This document shows, in pieces, positions 1 to 64,000 of a stretch of 64,000 nt of DNA. The DNA comes from Daucus carota subsp. sativus. Taxonomy: Eukaryota > Streptophyta > Magnoliopsida > Apiales > Apiaceae. The notes beneath the pieces are model-generated. The model was given only the letters and a program-made list of their open reading frames with translations. It did no database searches and was not told where the DNA came from. Position 1 is the stretch's first letter; every line of letters starts with the position of its first letter. The stretch spans positions 2,120,779 to 2,184,778 of the forward strand of contig NC_030383.2 of assembly GCF_001625215.2 (NCBI RefSeq). The letters run 5' to 3'. The position numbers and the translations under genes were made by a program.

Positions 1-1605
1 ACAGATCTAATACTTACATTGATAGCTGGACATAATTAACAAAACAATCGTTTATGGATGATTACATAAATCATTAAGCTCTAGTATGTAAGTTCATTAG
101 TCAGACACCACACAAAAGAACTAATCATTATTGAGTTAACACGGCACATTTTACATTGAAATATTAGCCAGTCTCACATCCATTTTAAGATTTGTGCAGA
201 CCATAGAAGCTATCATATACATAGGGCGACTAGCCAACTCAAGTCCATTCTCTCTTATCTTCTGGGAAAAAAAAAAGAGAGAGACAAAATGCCCAAGGAG
301 GATAGCAACTTCTACTGTAACCTATAGGCTAAGTGACTGTTCGGCTTCATAACTAAAACACTGTTTTCTATTTTAAAAAACAGGGAGACGGTTTTCAGAA
401 AACAGATGTGGTGTTTGGTCCCGTTTCAAAACGGTTTCCAGAAATATATAATTAGAAAACAGTTTTTTAAAACATGAAAATGTTTTGTCTGTATATAGAA
501 AACAGAAGTAAGGCCAAAAAACACTTAAGTTTGTCACGTGGGACTAATAAACCCTGGACAAAGGACTTATGTGCTTCAAGTCTATACAGAGTTCAGTCCT
601 TAAGTTGTTTCATGGACCAACATGTTAAGGGTTTAATTGCAATATATTAGGGGGAAATTATAATTCTTGGAAACATAGTGCAAGGGTTAATATATATGGA
701 AGTTTATCCAGAGAAATCTTGTTGTTTCATCAACCATTCCCACTACAAATAGTAGCTGGAGAATTTAAGCTACTATCACAGGCACTCGAATAAATAAAGC
801 TACCAGTTCCTTGAAAGTTGCGGTAAGCTACAAACATGTAAATGACAAATTAAGAACGAACCTTAACCCTCCACCAAAGGTGACCACTTAGTGACACTTC
901 ATGAATATGGCTCACTTATCAATTATTTAGAGATCGATGGAATAAGATATAGAGCACAAAAATATAGATGTATCCAACATAACACAAGGGAGTTACCTAA
1001 TACTTAAACCCAACGAAGCCAAACAATAAATTCCATATTAACTAAGAAAACTTAATTACTAATTGTATGAGAAGATCCTCTCCAAAAAACTTATCAGAAA
1101 TAATATACAACAAAACCTAAACACACTATCTAGTGGATGCCCCTCCTATCGTAGATACTCCTCTCATTAAAACAAGAGATGAGATTCGAGCAATCATTGA
1201 GGCATATGTGTGGGATTATCATGTAAAATCTATGTGGATGCTCACTTGCCTTCCAAAAACAAAGCATATCCAGCAAAATCAACCAAATAAGAAGTAAAAA
1301 CAGGTAGTTACATAAATTCCCATGGTACAGCAAACTATAAGCCAAAAAAAATATTCCCTATACACATCAAAACCAAAATTCAAACTATGCAACTAAACCA
1401 ATCAACTCAAACAAAAACAGATCAAGATCATAATTTGAAAACACACACATAAATAAACCAAACAACAAGCAACCCAAATTGACCAACCACCACAAAAAAC
1501 ACACCAAGACTTCATTTTTACTTTGACCAAACAAAAACCCACCAAAACAAGCATCAAACAAACCAAAAAAATCACAAAAAACAAAGAAAAAAGACATATA
1601 CATAC
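1..1605. other. Intron or downstream part of the minus-strand gene at 1.7 kb; mostly unassigned
   Basis: This stretch lies downstream of the splice donor at 1605 on the minus strand and is presumably intron plus any further exons of that gene. A weak candidate last exon can be read on the minus strand from about 262 down to 154, after a pyrimidine tract ending in CAG, and would encode about 36 residues before a stop. I do not recognise it and it may be chance. Around 340-540 there is an imperfect T/A-rich inverted repeat containing the string GTGTTTGGT, which looks like an old MITE without clear ends. Confidence 0.3.
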
Positions 1606-1812
1606 AGGAAATGAATCACCCAGATGGCCAATCTGCTCAGAATCATCATTTCCATCACCAAGATCACATTTTGACAAGCTTTTACCCCAATTCTGGATCT
1701 GGGTATCCACCAAATTGACAGGCTGCTGCTGCTGCCATTCCTCCTCGGGATTCTCGCCACAACCCAGCTTCTCCATTCCTTCACAAACTTGCTCTGTGTC
1801 TTGCAAACACAT
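1606..1812 (-). CDS. First coding exon of an unrecognised gene (partial)
   Basis: The minus strand has an ATG at 1812 followed by 69 codons ending exactly at a good splice donor (CCT|GTATGTAT). The peptide is acidic and polar. It begins MCLQDTEQVCEGMEKL, has a short glutamine run (WQQQQP) and ends with an Asp-rich segment (LGDGNDDSEQ). No known domain is recognised. The region upstream on this strand (1813-2230) is rich in short AG/CT and GT runs, as is common in plant leaders. The next exon is not certain, so length and function are unknown. A downstream in-frame Met (MEKLGCG) could be the real start. Confidence 0.4.
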
Positions 1813-2269
1813 TATAAACCACCCACTAGTTAAAAAATTCAATCTTTCTTTAATAAAAATCTGATCTTTATAGTGTTTGAGCAACTTGTGTGTTTCACAA
1901 GGGGAGAGAGAGAAGAAAGGAATCTAAAAGCCCAATAATTTATTAAAATTTTGAAGAATACAGGGAGATATATAAGGTTTTTCTGTTGGGGAAGTTATAG
2001 GAAATGTATACATACAAGTGTGTGTTTTCTATGTGTGTATTTGTGTGTGTTTGTGTTTTGTAATGAGGATTAGATAAGAAAAATAAGAGAGATGGTGTTA
2101 AAAAAGTTCCAGACTTTTCTAAGAAAGTGTGGCTGTGATGTAAGCAGATATTTGTACAAAACTCCATTAGATTTTGTTTAATATCAAGACAAAGTAAAGG
2201 TGGAGAGATCTTAAATGTGGACACACTCTAGCCCACTATGAATATGGGTATAAATTAATTATTGTTTTT

Positions 2270-2406
2270 CCTCTTTTATGTGAATTTACCCATGGTATGA
2301 AATTTGCAAAATCTATTCTTCAATTACAAATTCTGCTCCCTTCGGGGATCGAACTCGTGACTAAAACTATACATGTCCTTTCTTTAACCGGCTAAATTAA
2401 CCCGGC
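2270..2406 (-). repeat. tRNA-derived SINE-like fragment
   Basis: Read on the minus strand from 2406, the sequence starts GCCGGGTTAATTTAGCCGG, like a tRNA 5' half with an internal promoter A box. About 40 bases later comes GAGTTCGATCCCC, a good B-box match. The 3' part does not pair back as a tRNA acceptor stem would, so a tRNA-derived SINE head is more likely than a functional tRNA gene. The 3' end is not defined. Confidence 0.4.
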
Positions 2407-3887
2407 AATTTTTCAATATTATGAATAATGAGGTCATTGTAGTATTATAAAAATTATATAAAGTATAATTTTATAATTTATTTAATGTTCTTATTTTCTG
2501 AAAAAAAATTTTATATTTTAATTATTTCTTTTGTAAATCCCATTTTTAGCAACATATATAGAACATATTAGATTTAACGCATTTATAAATCAGATATAAA
2601 ATCATATTCTTTTTAATTGGGTATCGAATCGTTTGTAAATGTATCATACGTACGATTCTATAATTTACAATAATTAAAATAAAATTATACTCACTAATAA
2701 ACAAAAAATCGACCACAAATAATTTTAGAAAAACAATAGCGTACTCATTCCTACAATATCATCAACGACATCAACCTTCGATAAAAATATTTAATTAAAT
2801 TATTTTTTTGCTTAATTTGTACTCCTGATAAACTTGAAAACCCGTGAATCATGACTAAAAAGCAAGTAGTGTGGCATTTTATTAATGTTCCAAAGATAGA
2901 GCAAGACAAGTTCAAAGAAAACGGTGACAAACTTGGCATCAATTTCCAATTATTGGCCTCAAAGTTACGCCGAAATGATAATGCTATCTTTCACACTTTT
3001 GATATCTACCTATAGGATTCTACTAAATCCATATAATTATTTGAGTAATCAATATGTAGGCCAAACAAATACCACCTTATGCACACATGCTTTTATCTTC
3101 ATGTCAGCCGTTTCTCTTATTTGTTTACGGTTTTTTTTTTATTTGACAAGTATCTTAATATACATAAAAAATATAATTTTATTATTTATTTTTATTTTTT
3201 ATTTTTAATATCTTAAACTTTTATTCAAAAAATATTTAAAAAATCCTATAAATTATATTTGAAAGGATTCTTAAATTATGTATTGGAATCCCGTCTCTTA
3301 AGACATAAATGTTAAGAGAATATATTAACACAAAAAGAACACGCCTGATATTAGGTACGAATAATATATTGTTGACGATATTAAACTTTTGTTCCTGACA
3401 AAATGTCAAAAATTCAAATGTTATTAGCATTATTATATACACAAACATATTAAAATAATGTTAAAGTATTTATTATTTGACGGACTAAAAACTTCTTACT
3501 CGAATTGAAATAATGTGTTCGCAGGTTAATCCAATTTTAGATCGTTGATACGAAATTATTAAAAAAATCTATACCGACAGAAGAAGAGTAAATATACAGT
3601 AGTGCGGTTCTGGCTTCGATGGGTAACAGTTGTGCCACATGCAACAAAAGGTGGTTGAATAAAAAAATAATTAAAAATGTAGTGTATGAAATTGGAGCAT
3701 ACTGACTGGCAATGAGTAAGCCACGCAAGTATTTGGGTTTGAAAGCGAAAGGGAACGAAAGGAGAAAGACGAATCACATGGTGTAATGAGAGAGAGACTC
3801 CCATCAACTTGAACCGACCAACACTATGCGCAAAGCAGTGTTCCACATTAGCTGCAAATTTAAGTTTTGCCGAGTGCTTAATTTCGA
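2407..3887. other. AT-rich intergenic DNA, no gene seen
   Basis: This is very AT-rich sequence with long A and T runs. The open frames in it are short, low in complexity and show no family resemblance. No RNA gene or clear element ends were found. Confidence 0.6.
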
Positions 3888-3895
3888 GTTGGAAG

Positions 3896-4185
3896 CAGGG
3901 ACGGAACCAAGAATTTGGGTTGGGGGAGCTTGACAAGTGAATAACAAAGAAAAAAATATTTTTATTCATATTAGGAACCAAAAAAAATAGAACTTCACCC
4001 AGTTAATCAGAATTCTCTATTCTATTTTCTGAATCTACTTGATTATATTGATGCAGGACTTAGTTGATAATGAGCATAGACTTACTTAACACATAAATTA
4101 CATAACATTTATAACTACTGAACTTTTATTTTGAAAATTACCCTAGGCTTAAGCCCAAGTAAGCCCCGGGCTACTTCCGTCTCTG
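3896..4185. mobile_element. hAT-type MITE with perfect 8-bp target duplication
   Basis: The element is 290 bp long. It begins CAGGGACGGAACCAAG and ends CTACTTCCGTCTCTG, so the ends are inverted copies (CAGRGACGGAA). The flanks at 3888-3895 and 4186-4193 are both GTTGGAAG, a perfect 8-bp target-site duplication. The CA-GG terminal bases and the 8-bp duplication are the hallmarks of hAT elements. It has no coding capacity, so it is a non-autonomous copy. Confidence 0.85.
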
Positions 4186-4701
4186 GTTGGAAGGCTGTGG
4201 AAATCGAATATCGGACAGGTTCAGAATTTATCGAATTTTGTTTATTGAATTTGTGATTTTTTGTTAAATTGGAATATAATTTACCTGTAAAATATATATT
4301 CAGGATAATTGGAATTTTTTCAATAAATCAAAGATTTTCAGAACACTGATCAAATCCAACAAGATTTTTTAGTTCAGATTCGGTTTTTGATTTGGATCTG
4401 AGTTCGGTCAGAATATTTTGCAATTTTTTTTGAACTCAAATGTACACAAAAGAATAAGATCTCAAAAATATCCAAATTTGATTTGATTTAATTATGTTTT
4501 TAAAATTCAAAATATTGAGATGAAAATTTGACTATAATCGGTCCGAATTCTGATCTGAGTATTCGGCCGAGTCAAATCTGAATTTTACTTAAATAGTGTA
4601 AAAGATGAATTATTTGGATGTAACCCTACTCAGGACTAAACAGCACGAAAATTTGTTGCACAACTTTTATTTTTGATGAAGATGAAATGTGATTGGGGTA
4701 G

Positions 4702-5363
4702 GGGTGAACAAAACCAACCCAAACCGCAAAAACCGACCCAAACCAACCCTTTTTTCACCCGATTAAACCGAACCATTTGAAACCGATTATTAAATGGGTT
4801 GATTTTCAAAAAACCCGAATAAATTGGGTTGGGTCAGGTTTTACATATTTTAACCCTTAACCAACCCAACCCAACCCGTTTATATAAAAATAATTAAATA
4901 AACATATTATTCCCAGATCCAATATTTTTTTACCATATAGTTTGCTGGTTTTTTTTAAATCCTCACTCACCAGATACTGTTGAATGACAGATCAACTAGT
5001 AAATTAATTTACAACTCACCAGATGCTAAAACTAGAACTGCCCTTATATAACTTTTAAGCAGACTATCTTCTGATATGTAAATTAGGACAATATTTTGTT
5101 ATGTATTATGAACTATGAAGTGCAAGAACAGTGAACTGGAGCAGATTGGCAATTTGGCAGCATTGACGGTTTATTTAGTTTGTATTTTTCTTTTTTGCTT
5201 GTAAAACCCGACCCAAACCGAACCAACCCAACTCATATTTTAATTAGCAATGTTGGGTTATGTATATTTTTTTTGGTTAATGGGTTAATTTTTTATAAAC
5301 CGAACTAATTGGGTTGGGTCATTTTTTTACCCCTAACCCGACCGACCCAACCCGTGTTCACCC
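4702..5363. mobile_element. hAT-like non-autonomous element rich in CCAACCC/GGGTTGG
   Basis: The left end reads GGGTGAACAAAACC and the right end reads GGTTCACCC-like in reverse (CCCGTGTTCACCC), so the termini are inverted. Both arms are packed with AACCCAACC and GGGTTGG repeats that pair with each other. The flanks TGGGGTAG (4694-4701) and GGGGGTGG (5364-5371) agree at 6 of 8 positions, which fits a decayed 8-bp duplication. There is no coding capacity. Confidence 0.6.
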
Positions 5364-5371
5364 GGGGGTGG

Positions 5372-6390
5372 CCAACAAAATATGGGAAGAGAGTCACTAA
5401 CCACTATATGAGATTTGGACAGTATCATGAGACTTTTGGCACCCTAAAAGTCTGTCCTTTAATTGATTTTTCTAGAAAGTATCCCTAAATTATTGCTATT
5501 TCAAGAAGACATGAGGACAAAAATATACTATCATACTATATGTACTCACTGATCCCGTTGTGAGTAGTGTCTGATGAGGGCAAAATGTAAGCCGTTCTAC
5601 CCCTACCACATTTAGAAAAAGAGGTTGTTTCCGGTGAAAACCCTTGATTTATTGTATAACAAATAAACTAGTATATGTCATAATATAACTATAATAACTT
5701 AGCTCATGATCCTAATAAGGAAGATATGTTATCAGTATATGTGCATGGCACTATGGACAAAATCCAGAATCAGATTTTAGTATGATATATACAGGAATTG
5801 CACAAGCAAATGCAAGGACAAACAAGTATTTCTGACGGGATTAACACCCCCGAGAAGTGATTGTCGGGAATAATGAGAAAAATTTCTCAAATGAGTATCT
5901 AAGTCGTGAATGGCATTACTAGCTCGCTACGTACATATGAAAAATCAAAAATCTAGTATCCCGTTTCAATAATATATATTTATTTTAACAATCATTTGTT
6001 ATGGAACCGACCCAATTCTGGTATCACGAAATCTCTATGGATTAAAAAAGAATAAAGATCGAGAGTTAAAATATAATTATACATGTTTGTTAAATCATGA
6101 AAATGCTTAAATTCAGCCCACAGTGAAATTCACAAAAAGACAACAAAACGTAAGCTAAGAGTTAAGATTAGTGTCAAAAAAGGACAACCAGATCTCTGGA
6201 GTAAAGTCCTAATGATGTTGCTAATCAAGTTTAACAAGTAGCATTTGGTTCAGATGCATCTTAGAAGTCCGAAAAGGAGGTCTTTGTTTATAATTTTTGT
6301 GTGTGCTGGTTCAAAATGTTGGACCATAGTTGATTTTAGCATATATGCTCAAGAAGAAGATACACCATAAAAGTCAAGAAAGAAGGTGTA
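5372..6390. other. Intergenic DNA, nothing recognised
   Basis: No coding frame, RNA gene or element ends were recognised in this interval. Confidence 0.6.
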
Positions 6391-6393
6391 TTA

Positions 6394-6756
6394 GGGCAAC
6401 TCCAATGCAATGCTATACTTGGTTCCATTGCTATATTATAGCATCAAAAGTAAAAAACTCAACTCCAAAGGGGTGCTATATTTGGATGCATCCATGCATA
6501 GATGCATCCTTGGTTCTATATTTGAAACCAAGGATGGATCCATCCATGTTGCCACGTCATCCTTGGTTCTATATTTGTTGAGATATTTAATAAAATTTAT
6601 AGAAGTTAGGTAAAAGTTGATGAGTTGGTTAAATTTGAAACTAGTTATAAAACTTAGCATTGGAGTGCAAGTTTTATTTTAGCATCAAAAAACACTTTTT
6701 GGTGCTATATTATAGCAATAGCAATAGATATATAGCATCTAGCATTGGACTTGATC
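6394..6756. mobile_element. Tourist-type (PIF/Harbinger) MITE
   Basis: The 363-bp element begins GGGCAACTCCAATGCAATGC and ends GCATTGGACTTGATC. The inverted ends share the core TCCAATGC. The flanking trinucleotides are TTA at 6391-6393 and 6757-6759, the usual PIF/Harbinger target. The terminal core resembles the end of the full Harbinger element at 39728-43143 (CCATCCACAATGC), which could be a related transposase source. Internal open frames are artefacts of the fold-back sequence. Confidence 0.8.
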
Positions 6757-7135
6757 TTAGTAGTAAAATATAGATTGCTTTGCACTCATTGTAAATACTA
6801 GCACAATTCTTATGATTGGTTCTTTCAGAAATGTAATAATACAAATAAAAATAATTATATTCCTTAGTGTTTTGATATATACGCCGTGTGACTTTTTTAC
6901 ACATATTTTTGAGTCAATAATAATAATAATAATATATAATTAGTACTATAATTCAAAAAAATTAGAAAAATAATAATTGTAGTTATGTAGTTAAAGACCT
7001 TTGAAATATATCTTAAAAATTAAATATCCTATATTTTAAAATGGAAAGAATATGAAAATCATTTTTCGGTGCGGAACTTAACACTCAAAGTATACCAAAA
7101 GTAAATAAATGAAGTTCTCGAATGAAAAACTATGT

Positions 7136-7376
7136 GCCTGTTTGGGAAGGCACGAGAAGTGCTTCTTTTCCGAAGAAGCTAGCTTCTCCTTTACTTGACC
7201 CGTTTGTGTAAAAAAGCAGAAGCATTTTTTAGAAATTACAAATGCTAGTTTTTATCTCAGAGTTTCTACTTCTTTCCCAAACACTTTAATCACTTATAAA
7301 CTTCTAACTTTTAATTCATTTTTTAACTTTAATCAAGAAGCACTTATTTTAAACTCAACTAAACGGCCCCTATATA
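7136..7376. repeat. MITE-like repeat with GTTTGGG / CTAAACGGCCCC ends
   Basis: The segment starts GTGCCTGTTTGGGAAGGC and ends CTCAACTAAACGGCCCC. The ends are weakly inverted (GTGCCTGTTTGG against GGGGCCGTTTAG), and the interior has AGAAGCACTT-type pairs, as in common plant hAT-like MITEs. I could not find a matching target duplication, so the borders are approximate. Confidence 0.45.
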
Positions 7377-8736
7377 TTGATTCATCAACAAAGTGTGAGC
7401 CGTTAGTTGTCTCGTGTGAGGTGTGACGATGGAACACCGGAATAGCGTGTAGGTTTATGACCTGTTCCATATTTGGGCTTTCATTGTAATGGGCCAAAGT
7501 TTGCACTTGTGAACAAAATTAATTGTGATTAATCTTCATGTATTTTTGTTATGCCCTGGAAAATCTGCTCTTCTTTTTGTACCTGCTAATGAAAAGAAAG
7601 CACCTTTGCAGATAATAAGATTGTGTTTAAAAAAAAATTGTAATTTTAAATTTTAAATTTCAAATGACATGATTTTGAGATGTCGATTCTAATTTTCAGT
7701 TTTATACTTATTTTTTTATCCAAAACATTTTATTTCATCAAATTCAGGTTCTCAAACGGGTCATGATAGTTTATCAGGTGCGGGGAGATGTGTTAACCTG
7801 GGATTATCTTCATGTGTGTGCATGAGTGTAAAAACACACACACATAAGGTAAATAAACTATTGTCAGTTTGAAATTATGCAATTCAAGAAATAAGAAATA
7901 TTTAGCATTTTCTAACCTTAAAACTCGAGGTTTTGATAAAGCACAGTGGATATGTGCAAAGCTCTGACATGAAGCAAGTTAGCAAGAACTCAACAAGTAT
8001 CACAGTAAATACCTAAACTGATGTCCAGAGAACAAGATTTTCAAGCAAAAGAAAATATTTAAACAGTTGCTTTTGCAGGAAAAATATTACTTAAGCATTT
8101 GGAGTAGTTATCAACAAACTGGGAAAAACATTTGTGTAAAACTACTAGGAGTAGCTATTAATTTTGCTAGAATGTTGGAATAAATCGGGTTATTTTCGAG
8201 AGAGACTCTAATCTTACTCCTTTAAAATGATTAACAAGAAAACTTAAAAAGTATTTATCCGAGGTTGGGAATGTATGTGAAGATATTATAATGATCGATG
8301 AGAAAAAGTATTCGTCTGATATTGCGAATGTAACTGAAGGAAAATATTTGTCTCATCCAGTAAATAATGATCTTCTAATGTTGTTTACAAATGGTATAGA
8401 AATAATTTGATATATTACAAATTTGACTATCAAGTGAACAATAATAGTGGAGTAGTTACAGATGAACATAAATTATGTACAGAATCTCTCTGATTAACCT
8501 TGAAACCTGCAGCATTTCTGCATTGTTGTCCAACTTCAGTTCAAATTTACTTAAATCATCAAATATTCTAATCACAGCTCAGTTGTATATAGGAAGTTTT
8601 CTAGTTGCCGGAGAATAGTCCAGTTCTGCTATGCCTAAAATTTCTGTCGAAAACTGTTGATGCCTCAACTTTAAGGTTGCCTGAGCTTTGAACTGGTGCT
8701 TATGGAAAAAGTAGCAGAAGAAGTTTTTGTCTCAAG
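7377..8736. other. Intergenic DNA, nothing recognised
   Basis: There are short CA/TG runs near 7810-7850. No gene, RNA or clear element end was identified. Confidence 0.55.
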
Positions 8737-8823
8737 TGTTGAAATATAGCATAAGATCCACTTGGTGTCTTTCTCTAACACCTTAAGATTTTAGATGGAC
8801 TGTTCTTAACATGGTATCAGAAC
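8737..8823 (+). mobile_element. Short LTR plus primer-binding site of a TRIM/SMART-like retroelement (fossil)
   Basis: A 75-bp stretch begins TGTTG and ends TTAACA (8737-8811), giving the TG...CA borders of an LTR. It is followed at once by TGGTATCAGAA, a match to the initiator-tRNA-Met primer-binding site used by most plant LTR elements. The very short LTR suggests a TRIM or SMART family. Only this end is visible, with no coding region, so it is an old remnant. Confidence 0.5.
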
Positions 8824-9158
8824 TCAGGTTTGGCGACAACTTTCATGCATAAGTACATGTAAAATAATTGACTATCAATCTTTTGTTAATTTATCACAAC
8901 TTTGCAGATATCAAGAGGCTGAATTCATTAGACACTGTGTGCATGAATATTTAAATTTCCGACAAATTCCAAACATTGTAAAGAAGTCTTTTTTTGATCT
9001 GCAGCTAAAGGTTACAATTTTGTCACCTGACTTGTAAATCTAACAAAAAAAACCAAAGGGATCGTAGTGAAACTGGTTTCCAGTCTACTAGTTATACCGT
9101 GAGGGCTTATAAATAATTGTGCTATCTAGTTAGAAATGTTTCGAATGAGTGGAACAGA

Positions 9159-9700
9159 TTAGTGGTGCCTAGGGCTGTGATTCTTGGGTCCATAGTAATC
9201 TTCATGTATTGTTGGCAGCCAGTGGTGAGGTTCCTTCTTGTTTACTGCTCTTGAAAATCTGGTCTGCTTCGTACCTGAACAACGAACACCTCTGCAGACA
9301 ACTGCTTCATTTTTAACACCAACCTCAACTTTTTTCATCAAATCGTTACTCTTGTCCTGCATTAAACATGATCCTAACAATCAGAAAAATTCTCAAGATG
9401 ATTTAATAATAAGACGCAGAAGAAGCACTAGTTAATTAGCCGAAGAAAAGACCAGTTTTCACCTGATCAAGCTTCTGATCATGCCTTTCTGATATTGAGG
9501 CTTTCCCTAATCGTATACCTTGAAATACATTTCAAAAGTCCGAATCAGACTGGAGAATAATAAACTAAAATGCTACATGCAAATATGCAATACTGAATAA
9601 TATTTAAACGCGCTTGTTGTCACTTGGAGTTAATACCTTGAACTTCATGGAGGAAAGAGGACAGAACCAGAAGTGATATAAATACGACGGAAATCTTCAT
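9159..9700 (-). CDS. Root meristem growth factor / GOLVEN (CLE-like) peptide precursor
   Basis: Three exons on the minus strand (9637-9700, 9463-9518, 9159-9356) join in frame to 105 codons plus a stop, all with GT-AG borders. The first exon encodes a clear signal peptide (MKISVVFISLLVLSSFL...). The middle is charged and variable. The extreme C-terminus is DYYGPKNHSPRHH, which fits the RGF/GLV/CLEL pattern of a sulfatable Asp-Tyr at the start and a Pro-containing 13-residue core at the end. Such precursors are secreted, tyrosine-sulfated by TPST, processed, and perceived by RGFR/RGI receptor kinases in root meristem and gravitropic growth. The family core usually ends in Asn and has PP where this one has SP. 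Family assignment is fairly firm; which paralogue it is cannot be said. Confidence 0.8.
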
Positions 9701-9805
9701 TGCTTCTTGAGAACTAGCAGCTAACAGAAACTAATTGTTCAGCTACAAAGAGTAGTTTTACTCTCTCTTGCAAATGCTATAATAGCTACATAGTGATGTT
9801 TGCTC

Positions 9806-9814
9806 TTATATATA
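9806..9814 (-). promoter_or_regulatory. TATA box of the GOLVEN-type gene
   Basis: The minus strand reads TATATATAA here, 106 bases upstream of the ATG at 9700. That spacing suits a short leader, with transcription starting near 9775-9780. Confidence 0.6.
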
Positions 9815-11453
9815 CAACCTGATAAAGGTCTAGCTTAGTGATTAAAAAAAGATTAGACTTTGCAGAAGCTTATTACTTAATGCTAATCAACATTCCATAA
9901 AGGCTACTCATTGATAGAGAGAGATGGGACAAATTTAGACACCCTTCTCACAAAAGGGGGGGCTCCATTTCCCTGATGTTGAGATCACTAAATAAATATA
10001 TCCGAAACCGGGCATAATGCAGAAAATAATTAAGTGCAAACAAGCTGTTATAGTTTGTTCCTTTGCTCTAATTGGTTTTCGATCAACTAATAAACTATGG
10101 TGCCCCCTTAAAGGCGAGGATGATTAAGCTATGATCATCCGTAGCAATATCAGAGTTCTGGTACCATGTCATGTACATTATCCGAACGTGAAGTTTAATA
10201 AGCATATTACAAAAATCTTTATGCTTTTCTCACTTTCATTTGTAATCATGACCATTTGTGTCAAAAATCTGTATTGTCGAATTGAAGTGCCAATTCTGCA
10301 TCTAGATATAAGGCATTCGATTGATGATATACGATTTTATACTCATTTTGCTTTACGAGACATCGCTCAACTAATCATTTCCCTCTCCATTTCTATGATA
10401 CTTCATTTGTGATGCCCATGAAATGTTATTCTGCAGACCTTTAGTTGAATCTTGTCAACTCCAGAGCACTTTAGTATATTTCAGCTTTAGCCTTTTGTCA
10501 ATATATTAAAGAATCTTGGTTAAAATATAAAAATAAGTCCTATAGATTATTAGAGAATTAAGCCGACAATGAGACATTTAATACTCGTGTGCCTCGGATC
10601 AGAATAGATTAATTAGGACAATGGCCCGAGCAAGTGTAATAAACTAAGCGGTCATGCCTTTCATGCTCACTGGCTTTTCACCATAACCGCGTGTTTTGTG
10701 ATGGTCGTGTTTATACCAGACCAGACAGTTCATACTTCATTTCGAGTGAAGAGATCGACTCTTACTGGAGAAACCAGAGCTAGTGGATGTTCATCGTACC
10801 AACGTACATCTTAAATTTAAGCAATCCCACTGCGGAAATTTGTTAAAATTGTGTGATTGAACTCTTAAACTCGTATAAAAGTACCTTTTACTAAAATCTT
10901 ATAGCGCAATTCATTCAAACATAAAAACAACCTTGAATGTAATTAGGCTATGAATGTCTTGTCACTTCTAACAAGGATTTGCTGCAAATTTAATCCGTTA
11001 TCGGGGTCTCAGATTTATCATCAAGGATTGTCTTTAGCCCTGTAATGGAACTACAAGCACCTGAGAAGCTCTGTTTTTGCTTAATATTCGAGTTTATGTA
11101 CTCAACAAAAATATTATGATTGCCCTGTTCCGAATTTGATGACAAAACAGAACTTCTTATGTCACATTTCTCTAATGAACCCTAATGTCATCGCGATTCA
11201 ATAATTAATTTTTTGGTTGAGATTCGATATAGTTCATTGTTCTTAAAAATGATAAATTTTCATCTAAAGAAAATATCTGTTTTTTGATAAAAAGTGAGTT
11301 CAGACATGATGCAGATGTTAAACTACTGGTGTCCACAAATCATAACAAGCGGCCCCCAATATAGTTACGTATATATTTGCAGAATTACACATTATTCTGT
11401 TTTGTAATCTTTTAAAAAAATTATTACAAGCTCCAACACAACAAGGAAGTCTC
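9815..11453. other. Intergenic DNA between divergent genes
   Basis: This holds the upstream regions of the minus-strand peptide gene and of the plus-strand methyltransferase gene. No coding exon or element with clear ends was found. Confidence 0.6.
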
Positions 11454-14054
11454 ATGGCTTCTGCTTCTTCTTCATCTGCACTCTGTCCTCTGCAGCAGCA
11501 CCAAAATCCTCTGTTCCCAAAATACCCACCTGGCTTTCGTCCCCTTCACCGCGCTTCCTCCACGAACCAGAAGCTTGGTTTAAGTATCCGCGCAAGCTCA
11601 GCTATCGCTTTAGACCCGGTATGTCCTCTTTCACATGTAGTCCACATAAATTTACGCATAAAATTTTATGGAGTCTCAGTTCTTGAAGTCCTCAGAGTCA
11701 TCTCTGGAAGATTATATCTTTAATTTTGCTTCGTTTAGTTGTTCAATACGGATAAATTGAGCTATGATAGTTGAATTGTAGATGTTTGTACACAATTTTG
11801 GGGTTAAGTTCTTCTCATATGATACAAATTGCAGTGGACTTTTTAGAGGGATGATATTCTATTACAATATGATTTGATTGGCAAGAAAGAAATCAAGATA
11901 TCTTCTGTTCTTGCCAACATCTGTGAGTTTTCGTTGTTCCCTTAACCGCAAGAGTTGACCCCAGAATAATTCCTTGGCAAGATCCCAAATCCAATATCAC
12001 GGCATAAAATGAAACAAATTTGTCTAAAATTCACAATTTGGGAATATTGAGGATAAAAGTTTCGGATACATTTTGCACTGTTAGAACTTAGATGACTAGC
12101 TCTCCTGGAATTTCTAAGATGTTTGGGAAGTCTTATACTTCAGCATCATTATACTGCCTGATAATGAGATTTTTTGCAGGTTTCAAGCATCACATCCCAA
12201 GAGGATTTGAAAGATGACTTGTTCGCATGCCCAATATGTTACGAGCCACTGATAAGAAAAGGTCCTAGCGGCTTCAACTTGTAAGTTGAATATACATGGC
12301 TTAATAAATAATAATAACCTGCATTTCTAAATTAGTTGGGAAATAACTTTAGAATCTGGGAATCTGCAGGCCTGCAATATATAGGTCTGGATTCAAATGT
12401 TCGAAGTGCAACAAGACTTATACAAGCAAAAACACGTATCTGGATCTCACGGTTACTTCTGGAACAAAGGTTTATTCGGAATCTAAACCATCTAGGACTG
12501 AGCTGTTTAGGTATGAAAATACTGTAAAATTTTTCCATGGCTTATTAAGAGTTATACTATTTGAACTTCAAGAAAAAAAATCTAAATTATTTTGCTTTAA
12601 TTTCCAGCTTGATCATGTATTCCTTTTTAAGTAGTTGAATATGTGGTCATTAAATTAACTGTTGATTTTACAAAAGCCTAATGTCGATTCTGATTACACC
12701 TTTTATCAGGAGTCCACTGGTTTCATTCTTGTACGAAAGAGGCTGGCGCCAGAATTTTAACCGTGCTGGTTTTCCTGGACCTGATGAAGAGGTAGATTTT
12801 AGTTATTGATATATTAAAAAGTTATACATTAGAGTGAATGATAAATTCTGTACTCTGTACTAAGGTTATAAGAACTGCCAAGTCCAACAGATCACTGCTG
12901 CTTATTAAAACAATGCATGTACCCATTTCTATGGGTCGATGTACTCTACTGTGTGATTTTATTGCGAGTTTGTGACCTCGATTTTGCAGTTCACAATGGC
13001 ACAGGACTTTTTCAAACCTGCAGAAGGTGGTATTCTTGTAGATGTTAGTTGTGGAAGTGGTCTATTTACTAGGAAATTTGCCAAATCTGGAACCTATTCA
13101 AAAGTTATTGCACTTGATTTCTCTGAAAATATGCTTCGCCAGTCTTATGATTTCATCAAAGAGGATGATACGGTTTTAAACTCGTAAGTTTCTTCTATCC
13201 TCTGAGAAGCTATATCCTTCTACTTCATTTTAAGCAATTGGTAGAGCTGTTGTCTAACGTTCTTTAGGAACGTAAGCCCTCCTCCCAACACCTTGAGGTT
13301 TTGGAAGAATTGGTCACTTAACATGGTATCATAGCTCATGCACCTTGAGGTTTTAGGAGAATTGGTCTATTAACAGATACTCTCGTCAACAAGACCAAAG
13401 CAAGATGACTAGCTTAAATTATATTTCCATTGGTAAATCTGCAGCAATCTCGCTCTTGTGAGGGCTGATGTGTCGAGGCTTCCCTTTGCATCTGGTTCAA
13501 TAGATGCTGTCCATGCTGGTGCAGCTCTACATTGCTGGCCATCTCCATCTAACGCGGTAAGTTCCAGACCTGGAAAAAGTCTTCTCAATGGTTATTAATT
13601 ATATACGACACTCTTTTAAGTTCAATATAGATGGACTAATGATGCTCATTTTTTATGCATCAGATTGCTGAAATCAATCGTATACTAAGAAGTGGTGGTG
13701 TATTCGTGGGAACTACCTTTCTTCGATTCAGTCCATCCACTCCATCATTCCTGAGGCCTTCTGGACGGGTGATTCTTCTTCTCTTGCTGCATGCACTCTT
13801 CTCCATCTCTGCTTTCTGCACTCTATCAATATATTTAAAAACACAGTATTGTCATGCATAGTAAATCACCACATAATTAGGCCTTATAACAATGCATTTG
13901 AGCTTCTGAAGAAGTTGATATAAATTCATACAAACAAGAAAAACTTCACAGTAAGTAATGTAGAGAACTGGACTTATATGGTATCTGGTATTCATCGCGG
14001 TGTACATGCATGGTTGATCTAGTAAGAGGCACGAGGGCACACATGTCTCCCGAC

Positions 14055-14089
<35 letters not shown>

Positions 14090-14494
14090 ACTTCTTTTTG
14101 ACATTTTTTGGTCATTTCTAAATTTTACAGAATTATAGAAGTGCAACCAGAAAATTTGAAAACATTTAAGTGTTTTCCAAAAATTTGCTTGATGCCCCGA
14201 GGAAATTCCTCCTAGATCCGCCCTGTGTACATGGTAGCATACCAGCATGGTTTTCTCCTGTAAATTATCAATTTACATGAGATCATTCATAGCTCAAGGA
14301 TTCTGCATTGGTGAACTTCTGATCAAAATTGTCATCAAGGTCTAATGTGTGATTTTGTTTGGCAGAGCCTATCTCAGAACTACAACAATTTGACAGCAGA
14401 GGAAATTGAAGATTTATGCACATCATGTGGTCTTATCAACTACTCATGCAATATTCAACAGTCCTTCATTATATTCACTGCACAGAAGGCTTAA
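11454..14494 (+). CDS. Chloroplast methyltransferase, At2g41040/At1g78140 type
   Basis: Eight exons (11454-11618, 12180-12280, 12370-12510, 12710-12791, 12990-13183, 13445-13556, 13664-13768, 14366-14494) join to 342 codons plus a stop. The N-terminus is Ser/Ala-rich with basic residues and looks like a plastid transit peptide. A Cys pair CPIC (residues 72-75) and a second pair CSKC (99-102) may bind zinc, as in the family. The class I SAM-binding motif ILVDVSCGSG lies near residues 178-187, and the post-motif segments (VRADVSRLPF, LRSGGVFVGTTFLR) match methyltransferase family 11. The C-terminus (EIEDLCTSCGL...SFIIFTAQK) matches the Arabidopsis proteins found in plastoglobule proteomes. The substrate is unknown. 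Length is normal for the family. Introns 5 and 7 carry transposon relics. Confidence 0.88.
13248..13375 (+). mobile_element. TRIM-like short-LTR fossil in intron 5 of the methyltransferase gene
   Basis: A 76-bp segment starting TGTTGTC and ending TTAACA (13248-13323) is followed by TGGTATCATAGCTC, a primer-binding-site-like string. A second copy of the LTR end (CCTTGAGGTTTT...TTAACA) lies directly after it, ending near 13375. Its LTR length and end sequences resemble those of the 8737 relic. It is an old, collapsed element with no coding region. Confidence 0.5.
14009..14225. mobile_element. hAT-type MITE in intron 7 of the methyltransferase gene
   Basis: The 217-bp element has inverted ends CATGGTTGATCTAG and CTAGATCCGCCCTG (10 of 14 positions pair). 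It is flanked by perfect 8-bp duplications TGTACATG at 14001-14008 and 14226-14233. An inner stem (GAGGCACGAGGGC / GCCCCGAGGAAAT) continues the inverted repeat. It contains the long C run at 14056-14087. Confidence 0.75.
14056..14087. repeat. Poly-C tract of about 32 bases
   Basis: This is an unbroken run of C on the plus strand inside the hAT-type MITE. Such MITEs often carry a CCCCCC core that can expand. The exact length in an assembly is unreliable. It gives false Gly-rich open frames on the minus strand. Confidence 0.9.
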
Positions 14495-14725
14495 AACTGG
14501 GTTTCCATCCTCTAAACAGAGAAGATATATTTCAATTTTTCCTTGTTTATATGTTGAACAATTCCTTCTTCGAGGGCCTGTAATTAATTTTTTGGAACAA
14601 GATGCAAAACCTGAAAAAACACAAAAATAAATAACACAGATTTTGCTTGTATTGAAAAATTGTTATCATTAGCGTACCCTTCATATAATGAGAATGCAGC
14701 TGATCACATCATATAAGGTTGGTAA
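14495..14725. other. 3' flank of the methyltransferase gene
   Basis: This is the probable 3' untranslated region. No polyadenylation signal was assigned with confidence; the best string is AAAATAAATAA near 14622-14632. Confidence 0.45.
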
Positions 14726-15073
14726 TAGCATCTCCGAGAGGCTCTTCATCTAGGCTCCTAACTTGAAATTTGAGGAGGAAGAGGAAAAATGTTGCTCGAA
14801 GAGACTCTTAAGTGGCTCTTAAATCACTAACGGCCTCTTATTTCTCTCTCCTCTCTCCTCAAAGTTAAGAGCCACCACATGGCTCTTAACTTATTTTTTT
14901 CACAATAAAAAAATCCTTCCCTCCAATTCACCAGTCCAATATATGAATAAAATATGAAATAGAGAAGAGATATAGAGAGTATTGTTGGAGTTTACACTCT
15001 TAACTTTGTCCTAAATTACTAAGAGCCACATTTTTTATATTATATTTAGGAGTGGAGTCTCTTGGAGATGCTC
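14726..15073. mobile_element. MITE with GCATCTCC inverted ends
   Basis: The left end reads AGCATCTCCGAGAGGCTCTT and the right end reads GTCTCTTGGAGATGCT, an inverted match. The interior repeats GAGGCTCTTAA and TTAAGAGCCA pairs across the centre. The sequence class is that of Tourist or Stowaway MITEs with GAGCATCTCC ends. The flanking duplication is only TA or TAA-like and not certain. Confidence 0.6.
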
Positions 15074-15599
15074 TACTATCCGATCGGCTGAAATTATTTT
15101 TCTGAAATAAATTTGTATTTTTCCCCACATAATATTTATTAAAACACCTTCTTAACATTTATATTTTAAAATATACATATTTAGAAGAAAAAAAAGCCTT
15201 TAATAGGGTTTTAATTTTAAACGAATTATAAACGAAAAGTAACTTTAATTATCAATGCGAATAAGTTGTTTATATTCATAAGTTCTTAAATATAAAAATT
15301 ACAAATTATCTTTTCAAAATAATCTTATAGATCCTTGTGAAATCAAATTTTCAATATCAAAATAAAATACTTTCAATTTTCCATATTTTTATAAACACAT
15401 ATAAATAGATAACTTGATTCCAAACTATAAATTTTATATCGAACATTCTTTTACTCCCGAAAGGCCCAAACCCGTATATCGAGAAAAGGCGTGGAGACTT
15501 GATGTCGCAAGTGAGATTTACTGCGACTATAAACACCGGTCAATCTTTTCGTCATCTATAATTCTTTTATCCGACTATTTAATTTTGGGTTTTTTTATA

Positions 15600-15845
15600 G
15601 TGTGTCTATAAACACATGCCAATCGCAGAAATTTTTATGTTTTCATCATTTTAATTGGCTCTTACTTCTTAATTTCTTAATAATAATAGACCCTCCTGCA
15701 AATACATCAACCACATCAATCAAAATGATTTAAATACGAAAATTTTCTTAATAATAATGGACCTCCTACAAATACACCAACCACATCAATCAAAATGATT
15801 TAAATACGAAAATTTCCACACTTAGCGTGTGCCATGAGCTCACAC
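15600..15845. mobile_element. MITE copy A of a family present twice here
   Basis: The ends GTGTGTCTATAAACACA and GTGTGCCATGAGCTCACAC are imperfectly inverted. The interior shares the strings TTAATAATAATGG, CACCAACCACA and TTAGCGTGTGCC with copy B at 16460-16648. A unit of about 66 bp (TTCTTAATAATAAT...ATACGAAAATTT) is tandemly duplicated inside this copy at about 15676-15740 and 15747-15812. Confidence 0.5.
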
Positions 15846-16459
15846 AAGACGAACCCTTTAATTTTATAGAAGTAGCAACTAGCACCAGAGACCAGTTGTG
15901 GAGTTTGAACGAGAGTAAGATTTGGGTGTGCTGGCAGGATTCACACGTGCTTTTCTTGTCTAGGGATTATGTCTCACGTGCGATCAGACGGTCCAGTTTC
16001 ATTTGAGCACTCCTACGCATATTGTTTTCTGATGGGGTATGCTACGTTATCTTTATAGGACAATTATGTGGACCCATTTAAATTGCCTTAAAATTTGTTA
16101 AAATTCTCCGGATAATAAATCAATAAAATCTTTAATTAAACTTACTGAAATTAAATTATTTAAAAAATTAGCTATTTAAATTGTTGAGAGAAGCTAAAAC
16201 TACTACGCCTCACATGTTAAGTAAAACAGAAATCACTAAAATTTATAAAAAATATAATTTATGAAAAGATATTAATAATTGATTATCGATATAATGGAGT
16301 TCGAGACAATTAAATTATAAAAATTATACATATAATTATCAGAGATATGAACGATTACCGTAACAATAACTAATTATTAATATATATTAAAATATAATAT
16401 ATGAAATTATGAACGTATATTATCGTAATTATCTTATAATATTTTAACGGTTTTTCTAT
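15846..16459. other. AT-rich intergenic DNA, nothing recognised
   Basis: No coding frame or element end was recognised. The sequence is rich in AT and has many TTAAT and ATATAA strings. Confidence 0.55.
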
Positions 16460-16648
16460 GGTCTGCCCATGGGCACACAATAAAACAAAATTTGATAATT
16501 TTTCCTTATTTTGATTGGCTTACACCCCTTTAATAATGATGGCCCCTCTGCATTTACACCAACCACACCAATGAAAACACACCAAATTTATGAGTTTCCG
16601 TGCTTAGCATGTTTCCGTGCTTAGCATGTGCCAATGAGCACACACTAG
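16460..16648. mobile_element. MITE copy B, related to 15600-15845
   Basis: The left end GTCTGCCCATGGGCACAC and the right end ATGTGCCAATGAGCACAC are inverted at about 13 of 18 positions. The interior matches copy A (TTTAATAATGATGGCCCCTC, ACACCAACCACACCAATGA). An 18-bp unit, TTTCCGTGCTTAGCATG, is tandemly repeated at 16597-16630. Confidence 0.5.
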
Positions 16649-17066
16649 ACAAACCGATATTTTAATAATGAACGGCGGATCGATCCCTCCGCCTACTAAT
16701 CAGAGTTAGCGGGTTAGATGCTTCTATGTTCGGGCTGTAAATAATTAAAACAAAAATAACTTTTAATTCAAATAATCGCCACGAAAATAATAATCCTCTT
16801 TTAAGAAAGTATATATACACACCCATAGGAATTGTATACAACCTGCAAAGCAGGCCCACAATACATTAGAACAACCAAGAGAAACTATCACCTACCCTCA
16901 CGTCCACCATACCACCCTACAACATCACTTCATCACCCCATGATCAATCACCGACATACGCATCAACAATCGTCGCAACACGTGTCTGCTTTCAACCGGC
17001 TACAGCCAGTCACATCCAGTCAGCGACCGGCTAAACCAGTTATCAATATCTGCAATTCCCGCTAGG

Positions 17067-17074
17067 TATATAAA
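17067..17074 (+). promoter_or_regulatory. TATA box of the SEUSS-like gene
   Basis: TATATAAA lies about 50 bases before a CT-rich leader and is the only strong TATA string in the 400 bases upstream. A start of transcription near 17100 would fit. Confidence 0.6.
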
Positions 17075-17125
17075 CACGATCTAACAAAACAGTAGTTTCA
17101 CTAGACAGAACATCAACTCAACTCA

Positions 17126-17229
17126 TCTCTCTCTCTCTCTAAGGTCACCATTATTCTCTCTCTCTCTCTCTCTCTCACCTCCCCTCCTCCCCCTCTCTCT
17201 CGCCTCCAATTCTCTCTCTCGCCTCCAAT

Positions 17230-17267
<38 letters not shown>

Positions 17268-17275
17268 ATTGTTAG
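17126..17275 (+). repeat. CT microsatellite in the 5' leader
   Basis: Long CT runs with two copies of CGCCTCCAATTCTCTCTCTC fill this interval. CT-rich tracts just after the start site are common in plant genes and can affect promoter strength; that role here is inferred. Confidence 0.75.
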
Positions 17276-18178
17276 AAATTTTAAATAGATTAATTAATTA
17301 TTTAATTTCTGCTGATTATAATTGGTTTTGGTGGATAATCTGCTTTAGGATTTTTAGAAGGATTCAATTATTGATAATGACGGTGTTAATTAATTAATAA
17401 TTGTAGGGTTGAGTTTGTTCGGGGAGAAATTTTTGGGGGCTTTAATTATAGAATATTCTGTTTAGGGGAGGTACTTTTAATTTTAAATTGTAGTGTTATT
17501 TGTTCAAGGTGAAGTATATTCTATCTGTTTTTTTGCTTAATTTTTTGATCATGTATGTTTTTTGAATTATAATGTAAAGATGTTTTTAGTGTAAATTAGG
17601 GTTTGTTGTAGGAGAAATTTAGGGGTTTTGGTTTGTGAGTAGATTAAATGTTTGTAATAGAGGGGTGTTACTCCTTAGGATTATGACAAAAGGGGTTTCT
17701 TGGATTTTTGTTTTGAAATTTCGGGACTTTAATATCGCTGATAATTTGTAGTTAGTTCAAGAAATGGTTCTCATTGTCATGATTTGATCTGCATTTGCAT
17801 TCCGTGTGTTGATTAGATTAGATGCTTGTAAAAGTAAAACCAAATATGCTTTGAGCGTCTCTTTGCTCTGATGTGCTTCTATGTGTTTATGCGGTCAGAC
17901 TCTAGTCAATTGCTTCAGTTAATCTGTGAAGTAATCTTTTGTTTGTTTATTTTCTTTTTAGTTCAAATTGCAAAGGCAAAGGGCTTGAACTACCAAAAAA
18001 GCGCTATTCTTGCCCTTATTGTACAGATTGACCATCTGGATTCAGAACCTAAATCTATGTGGGGAATTGTAAGAGGGTAATACTTCGAGTGGATACTAGC
18101 TCTCTCTGAATTTCAAAGCTGAAAGGAGAGGAACTGGATACCTACTTGGATAATAGCCACCAGGCAGCAGGGCAGACA
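17276..18178 (+). other. 5' leader of the SEUSS-like gene with a probable leader intron and a 7-codon uORF
   Basis: T-rich sequence up to a good acceptor (TTTCTTTTTAG at 17951-17961) looks like a long leader intron. The second leader exon would be 17962-18178. It holds a small upstream open frame at 18057-18080 (MWGIVRG then stop) before the main ATG at 18179. The donor of the intron was not fixed. Confidence 0.5.
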
Positions 18179-21100
18179 ATGGCGCCTTCCCGGGTGGCTG
18201 GTGGATTAGCAGGATTGGCTAATTCTTCTACGAATTCTGGAATCTTTTTCCAAGGTGATAGGCAGTCTCATGTTGTTGGAAACTCACACTTGAGTTCTTT
18301 TGGAAACTCTATTAATTCAAATTCTGGAAACCTGCGTTCTAACATGGGGCCAAATTCCGGGGATGTAAGTAATACATTATTAAACAGTGTGGCTGCCTCT
18401 GGGCCTAGTGTTGGAGCAAGCTCATTGGTTACTGATGCAAACTCGGGACTTTCTGTTGGCCCAAATCTTCAGAGGAGTGCTAGCTTTAATACAGACTCGT
18501 ACATGCGGTTACCAGCTTCACCCATGTCATTCTCGTCCAATAACATAAGCATTTCAGCTTCATCAGTCCTGGACGGGTCTTCTGTTGTGCAGCAGAACTC
18601 TAACAAAGACCCTAATTGCTATCAGAGTCAACAACACCAAGGGACATCTAGTGCCACATCATTTTCAGCTGGGCGAGCGGGGCAAATATCACTTCCTTCT
18701 GGCCCAAGAATTCCTGGATCTTTCATTCAAGATCCCCTCTCGCACTTGCAGAAGAAGCCTCGATTGGATATTAAACAGGAAGACATCCAGCAACAACAGG
18801 CTATACAACAGATTCTACAAAGACAAGATCCTATGCAGATACAAAACCCTAATCCTCAGTTGCAAGCTTTAATACAGCAACAGCGACTTAGGCAACAGCA
18901 GCAGCAACAGCAACAACTACTGCAGTCTATGCCACAAATGCAGCGAGCTCAGTTGCTGCAGCAACAGCAGCAGCAGCAGCAGCAGCAGCTGCAGATGAGA
19001 CAGCAGCTTCAACAGGGGGTGCAGCCTGCTTCTGCTGGAAAGCGACCTTATGATGGTGGCGTTTGTTCTCGTCGACTGATGCAGTATCTATATCATCAGA
19101 GGCAGCGACCACAAGTGAGTATTTCTTTTGGAGCACCCATGTTTAGTTTTGATACATAAACCCTCAGTTTTGAATCTATGATAATTTCTTCATCCTTGTC
19201 AGTCTTTACCCTGTATCTGTTATGTTACTTATGTTGGGTTTCAATTTTTTAATTGTAATCACATCTCATATTATGAACAGGACAATACTTTTACCTACTG
19301 GAGGAAATTTGTGGCGGAGTACTATTCTCCACGGGCAAAGAAAAGATGGTGCTTGTCATTATATGATAATGTTGGGATTCACTCTCTTGGTGTATTTCCT
19401 CAGGCGGCCATGGTTAGCTATATCTTTAAATTTTGTACTTCTGCAAATGGGGCATAAAATATAGTACTGTTTTAATCTATTAGCTATAATGTAATTGAAG
19501 TATTGAACTAATGAGCAAATACCAAAATAACTTCCAAGTATAGATGAAGAATAATAATGTAAGATCCTATAATTTCTTTGTTTTGTGTTGTTTGATTTAA
19601 AAAATTTCAGCATTGCATCTCACTAAATGATCTTTTCTTTCTGCTTGCAAGGATGCTTGGCAGTGCGATATTTGTGGTTCGAAATCAGGAAGGGGATTTG
19701 GTGAGTGTTACTTGGTAGTAGGATATCATAATTATAAATGTTTGTACTCAAAAGTTGTTGGAGGTTAAGGGTGTAGCTTACTTTGGATTTTAAATAGCTT
19801 TTCGTCACTTACCTTTTTTCATTGGATGACCCTTGGACCCTTGCCTTTGCCATATAGACCTTATGTTTATCTACATCTTTTGTTTAGCTCCTTCTGTTAT
19901 TTCTCTGCTGAGCGTGGGTGGCATAGCCACTCTTTTTGATAAAGATGTACATTTTTTTCTATTTTAATTGATAATGTCTTCTTATTACATATATGACATA
20001 TGTTTAGGTAAAAGAATGGTTTCAACTATTTTATACGTGTCTTGCTTTCCATCGATTGGTTAAATAGTAGGACATCTTGTCAGATCTTTAGACTAGCTTA
20101 GGCATATTTTGAATTTCCCCTGTTTTTGCAGTTACTTTATCAAGATGTGGGCTGTAAAGGGTGTTAGTTGGCAATTGCATAAGATTAATATTCAGTCAAA
20201 TATTCTGACTTTTTACTGTTGATTTCGATTTCAACAGAGGCAACTTTTGAAGTACTCCCTCGACTAAATGAGATTAAATTTGGTAGCGGAGTCATTGATG
20301 AGCTTTTGTATCTTGACTTACCACGTGAATGTAGACTTTCTTCCGGAGTAATGATGTTGGAATATGGAAAAGCAGTTCAGGAAAGTGTTTATGAGCAACT
20401 GAGGGTGGTTCGTGAGGGCCAGCTCCGTGTCATATTCACCCCAGACCTAAAGGTCTATATTTTTTCTCATTTTGATTGCTGTACAGTTGTAATCTTCTTC
20501 CTGAACCTTTTACACATGTTTCAGATATTATCTTGGGAATTTTGTGCAAGGCACCATGAAGAACTTCTTCCCCGTAGGTTGGTTGCACCACAGGTTAGGC
20601 ATATCTTTAAAAAGTAAATGTTCCAATTCACTTTTCTATATACTCTTTAAAAACTTGCTTCCAATTGTATGGCATTCGGTCAAAGATTATATTGTGCCTA
20701 TGTCCGCATCAAGATTTTTTATTTTTAGAAGAATTTCCATTGCTTCTACTTGTGTTTTAGGTTCTCAAAAGTATACATTGCAAACAATCTCTTTAAACAT
20801 AGAACTAATAGAGAGATGGGAGGCAGATGAATAGAGTATAATGATTTAAGTTTAGTTTCTTACATACACCTGTGACCTATCAGGCTGTCATATTTCATAT
20901 TTACAAGTTTTCCTTTTTGTATTGTATTCATAGCATAGTTTGATGTTTAGGATCTGTCATTTTTATCAGCTATATGTGTTGGCTGTTAGCCTATTTAGTC
21001 ATATGACCATTTGTAGGATTATATTGATAATTTGAACTCTGTTCAGAAATTTTACAGTTGATTGAAGGTTTAAAATTCCTTTCAGGTGAATCAGTTGTTA

Positions 21101-23545
21101 CAGGTTGCACAGAAATGCCAAAGCACTATTACTGAAAGTGGGTCAGATGGGGTCTCTCAGCAGGATTCGCAGAATACTAGTAATATGTGAGTTGCATTTT
21201 ATGTTTTCATGTCTATGGGTAATCTGATGTGAAATGGGGCTATACTTATCTGCATCAATACACCTTTGCAATTGACATCTGATATTTGATATTAGTAATG
21301 AGTATTTAGGTAGTGCATGTGGCCTGCTTTGTATCCACTACTATATGATTCCAGGTCTGGTCTCTATTTCGAGGGGAAAACATAGAGATACATGATCAGT
21401 GACCTTACATCCCTATGTAATATTATCTATATTTTTTGGTAGTCAATTATGATTTTTTTTTTTGCTACATAATTAATTCTGATCTTTTTTAGTTGTCTGG
21501 ATGCAATTTAGTTGGTTGATATTTTTATGTGTGAATCCAGAGCTTAATGTTTAATTATTTTGTCCAAATGGCTGTGTTGCTTACAATTGACAATGTGTCA
21601 GGATGGTGACAGCTGCCCGCCAATTTGCTAAGAGTCTAGAGTCGCAGTCTTTGAATGACTTGGGATTTTCCAAAAGATATGTGCGATGCTTACAGGTAGC
21701 TTTTTTTGGTGTATTCAAGTAAGAGTGTGGGGTATGGTTAAATTCTTGTGATGTTTATGATATCAAGTTAAACAACTTTTAAACAGATATCGGAGGTTGT
21801 CAACAGCATGAAGGATCTTATGGATTTCTGCAGAGACCAGAAAGATGGACCAATGGGTAAGTACTATTCATGTAGTTTCTAGCATTAATTCAATCTAGTT
21901 ATAAGTACAAACGTTAGGGGTTCAAATGTCACCTGTGTTTAGTTTTAAGTACAATTAAACACATCTGAGTTGTATTTTTCTCTGATAAAATACACATAAA
22001 TATTTTTTCCCACTCAATGTTGTATTCTAGAAGTGGCAGTATGGTGGACCGTGTTCCTGTTAAAATTGAATATATCTACAAATAAATACTTCCCCAAGAA
22101 CTGGCATTGTTGTCTTATTATTATCTTAATTATCCAATTACAGTCATGTACCAAACAAAGGATAGATATAGCTAATATAAGTATGTGAAATTCTTGAACT
22201 AGGAAATAGGAAACTTTGAGGATTGCATTTTAATATGTATATTTATATTTTTATTTCTAGTCAAAAGTATTCCAGGTTTAGAACATGGGTTATCTTCCGT
22301 ACCTCTTTAGAGTTTGGAAATTTGCCCATAATCATTGCATTTATTAGAATAAGTTGAGATATTAGCTTCGTTCGTCCCGATAGCTGATTTGGAAAGGAGC
22401 TTCTACCTTTGTTTCGGAGCCGTTCTGCAGGGTTGATACTTGACAGCCCTTGATCTGAGTTTTTCTTGTTCCTATTTACTTGATAACATAATAACATATT
22501 GGTTGACCAGGCCAGAACTGAATTCCAATTTTCTTGTAGTATAATGCTTATATTAGTAATTTGTAAATTTGATTTTATTAAATAGAAACTGGTCCCCCTA
22601 TTTAAACACTTCTCCTGCTACTACTGTCTTGCAGAGAGTTTAAAGAAATTCCCTCGACTTGCCAGTCCTGCCAAGTTTCAGCTTCAGAAGATGCAGGAGT
22701 TGGAACAGATGGCCAGTATTAATGGTTTGCAAACTGATCGTGGAACACTCAACAAGCTAGTAGCACAAAATGGGGGGCTTAATAATCAGATCAATTGTAA
22801 CAATCAAATGGTTGGGCGAGCAGCCTTAAGTGGGTCGCCTCAAGCTGCCATGGCCCTTTCAAACTATCAGAATATGCTGATGAGACAAAACTCTTTTAAT
22901 TCTAATTCTAATTCAGCTCAACAGGAGGCAACTTCCTCTGTGAGCAATGTGAACCAGAAAGCATCCCCGTCTTTCCAAGGGTCTGCTTCTGTATTGTCAG
23001 GGACAATGCAGAATCCACAGACCAGTGGATTCTCAAGTTCCCATTTCTTGCAATCGCATCAACGTGCTCTTAATGTTAACGGTGGTCTGCAACAGAACCA
23101 TCTGCAATCTCCTCAAAACAGCCAGGGCTTGCAACAACAAATGATCCAGCGGCTGCTACAAGATATAAATAGTAACAACAATACAGGGGGTGTACAACCA
23201 CAGCAGCAGCCCCTTGCTGGAAACAGTGCTAATGTTAGTGCGGGAAGTGATGGTCTTGGGTATGGGAGCAACACGTCTATGGGATCAGCAGCTCAGGTGA
23301 ATAGAGTAGCTACTACAAACAATCCAATGCCAACCAGGAGCAATAGTTTCAAAGGAGTTTCAGCTAGTGATTCTTCTGCAGCTGTTGGCAATAATGGGAA
23401 CAGCCAGAGAGCATGTGATATACCACAAAATCTTCAGTTGTCAGACGAATTGGCACAGGATATTGCTCAGGAATTTTCAGAACATGGTCTTTTTAGTGAT
23501 CTTGAGGAAAGTATGGCATATGGTGGCTGGAAGACAGGATTGTAA
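18179..23545 (+). CDS. SLK2: SEUSS-LIKE transcriptional co-regulator (SLK2 type)
   Basis: Nine coding exons (18179-19114, 19281-19412, 19652-19700, 20238-20452, 20525-20593, 21086-21186, 21602-21695, 21787-21856, 22635-23545) give 858 codons. The N-terminus (MAPSRVAGGLA, SGIFFQGD, SGPSVGASSLVTDANS, SYMRLPASPMSFSSNNISIS) is that of SLK2. A KKPRL basic motif and two glutamine-rich runs follow at about residues 200-290. The conserved LIM-domain-binding/dimerisation region spans about residues 295-560 (VCSRRLMQYLYHQRQRP, FVAEYYSPRAKKRWCL, LDLPRECRL, QLRVVREGQLRVIFTPD). The C-terminal Gln/Asn/Ser-rich tail ends in a conserved acidic segment. SEUSS-like proteins bridge LEUNIG/LUH co-repressors to transcription factors in embryo, flower and auxin-linked development. 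ATG 18179 is the first in frame. Confidence 0.9.
18894..18990 (+). repeat. CAG/CAA trinucleotide repeat encoding polyglutamine
   Basis: Two CAG/CAA blocks in the first coding exon of the SEUSS-like gene encode runs of seven to ten glutamines. Mixed CAG and CAA codons moderate slippage, but the second block (18957-18988) is nearly pure CAG. Confidence 0.85.
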
Positions 23546-24150
23546 CTCACGTGAACGGCTTCTGTTGGGTCAGTTTCTCTATGTACATGTTTAATTATAT
23601 TAGGTCATGTGTTTCCCGTCCTATTGAAGCCGAACACACATAAACTCGTTACAGTACGAAAAAGTTAGGAAATGTTTAGAGTGTTTAGTTCCCCCTCTTT
23701 TTCTCGTTTATGGTACCAAACCCATCCAACTGTAATTTTTTTGGTAAATGGCGATTACAAGAAACTTTGTATACTCAGGCCTGCATGTTTGCACTAACAT
23801 CCAGCTTGAAATACCCTGTCCATCTGTAATATTTGAGGACAAATCCCTATTGTGGTACCAATACATTTTCATGCATCTGTGATCAGCTTGTTCATTGCTC
23901 CGAGTTGCTGGCGTGACCTGCTCGTATCGGAAGTTTGATAGTATATTAACCTGTGTTTTTGACCGTGTGTGATGTCACTAGCTGTCATTAGCGAGAAACC
24001 AAGACAAATTTGAAGCGAGAGAAGCCAGAGAATTCTATGAAACTGTTAGTGCAGACTGCAGAAGAGACTGGCTGAGAATCTGTATTTATGTTTCTGCTGT
24101 ATTAACAGTTTTAGGAATCTCATTGTGTCTGGCAGAGTAATAAAGACGTT
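23546..24150 (+). other. 3' untranslated region of the SEUSS-like gene
   Basis: No open frame continues after the stop at 23545. An AATAAA polyadenylation-type signal lies at 24139-24144, suggesting a 3' end near 24165. Confidence 0.5.
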
Positions 24151-24385
24151 TACCCATTTATATATTTTTCTTATGATAGAAGAATGTTTATACCTAAAAT
24201 ATGTAATATTATGGTAGTATACAATCGAAAGAATGTTTTGTTTATATTAGAGCATTTACACAGGGTGCTCTGTTTCGTTCCCTCATCCCTAAATTTTGAG
24301 GAAATCATGAATTTTAGTTGAAAAATGAGCTTAAACCCGGTTCCTATTTTTAGGCAAGTCTCGTTTATATTCAACATAATATTTG

Positions 24386-25168
24386 TGTAAAGGTAGAGTG
24401 AGAAACGATAAAATACTTCTGTCATTTTCAAGCTTTTTTACAGTTTTCTTGTACTGGTACATATTTTAAGTTGTATATAAAATATAGTTTTATGATTATA
24501 TTTAAAATCTTTCTATAAAAAATTTAAAATCAAACTTTATTTAGAAGAATATATTTATAAAATTATATTTTATAAAAATATTAAAATATGTGTATACTCT
24601 GTCCTCAATATGATTCGATGAAGGCACATAAGAAGTCGAAATGAAAGTTGTGCACAAAAGTAAGAGAGAGGTAATAAAGAATTAATATAACAAGTTGAGA
24701 GGTAATAAAGAATTAATATAACAAGTTTTTAGATGGTATGCCAAAGGAATAAATTTAAAAAGTTATTATTTCGGTAGGAATACAAGGATTAAGGAATATA
24801 AGGATTAAGCTTGAAAATAATAGATGTTGGAACTTGGAAGTGTAAAAGTAGAGTGAGAAATGACAAAATACTTCTGTCATTTTCAAGCTGTTTTACAGTT
24901 TTCTTCTACTGGTATTTTAAGTTGTATATAAAATTTGATCAAAAAAAAAATTGTATATAAAATATAGTTTTATGATTATTTCTAAAATCTTTCTATAAAA
25001 AGTTTAAAATCAAACTTTATTTAGAAGAATATATTTATAAAATTATATTTTATAAAATCAATATGATTCGGAGAGATGATAAGGAATTGATGTAACAAGT
25101 TTTTAGATGGTACGCCATAGGAATAAATTTAAGAAGTTATTATTTCCGTAGGAATATAAGGATTAAGG
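24386..25168. repeat. Tandem direct duplication of about 0.35-0.45 kb
   Basis: The segment from about 24386 to 24837 is repeated, with small gaps, from about 24841 to 25168. Shared strings in the same order include TAGAGTGAGAAA, ACTTCTGTCATTTTCAAGC, TTTTAAGTTGTATATAAAA, TTTAGAAGAATATATTTATA and AAGTTATTATTTC. Inside the first copy a 31-bp unit (GAGAGGTAATAAAGAATT...) is itself doubled at about 24667-24730. No terminal inverted repeats were found. Confidence 0.8.
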
Positions 25169-25715
25169 ATGAGGATTGGGGTTCGAATAGGAATTCTTTT
25201 ATTACCAGTTCAAAAAAAATGGGAATACTTTTATTACGTTTATATTTATATTTATTTATAATAAGTATGCCCTGTTTAATTCAGGGAATGTGTTAAAACA
25301 AATGTAAAACTAATTTAATGTTAGATTTAATAGCATTATATTTTGCAGTAAATCATTTGAGTAGTACAAATAAACCCCATCAATAGCACTGTAAAACTAG
25401 CTTTCACTGATTAGTCAATTTTTCTTTTTTGAAACTACTGATTAGTCATTCTTAATATGAATACCTTCTTATTCACAAACTGCTGTATACTTCAACATGG
25501 GAGAGCCACAACAAGAATACACAATGAGCACCAAAAAACCCCGAAATCATCTCTACAAGGCCAGGATAAGCTTTAAATCTGTAAGCAACATTTTTAAAAT
25601 TACAGATACACATAGTTTACGTGCGTTTTTCAGACTCTGATGAATGCAAATACTTCACATTGCAATCTTGAGATTTTCGGCAACTTTTGATTCACCGTGC
25701 ACAGTATTTGTTGGA
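25169..25715. other. 3' flank of the RING gene
   Basis: This is downstream of the stop codon at 25716 on the minus strand and probably holds its 3' untranslated region. Nothing else was recognised. Confidence 0.45.
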
Positions 25716-28700
25716 TCATTCGTCTTGCACCTCAGTCTGACAGACAGGGCATTGCTACGGCGCATAAAGAAACAGAATTAAATCAGACAATCAAATTTGA
25801 AAGACAAAAAAAAGAAGTAATGTCGTTGCAATTTGGACTGATCTTGGCAAATTTGAAAGACAAAAACGTAAAAGTAAAATTAGTAATGTTGCTCCAATTT
25901 GTACTAATCTTGTCTAACTCTCGTCCGACCCCGAGTTCAGAGAAGAGTATGCTCTATTCAGGGCAATCACTTAGCATGATGAAAATATACTTGGGTTTTT
26001 TCCTGTCATATTATCTGTAGGTGTTTATCAACTCTCGCTCAAAGACAGATTACTGGTTGAAATTATTCAACGAGATTTTATACTCCAAAGATAAATAAAT
26101 ATATAATATCAATACAAGTCAATTGTATAGTAATGCGAACTTCTAAAAGATTTTAATGTTGTGTTTGATTGGGGTGAATGAATTTGGAAGGAATGGAATG
26201 AAATTTGATCTACGTTTTATGCAATTGTTTATAAATTTCATTCCCTACTCCATTCCATTTTCTACACCCTGTACTAGAAATCACACAGCCAATTTGAGAA
26301 GGAATGCTCCATTCCCACCCACACTTAATTTCTTCTCAAATTTCATGATTTTGCACTCACTCAATTTTTTCAACACTTCCAACATCTATTATTTTCATTT
26401 ATTTTTAGTCAATTCATTCCATCTCCCCAGCCAAACAAAACATAAGAGTTTGAATGCACCTTATTTAGTGACAACCATTGTTTAATGCATTCAGAATGAT
26501 AACGGTGAGCACAAGGCAAGTTGATCAAGCTTTCGCCACTACTGTACACCATGCAACATATCACACACCTGAAAAAAAAACAAGATATACATGAATATCG
26601 ATGGCATTACTGGTATCCTCCATATCTTGGCAACTTATTTCCAAGATGGCAACATGTAGTTGTTAATGTTTAAAATTTCTCACACGGGCAGATGAAATAC
26701 AATATCTTATTTAATTAAATTTATATATTTATTTAATCCTAGTGTTCAAAATTACTTCTCTAAAATTTGAGTGAGCGTTTTATATTTTGCTGCCAGAGTT
26801 TTAGCCAAATTCATCATATTCAATGCTTAGCTTAATTCATGTTTATGTATCAATTTATTAGCATGGAAGTAGACCACCCCTTTAAAGGCAGAGATGAACA
26901 AGGTCACTGAGTGTTTTCCTCACTAACAAATGTACATGTACGTTTTATTAGATGCGCACACAAGAAGAGACAAGAGAAGCCCGGTAAAAAGTGTGTGAAA
27001 TGCATATACATATCTTACTCTTCTTCCTCATTCCTAGAGAAGATTCCTGAATTGTACTCAAAACTTGGTAAACGGGAGATGAGCTCTTCTGGAAGTCCTT
27101 TATTCTCACTTCCAATACTTTCACCTAATGAATCTAATTGCTAACACAGGGAAACAGCACACACTTACTTGGATGGAAAATACAGATAATACACGAGTAC
27201 ATGGAACTAAACAAAAATTACAATCTATGCTATGAAAACTCAGTAAACCATGATTAGTATACAGATAATATATGATTATAGGGCACAGAAGTTTAAAAAC
27301 ATAAATTTAAAAAAAAATCATGAAAGTTTTAATCCCTTGATTATTATTTTAACTTAAAAATAGTAGTCTTATAAAGGATAATACCTTTATTGCCATTGAA
27401 CTTACTTACATATCTTAATAATAACATACAACATTATTAGCAAACTATACCTTAAGAAACTAATCCACTTGTGAACTTCTGAATGAGTGAGTATCAAATT
27501 ACATGGCAGAGAATATAAGCTACTATTCACAAATATTTATTGTTCACCTACATTTTTAATAAATTAAATGATACGATTTGTGGAAAACCCTGAGTGCTAT
27601 TCTGTACTAATAATCTGCTCAGAAAAACCAGCCACAGTCCACAGACAACAACTCTCAGAGCATGCTGACGTCAAGTAGCAATTACGTTACCCCTGTTTGG
27701 TAACTAAAAATACAATTTTATGACTTTTCAGGGCATTCTGTTTAGCTACTTCTATAAAATATCAGCCAAAATTTTGAGCATAAAGATGCAGTAATAAAAG
27801 CACATATGACATTATATACTGAAGTAAGCACTTTAACCTCTTACCTCATAAGTCATATTATCAGGATCGACATCATCTTGAGATAGATCGACGTCATCTT
27901 GCGACAGATCGACATCATCTTGTGACAGATCTTCGGTGGTAGCCTGTAGATGTATAGAATCAAGAATATTTGAATATACTATGCCAATTGCAAATGTATA
28001 TTAAGCTGAAGAAGTTGAATTTTACCCCAGCAGGATTTTCTGTAGTATTAGCTTCCGTAGTCCGAGACTCTGCAACATTATACAATTAACTCATTATTGT
28101 AATGAAAAAATCAGACAAATTTCATAAAACACAGAAGTTGAAAGGGCATTTGTATTGCCTAAAAGTCTTGGAGCAATTTTAATGAGTAATCCTAGTGTAA
28201 ACTATGCACGCCTGTAGACCGTAATAGGTTACAATTGTAAGAGGGGCAGTAGTTGTGCAGGATTTTCTTCCATAATTACGGATTTTTCGCAAACTTCCAC
28301 ATATATGTGCATTTGCATGCAGGTTCAAATTTTTCTGCATGTTTACGAGTATCAAATATGTATACAAAAATAGGGTCCATATGGCTTTTAAATAAAAAAG
28401 AGTATGATGCTACAATAGACACCTATTGAATGCTATGTCTATATGACGCCGAGCTACTGCCTTACATATCAATTTAAGATTGCTATGTACTTTTGTGGTA
28501 TGTTGTTCAGCATGTGATGACTTATGTGTAAGTTCTGCACATTCCTATAGTCCTGCTCCAGATACTTATGTTCCAGAAATTTAGATTTTAGCCCAACAAA
28601 TATTTGCAATAAAACCTCACTTAGCACCACTAATAAGCTCTAACTAAGGATTTCTGTGATTATACTTCAAAAGTTGCCGGTGAGTTGTTTGCTAAGAAGG

Positions 28701-29366
28701 CCAACAACTAAGCAGAAAAGAAGGCTCAACCTTGTATCAACTAACTTACAGTCTATTCCTCACTGTTGTACACAATGACTTACAGAAGTGCTTAATCACC
28801 AAGCCAGCAAAATGCATTATATAAACAATTTTGCAATATTTTAAATTAAAGGTCAAGCATTATATTGACAAGGTTCAGTACCATTCTGTTCATGTAGATA
28901 GAAATCCTCAAAGTCATCTCCCAGCTCTTGTAAAGATCTAGCTAAAGCTTCATCTAGAGCTACTTGTGAGCTAGTACTTCCACCATGTGAAAATTCACCC
29001 TCTTGCTCCTCAATATGACCATCAACACTGCCATCGCTGCAAACAGAGGTACTTCCCCTATTTCTTTCATTTTCTTGAATCGATCGATATACACACTCCT
29101 GAAAAATGACAAGGGAATTATCACAAAAAAATAACTTCTTCAGCATGAACATAGAGTGGTATTTTTAGAGTAGTGTCTCCATGATGCTTGATGTTGATTA
29201 AAGGTATAGTAAATCAAAATTTCGAATTTACCTGCTGGAAAAGGACCGCTTCACGACTAAGATCCTCATGTTCTGGAAAATATTCTTCCCAATTCTCTGC
29301 AATCTCTGCCGGAATATTTTCAGTCAAATAGTGGTCCTGAACATCTAATTCTATGCTTCTCTCCAT
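25716..29366 (-). CDS. RING-H2 E3 ubiquitin ligase, BIG BROTHER-like (At3g19910 type)
   Basis: Seven coding exons on the minus strand (29232-29366, 28882-29098, 28026-28069, 27845-27943, 27019-27140, 26460-26568, 25716-25754) join to 254 codons plus stop. The N-terminus (MERSIELDVQDHYLTENIPA, then ENWEEYFPEHE) and the segment ALDEALARSLQELGD are those of the At3g19910 group. A central DPDNMTYE..LDSLGESIG matches the region that precedes the RING in BIG BROTHER. The RING-H2 reads CVICCMVY...LPCAHRYHSECIKQWL...CPVC, with all eight ligands present (C-C-C-H-H-C-C-C). Such enzymes transfer ubiquitin from an E2, and BIG BROTHER itself limits organ growth. Exon 4 has a triple LSQDDVD repeat. The last exon encodes just 12 residues. 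Substrate and growth role here are inferred. Confidence 0.85.
26157..26449. repeat. MITE-like fold-back in intron 6 of the RING gene
   Basis: The left end TTGTGTTTGATTGGGG pairs with the right end CCCCAGCCAAACAAAACAT. The interior has GGAATGGAATGA on one side and TCATTCCAT on the other. A target duplication could not be defined. Confidence 0.5.
27863..27930 (-). repeat. In-frame 21-bp tandem triplication (LSQDDVD)x3
   Basis: Exon 4 of the RING gene has three near-identical 21-bp units, each encoding LSQDDVD, with only third-position differences (CTGTCACAA, CTGTCGCAA, CTATCTCAA). The repeat lengthens an acidic linker before DPDNMTYE. Homologues known to me have a single such unit. Confidence 0.9.
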
Positions 29367-30635
29367 TTCTGTTCTGGTTAAGTGGTAGGAGTTCTCTGTA
29401 ATTAGACTATGAGAATATTACCTTCAGTATCCCATAAACTATTATAAATTTAAAAACAAGAGAACCAAGTCAAATAAAGCATAATAAATATTTCTCTCGG
29501 GCATAAAGTCATCAACTACTCCTAACATCTAAACTATACAAGTACCATGTTAAAAGTTACAATATACGATTATGATCAAGCACAGAACTGAAATTCAAAC
29601 CACAAAACTGTAGTTTATTACTTTTCCCACTTGAAGGTCCAGGGAGCATTGTAACTCACGTAGTAGTAAAATAAACAAGTAGATAATAAATATAGAAATA
29701 ACCTGATTACAAAGAAACGTTCAATGACAGATTAAGTAAATGGAAACAATCAGTTTTCTAATCATCTTTCTTTAATCCTGTTTTTTCTCCTTGTGGGGCC
29801 ACTCAAAACCTCAACATGTTAGTAAATGGGCACCGGATCATATATCTTTAACAAATACTATATAAGAAACACAGCCTTGTTTTTCACAATTCAAAATTTT
29901 GATTATTCACACATATCATGAAAATGATGCGTTTTATATTAACACAAAATTTAGCAAATACAACTCATAGCTTTCCATTCTCAAGATCCTATCTTACTTT
30001 TGTACGTTTATCGAGTCTTTTTCAGCATCAAATTATGGCTAAGAACCTTAACAAAGATTCCAAGACATAGGGTCATTATCAGTTGAATTATCAAGACACA
30101 ACTAATTAACCAATGACCGACAATAACCTATCATTATTTAACCCAAAATTTCCAACAAACATGTCTCATCACATGTCAAGAGTTGGTAATTGTCTACTAA
30201 CCATTTTCTAACAACATGATGCATACACTTCAAATTCAGATTAATTTTTTCCTTTTACACAAGTAAACACAATTCACCATCTCAGACTTTCAAATCCATT
30301 TCAAAACCTCTTTCATTGCTCTTTATATAAAAATAAATCATTATTTCAAGAGAAAGATAAAGATATGAAAAATGAGCAGAAGGGTTGACAGCCATAGCAC
30401 TAAACAAGATATAACAGGCACTAAAAACACAAAAGCTTAGAATTTGAACAGAAAATAATAAAAATGAAGCTAAATTATGACATGGAAATATAGTAAAAGA
30501 GAAAATGGAAATGAGAGAGTACCTGAAGTGAAGAGAATGAGATGGGCTACGGGTGAAAATGGAGCTTTTGAGGTGATCCTCTTTGGAAGATGAGAAGAAG
30601 CATCCTTCTTGTTTTCTATTTCTAGTGTGGAACAT
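29320..30635 (-). other. Candidate 62-codon upstream ORF overlapping the RING start codon
   Basis: An ATG at 30635 opens a frame that runs through leader exon 1, crosses the leader intron (30522 down to 29396) and stops at 29320, 44 bases past the main ATG at 29366, in another frame. If the transcript starts at the TATA box near 30750, ribosomes meet this ATG first. A shorter uORF (18 codons) begins at 30603. A repressive effect on translation is inferred, not shown. Confidence 0.4.
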
Positions 30636-30743
30636 GATGACTTGACTTGTGTTTTTAGAGGTTACACTCGAGTCCTGGCTGGTCACACGTGTGTGGTGTG
30701 TTGGCAAAGATTGTACACAGATTTATTGTGGAGAAAAATTATA

Positions 30744-30753
30744 CTTATATATA
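30744..30753 (-). promoter_or_regulatory. TATA box of the RING gene
   Basis: The minus strand reads TATATATAAG, about 110 bases upstream of the first upstream ATG (30635). A CACGTG G-box core is at 30686-30691 just downstream. Leader exon 1 would run from about 30720 to its donor at 30523. Confidence 0.55.
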
Positions 30754-31119
30754 TTGAGAGTGAATATTAAAAAAGTTTTATACATGTTATTTAATAAAAG
30801 TAAAGACTTAATTATCCAAAAAATTATATAACTATCGTGTTTTTTTCAATTTAACCATAATAGTATATTTATTGCAGGATAATACAAGTAAAATTTATTT
30901 TAAAAACCCAATATCACTAGTTCATAACCATGATTAAGTTAAAATTAAGATGGATGCCACATATATTATCAAGTTATTAATTAAATTATTTAGTACATGA
31001 GTTTTATTAATACTTTTACTATCTCATTAAATTATGAATATTTTAGTATTTGTGTGTCTAACCAAAGTTCTCGCTTTGGTTAGACATTATAATTTTACAC
31101 AATTATCTAATATTTTGTA

Positions 31120-31990
31120 GGGATAATTAATTCAAACGTCCCTGAACTATAGGCTGTTTATTGTCTAGGTCCCTATCCTATTTTTTTCAATATTGCGATC
31201 CTTAAACTTTCAAACTTTTCTGATTCGCATCCTTCCGTTAAAAATCAACTAACAGACGTTAGTCAATGCTTATGTGGCAGATCAAAAAATAAAATTAAAA
31301 AAATTAAAATCCGAGCTGTCATCTTTTAAAACCAATTTAAGTTAAGTCAATTTAAGTCCAAAAATAAAACATCCACGCACCTAACACTCGCTAAGCAGCG
31401 TACTAACACACGAAAATTAGGGTTCTAGAGCGATTGGGGATTCTCTTTATTCACTAAGCTGGGGTTCGATTGACAGCGATCCTTCTATCTTATGAGGTAT
31501 GTACAGACATACAAGATCATATATAAAGTATATACTTTTCTCTTATTGATTGTGTGTGTATGTGCAGGGATGGGGATTTACTATGTCAATATTCGAATTC
31601 ATCATGGGGGAGTGTTTACTTACAAGAATCGCATACGGCTCTATGAAGAAGGTAAAGTGGAACTAGTTTACTGCCAGAGCATAGATACAATATGTCTTGA
31701 TTCATGTAAAGATTTGGTAGAGAAGAGGCTTGGGTATAAAAACTATAAGATATATTGGCACAAGGAGGGTGAGTCACTTGATAATTGTCAATTATTGTGG
31801 AGTGAAGATATTGTTAATGACATAAGCATCTGCCACATAAGCATTGACTAACGTCTGTTAGTTGATTTTTAACGGAAGGATGCGAATCAGAAAAATTTGA
31901 AAGTTTAAGGATCGCAATATTGAAAAAAATAGGATAGGGACTTAGACAATAAACAGCCTATAATTCAGGGACGTTTGAATTAATTATCCC
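31120..31990 (+). mobile_element. Mutator-like (MULE) element with long terminal inverted repeats
   Basis: The 871-bp element begins GGGATAATTAATTCAAACG and ends with the inverted copy. The terminal inverted repeats extend about 155 bp on each side (to about 31275 and from about 31831) with few differences. The flanks TATTTTGTA at 31111-31119 and 31991-31999 are a perfect 9-bp target duplication, the MULE hallmark. The interior holds a small PB1-like gene rather than a transposase, so it is non-autonomous. Confidence 0.9.
31570..31851 (+). CDS. PB1-like domain fragment of a MULE ORF
   Basis: An ATG at 31570, just after an intron-like acceptor (TATGTGCAG at 31559-31567), opens 93 codons. The peptide reads YYVNIRIHHGGVF, then a YEEGKVELVYCQS-type segment, then YKIYWHKEGESLDN. 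This is the order seen in the PB1-like domain at the N-terminus of plant MULE proteins (IHHGG...GGKV...YK.PG.SLD). The frame ends inside the 3' terminal repeat and lacks the MULE transposase and zinc knuckle that follow in full proteins. It starts 75 bases after a good donor (TATGAG|GTATGT), suggesting a small leader intron. Whether it is expressed is unknown. Confidence 0.6.
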   Translation: MGIYYVNIRIHHGGVFTYKNRIRLYEEGKVELVYCQSIDTICLDSCKDLVEKRLGYKNYKIYWHKEGESLDNCQLLWSEDIVNDISICHISID

Positions 31991-31999
31991 TATTTTGTA

Positions 32000-32124
32000 T
32001 AAGGTCTATTATTCTTATTGTTAAATAATATATTATGTTTTTTTTTGTAAAGGCATATATGTCATTATCGGATTTAAATTTTTCACTCAATATATACTTT
32101 TATACTTGAATTATCATTCTTATG
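32000..32124. other. Flank of the MULE, nothing recognised
   Basis: AT-rich sequence with no recognised feature. Confidence 0.5.
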
Positions 32125-32320
32125 TTTCTCTTTGTTTGTACTGATTTTCAGGATCATGGGAAGAGACTTGTGGGTTTTCTTATTCAGACTTTAAAATCTT
32201 ATTATCTAAACGTCCGAATATATCTTTTGATGGATGAAAGAAATCTCTGTTGCGGCTTATTGTATCTATGATACAATTCATCTACGAGAATGTAGACCCT
32301 GACAAAAAAAAATAATCCTA
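32125..32320 (+). repeat. Diverged relative of the 3' part of the retroposon at 33.1-34.1 kb
   Basis: The order of strings GTTTCTCTTTG, GATTTTCAGGAT, GGGTTTTCTTATTCAGACTTT, TTATTATCTAAA and TGGATGAAAGAAAT parallels 33950-34090 (GTTTCTCTTG, TTTTCAAGAT, GGTTTTCTTTTCGGACATT, TTATTGTCTAAA, TGAATGAAAGAAT). It ends in a short A run at about 32304-32312. Identity is low, so this is an older copy or a related 3' end. Confidence 0.4.
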
Positions 32321-33093
32321 ATTCACAATTTACACAAACGGAGAGCGTACTAAAACTTAAGTTCGAAGACAACGATGTTAGTGTGATTTTTTGAAAACCG
32401 TATATCGATTATTTTTCATGCGATTTATATTAATTTATATCGAATTGATAATTTTATTTAAGAAAAAATAGATTTTTTCGCCACCAAAATTATTGTGTAT
32501 TTAGAATCGTAGCACTAAACTATGATTTTTTTGTCACTAATGTGAGGTTCGGATTTTTTTGTCAGTGATGTTAGATTCGGATTTGATTATTGACACTATA
32601 TTATTCTTTTTAGCATTATTAAAATATTGTGGTAGTTTGCAATATTTTGGTGATATGAAGACGAGAGTTTGACACGCATTTTAATACTCCAAAAAAAATT
32701 AGTTTCATAAATTATTTTATTATTTTTTTTAAATAAAAATTTATTATTTGAATTTTTATGCACAAAAGGAAAATGTAAATACAGCTGATTTTTTATGTAT
32801 GCATAATAAAATATGTAAAATTTTAAAATTAAATTAAAAAAATTGATGTATTGTGCTGCATGTGACATTCATGGCAGTTATGAATTAATCATGGTTAGAG
32901 ATTCATTAAAATTGGATTATGTAAAATTGATTTTGTATTACTTAGTTGCATTATTCTGCAACATTTATGGTTAAAATGAAAAAATCACATAAGTTTAATA
33001 GTTTTTTTGGTAATTAAGTCAAAAGTAAATAATTTTTTCAGGAAAAATATTTATTTCTTTTTAGGAAAATAAAATCTGTAAAATAAGGTAACT
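32321..33093. other. AT-rich intergenic DNA, nothing recognised
   Basis: No gene, RNA or element end was recognised. Confidence 0.55.
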
Positions 33094-33111
33094 AAGTTTC
33101 CTTGTAATCCA

Positions 33112-34147
33112 TTCCTCGGTTCTTTGGTCAAATTTTTTATATTAGAGCTATCCTAGATGCACGAAGAAAATATAGTCCCGGCAAAGAGGATGCTCCTTTC
33201 TTTGCGTGGCCATGGAAATATTTGGGCAGTTACAAGAAGCAGTCACGTGTGCGTGGAGATGAAGATGAAATATACTGAAAGAGAAAAAGATCGAGAGAGG
33301 GGGCAATTAAGAAGATGGTTTGTCACATGATGCTGCTCCGATTTTCAAATCCTATGGGGTTCCTCATGGCTCAACTGGTATGCTCTTCTATTACAATTAT
33401 TTACGGTATTCTTTCTTTTTCTCATGATTTTGAATGGAATTGCGAAAAGTGTTGATTTTAATCTTGTTTGTTTGTATGTATTTGTTTGTTTGTTTAATCC
33501 CTGTGTTTTGTTTGTTTTTGGTGTTTTTGGCGATTTTTCGTGTTACATGTGATACGCTTTGTTGTTCGCTTCGCATACGACGAGGCAACTTGATCGATAG
33601 CATAGCGGTGGTGACCGATGGTGGCGGTGACGGCGGTTGCAGGACGGGATCCGGTTTCAGAAAGGAAAGCGCGCTAATTGTGCCTTAATTGAGGGCGGTA
33701 ATTGTGCCTCGTTAATTATGCCTCTTTATTGAGGGCGTAAATTGTGCCTCAATTATTGATGGCGTAAATTGTGCCTCATTATTGAGGGCGTTAATTGGGC
33801 CTTATTTGAGGGCGTTAATTGTGTCTTAATTAATGATATTAATATTTTATTATTATGCCTTAATTAAGAGCTTAATTGTCTCAATCATGAGCATGATTGT
33901 GGGAATATTTTGATGTAATCTGTTAAATATATCGACTTATATTCTTTTTGTTTCTCTTGTTTTATTTTCAAGATTTTTGGAAGAAGGCCGGTTTTCTTTT
34001 CGGACATTAAAGTTTTATTGTCTAAATTTCCCCGGTCATCTTGCATGTCCGACGGTTAGATAATAAGCTTTCTTGAATGAAAGAATTATCACGGTGAATT
34101 GCCGATTCTCGTTGAGATTTATTCTCATTTTCAAAAAAAAAAAAAAA
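33112..34147 (+). mobile_element. Poly(A)-tailed retroposon with 18-bp target duplication
   Basis: A 1036-bp segment ending in about 15 A residues is flanked by AAGTTTCCTTGTAATCCA at 33094-33111 and again at 34148-34165. The poly(A) end and long duplication are the signature of target-primed reverse transcription (LINE machinery). It encodes no reverse transcriptase. Parts in order: a 5' portion unlike the other copy, a short exon-like stretch ending CAACTG|GTATGC, a T/G-rich intron-like stretch, degenerate repeats of a 20-bp unit with TTGAGGGCGTTAATTG, then a 3' tail. A second copy is at 63328. It may be a SINE-like family or a retrocopied noncoding transcript; the family name is unknown. 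Confidence 0.75.
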
Positions 34148-34165
34148 AAGTTTCCTTGTAATCCA

Positions 34166-35077
34166 ACAACTTTACTTATAATGAGGTAAATTTGGTTTGG
34201 AATTTTATAAATAATCAACCATTCCCGATAATTAAATAATACAGGAATTAAATTAACTAATTTGAATAAATTATTTTAAGTTACATAATTATTTCAGAAG
34301 ACAATACTCTTTGTCCTATTGAACTTTTATTATATGGACAATACTTTGTCCTATTGAACTATTATTAGATGGACAGATTATTTGTGAGGCATTTTAAAAC
34401 TTGTATAAATGACAGTTTCAAAAGTTATTTTTAGTTTTTTATGATATTGAAAAAAAAATTAAAAATAAGTCATGAAATTATATTCTATATGAGTGGAACA
34501 AAGTAACACTAATTTATAACTAACACGCAAACATTGTTGAAGAAAAAATCTAGAAACACATTCAGTTATAATATTACTAGAATTTTTATAACATTGATAA
34601 AATTTATTAAATAAAAATTAACCGAATGACGTAGACTCCAAACTCCAAAGTGTGAAACCAGAATGTTTTGAGTCTACAAATATATTTACAGTCACAAAGT
34701 TTTGGTTCATTTCAGTTTCAAAGATGCAACATTTGTACATGAGCTGTGTATAGGCAACAAACATTTTGCTTGCAGGTGAGGATAAACAAGAATCAACTTG
34801 AGAAAATTTGGTCTCTGTAACAAAATGCAGTATGATAATTTATACAGAAACATCATTCTCTTCCTACAATTAACTTTCCCAAGTCAACAACATTTTTACA
34901 CGAAATAATTTAGAATTTAAACACCCAACAGAAAACAACCATTGAAACAAAAAGGGTCAACCACAATTCACAGTTTGTCAAATCAAAGTTCTGATGTTGA
35001 AGTATTGATCTTATCCACCAGGAAGCTCATGTTAAGATACGTCTTAGTCGGACATCATTGGGAAAGTTACTACATTA
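34166..35077. other. 3' flank of the IQD gene and intergenic DNA
   Basis: A 35-bp unit (ACTTTGTCCTATTGAACT...ATGGACA) is tandemly doubled at about 34306-34375. The part near 34700-35077 is probably the 3' untranslated region of the minus-strand IQD gene. Nothing else was recognised. Confidence 0.5.
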
Positions 35078-38000
35078 TCATCTATTTCCATATGTAGGTT
35101 CATAACCTTGGTACTGCATTGCAGTTATATGCGAGCGCCCAGTATCTTGATGAACTCTATTCCTGAAGTTTATGTTACCATGTAAAGGCCAGCCCCGATC
35201 TGAGCTGGTTTCCTCATCCATATATCCACCAGCAAATCTCCTAGTTGAAACGGGTCTCTCAAAGTCCATTCTCTGCCTTGGAGCACTCTGGGACCTAACT
35301 TTAGCCTGATATGATTCTGTGTTGGCCATGTAGTTTGGGTGACCTATGTAACCGCTGAAGTAGTTCTGTGAAAATTCACTTCTAGCAGGGGTCGCAGGTC
35401 CTCTTCTACTACCACTGCTCCCTGGTCTAGATGAAATTGAGCGTGCTCCAGGGCTGTTTTCAACAGCCCAAACTGCTGCTTGATCAACTTCATGACGCAT
35501 TTGCAGGGATTTTAAATGTAAGATCTCCTGACGAACTGAACCTGGGTTGGAATTCTGAGATTGTGTTGAGAGCCTCGATAGCGAGTCGAAAGGTGTGAAC
35601 ATGACTTCATTTTTATTCCAAGCTGGAATATGCTGTGAACTCTGGAAGACTTTGCCACCTTGCCTGAGATTCATGCGAGGCTTCCAAGTGTCCACTTCAA
35701 GGATTTTGTCACTTTTCTCATCATCAGCTTGGCTGATTTTAGATGAGGTGTCCTTGTGCCTGTTTCGCGAATTTTCTTCCATCCATTGGTCTAACCAACT
35801 TGAGCCAACATTTTTGCTCTCTGGTCTAACATTGTCCTTGATACCAGATTTTGAACTATTTCTCTGCGTGATTATAAATATAGCATAGGTATGCAAAAGT
35901 TGAGAATTAAAAGGTCATTTTACAACTTCAATATCAAGCTGCATTCAGTTGTTATGATATCTGAGGATAAATTGCATACCTTGAGAGGTGACTCATTTCT
36001 TTTACCATAAGTACGGACCTGGTGATCAAATGTTTCAAAAGATGAAATGCCCTGTTGGTGGTGGTGATCCAAAATTAGTCGCAAAAGTCACAATACAATC
36101 AAAGAAAGATAACTTGATTATAAGGAAAGAAAAGCTTCGCAAACGATTATGCCTTTCATTACAGTATACATGAGAAACTGGACTCACAGTTTGGTGTGAT
36201 TGGGATGACTTGCTGCTAGATTGCGGTGATTCTGAAGTGTAAACCCGATATGCACATGCTCGAGCCTGGATTCTGGCCATAGCCTGCATTCGCTGGAGCA
36301 TATGTGTACTCTGCTTTCTCACAATATGGCCTCTTACCAGTGCTTGGAGCTTCACCAATGCTTTCAGTGCCTTCAATGCCCTTCTTGCCTAGAGTAAGCC
36401 ATGAACGAACTCAAATCAGCATAAGAGTTGGTACCATCCCATAGAGAAATACCAGCAATAAGAAAAGTAAAAATTATCGCATCATATATATGACATTAGT
36501 TTTTAGGCAATAGTAGATTACAGGCAACTAGACAAGGACAGGGATCAATTCATGTTCTGCATCATTTATCTAACATCAAAATGGTTGCATACAACCGCAG
36601 AAATACATTTAATTGGATTTATGAGATCATTATGTAATCTCAGATCCAGAAGGTTAAACACAATAAGATCCAAGCTATAAGAAGTACAAATTACTGCAGA
36701 AGTAAAAGAGTTCTAAAACCAAACTCCCAAGGCATCAATGTAATGTCAAGGCACAAAAAAAAGTGAAGTGATGTCATTATAGAAGCCATGCACATAAATG
36801 TATCAAGACATATAAGCGTTCTGCATCCACTAATTACAAATGTGATCAAGTATGAACGTAAAAATATGCATAATCTCCAACAGTCATGTTTAATAAAGTC
36901 ACTTGTTGTAGTGGCCAAGCCAGCAACATCAGACACATGTCCACAATGCATCTAGCATGTGATCAATAATTCATTTCATTCATTATCACAATATCACTAG
37001 TTTTCTCCAGGTGAATTGCTCTTAAAGTCTTACCCTTTGCCTTCAACTAAGGTAACCCACTTGACAAAGAGGTACCTTAATAACTATCCCAACTATCATA
37101 AACATTTTCAGTCCCGTATATCAACATCATTACTTCTTTCATTACCCTAACTTCACGGTATAGCCTTGCCATACACATTAAACAAGTGATGAGCAAACTT
37201 GAATAGTTAAGCCAACTCTTGTCAAAAGCCACAATCTTTATTATATCTAGTATGATAAATAAGGCCATATAGTAAACCTAGCAAATCACCAGTACAATCC
37301 TAGATTTTTTCAAGAATGAAATCGACCAAATGTTTACATGTAACCTCTATTATTGAAACAAGCAAAAATACTTCCTAGAGTATGCAATTACAATATTAAA
37401 CACAAAACTCTATAAGCACTTACAAATTAACACATGCACTATTACTAACAACCCAATCTTTTCAGATTCACTCAAAATCATAACCAAGGTCCATATACAT
37501 ACATAAAGTATCCAACTACAAAGAAAAACAGATGGGTTATCCAAGAAATCAGTGAAAACATAGAAGCTAGAGTAAATTCCAGCAATTCAAAAGGGTTGTC
37601 CTAGAAATCTATGACATAGAAAACAAAGACAATTAAAAATGGACTGACCACAGTAAGGCCATGAACAAACTCATACTCAACATAAGACTTGGTACCAACG
37701 AAGAAAGCAATACCAGCCATACGGGAGTATTTTTTTATTTTTAAATAACTAGATTATTTCAATTTTTCAGGCAACAGTAGATTACATGAAACTACACAAA
37801 GACAGGGACCAATTTATTAGGTCATAATATAATCTCTGATCCAAGGTTAAGCACAGTATACACTGGACACAAACATGAAAGAAGTGCAAATTACAGCGGA
37901 TGTAATAGAATGTTGCAAGACCAAACTACCAAGGCATCAATGTGATGTACGAAGTGATGTCATAATAGAAGCCATGCACACAAATGTATCAAATAATTTA

Positions 38001-39483
38001 GAACCATTATGCATCCACTAATTAAACATGTGATAAAGTAGGTAATATAATATACTATATAATTAAAAGTAACATTATTTAAAATATCCAATGTAATTAA
38101 AATGAATTGATTTGTAAGACTGTTATCATTCCTAGTTGCAGATCCAAATGAAGAAAAGTCATAAAGGTGCTTAATGAAGAGTTTTATTTCTAGCTTTGCA
38201 TATCTAGAGTCATGCTTTGTAGATCAAATAAACATATACTTTAATACAATAATGACTTGTCCCACCTACCTCCAATTACAAGTCCATCCACCTTATAGAA
38301 AATTCTAAAGGGATAATATACTTTCATCATACAACCTGCAATAGAATATGCTTTTTATAAAGTTTTTACTTTCAAAATAATATATAAAAGACAAAGTTGT
38401 AACTAGTTGTCGCATTTTTATAGACAAGTAAAAAAGTTCAATTTCGTCAAATAAACTTAATGTGTTCACTAGTTTATTTCGTCAAATAAACTTAATATGT
38501 TCACTAGTTTGTTCTTCTAGGTGCATTGCACCCTAAAGTCTTAGGCCTTTTGCCTTCAACCAAGGCAAACCACTTGATTAAGAGGTGCCTTAATAAATAA
38601 TGCACCAATCATAAAACATATATCAACATCATTACTTCCTTTCATTACCCTAACATCACGGAATAGCTCCACCCATACACATTCCAAACAAGTGATGACC
38701 CATCTTGAATAATTAAGCCAATCTTTGTCAAAATCCCTGATCATTATTCTATCTAGTATCAAATAATGCAATATAGTAAAACCAAATTCAAACACCTCTC
38801 TTCAAATCACCGTGCAACTCCAAAATTTTCAGCAATGAAATTGATCAAATGCTCCAACGTATCCTTTATTAGAGAAACAAGAAAAACTTCCCCAGGTTTG
38901 CAAATAAAATATCAAACACACAATTCAAGAAACACCATGTACATATTAACACAATCACTAATTACCCTATAATTTCAAATTCCCTCAAAATCGAAACCAT
39001 ACACATACATAAATGAAACCGATTCACACTTTCTTGAGCTATAATCACAAAAGTATCAAAAGGGCCATCCAAGAATTCAGTAACAAAACATAAAATCCAA
39101 ACATAAATCCCACAAATTCAAAAGAGTTTCAAGAAATGACTGACCAAATAAGCTCTAAAAGCAGATTGCACAACAACAGCAGCCCATTCCTTCCTCTGGT
39201 CTCTAGCCTCTCTGCCATACCCGGGCCCACACCTCCCACCTTGAGCGGCCCCACCACTGGTCAGCCTCACAACCTCAGCAGCCGCCTGAGCAGCCGCAAG
39301 CGCCGCCTCGGCCACAGCAGCAGTCGCCGCCGCCACTGCAATAGCATGCTTGTTAGCATCAACAGAAGAAGAAGATGACGAGGTGGGCCCACCACTAGAT
39401 CTAACACTCCGACGAGCCTCGGCGGTGGACGGCGGGTGTTTCTTGGTGAAAAGAGAGCGGAGCCACCGTGTTGTCTTACCCAT
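35078..39483 (-). CDS. IQ67-domain (IQD) calmodulin-binding protein
   Basis: Four coding exons on the minus strand (39145-39483, 36188-36388, 35980-36051, 35078-35863) join to 465 codons plus stop, all phase 0. The start [18 protein letters not shown] is typical of IQD proteins. An Ala-rich stretch precedes the IQ67 region (about residues 97-160), which has three IQ-like motifs ([45 protein letters not shown]) split by the first intron at the place conserved across IQD genes. The C-terminus is basic, Ser-rich and carries a DUF4005-type [21 protein letters not shown]-like stretch. IQD proteins bind calmodulin and microtubules or membranes and help shape cells. The exact paralogue is not assigned. 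The 2.75-kb first intron is a tandem duplication. Confidence 0.9.
36389..39144 (-). repeat. IQD intron 1: head-to-tail duplicated intron
   Basis: The plus-strand segments 36389-37648 and 37649-39144 are homologous end to end. Matching strings in order include TAAGCCATGAACGAACTC / TAAGGCCATGAACAAACTC, CCAAGGCATCAATGT, ACATCATTACTTC, CATTACCCTAAC, CAAGTGATGA and ATTCAAAAG. The junction at 37648/37649 places a relic 5' splice site (GTCAGTCC on the minus strand) directly against the relic 3' end, with no exon bases between. The duplicates have diverged well beyond recent copies. Confidence 0.8.
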
Positions 39484-39727
39484 GTGGAGATAAAATCATT
39501 TGCTGGGTTGTTTTGTTTTTGTGAAGTGAAGAGTGAAGAGAGACAAATATATTATGGGAGAGTGTTGTGTTCGAGTTGAAGACAAGAGTGGTCGTGGTCT
39601 AGACAGAAGTGAAGAGAGGTGTTTGAATTTTGTGGAGGAAACTTGTGTCCACACTAGCTGGCACCCATCTTTATATCGCTCTCACTGTGTATGAGTGTAT
39701 CAAACTATCAATGTACCATAGTTCTAA
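39484..39727 (-). promoter_or_regulatory. Leader and core promoter of the IQD gene
   Basis: The minus strand has a TATAAA at 39670-39675, about 190 bases upstream of the ATG, giving a leader of roughly 150 bases. The Harbinger transposon starts at 39728, only about 55 bases upstream of this TATA box, so the element separates the core promoter from any older upstream sites. Confidence 0.55.
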
Positions 39728-40099
39728 GACCATCCACAATGCTGTGGACAAGTTTTTCTTCAATGGGCCCCATTTGGATACCACCTCATCACAAAACTGT
39801 CCACCGTCCAAAACTATCCAAGCTCATGCAATGTACAGCCCATTTGCTTTATTTTTGTAGGACCCATTTTAATTATTTTATTGTCTCATATTTGTAGTAA
39901 ATTTACGTATGCTATGTCGTTACAATTTAACTTAATTTTTCTAATTCTCATATTCTGTGTTTATTTTTTAAAAAATTTTATTAAAATAAAAAACATATCA
40001 TGTAATTAAAATGCATCATATTATTAAAAACTTAAATGATAAAATGTTACATAAACATCACACAGGAAAGCATTAAATTTAAAAATTACAATATAAAAA

Positions 40100-41392
40100 T
40101 TAACGATTGTTGTGAAACTGCGAGATATGCTCAATCAAGTCATTTTGGAGCTGACGATGTGTCCGTTTATCACGCAGCTGTATGATATTTTGAATATACG
40201 TTTCATACGGGATAAAAGGTTCTTCACCTAAATTTGGTTGCATTAAGCCATTTGTTGCATCATCATAAGTTGGTAAAGGACCAAATTGAGTGGCGTACGT
40301 GTCCCTCTCGTCTTCAACAATCATGTTATGTATTATGATGCATGCTCTCATAATTCTCCCAAGATCCGCTTTGTCCCAAAAACGTGAAGGACCACGAACA
40401 ATTGCGAAACGAGACTGCAACACACCAAACGCTCGTTCAACATCTTTTCGCTGACTTTCTTGATATTTCGAAAATAATTTTCTTTTCTCACCTTGTGGAC
40501 GTGATATTGTTTTCACAAATGTTGCCCATTCAGGATATATTCCATCTGTCAAGTAGTAGCCCATATTATAATTGTTCCCATTGATAGTATAATTTACCTC
40601 TGGAGCACGACCTTGTAACACTTCATCAAATACTGGTGATCGGTCTAATACATTTATGTCATTATTTGATCCAGCAACTCCAAAAAATGCATGCCATATC
40701 CATAGATCAGATGAAGCAACAGCTTCTAGTAAAATTGTTGCAACTCCTTTGTGACCACTCATGAACATTCCCTTCCACGCTTTAGGACAATTTTTCCACT
40801 GCCAGTGCATGCAGTCAATGCTGCCCATCATACCAGGAAATCCACGAGCCTCGCCCATCTGTAGTAGACGTTCTACATCATTGGAGTTCGGCTTGCGCAA
40901 GTATTCACTCTCAAATATCATAATGATATTAGAGACAAATTTCTTTAAGCATTCAATCGCCGTAGTCTCTCCAATACGAACATAATCATCAACAGCGTCA
41001 GCAGATACTCCATACGCCAACATACGTATTGCTGCAGTGCATTTTTGTAAAGGTGATAAGCCTTTTCTTCCCACTGCATCGATTCTTTGTTGAAAGTATG
41101 GATCAGAATTTGAAAGAGCATCCACAATACGCAGAAAAACATGTCTTCCCATACGAAATCTTCGGCGGAAGATTTGTTCAGGATATACTGGATTCGGTGA
41201 AAAGTAATCATTCATGAGACGCTGATGACCTGATTCACGGTCTCTGAATATACTTTTTCGAGGCTTGGATCGTGAGCTCTGTCCGTATATTTCATGATAC
41301 AACTCAAGACGACGATTGTCTTCAGCATCATCGAAACAAAACTCATCGATGAATTCTTCAGTAAACTTTTCTAGTGAAGGTGTTTGATCCAT
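40100..41392 (-). CDS. PIF/Harbinger DDE transposase
   Basis: An open frame of 430 codons from ATG 41392 (MDQTPSLEKF). An in-frame Met 23 codons further up lies in a hydrophobic stretch and is less likely. The protein is a HARBI1-like nuclease: an N-terminal helical DNA-binding region (RRRFRMGRHVFLRIVDAL, LQKCTAAIRMLAYG), then the DDE catalytic core with the first Asp in GSIDCMHWQWKNCPKAW, the second in LTDGIYPEWATFVKT and the Glu in VERAFGVLQSRFAIVRGP. All three acidic residues are present. These enzymes cut at the element ends and insert at TTA/TAA, and need the Myb-like partner for nuclear entry and end binding. Length is typical. Confidence 0.93.
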   Translation of the reverse strand: MDQTPSLEKFTEEFIDEFCFDDAEDNRRLELYHEIYGQSSRSKPRKSIFRDRESGHQRLMNDYFSPNPVYPEQIFRRRFRMGRHVFLRIVDALSNSDPYFQQRIDAVGRKGLSPLQKCTAAIRMLAYGVSADAVDDYVRIGETTAIECLKKFVSNIIMIFESEYLRKPNSNDVERLLQMGEARGFPGMMGSIDCMHWQWKNCPKAWKGMFMSGHKGVATILLEAVASSDLWIWHAFFGVAGSNNDINVLDRSPVFDEVLQGRAPEVNYTINGNNYNMGYYLTDGIYPEWATFVKTISRPQGEKRKLFSKYQESQRKDVERAFGVLQSRFAIVRGPSRFWDKADLGRIMRACIIIHNMIVEDERDTYATQFGPLPTYDDATNGLMQPNLGEEPFIPYETYIQNIIQLRDKRTHRQLQNDLIEHISQFHNNR

Positions 41393-41461
41393 TGTAAAGT
41401 GAATTGAACAAACTAACACAAGTAGTTTATATAGAAGAAAAAAACGAATATATTCTAACAC

Positions 41462-41668
41462 TAGCCTCCAACGGCTACATTACAAACAAATGAAAACAAA
41501 CACTAGACTCCAACGGCTATATTACAAACAAATGAAAACAAACACTAGACTCCAACGGCTATATTACAAACAAATGAAAACAAACACTAGACTCCAACGG
41601 CTATATTACAAACAAATGAAAACAAACACTAGCCTCCAACGGCTACATTACAAACAAATAAAAACAAA
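41462..41668. repeat. 42-bp minisatellite between the two Harbinger genes
   Basis: About five copies of a 42-bp unit containing CACTAGACTCCAACGGCTA and ATTACAAACAAATGAAAAC lie between the two genes. The copies are nearly identical apart from G/A and T/C variants at the outer units. The unit length is a multiple of three, which produces a spurious repeated open frame on the plus strand. Confidence 0.9.
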
Positions 41669-42784
41669 CTAGTTCCTTGCCATAATTTTTTCAAGCAATT
41701 TTGAATGAGCCATCCGCTGAATATCATTCATTTTAGTAGTATCTGCCAAAATGACTTGTAAATCCATTTCAGTTTGCTTTGCCTCAATCTCTTTTTCTCG
41801 AGTCTCAATTTCCTTTTGACGAGTTTCATTTATTGCTTCCATTAGATTTAGCTTTCGACATGTACTAGCTCGTAATTCTTCCCACTCATCGGACGCTTGT
41901 ACCGCTCTTGCCTTTCCCTTTCCCTTTCTTTTAGCCGCTTCCCTACCTTTAGGACGAACAGGAGATTCAGCAACATTCTCACTTGTTGGTGTATCGTTAT
42001 TTCCCGATGATGAGTAAGCTCCAGAGCTGCTTATTTTAGTTCTTTTCGAACTGTCAGTGGTTGAAGGAGTTCTCCACTTGGGTTGTCTACGAAGCTCAAA
42101 CCAATGCTTATCAAAGTTAGACTTCTTTTTGTATTTGGCAGAATGCAAAATATGAGCTTTCTCATTTACGTCATCCAAATTTGCACCACTCCCCATTTTC
42201 TTATAAGCGTCTTCATAACATGATCCAAATTTCTGAGCACCTTCATTTATGCGTTGCCACCTTTTTCTCATAGCTGCAGCTCCTCTCTTGATGACACCGG
42301 GATTATCTTCCTCGCAATATTGTTGAATTCGGTCCCAAAATGCGTCGGCTTTTTGATCAGTGCCCACTAGGGGATCAATTGACACATTCAACCATGCACT
42401 TATTAAAAGCTTATCTTCAGCCCACTTCCACTGTCCAGTAATTTCTCGTACTTCTTCAGTTTCCTCAAAATCATCATTTAGATCAATAAAATTTCTATTA
42501 TTAAAGGCGGGCACTTGTGAGTGTGGAGAATTTTCGAAATTAGGAGGTGATTGTTGAGTTTCAAATTGTGAATTTGAAAATGTAGGAAATGGATACTGAT
42601 ATGGAGAATTTTGAGGATATGAAAATGGATATTGAGAATTTTGAGAATGTGGAAATGGGTATTGAGAATTTGGGGTTTGAGAATTAAAATTTTGTGGATT
42701 TGGGAAATAAGAATTTGGATATGGATATGGAAATTGAGGGTTCGGATTTGTAGAATTTGGAGGTGGGGGATTATTTGGATTCAT
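41669..42784 (-). CDS. PIF/Harbinger Myb/SANT-like DNA-binding protein
   Basis: An open frame of 371 codons from ATG 42784 (MNPNNPPPPNSTNPNP). The first 90 residues are a low-complexity region rich in Pro, Asn, Tyr and Gln with repeats of the type NSQYPFP. A trihelix/SANT-like domain follows (about residues 110-215: GQWKWAEDKLLISAWLN, KADAFWDRIQQYC, RKRWQRINEGAQKFG, CYEDAYKKMGSG). Then come a basic stretch (GREAAKRKGKGKARA) and a C-terminal charged coiled coil (KEIETREKEIEAKQTEMD). This is the usual second protein of plant PIF/Pong/Harbinger elements, which binds the transposon ends and the transposase. In host annotations it is often called a glutathione S-transferase T3-like or NAM-associated protein. 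Confidence 0.88.
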   Translation of the reverse strand: MNPNNPPPPNSTNPNPQFPYPYPNSYFPNPQNFNSQTPNSQYPFPHSQNSQYPFSYPQNSPYQYPFPTFSNSQFETQQSPPNFENSPHSQVPAFNNRNFIDLNDDFEETEEVREITGQWKWAEDKLLISAWLNVSIDPLVGTDQKADAFWDRIQQYCEEDNPGVIKRGAAAMRKRWQRINEGAQKFGSCYEDAYKKMGSGANLDDVNEKAHILHSAKYKKKSNFDKHWFELRRQPKWRTPSTTDSSKRTKISSSGAYSSSGNNDTPTSENVAESPVRPKGREAAKRKGKGKARAVQASDEWEELRASTCRKLNLMEAINETRQKEIETREKEIEAKQTEMDLQVILADTTKMNDIQRMAHSKLLEKIMARN

Positions 42785-43146
42785 CTTTTGAGAGAAATTT
42801 TAATTTTTCAAGAAGTAAGAGTGTGAATAATAAAATGTGAATTTTTAGGTATTTATAAAAAAAAAATCTTACCGTTAATATATTAACGTTACATTCGTAA
42901 CGTTAATATTACCGTTTCCTCATTTCAATTGTTGATGTATGTGTATAAAGTAGCTGCAGCATTTTTCAGTTTTTGTAATAAAATAATATAAATAAGCAGG
43001 TTTTACAGAAGTTGTCCAGGGACACCATGCTGTCCATGGCCGCTTTTTTTAACTTCTCTCCAATGCTAAACATGTGTATATGAGGTGCCCACTTCTTTTT
43101 TGCATGCCCCGAGGCACAATGTGTCCCTGCATTGTAGATGGTCTAA

Positions 43147-43808
43147 TTTTTTTCTTATTTCCATTTTTTTTACTTCCAAAAAAATTAGATTTTTGTGAAT
43201 AAGAAATTAAGAATATGTACTTGTATATATAGAGTTTCTATTTAAATTTTATTTATTTTATAAAATATAGCATGTTTCATAAATTAAAATATTATAACAA
43301 TGAAAAATATATCCTCGGAAAGAATTATTACAAAACATGTGCGAAACAGCACTTTTGTAAAATTCATGATGTACTTATTCAAATTTTATGTAATATATAT
43401 ATAATTTAATTATAAAAATATTTTAATATATCGGAACAAATTTTAAAACATGTGCTAGTTAATACTTAATATACACTTGCATGTCATGACTTATGTTATT
43501 TTAAAACTAATTATTCACATCCACGAAAATTAAGAACATTGGTAAGTGAATATTTTTTAGACCAATAATTTATTGTCATGATTATTTAAATAATTTAATT
43601 TAATATATTTATTACGAGGAAGACGACTTTATATATAATTATCCAATAAATGGAGGCAAGAAAAAAGAACATCCCTTAAATATTAAATCCTGTTGCCAAA
43701 ATCAAGTGCTTTTTACACCCCCTGCCCCAAGAGTTGCATGTTAATTACGAAAAAATGCCATCAGTTTTTCTCTTTTTGTGCACTATCTTGGAGAAGACAA
43801 ATATTCTA
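43147..43808. other. AT-rich spacer between Harbinger and Helitron
   Basis: There is no coding frame and no element end apart from the flanks. It may be host DNA or belong to the Helitron if that element starts further left than proposed. Confidence 0.5.
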
Positions 43809-44230
43809 TCTACTAAAGCACTTCATTTGTTTGCCTCATTAAAACCCACTCATATTTAACTATCAACTACAGTGTGCTATATTTGTAATCACGTGCTTCC
43901 TTTCGATAAATACAACAAATGTTCAGACAACTTAAATAAGCCCAGATCAATTGTCTCCTTCTTTTTTTCCGAAAAAGAGATTTCCTCTTTCCTGCATTCA
44001 GAACTAGCAGGGAAGCCGCCAAAACAGAAGTCAGCTATACCCGAATTCCACCACATTTTTTCCAGATCAGTCCATTTTCTTATGTGCAAAATTTAATTCC
44101 AATTCAGACGGTGCCGATTTTAACTTCTCCACAACCTCAAGAGGAAATGTTCAGAGTAAATTTCTTGACCCATTTGGCTGTCTCCTTCGTTCTTTTCCGC
44201 ATCTGTTTCTTCCTCTGCGGTACTTTCAAA

Positions 44231-47200
44231 ATGATCAGCGACACTTCCAAAAGATTGGTCAGTTCCTTATTTTTTCCACCACAACACTGCCAAAATGAAA
44301 TTCAAAATCATTTTCATAGGATAGTGGACAAGATTGAAACAGGGTTTCAATTCTCTCATCTTCAAGCAAGCTGGACTTTGTTCATTTTGGAAGACAACGA
44401 ATTGAGGAATGAAAGAGGTTATTTCTTAAACAAAGAATGTCTTTCTAAATTAATTGTCTGGAATTTTAATTTTTTCTTTTAATCAAAGTTTTGTTTTTGT
44501 TTCTCAGGTATCTTATAATCATTTGAAAATTGATAATTTTCCCTCTTTGTGCAATGATTCTGGTAAGTTTCGGCGCTATCATCATTTGTTAGAAAAATAA
44601 CACATGTTTTACACTGTATGATTTTTTTTTTCATGACTGATTTAGAGAGGAAGGATAAAAGAAGAATGTTGAATGAAAAGGGTGATAAAGAGAATAATCA
44701 CACAATGATGAACCTGGATGATGGATGTGCAGGTAACTATGGCTGCTTTTAAGATGTTGAATGATACAATCTCATTGTTGAATTTTTATTATGTGTGTGT
44801 GTTTTTGTGGATTGTGATTGCCACTTCTGGTTCCCTCTCTACAATATGGACTAATTTTTGCACACACAGTAGTCAATAGTGTTGTTTCCGCTTCTTATGT
44901 TTTTAGAATCTTATAATGTTCAATATAGCTCACTGATTCTGTATAATCATTGTTAGGTGTACACACAGTAGTCAATAGTGTTGTTTCCGCTTCTTATGTT
45001 TTTATAATCTTATAATGTTCATCTGTATAATCATTGTTAGGTGTACATTTTGTTCTGTGTTGTGTTTGCAGTTTTGTTAAATACCCCTGGCTCTTCTTGT
45101 GTTACTGCAAAGACACCTTTGTCCAACCAATCCATTCCCTCTAATGGATCCCCAGGTATCTAATTTTCCATTAAATTAAGTTGTTTTGTAAATTACGCCC
45201 GTGGAAATGAAGTTCCATTAAACATGAGTTTCAAATTTGAAAGCAGAGTATAAGCCTGCAAATATTCAGTCCAGCCGCGGTTTTTTGCAAAATTGTATGT
45301 TGCAAAGCCCTGGCAATTATACTGCTACTACAAGAAGCCCGCTCTCCAACATTTCCAACTCTGCAAATGCTTCTAAAGGTATTCTATTTCTATTACTGCA
45401 AAAACACCATTGTCCAACCAATCCATTCCCTCCAATGGATCGCCAGGTAGCTGTAGTTCAATGTTCGATTAAATTCACTTCATATGTTTTGTTAATTTTG
45501 CCCAGCTAATGAAGTTTCAAATTTGACAGTAGCTTATAAGCCTGCAAATATTCAGTCCAGCCGTGGTTTTTTGCAAAATGGTATGTTCAACAGCCCTGTC
45601 AATTATTCTGCTACTACACGAAGCCCACTCTCCACCATTTCCAACTCTGCAAATGCTTCCACAGGTATTTTAATTTTATTTACAGAACATAGATTAATAA
45701 TTTTAAATAGTGGATTTCAGATGATGGTAATTAGTTAATTCTCTGCATATGTTGATTACATAAGCTAATGAGGAGTACTGTCTTTTATATCTCTCCTTAA
45801 AAAAATGTTATGTGCAGGCGTCTTCATTAACCCTGGTTCTTCCTTCTTTACAAATACTACAAGGCCTTTGTCTACAGGTATTTTATTTATATTTACAGAA
45901 CATAGACTCATAATTTTAAATAGTCTCTTCCATATTTGTCAATTTGTCAATTCTTCTCCATGCAGTTAGTCTAAATCCTCTTTCCCCACTATCAAAGAAT
46001 CAAGGAAGTAGTGCTTTTGCAAATACTCCGGTTGCTGCTTCTTCTATCACTCAATGTTCTCCGTTAACCACCTCTACAACAGCTGGGCAAAAAAGACCAG
46101 CTCCCAATCGAGGAGCACCCTCCACACCGGTAAGGACCAAGAACAAAAAAAGCAAGACGGTGGATACGGAGACTTTGACACAGAGCACCACATGTTTGTT
46201 TGGAGAGGACGAAGGCCCAGGTATCTTCCTTTCCAAGCATTATCTCCTGTTTTCAGGCTCACAAGTTCATGTGGGTGGTCAACGCATAACGTTTTACATT
46301 AATTTAATGTAGAGTTGAACAATGCACAACCTGATGTTGTCACTGAGGATTGTGAACTCATTTACGATGGTGGTCAGTTATAAGAACTATCTTTTTAAAC
46401 ATTTTCTACGTTTCTTTATTCGTTGGATGGCCCAATGACTCCATGTTTATGACAGATTTGCTTAGTGATTCTGATATTGATGATGAAGACATTATTAATG
46501 AGCAGGGAGATTCAATGTTTTCAGATGGAGTTCCTACTCAAGAAGGCATGTTTTTTTTAACTTTCCTTTGCATTGCTTGAAAGACTGCAGAATACTATCC
46601 CCCTGCTATTCCTAACAGGTTTAAACATTCAGGTTATTGCAGCTTGGGTCCTCCAACTGCAGTGTGCCAACATTGCCATGCAATCATGTGGAAAGAAGAG
46701 CGTGTCAACAAGAACGTTATAAAAGGAACCCATGAATTCTCCACATGTTGTGGTAAGGGCCAGATAAAACTTCCAAAAGCGCCTCCTACACCCTCATTCC
46801 TACATCAAGTTTATAATGATCCAAAGAAGGCCAAGAAATTCAGGAACAATATTAGGATGTACAATACAATGTTCGCTTTTACCTCAATGGGTGGAAAAGT
46901 GGACCATTCAATTAATAACGGTTCATCACCATACATATACCGTCTTAATGGTCAGAACCATCACGTTTTCGGTTCGCTGATACCCAACGAAGGAGATGAC
47001 CCCAAGTTCTGCCAACTCTACATTTACGACACGGAAAATGAATTACAGAATAGACTGAAGTGGGTAAAGGTTGATGATGGGAAGATAGTTGATACTGAGA
47101 TTGTCAAAGGTTTGTTGGACATGCTTGATTCCACTAATGAGCTGGTTCCTTTCTTCCGCATGGCCCGTGAGAGGTTCAAAGATCAACCTGTACAAGATCT

Positions 47201-50200
47201 TAAAATTGTAATGAAGGTATCTCGTGCAGCAAGCGGAAGAGAGAATTTCATTGGCCCTTCAAACGAAGTCGGTGCAATCATGGTTGGTGATTTGGAAGAT
47301 ACATGTGGCGAAAGAGATATCATCATTGAATCCAAGAGTCACGGTCTAGAGCGTATTTCAGATATACATCCTAAACTCATGGCCTTGCAATACCCTCTTC
47401 TTTTTCCATGCGGCGAGGATGGATATCACGATGATATCCCTTATTCGGAGACCCAAAAAAATTCAGCAAAGAAGCGTCAAAGAGTGACCATGAAGGAGTA
47501 TTACTCATATAGGTTACAAGTTCGGAATGATGAAGGTACATTGTTACAAATTAATCCCACTTTCATGAAATTTTGTTACACCAGATTATCACTTATACTA
47601 TCAAGATTTTAACTGATTTTTTTACTAACCAATTCATTAAATTTATATGTCCAGGGAACACTCCAAGGTTGGGAGGCAGATTGTTCCAACAATATATTGT
47701 TGATGCTTTTTCTGCTATTGAGCAAGCCCGGTTGTGGTGGTTTCGTACTCACCAAACCACTCTGCGTAATGATCTTTACTCTAACATGCGCACAAGGTTG
47801 CGAAATGGTGAGGATTGTACCACTAATGTCGGTAAGGGCTTTATACTCCCTGCAAGTTTCTTAGGTTCTAAACGGTACATGCAAGAAAATTTCCAAGATG
47901 CACTTGCCGTATGTCGTTACATTGGTCATCCGGATATATTCCTGACTATGACCACTAACCCTTTGTGGGATGAGATAGTTCAGATGATGAAGAACATGCC
48001 TGATTGTTTGACAGTAGACTGCCCTGACATAATAGCACGGGTTTTCAAACTAAAGCTTGATCAAATTGTGGATGATATTAAGAAGAAATCATATTTTGGA
48101 AACTGTGTTGCACGTAAGTCATTCAAATGTACATTTCATATTTTGGAAATTTGATTTTGGATGAATAAAGACCACTTAATAGTACTTAATCATATGCACT
48201 AAATATTTGCACCAACACCTTCATTCATTTGTTGTCATAATCACATTTTTACTGAATTACGTGTATTTATCATCTCTAAGATTTTACAATGTGTCTATTT
48301 GTCAGTTATGTATGTTGTCGAGTTCCAGAAAAGAGGCTTGCCGCATGTCCATATGCTTATATGGTTAGATTCTGATTCGAAGAAAAAATTGAGCTCCAAT
48401 GTAGATCAGTTTGTTTCCGCTGAAATTCCAGACCCAGAGATAGATGCAGTTGGCTATGCTGCTGTTGCTAGGCATATGATGCACGGACCATGTGGTAGGG
48501 ATAACACTAAATCACCATGTATGAAGAATATGAAATGTACAAAACATTTCCCTAAGCAGTGAGTGCTGTTTTCCCACTACATACTCCATGTATTGTATGT
48601 GTCACTATAAATTTACAAACAGTTATAACATATGATTCTTTGATGTGTTTTTTTAGGTATTCAGCCCAAACATATTTTGATCAATCTGGCTTCCCCGTGT
48701 ATAGACGACGCAATACTGGAATCACTGTCAAAAAGGGGAAGGTGGAGCTCGATAACCAATATGTTGTTCCATACAACAGGGATTTGCTGGTAAAGTATCA
48801 GTGTCACATGAACGTCGAAATTTGTTGTCATGCACGTTCTCTGAAATATCTATTCAAATATTGTCTCAAAGGACACGATCGCGCCACAGTGGAGGTTTCC
48901 TCAAGAAAAAAACAACATGTTGATACCAATGCTCCTGTAGATGAAATACAGCAATATTTTGATGGGAGGTACATCTGTGGTTGTGAGGCTGCATATCGTA
49001 TATTCGGGTATGATGTCCATTATCGTTCAATTTCAGTGCTTCGACTCTCATTTCATCTCCCAGGTGCACGTAATTGTACCTTTAAAGAGGATGAAAATTT
49101 GAAGAAAGTGATAGAAAGAGAAAAATATAAGCATAGTCAACTTGAAGCTTTTTTCTTATTAAACCAGAGGGATGCAAATGCTAGGAACTACACTTATGAT
49201 GAACTGCCAAGATATTATGTGTGGAACGAGGCTGATAGGATATGGACAGTGCGCAAGAGAGGGAGCCAAGTAGGAAGGCTTTATTATACACATCACAGTT
49301 CTGGAGAGATATGGTATTTACGTCTGTTACTTACAAAGGTGCGCGGCCCGACTTCTTTTGATTCTCTAAAAACTGTAGCTGGTGTTGTTTATAGAACATT
49401 TAAAGAAGCATGTCAGAAATATGGATTGTTGGATGATGATAATGAATGGCATGAGGTTTTAGAAGAATGTTCAAAATCAGGTTTTCCACCACAGATTCGA
49501 GAGCTATTTGTTCACATAATGGTAAATTGTCAAGTTAGTGATCTTGGAATGTTATGGTTAAAGCACTGGAAAGCTATGACTGACGATATTATAATGCAAC
49601 GTCGGAACCAGACTGGAATTAGAGACTCTTCCATAGACGACAAGCAGCTTCAATGGATGGTTTTGGGAGGTAATACTACTTTCACTTTCTTCTAATTTTT
49701 ATATAACACTGAAGTATTAATTACAATTATAATTGATAATTGAATCATCGTTCCAAACATCATCCTTATACAGTCAACAATTTTAAAAATCATAACTCAT
49801 ACAAAAATTTTATATTAGTTGAACTTCCTCTTATTTACATAGTAAATTCCCTCTGGTTTTATCATGTACCAGTATATTCACACTCTTACACAACACAAAA
49901 TCTGCTTTAATAAATAGTTTAGGGAGGTAGTAGTACTTTCAAATTGTTCTAATTTAGATATAACACAGAACACTGGTGATTTAATACTGCCTTCTCAAAT
50001 TACAAAGTCAAGAAAATATATTTTCTAAACACATAGGTTCATTTAATATTTCTACGGTTTGCTCTGATATACAAAACGAATTAACTCTCACTTTATCATG
50101 TACCATATCTGCATTGCAGCTATTGATAAGCTACTACGTTCAATTGGTAAGTCTCTAAAACAATTCCGCCAGCTACCGCAACCTCCAGCAGCCTTTCTAC

Positions 50201-51747
50201 AAACTGGTGCTGATAATTTGATTGTTGAGGAAACAAGTTACAATGTTGGTGAGATGGAACAACAATTCAGTCAGCTTTACCCTAATTTGAATAAGGAGCA
50301 ACTGCAGGTTTATAATGAAGTTTTCAACGCTGTGCAAGCTGGAAATGGTGGAATATTTTTTGTTTATGGCAGCGGTGGCTGTGGTAAGACATACATCTGG
50401 AAAACGTTGATATACCGGTTAAGGTCCATGGGTAAGATTGTGCTTCCAGTTGCATCATCCGGGATAGCTGCTACTCTTATGCCAGGAGGAAGGACAGCAC
50501 ACTCCAGGTTTAAGATTCCTATTCTGTTGGATGATTATTCATCCTGTTCAATTACTCAGGACTCTGATATCGCTCAACTAATTAAATCTACCAGCCTTAT
50601 CATATGGGACGAGGCTCCTATGCAGCATCGACATGCTTTCGAATGCCTTGATCGTTCACTCCGTGATATTATGAAATCAGTAAGTCCGGAAAGAGCTGAA
50701 ATGCATTTTGGTGGTATACCTATTCTACTAGGTGGTGATTTTAGACAGATTCTCCCGGTCATCAATCTTGGTTCAAGGCCTGAAATTGTCAATGCCTGTA
50801 TTACAAGATCAAGGATATGGCGTGCAGCGAAGATAATCATATTGAAACAAAATATGCGCCTTGGACAGGGCAGTACAGAAGAAGAAAGAGAATCCTTGAG
50901 ACTTTTTGCTGAGTGGGTTCTCAAGGTTGGTGATGGAAATCTTCTAACTCCTGATGATGTATTACTTCAGTATGGTGAAGATGCTATTGTTATCCCAGCA
51001 GATCTCTGTGATACCGAGACATCCAACACGGTAGATAATTTGATCAAATGGACTTATCCAGACTTCTCTACCAATTACAAATCTCCAAAGTATATAAGTG
51101 AAAGGGCAATTTTAACCCCAACTAATAACACAGTTGGCCACCTCAATTCTGTTATTGTGGATACAATTCCTGATGAGACTTTCTCATATTTCAGCAGTGA
51201 CAAGGCAGAAGAATTTGGGGGAACTGCTTCTGATCTTAACCTCGCATTCCCACCTGAATATCTTCATTCTTTGAACGTTCCTGGACTACCACTTCATGAA
51301 ATGAAACTCAAGGTTGGTGTTGCGGTGATGCTCATGAGGAATCTAAACCAAACTCTTGGCCTATGTAACGGGACAAGAATGATGGTCACTAAATGCATGA
51401 GATATTGTGTTCAATGTGAAGTCATTTGTGGTGCATTTGTCGGTACGAGACATTTCATTCCTAGGATGGAACTATTCCCCACTGAAACAAAGCTTCCTTT
51501 CAAGTTAATACGCAAGCAAATGCCTTTACAAATTTGTTACTCTATGACAATTAACAAGTCACAAGGACAATCTTTGGAGAGAGTTGGTCTATTTTTGCCC
51601 AATTCTGTATTTACTCATGGAGCGGTCAGCAGAGTTACATCACGGGAAGGACTCAAAATCTTCATTGACTCCAATTCTGGTGATCCAACAAGCATAACAG
51701 ACAACATAGTTTACAAAGAAGTCTTCTATAACCTTCCTAAAGTTTAA
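44231..51747 (+). CDS. Helitron Rep/helicase protein (RepHel)
   Basis: Fifteen exons join in one frame of 1746 codons: 44231-44257, 44508-44562, 44646-44732, 45072-45155, 45247-45378, 45530-45664, 45818-45877, 45966-46220, 46313-46372, 46456-46545, 46633-47535, 47655-48113, 48306-48558, 48657-49669 and 50120-51747. The first ten small exons encode a Ser/Asn/Pro-rich, poorly conserved N-terminus; the ATG is uncertain. A zinc-type segment follows (CQHCHAIMWKEER), then the Helitron N domain, the HUH nuclease motif (LPHVHMLIW, near residue 794), the tyrosine motif (KYLFKYCLK, near 930) and a Pif1-type SF1 helicase with Walker A (GSGGCGKTYIW, near 1290) and Walker B (IIWDEAPM). The protein nicks and unwinds the element during rolling-circle-like transposition. 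Exon 10 ends at a GC donor. All key residues are present. Confidence 0.88.
44864..45050 (+). repeat. Tandem 90-bp duplication in an intron of the Helitron gene
   Basis: CACACAGTAGTCAATAGTG through TCTTATAATGTTCA and TGTATAATCATTGTTAGGTG occurs twice in a row with only a few differences. It lies between exons 3 and 4 and leaves the splice sites untouched. Confidence 0.85.
45100..45664 (+). repeat. Duplicated exon pair in the N-terminal part of the Helitron gene
   Basis: A unit of about 280 bp spanning exon 4 end, the next intron and exon 5 (45100-45378) is repeated at about 45395-45664. Exon 6 (PANIQSSRGFLQN, SPVNY, TTRSPLS) is a close copy of exon 5 (PANIQSSRGFLQN, SPGNY, TTRSPLS). The repeated copy of exon 4 (CACCATTGTCCAACC...) lies within an intron and seems not to be used. 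Confidence 0.85.
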
Positions 51748-52532
51748 TCATTCCGAAGCACAACACCAACTCTCCATCATGCTCTCTGTGTTAGTTCAAA
51801 GAACAGCCTCCTTTATATTTTTTTGGAAAATATATTAAATGTTTTTGTGAATACAGTTGTCATACATTAGAAGCTGTGGATGAAATTGTTTTTTGTTAAT
51901 GAAATGGTGCATGTCTCCCTTCTTTGATTTAAACTTAATTCACTGCATTTTATGGTGCATATTTATTTTCATTCTCTGCATTTAGTACAGCCAGCTTATG
52001 AAGCTGTTCTTGGCCCTCATATGTTGGCCAGTTTGCCTTTATTAAATTACAGTTGTTCACTTTATATTTGATAGTACTTGATTTTAGTTTATTTAATATA
52101 ACATCCCTATTTTTAATTCTGAATCTCAGAGTTAGACCACACTTACTAATTCAAATCTCACCACAACCTTCTAAATGTAAAACTGATGACTCCTGTGCAT
52201 TTTGATTTGAAGATTATTATATTACACCTGTAGAAGGCTTCACATCCTAACAGACTGTTGCAGCTTTTTATGATGACTTAGTCAAACAGTAGGAGACAAA
52301 AAAGAATACAGCTGTTGTGAAAAAATCCCCACCACATGTTACTGTTTGTAAGATAAGCCCTCTCTTTTATTTGTAAGCACTAATACACCATTGAACACAT
52401 CTCAGGAAGCTGCCATTAACTCCTCCAACCAAAGGTAGGTTCTCCATTAATTCCTCTCTATGCTACCTACTGCTCCATCCTGTTTTAATAGAATCTTTCT
52501 AATCCATATCTTTAAAAAATCTGCCAGGTACA
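51748..52532 (+). other. Spacer between helicase and first RPA gene
   Basis: No open frame was recognised. It should hold the 3' end of the helicase transcript and the promoter or leader of the RPA gene, unless the two are one transcript. Confidence 0.5.
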
Positions 52533-55185
52533 ATGATTTTCAACAAATACGATAAGGTGCAGAATCTCAGGGTTGAAACTACAGAATGGACATTACGTGT
52601 TAGAGCTCAAACTGTCTGGAAAAGTATCAACAGGAAAACCAATGAGTTCAAGGGTTTAAATGTGATTTTCATGGATGACACGGTAACAGCTTCCAACCTA
52701 ATTAAGTCTCTGCTTTTTTTCCTCATATGGACATGTGTTCTGGATAGGGTATGCTTTAATAGAGTTCTGTTCATGTGTAGAATTCGAGGCTTCATGCATT
52801 TGTAAGTGCCAAGATAAGTTCTCTGTTTGATGAAACCCTCAAAGAAGGGAAAGTTTACAGCTTATCAAATTTCCATGTCCGGAAATATGGAGAAGATGAT
52901 AACCACAGGGCTGTTAGATATGAAAAGCACATTTATTTTGCCAACCATACAGAACTCAATGAATTGGATGCTGATTTAACTGCTATTGCTCCATATGCCT
53001 TTGATCTTTTTGATTTGCCTGATATAAGAAATTTCATAAATGATGATCGGTTTTTGATTGGTAATTACCTTTAGTTTCTTACTTCAAAATTTGCATTCCA
53101 CTTTATCACATTTTTGTAAGAACTAATTGGCTTATGGTTTTTATACTTTTCATATGAAGATGTTGTTGGGGAGATAACAAACAAACATGTCAGCTGTGTG
53201 TATTCTAAAGAAGACAAATGCAACACTCACATCAGATTTCAAATAACTGACGGGAGGTATGTAGACCTATGATTATCAGCTGCATTGTTTAATGATTACA
53301 TGTTCTTTTGGTCTAAACTTAAAAAAAAATTGATATAGGTACATAGTCAATGTCACTTTCTTTAATGAATTGGCTGAACAGTTTGAGAAAGCACTGAAAC
53401 AGCTAGAAGATTCCTATATCTATGTCATCATATCAAGTGCTAAAGTGAATGAGCATGAAGGTCATTCCTTACTTTTATCAGTTCCTTGCATTCTAACAAC
53501 CATCTTCATTACTTCACATTTATAGCTCTTTACTTACTTCACATTACACATAACTAACATTCCCAGTATAATCATATGTTGTAATTTTTTTTAGGGCTCC
53601 CCTGTTTGAATAACTATCCCGCCACGCGCTTCTACCTAAATGTTGACCACTATAGTGTCAAACAGCTGAAATCTAGGTATTGAGCACTACAGCTGGCCTT
53701 AAAATTAAAGATTAGGATACCATATGCAAGCCAAAAATTGGGTCTGGTCTAACCACATTTGATTTTTAATGCAGAATGTCTGAAATTCCTAAGACTGAGG
53801 CTGTGGAAGAAGTGCCAGTTGAACAAATCAAGCCCATGCTTTCAGTTGCTGATATAAAGAAATTAACATCTGATTATGCAAAGGTTTATATTTTATCAAA
53901 ACTACTAATCTGAGAGCTGTAGCGTGTACATTTGCATAAATACATTTACTTAATGTAACTAAATTTTTATGTAGCGCAAAGTTTGTTGCCAAATCACTGT
54001 TAAGAAAGTCGATGTGAAAACAAACTGGTATGACAATGTTTGCACAACCTGTGCCGCGGAAGTTCAGATCGTTCAAGGGAGGTTCAAGTGTGAGAATTGT
54101 GTCCGTAATATACCTTTTCCTGATAAAAGGTAATTTCTATATTTCCAACCATGAAAAGAATTAACAAATTGAACTACAACAAACACAGCTTATTCCATGT
54201 AATTTATATTTTCTGATTCATCAATCAATTGAGCAGGTTTAGACTTGCAACAATATGCAACGATGAAACTGGAATTCTAGCAATTATCTTCCCCGATGAC
54301 GAGATTCAACGTATTCTAGGGAGGAATGCATTTGATATTGAGGAAGATGAAAATGAAGTAAGCTTTCTATAATACAAAAAATAGATTAAAAGTTATTTTT
54401 ATCAAATTGTTTTTTACATCATTACAATAAAATGTTTGCTTCTGACAATGTTTCAATATCACATTCGAGGTGTCTGATGAAGTAACATTCCCACCATCTC
54501 TAAAAGCTTTTGAGAAGAAACAATTTGTTGTGACATTACTACTAACCGAGCAGAATGTTAACAAAACATGCAACATCTACACTGCAACAGAGCTAAACGA
54601 TCCTGCTGAAATGTTGGGCAACCACAGCCCATCAAGAATTCAATCTATTGCATCTGAGCCGATTAGGGAAACTATGGTATAGAGTCTACACTCCTATTAA
54701 TCTTTTCTTCAAATTTGTTTAGGCTCTTCTAAATATTTAATTTCATATTACAATTACAGGAACTTGAACGTTCTAAGGATACTTTTAGTAGTCCTCCAAC
54801 TGGGAAGTCTACAAACAAAGTAAAAACAAGATCAACAGATGAGAATGTATCAGTGGCAATTATGGAAACAATGGTATATAGTCAACATTCTTAAGAAGTT
54901 TTTCCTCAATTTTTTTAATCATTTTTAACTAGCTACACTTATTTCCACAGGAAATTGAGCGTAATACAGAAACTTTGATTAGTCCTCCAACTGGGAAGTC
55001 TACAACCAAAGTTAGAACAAGGTCAACAGATGAAGATGCAACCAATTCCATGGAGGAAAATGTTCCTCTTGCCAAGTTTAAGATTGTCAAAACTGAGAAG
55101 GTAAACATATTTTATTACCACCAAAAGTATACTATAATAAATGGTGTATGCTTTATTGATTAAAATATTTGTCTTGCAGAAATGA
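52533..55185 (+). CDS. Helitron-borne RPA70-like single-strand DNA-binding protein (copy 1)
   Basis: Twelve exons (52533-52682, 52781-53060, 53160-53256, 53339-53460, 53595-53676, 53775-53883, 53975-54129, 54237-54357, 54470-54676, 54760-54873, 54951-55100, 55180-55185) join to 530 codons plus stop. The order is an N-terminal OB fold (LRVRAQTVWKSINRKTNEFK, LHAFVSAKI), a second OB fold (DVVGEITNKHVSC, IRFQITDGRYIVNVTFF) and a C-terminal OB fold with a zinc ribbon whose four Cys are at residues 303, 306, 319 and 322. This is the layout of plant RPA1 and of RPA-like proteins carried by plant Helitrons, which are thought to coat single-stranded transposition intermediates. Exons 10 and 11 are duplicates. 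The last exon encodes a single residue. Confidence 0.85.
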
Positions 55186-55994
55186 ATGGCAAGTTGCTCT
55201 TTCATCCATTTAGAGATGGATTGAACCAGAACTCGACCTACTTTCTTATTTGACATTGAGACAGTTTAGATATTTGTTTGGCACATTGTTGCAAATTTCT
55301 GGCAATATATGGAGATTACTCCTTTCAACTTTTTTTTGAGAAGACTTCACATGTTACTTTTTTCATGTATGACTTCTGTATGAACTAGCTGGATTGTTTC
55401 AGGCTACTGAATTTGAATTATATTTTGTTATTTCTGCATTTTCTTAGTTCATTTGCAGCAAAGCTTTAATGCATACTTCTATCCTTTTATAGATGAAGTG
55501 CCAAGATATACAAGTTTTATTGCTTTTTTGGTTTCGACCATATTTATGAAACCAAAAAAAAAGTCATGTTGTATAGATGACCTCTGCAGGAAAAATCCCT
55601 ACTTTCAGTTGTAAGGATTCTTAGGTGCAATATATGGAAATGCCTGTATTCAACTTTATTTTGACCAGATATGCCATGTTCCCTCTTCCATGTTTTACTG
55701 CTGTAAGAAATTAATGCTTTGCTTCAGCTCTTTGAAATGCTGTTTTGTTTTTGGAGCTCTCTGCCACTCAGCTTTCATACATCAGCAAAGATGTATTCAC
55801 CTGGGCATATTTAAATAAAAGTCACTTTAAATGAAAGCTGAACAACTAGCAATAATCGAGACCAACCTTTTACCCCCTACTCATCAGATTCAATTAATGT
55901 TTACATTTTTCATCCACCATAAAAGGCAGCTCGGTCATATTTTGTAAATAAGAAAAGAGTACAAGAGAGCACACACATTAGAAAAGACTACAAC
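55186..55994 (+). other. Spacer between the two RPA genes
   Basis: T-rich sequence without a coding frame, presumably the 3' untranslated region of RPA copy 1 and the promoter of copy 2. Confidence 0.5.
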
Positions 55995-58081
55995 ATGTCA
56001 ACCAAGAAGTATGATAGTTTTAAGGATCTGAGAAAAGGAAAATATGATTGGAAGGTTCCTGCAAGGGCACTGAACTCTTGGAAAGGCTACACCAGAACTG
56101 GGGAGGCTTTCAAGGGTTACAACTTATTGCTTCTAGATCATAAGGTGAGCCTAATGCTTTTCTTTATATTGTTTCCACTCAAAAAATGTCTAATACTACC
56201 ATTTAATCTTCTAATAAAAATACTGTGTTGCAATTTCAGAGAGCTAGAATCCATGCTTTTGTGCCTGCAAGACTAGAAGAGGAAGTAGACAAATTGGTTG
56301 ATCTCGGCAAAATCTACCTCATACAAAACTTTACTGTCAAAGACTACAAAGCAGATGACAAATTTAGGTGCCTTAGAAAGAATATACAGATTCAGTTCGG
56401 GGAGGAGACTATAATCACTCAACTACAAGAAGAAGATATAAGTATTGAAAAGACTTGGTTCGACTTCTATGATCTTGCTGAACTGAAACCCCTGTCTACT
56501 CAAACTACTTACTTGACTGGTAAGTTGTAGAAACAATGTCATACAATCATCCCTTTCATAACTTATTGATCACAAATTAAATCTAATGTGTTAGATGTAA
56601 TGGGAGTAATGGAAAAACATGACCCCATTGGCAAACTGACAAATAGGCACGGGAAGGTCCAATCACAGTTAAAATTTGGCATTACTGATGGCAGGTATGT
56701 ACATTTACTAGAAACAATGCTATCCACTGTCATTGCTCCACAAACGATTAATTTAATAACGTATAATCGACTCTTACAGTACAACTGCCCATGTAACTCT
56801 ATGGGATGATTTTGCTGAGCTTTTCTCTTCTATGCTGAAAATGGACCAAGAAGAATACAAAATCTTGATACTCGGTGGTGCTAGAATAACAAAATGGGGA
56901 GGTATTATGTTAGAAATATGTATTTTAAATTTATACGACATCAGATTTCCAGTCAATTTTTTTTATAACCTCTTCAAACAGATGAGGCTGTCATTACACA
57001 TGTCCATGCTACTACTTTCTATATTAACTACGACATCCCCTGTGTTCATCAGTTAAGAAAAAGGTATGCTGCTTCTACTTATATCATCCAATTCTATTAT
57101 TAACAAGGGAAGAAATCATATAACTTTCTAATTTTTAAATTTATTCCCAGGATACCACACCCTAGCTTCAAAAAAGATAATATTTTCAAGGGAAGGAACA
57201 GGTCTCCAGCTGTCTATAAAGTGAAAGACATAAAAGAGCTTGGAGAACAATATGATGAGGTAAATAAAATTTTTACCATAGAACTAAAAAGATGTTTACA
57301 CACAATCTAACATGCTGCCTCATTTTGTAGACTGAACTGATATGCCAAGTGAAAATTATGGAGTTTGAACAAGTCAAAAACTGGTTCAAACCTTTTTGCA
57401 CCTCATGTTATGGAGAGTGCACTGTAATTGGTAATTTGAAAACATGCAGCATATGCAACAGGACTGTCCCTTATGCTGAGAACAGGTAAACCTTCTCAGT
57501 TTCCATACAATATTCACAAATCTCTTTTAAAAATTAATTCAAAAGTGGGGATGCAGATTTGAACTACACACTCTGGCAAGTGATGAGACTGGGCAAATGA
57601 AAATAATTTTGGAAGACCGTGAAGTCAGGAGGTTGATTGGAAAAACTGCACTGGATTTAATTGAAGAGGTATTTTCTGAAACTACTTAGACACATGTACA
57701 CTCAACATCATATAAAGGATTCACTAATTGTGTAAGATTATTTTACAGGGAAACAAGGTGGACATTTTCCCTGCTATCTTAGACAACTTAAAGAACAAGT
57801 TCTACAGCATCAAAATACTAATCAAAGAAGCAAATACTAAGTATAAAGTAGATGCTTTCCTAGCAACAGATATCATTGAAGGGAGCTACACTGAGATAAA
57901 AAACGAGACAGAACGAGAATACCCTCAACCTATTCAGTCCTTCGAAACACATGTAATAAAAACAACTGCTACAATACTTACAGTTATAATACCATACTTA
58001 TAAAAAATATCACTTACTGTTTTTTTTTAATTTCATTTGCAGCTATCAGAGTCAAGCTATCATCTGGATTCCGCCAACTAA
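55995..58081 (+). CDS. Helitron-borne RPA70-like protein (copy 2)
   Basis: Ten exons (55995-56144, 56240-56519, 56595-56694, 56780-56901, 56982-57063, 57151-57259, 57331-57485, 57557-57668, 57749-57952, 58043-58081) join to 450 codons plus stop. The layout matches copy 1: KVPARALNSWKGYTRTGEAFK and IHAFVPARLEEEV (OB fold), DVMGVMEKHDP and ITDGR..TAHVTLWDDF (second OB fold), and a zinc ribbon with Cys at residues 304, 307, 320 and 323. Exons 1, 2, 4, 5, 6 and 7 have exactly the same lengths as in copy 1 (150, 280, 122, 82, 109 and 155 bases), so the two genes are tandem duplicates that have diverged strongly in sequence. The C-terminal extension of copy 1 is absent. Confidence 0.85.
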
Positions 58082-59640
58082 ATCTGATTCCACGGACTAA
58101 AATCTAAGGATATCTATGATTGATTCCTCTTATTTATTATTAATGAGTCTACTTTATTATCTAAAATAGGACATCCCTGTTGTTCATTATTGAAGACAAA
58201 AAATGATCTCTACTCTATTCATATTTCAGCTGTGTTTATCAATTACAAGTCAACTCTAGCGGTGATGTGGCTGAAAAAAACTGATTAACAGCTTTTAACT
58301 TCCCCTCTAATATCTTATTATGCATACCATTAATATTAGTTCATGCAATCTATCTATAAAATCTAATATAACTCCACAATCATGAATATACAGAAGACTA
58401 AGGAGTATATTAGATATTCAATAAATATATTTCATCCATCTTTGAACAGGCATCATAGCAAAAAAATAAGAAGAAAGATATGAACCAAAATGATCCAGTC
58501 ATTAAATAAAGCAACCAACCAAGATACTTTAGATCTAGATAAAAGTTTTCTACTCTATTTGTAAGTGATTTATTTATTTTGTTCGCAACAAAAAATTACA
58601 TGTCATATTCTACTATAATTTGAATGACTAATTACATGATTTATTAAATGATTTATTAATGGTTATTTGAAATTATTTGCAGCTGCCTTTTTGAACCAAC
58701 CATTGGGAGTCCAGAGCTTATATCATCTGGAAATATCTAAGTGTTTATTAAGATGTTGGTTTGATTATGTTTCCACGCAAGTTCTACCTCTAATATATGA
58801 CTAAGACCACCTAAGTCCATACTGTCACTCCATTTAATTCTATTAGTATGCCTAACTCTATCTGATTCTACAGACTTTATATAATTTATATCTATGATGG
58901 ATTAATGTTTTTTTATGCATAGATTTGTTTACTTTATCGCAAATACAACTTCCACTTTCTTCATCAGTTAAGATTAAGAGTTCTCGCTACTCTGTTAAGG
59001 TATTACATTTTTAACGTTTCATTCTACGGATATACATGTGCTATGTGTTTGAAAATAAGTATTTTATATTTTGCATTCAACTGCAACAGCTTATTATGAA
59101 GCAACTTGACTTAAAACTGGCAGATCAATGTAAACACTATATACAAAACAACATGTCAAACAGGATAACTATGTCCTCATTCTACAAAGACAACACACAT
59201 AAAAATCCTACAGCAGCACCAAAACTCTAATAATCAGTGAAATCTAATCTTTTAACAGAGATATTCATCCTAATTCACCAAAATAACAAAATACCACATA
59301 AAGAGTTAAATTTATAAGTGATCAATCATGATATATCATAATCATTTCCAAGCCAGAATCCATTAATTTAAGAGCAAACCACAGGCAGCTTCAAAATAAA
59401 CATTCTCCCAAAATATTCATAATTCACCAAAATAACAAAGTACCAGACAAAGCGTTAAATATACTCCAACAGTTTTGCAGAAAATGACATATTCATCTAG
59501 AGCTCTCAGCAACCTTCAAATATCCAAACTTCCACATAGCACATGCTGCAAAAAATATTTCATTACAAAATTTAAAATGCAGAACCAAAGTGATCAATTA
59601 CCAAAATAAGAACATAACAAAACCATACCTAGAAACAGAA
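58082..59640. other. Helitron internal spacer before the B3 gene
   Basis: No full open frame. A weak echo of the last RPA exon and its 3' flank (AGCT...ATCTGGA, GATTCTAC/GATTCCACGGACT, ATCTATGAT) recurs at about 58678-58900. A 40-bp string (AATTCACCAAAATAACAAA...GTTAAAT) occurs at 59273-59312 and 59423-59462. Confidence 0.45.
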
Positions 59641-61139
59641 CTATGCACCATGATTCCTCAAGACTCGAACAGCAAAGTGTGTGCGGAATGGGTCTGCACA
59701 CTCAAATACAACCACGTCGCCAAGTTGGAGGCCCAATCCATCTCTAAATTGGATCCATCCATCATGAATGGTTGTGCGGTTCGAGTTGGCACCTCGATAC
59801 CTCACCTGCAGTTTCCATGCTTTCTCACCCAAATAAACATTAATGTAGTCTCTTTTCTTCCAAAAGGCAGTGACAATGCTGTAATCAGTTGATATATCCT
59901 ACATGAGTAGCCAATAGAGAAAAGGACTAATTAAGGAACTTCATACATTCAACGCAACAAAAAAAATAATTTTATAAAGCATAGATTAAAAAACTCACCA
60001 CTCCATAAACATATTTGTACAAGTGGTGAGCCTTGACAGTTATCTCAAAGCGATAACGCACGATAGGGTTATGTGCATTTAGACCTATAAAAAAATTAAC
60101 ATCAAATTTTCATTAATAACAACAAATCTGAAGAAACCAAAAAACAGGAAAACTAACTGCCAAAATTGTTATACCGCTTGAAATGGGTGTGCCAGGGAAC
60201 AGGTACTCAACAAAGTGATCATCAAAAACTGAAATAGTCGTGATGCCAGAGTCCTCATAATGAAACAAAAGCAAATTGAAGCGACTGAAATCTTGCATGC
60301 CAAATATTGAGCTGAATTTGCTCAGGCCATGGAATTTTCCAGTTTCATGGTCATAACCACCCTCAATGCTCTTCCCATTACTAAAAAAATAGTTCTGATA
60401 CGCTTTCAACATGGGAAATCGTTTCTTAATTGCATGAGGAGGCTCCTATAAAATATACTAAATTAACAACACAATAGCATATAAATTTGTTAAGTAGTTG
60501 AGTTAAGGTAAGGATTTGTCTTACATAGTCATCAATTATAGGGTCTGAATCATTAACAAAGTTCAGAAATTTCAATCCAACCTTTGCAACATTCACTAGC
60601 ACAACAAAAAAAAGATTAATTGCTTATAAATCAAAACAGTCAAATAAACAATAACATAAAAATCTAAACTGGTATCATGCTTAACAGTTGAAGGCATACC
60701 ATTTCTAGGAGGTGTTCTCTGAAAATGGTGAACCACACATGGGTACTCAATCTCCAAGAGATCAGTCCCAATAACATAAACATTGAAATTAGAGGACCCG
60801 TCAAATTGAAATACAAGCATTTCACCAGCTTTCAAGTCAAAATCAGCATAAACAGTTGAAAGGCCAGACAAGGTTCCTTTCTCTTCATTGCGCATCACCG
60901 GGATCTGATACCCATTCAGGAATTTCAACAACAAACACTTGGGAATAATATCTCCATATTTGCTGATAATTTTTGCAGGGAGTTTCTGAGACATTAAACA
61001 AATAGTTAGAGGCACAACTACAACTATTCCAATCCCAAACAACTGTACTAACCATTTCATCAGATTCCAAATCCGCAGTTGTTAAGCACTTGATAAATTT
61101 CTCTATAATAACCCCGGACAAATCCATAGCCCTATTCAT
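59641..61139 (-). CDS. B3-domain protein (REM-like) encoded antisense inside the Helitron
   Basis: Six exons on the minus strand (61053-61139, 60700-60985, 60525-60595, 60175-60445, 59999-60084, 59641-59898) join to 352 codons plus stop with clean GT-AG borders. Exon 2 holds a B3 module (KLPAKIISKYGDIIPKC, LVFQFDGSSNFNVYVIG). Exon 4 holds a second B3-like half (FSSIFGMQDFSRFNLLLF, then ISVFD). Exons 5-6 hold a third (FEITVKAHHLYKYVYGV, AWKLQVRYRG, WIQFRDGLGLQLGDVVVFE). Multiple B3 modules and no other domain place it near the REM branch of plant B3 transcription factors. It lies between the RPA genes and the Helitron 3' end, so it is inside the element. It may be a captured host gene or a long-standing accessory gene; the open frame argues against a dead fragment. 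Confidence 0.8.
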
Positions 61140-62266
61140 TTATAACCAAAAAACAAAAAATGAGAGGCATGCAAACATTGGATACAAAAACAAAACAAAA
61201 AAACGCTTCTTCACCTAACCTGGAAGAACAGAGTAAATGACGGAGCAATTGACACCTGAATGATGATAGCTTCTTGCAGCAGCACAATAATAAGATGAAT
61301 GCTTCCCCATTTAAAGTTGAGCATCATTAAAAACTGCTGCAATTAATGGTAATAGGGTGTTTAGTTGGGGAGTGCCATTAAAGGATTTCAGGCAGCATGG
61401 AGATGTTACAGTTTTCAAGAAGAATTTTGGAATGTTTGCTACGTTATTCGTTTTGGCAGGTGAATATCATATTTCAATTTTTAAACCTCTTAAGTCATGT
61501 CTTTGTTACAAAAATAAGTTACAGGTGAGAACTTTTATAATTGAGAAGTAGTTGACTAATTCAATTAAGTGAACCCAATAAAAAAAAAGAACAAATCATC
61601 AAAGAAAATTATCCATTTTTATAAAAAATGGGATTTAAAAAAACAAGATAAGGAGTTTTTTTTTTAAAAATAATATTATCAATATTAGGTGTTTTCCGGT
61701 TTAACAAAATAAATAATAATTCTTTAATTTACATTAAGTGTAGTCCCACCGGATGTAACATTTTAAGGATATTTTACAATAAATAAAGGAGATACTTTAC
61801 AAGAGATTCTTGATATTTATATCTTTAAGTCTTTTTTTTTCGAAGTGAGCAGTTCATATACAAAGGAATAGATACAAATAAATTTTTTATGGTGTTTCTA
61901 ATTTTTTTGAATAATTTTAATTCAACATATAAAACCACAAATCCGAAATCAAACTTCACAAAAAAAAAAAGAAATATTAAGCATTTGAATACTATAGATG
62001 AATATCATATGTGTTCCCAAATTGTAACAACACATCGGGTCAATGTGTAAAATTTATGCGACTTTGTTAGACTAAATGGATCTTTTAATGAAAAAATTGT
62101 AATCATTTTTTTACATTCTTTTTTTTTTATTTTGACGCAATTCATTTACATACTTTAGTTTAGTGTATAAATGTATATTGTTTAGGAAAACAAATAACGG
62201 TTGCAAAAAAAGGACAATATTTTGAGACTACGAAATTGTATTATAAACAAATATTTTATTTTCAAA
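61140..62266. other. Promoter side of the B3 gene and Helitron 3' noncoding region
   Basis: AT-rich sequence with several A and T runs. The first 200 bases should hold the leader and promoter of the minus-strand B3 gene. Nothing else was recognised. Confidence 0.5.
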
Positions 62267-62294
62267 GCCCTTGCGTAGCGGGCACAAATACTAG
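62267..62294 (+). other. Helitron 3' terminus: hairpin and CTAG
   Basis: GCCC then TT then GC pairs with GC then GGGC around a GTA loop (62267-62283), giving a six-pair stem with a two-base bulge. Seven bases later comes CTAG (62291-62294), followed by T. This is the standard CTRR end with a subterminal hairpin. Confidence 0.75.
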
Positions 62295-62423
62295 TTTATA
62301 GTATATCCTCGGTTTGATTATGCCCGAAGTTCTAGGGAGCCATGCATCAATATTGTTATGTACCTGTTCCATATTTAAATGGTGCTTCAGTAATAATTTA
62401 GATTTTAAATATATATATATATA

Positions 62424-62799
62424 GAGGGTTACTCCAGTGAGAACTTCTTAAAATGAGAACCGTGAGAACTTCCTTAATTTATCATATTTTGACTAATCTA
62501 AACATCAAACTAGTGGGTACCCAATATAAAAAGTGTATATAAAACTAGTCTCTCCCTAACTAGTCAAAAAAAAAAATTCAAAAAAAAATTCAAAAAAAAA
62601 AGTCCACTGCCACGTCATCAGTGATTTTTTTTTTATTTTTTTTAATTTTTTTTTTCGGCTAGCTAGGTGGAGACCTTAATTATATACATTTTTTGTGAAG
62701 GTGCCCCTGGCGGGGCCCTTCAAATGAATGAGATATTGATAAATTAGAAAAGTTCTCACGGTTCTCATTTTAAGAAAGTTCTCATTTGAGCAAGTGCCT
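62424..62799. mobile_element. MITE with 65-bp inverted repeats in a TA tract
   Basis: The left arm (GGGTTACTCCAGTGAGAAC, then CTTAAAATGAGAACCGTGAG, then TTAATTTATCA) is repeated inverted on the right (TGATAAATTAG, CTCACGGTTCTCATTTTAAG, GTTCTCATTTGAGCAAGTGCC). The element sits in an AT-dinucleotide tract on both sides (ATATATATA...TATATATAT), so the target duplication cannot be measured but could be 9 bp or more, as for MULE-type MITEs. Confidence 0.7.
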
Positions 62800-63257
62800 A
62801 TATATATATATATATATATATTATCATAAATAATAAAATGATATATATTATAAATATAAGTATTGTGAAAATGATATTATATTAAAATGAATCTGTATTT
62901 AAGAATAAGTATTTTTCGGTACGTGATTGTTTATATTATTTTAAATTTTCATAAATATGAGAAATTATAGCCTAAAAGAAAATTAGTTTAATTAAATTTT
63001 ATTTTTCATTAATAATAAATTTTTGTTAGAAATAAATATTGTTTTTATTTAGTAGTGAAGTAATAAAACTTTTATAAACACTTTTGTAACAATAAAAATT
63101 CATATTATATATGTATGAATTCACAACTAGATGATCCCGCCAAAAAATCAGGAAGCAGGTCTCAAGTAAAAAATGTTTGAATTATATTGTTAGCCGAAAT
63201 GAGGACAAGAGATACAGGAACAAAATAAGATTCATTATAAATCAACAGTGAAAGGCC
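62800..63257. other. AT-rich spacer, nothing recognised
   Basis: It begins with a TA microsatellite (about 62800-62822). No coding frame or element end was recognised. Confidence 0.55.
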
Positions 63258-63422
63258 ATGGGACGACTCTCTTATCTTAGCTTCAATCTCTTCATCCTCC
63301 TCGCCATCTCCTCCGTCGTCAGATCAAGAAAAAGATCGAGAGAAGAGCAATTAAGAAGATGGGTTTGTCACATGATGCTGCTCCGATTTTCAAATCCTAT
63401 GGGGTTCCTCATGGCTCAACTG
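63258..63422 (+). CDS. Candidate first exon with signal-peptide-like start, joined to the repeat
   Basis: ATG 63258 opens MGRLSYLSFNLFILLAISS followed by a basic stretch (RSRKRSREEQLRRW) and stays open to a donor-like CTG|GTATGCC at 63422/63423. The part from about 63328 on is shared with the retroposon at 33112. The hydrophobic start is like a secretory signal. No family is recognised. It could be a real exon 1 whose gene continues beyond the window, or chance coding in a repeat. Confidence 0.25.
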
Positions 63423-64000
63423 GTATGCCTTTCTATTACAATTATTTACAATATTTTCTCTTTTTCTCATGATTTTGAGTGGAATTGCGAAAGGTGTTGA
63501 TTTTAATCTTGTTTGTTTGTGTGTATTTGTTTGTTTGTTTAATCCCTGTGTTTTGTTTGGTTTTTGGTGTTTTGGGCGATTTTCGTGTTACATGTGATAC
63601 GCTTCGTTGTTCGCTTCGCATACGACGAGGCAACTTGATCGATAGCATAGCGGTGGTGGCCGATGGTGGCGGTGACGGCGGTTTCAGGACGGGATCCGGT
63701 TTCAGAAAGGAAAACGTGCTAATTGTGCCTTAATTGAGGGCGGTAATTGTGCCTCGTTAATTATGCCTCTTTATTGAGGGCATAAATTGTGCCTCAATTA
63801 TTGAGGGCGTAAATTATGCCTCTTTATTGAGGGCGTTAATTGGGCCTTATTTGAGGGCGTTAATTGTGTCTTAATTAAGGATATTAATATTTTATTATTA
63901 TGCCTTAATTAAGAGCTTAATTGTCTCAATCATGAGTTATTATGATTGTGGGAATATTTTGATGTAATCTGTTAAATATATCGACTTATATTCTTTTTGT
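63328..64000 (+). mobile_element. Second copy of the 33.1-kb retroposon sequence (cut by the window edge)
   Basis: From AAAAAGATCGAGAGA on, this matches 33284-33955 almost base for base in the same orientation, including the CAACTG|GTATGC junction, the TTTGTTTGTTTG stretch and the TTGAGGGCGT repeats. Upstream of 63328 the two copies are unrelated. The 3' tail and poly(A) would lie outside the window. Confidence 0.8.

Follow-up and report, generated by a model that had tools for sequence, protein, structure and literature searches.

A REM-like B3 gene lies antisense behind the helicase in many Helitrons of one genome and is very probably an accessory gene under selection

The closest described relatives of the element studied here are the Helitrons of the PHRPA/Mothra sister family. 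As far as the available text of the Mothra paper goes, the RPA-like protein is an additional gene of plant Helitrons, and these elements share with ours the TC and CTAG ends, the 3' hairpin, the insertion between A and T, and the Rep/Hel and RPA-like genes; a B3 gene is not mentioned there (PMC4683698), and in our elements such a gene, at times even two, lies in antisense orientation behind Rep/Hel. Helitrons of maize and others are also carriers of captured genes, and the presence of a plant-type gene within our element is reminiscent of such events. However, the accessible part of a 2026 review describes captures usually as fragments, whereas here many elements share one B3 family that is preserved whole and in a constant position; the same part of the review covers both Helitron captures and VANC and names no B3 gene in Helitrons (PMC13317346). 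The gene itself resembles the host REM family in that one protein contains several B3 modules (PMC2688026, PMC12270911). Its modules are each made up of a short exon followed by a long one, which is similar to the two-exon B3 domains of certain REM classes (PMC2688026). It differs from the host REM genes in being encoded by a transposon, and for the most part the first and third modules are placed separately from the 16 host B3 segments of the sample. Finally, the available excerpts on VANC, a protein of the Mutator-like VANDAL elements of Arabidopsis, present a similar case of an accessory protein that is encoded by a transposon and presumed to act on the DNA of its own family, with fast-changing noncoding DNA alongside (PMC10398659, PMC5735166). 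VANDAL elements and Helitrons belong to different orders, and the element studied here has no tandem target array. A description of a link between B3 genes and Helitrons was not found in the open-licence PMC literature, where absence is not proof. In pepper, a burst of REM genes has been ascribed to tandem duplication, and the words "Helitron" and "transpos-" are absent from that text (PMC10949715).

The window, i. e. the whole stretch of 64,000 nucleotides that was analysed, corresponds to C3:2120779-2184778 in a genome of 441 Mb in 11 contigs, and all genome counts given below come from this one genome. The combination of B3, RPA-like and Helitron genes points to a plant. Its Helitron (Table 1) has the termini A/TCCCTT...CTAG/T at 43671/43672 and 62294/62295: it begins with TC, ends with a CTRR motif and is inserted between A and T. 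Moreover, it has a GC-rich hairpin near the 3' end and encodes both Rep (PF14214) and a PIF1-type helicase (PF05970). The hairpin GCCCTTGCGTAGCGGGC stops 11 bases short of the 3' terminus, in line with the 10-12 bp expected for a Helitron, and other copies are similar in this respect. In a pattern search of the whole genome, TGCGNAGCGGGCAN{5,8}CTAGT occurred 167 times and the reversed pattern not once. The hairpin is present at the ends of many other copies, and on this count the preliminary description of this DNA, which had regarded the B3 gene as cargo of the Helitron, is not refuted. For the 5' boundary, the region 42800-44500 of the window was used as the query: the 42 matches, minus the window itself and five that fall in another repeat at its left edge, left 36 relevant ones, and 29 of these start at 43669-43671, that is at the target A or at most two bases before it. 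A copy of 6.3 kb with both ends and with B3 exons within is located at C1:27862964-27869291. When a paralogous empty site was sought, the joined flanks of the Helitron had no match in the genome beyond the two sites from which they were taken, and a search of IMG/VR found no relatives. In the Rep part, a Pfam search of the open pieces 46644-47531 and 48658-49671 beside Helitron_like_N gave nothing over the cut-off. Both RPA-like genes carry DUF223, which we take to be the mark of the RPA-like proteins of Helitrons.

Table 1. Features of the Helitron and of its B3 gene in the window
Feature	Position	Strand	Remarks
Helitron, whole	43672-62294	+	18,623 bp; flanked by A (43671) and T (62295); bounds from other copies
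Helitron 5' terminus, TCCCTTAAATATTAAATCC...	43672-43700	+	TC from 43672, preceded by the target A (43671)
Rep part of Rep/Hel, several exons	46644-49671	+	Helitron_like_N at 47657-48109, PF14214, E 5.1e-40
PIF1-type helicase exon of Rep/Hel	50119-51747	+	PF05970, E 4.9e-85; PF21530
RPA-like gene 1	52533-55184 (ends approximate, by eye)	+	DUF223, PF02721, E 2.8e-13, joined first exons
RPA-like gene 2	55995-58080 (ends approximate, by eye)	+	DUF223, PF02721, E 5.5e-8, joined first exons
B3 (REM-like) gene	59641-61139	-	six exons, 352 codons and stop, three B3 modules (the second by profile comparison)
B3 gene exon 6, second part of B3 module 3 and stop	59641-59898	-	alignment A1, 16 copies, 13 invariant columns
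B3 gene exon 5, first part of B3 module 3	59999-60084	-	
B3 gene exon 4, second part of B3-like module 2	60175-60445	-	hhalign to exon 2, 97%
B3 gene exon 3, first part of B3-like module 2	60525-60595	-	
B3 gene exon 2, second part of B3 module 1	60700-60985	-	alignment A3, 13 copies
B3 gene exon 1, first part of B3 module 1	61053-61139	-	counterpart in other copies
Spacer, B3 start codon to 3' hairpin	61140-62266	.	presumed site of the B3 promoter
3' hairpin, GCCCTTGCGTAGCGGGC	62267-62283	+	identical or similar form ends other copies
Helitron 3' terminus, CTAG	62291-62294	+	T comes next; copies of the 3' end

The B3 gene had been read as six exons with GT-AG borders and 352 codons, on the strand opposite to the helicase and RPA genes and 1.2 kb inside the 3' end of the Helitron. 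We could reproduce this structure on the minus strand from 61139 to 59641: the five introns of 67, 104, 79, 90, and 100 bp all have GT-AG borders, Rep, the PIF1 helicase and the two DUF223 (RPA-like) genes lie on the plus strand, and the start codon is 1155 bp from the 3' end. A model of 359 amino acids with another donor for exon 4 was dropped, since the 352 codons fit better; a GGTA donor at the exon-4 position of the latter model is present in all nine other copies that were compared by eye. The preliminary description had also claimed two clear B3 modules and a third B3-like half. The two modules hold, as the spliced protein matches PF02362 in two stretches with 52.4 bits as compared to a cut-off of 30.1, and best in exon 6. 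Of 13 copies of exon 2, eight match PF02362 at E<=0.1; that of the window reaches 18.4 bits and on its own stays under the cut-off. The presumed half is a different matter. Exon 4 alone has a Pfam B3 match in none of 12 copies and a pLDDT of 45.7 when folded alone, and a profile-profile comparison (hhalign) relates it to exon 2 with 97% probability. Thus, the gene looks like three successive B3 modules with a short and a long exon each, and the presumed half looks like a full B3 module. Between exon 6 and exon 2, the profile match is weak (31.8%, E 5e-4). The search of solved structures gave weak matches, with VRN1 as the best for alignment A1 (E 0.037) and At1g16640 for A3 (E 0.38, beneath two unrelated chains), and no B3 match for alignment A2. 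The protein contains no further Pfam domain at E<=0.01, hence no AP2, ARF or zf-CW domain. It thus combines the PF02362 domain with multiple B3 modules split over two exons, module 2 being recognised via profile comparison only. As two-exon B3 domains are reported for the REM classes VI-IX of Arabidopsis in the part of the source available (PMC2688026), the structure of the Helitron gene is REM-like. When 26 Helitron B3 entries were used as queries, no second B3 gene was found in the Helitron of the window; one weak match that may be a B3-like remnant was seen at 44100-44381 (E 0.022).

What is new here is the recurrence of a B3 gene at the majority of the Helitron helicases that were scored in this genome. 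Among the best 80 of 334 helicase candidates, those nearest to the helicase of the window, 56 are accompanied by a B3 gene at a distance of at most 12 kb, and all of these genes are located downstream and antisense, none downstream in sense orientation and none upstream. With random placement, the count at this distance averaged 0.28 and never exceeded 3 (1000 runs, 40 Mb being assumed for some contigs). A downstream antisense B3 gene was found for 35 of the 80 helicases within 5 kb and for 62 within 25 kb, and at the latter distance there were also two downstream-sense and three upstream-antisense cases. No B3 gene was detected within 12 kb of 24 of the 80 helicases, including all eight lowest-scoring copies; for one of these eight, a B3 gene lies at 15.6 kb. 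The counts depend on the queries. An earlier one had given 28 of 80 within 30 kb, or 24 of 80 after subtraction of 11 Pfam rows picked by eye, which were not used from the next count onward; with more divergent B3 queries, first 34 of 80 and, after the fourth query, 62 of 80 helicases had such a gene within 25 kb, the fourth query coming from a locus that was picked for lying behind a helicase. In the B3 searches, scores were obtained for 113 of 475, 143 of 445, 145 of 456 and 150 of 297 candidates, respectively. With the first protein query, the 359-residue model with seven intron-4 residues around position 240-246, there were 165 matches, 150 of which entered the counts.

The same arrangement is seen from the 3' end. 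Among 100 listed ends of the window type, taken from the 167 genome places and compared with the matches of the first three B3 queries, 20 lie no more than 4 kb from a B3 gene, which is in all cases inside the element and antisense and never outside; the distance from the end to the nearest B3 exon match is 384-1844 bp. For the other 80 listed ends, no B3 gene was detected within 4 kb. Conversely, when 32 B3 loci were compared by means of the 359-residue model, such a 3' end was seen in 22 of them, in all cases with the side and strand that were to be expected; four of the ten without a seen 3' end had little flank, and some of the 32 loci had been found via the 3' end. It had been suggested to ask whether other Helitrons with this 3' end carry the B3 gene at the same place, and they do so, in the same orientation. 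In seven elements, one B3 gene lies 0.5-0.7 kb behind the helicase and another one further down, near the 3' end where the flank was covered. Thus, the B3 gene is long-standing in those Helitron lineages of this genome that are nearest to the one of the window, with sometimes two genes per element. The second, divergent antisense B3 genes 0.5-0.7 kb behind the helicase are located at C8:16713073-16714400, C7:41299852-41301215, C5:28406072-28407380, C3:44700387-44701683, and other places.

Our analysis of dN/dS between copies, which had also been suggested in the preliminary description, revealed purifying selection on the B3 gene. For six independent young pairs, the pooled dN/dS is 0.375 (Fisher p=7e-10); four of the pairs are significant singly, and two are without a sign of values below 1 (0.95 and 0.66, p 0.56 and 0.54). 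The median of the 26 pairs with a dS of 0.1-1.5 is 0.22. The calculation covered exons 2, 4, and 6 in a set of 26 gene entries, where one gene (C3_44707612) is represented by two overlapping pieces, and 175 of 325 pairs were left after dropping saturated distances. Stop codons were skipped, and one of the six young pairs includes a copy with such a codon, C5_28414074. The removal of up to four intron-4 codons from the exon-4 slice changed the pooled value from 0.379 to 0.375, the median from 0.221 to 0.218, and the difference between introns that is given below from 13.6% to 13.2%. Between the gene of the window and its closest relative, which is located at C6:27.86 Mb, differences affect 82 of 1059 sites in the exons (7.7%, no gap columns), 58 of 439 in the introns (13.2%) and 325 of 1064 in the spacer to the 3' end (30.5%, 174 gap columns); thus, the spacer diverges faster than both exons and introns. 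Since the two copies share the type of 3' end, we can conclude that the constraint acted within the element and not before a capture. The 13 helicase pieces that were retrieved are stop-free over about 400 residues.

The histories of the B3 gene and of the helicase agree only partly and conflict in places. The pairwise distances of the two proteins in 12 elements are correlated (Mantel r 0.51, as high in 3 of 20000 permutations), and the loci L059 and L062 have helicases that are 6% apart and B3 proteins that are 35% apart. The copy at C5:17915 kb (L033, C5:17914886-17918179) has a tip of the window type, with 38 of the last 40 bases judged by eye, and a B3 gene and a spacer of the C4/C8 lineage, and thus a swapped 3' tip. 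Parts of these elements have thus been exchanged, and the combination in this copy is mild evidence against a strict pairing of the B3 gene and the tip. With respect to the host genes, the B3 proteins of the Helitrons are 19-37% identical to 16 host B3 segments (alignments of at least 50 residues). In a tree of the first and third modules with these 16 sampled segments, 13 Helitron first modules form one group (97/94) and 13 third modules another one (100/100), apart from the host B3 domains; both module rows of L072 are of uncertain placement, and its third-module row falls outside the Helitron group. The rows of module 1 are near the host rows L077, L081, and L084, and module 3 is on a long separate branch, the host segments not being sorted by B3 family. 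With its few columns, the tree demonstrates the separation from the host B3 domains rather than the origin of the Helitron genes.

Taken together, the B3 gene is almost certainly an accessory gene under selection in Helitrons. The preliminary description had left the choice between a recently captured host gene and an accessory gene, and both the recurrence and the selection are in favour of the latter, whereas the low identity to the host proteins (19-37%) speaks against the former. The leading explanation, to which we assign a probability of roughly 0.6, is that the gene encodes an accessory B3 regulator that acts on Helitron DNA and helps the family to be expressed. According to this idea, the gene would be transcribed inward from the spacer near the 3' end of the element, and the REM-like protein with its multiple B3 modules would act in trans on the promoters or spacers of Helitrons, thus helping the family to stay expressed. 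We slightly favour the view that the predicted protein regulates the DNA of its own Helitron family. It may do so by occupying REM sites on Helitrons or by diverting the silencing machinery. As far as the accessible text goes, host REM proteins, a family for which VDD, VAL, REM12, and REM13 are named, bind defined motifs and, together with GDE1, recruit Pol IV (PMC12270911), and by analogy a Helitron-encoded REM-like protein could occupy such sites or divert this recruitment. In the available part of the VANC literature, the protein of the VANDAL elements binds the noncoding DNA of its own family and removes silent marks, and is thus a precedent for sequence-specific counter-silencing encoded by a transposon (PMC10398659). 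Counter-silencing is the leading, if tentative, version of the role predicted for the B3 protein, and taken by itself it is less likely than not. Two results speak against it: in the window element, a tandem array like that of VANC is absent, with just five short low-score tandem rows, and its noncoding parts contain no convincing over-represented 7-9-mers as a candidate binding motif. To our knowledge, VANC has no B3 domain. It is even more speculative that plant Helitrons had their own REM-type B3 gene before the present lineages diverged and that they antagonise or hijack the REM-Pol IV pathway, so that, in an arms race, the Helitron B3 genes and a portion of the rapidly evolving REM family would have shaped each other, possibly with gene exchange in both directions.

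Several other explanations for the B3 gene have to be considered. The predicted protein might be a transposition factor that binds the Helitron ends, i. e. the hairpin or subterminal DNA, in a complex with Rep/Hel and RPA. This would fit to the location of the gene, which in many copies adjoins the 3' end, and the RPA-like genes of the element show that Helitrons bring along other DNA-handling proteins. However, 80 of the 100 listed 3' ends are without a B3 gene in the 4 kb searched, even if elements that were moved in trans would look alike; moreover, several elements have their B3 gene directly behind the helicase instead, and the copy at C5:17915 kb joins a window-type tip to the B3 gene and spacer of another lineage. 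We therefore regard a function at the ends as unlikely. Less likely still is an effector directed to the host, a REM mimic that would alter host gene control, for example in reproductive tissue, in favour of copying where the copies are inherited. The sources agree, as far as their accessible parts go, that REM genes are preferentially expressed in reproductive structures (PMC6821719, PMC10267284), but a host target is not in evidence, and the orientation and the linkage to Rep/Hel suit a self-directed role equally well. We see little reason to assume that the gene is a passenger, a host gene that was caught long ago and is carried without any role. Helitrons are known for gene capture from the available text of the review (PMC13317346), and two of the six young pairs are without a sign of constraint; in contrast, the pooled pairs exhibit purifying selection inside the element, the gene keeps to a single side and orientation, two genes are kept in one element, and the sampled host B3 domains are distant. 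That an intact host REM gene was captured recently, as the fully open copy of the window with its clean introns might suggest, is highly improbable given that Helitron copies share the B3 gene at many depths of divergence and that the 16 sampled host B3 segments are just 19-37% identical over at least 50 residues. A captured gene fragment was rejected, as the gene is complete in the window, recurrent, and selected, and so was a host gene that lies beside the element.

The accessory regulator that we prefer would have implications beyond this locus. A whole regulator gene that is located antisense in most scored autonomous copies would be an added accessory function for the Helitron order, and the Helitron B3 gene would be a new place where transposons encode proteins of the transcription factor type. 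Counts of B3 genes in plant genomes may include transposon genes, and this bears on annotation. Since host REM proteins guide Pol IV, it is a testable question whether the REM-like protein of the Helitrons shields its own family from RNA-directed DNA methylation.

Just beyond the 3' end of the Helitron, at 62440-62784 of the window, there is a MITE-like stretch with matching inverted ends, agaacttcttaaaatgagaaccgtgagaac ... gttctcacggttctcattttaagaaagttctc, as judged by eye. To the left of the Helitron, the stretch 42800-43146 is matched over most of its length at four other places of the genome, and it is 100% identical over 347 bp to C8:22917188-22917534, suggesting another mobile element or a recent duplication. 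In another part of the genome, C1:5652974-5736024, the Helitron 3' end recurs in five copies with 82% identity that are spaced by 17-26 kb like a repeated larger block. Finally, the region 40100-42784 of the window, left of the Helitron, contains on the minus strand two long antisense open frames of 453 and 371 amino acids.
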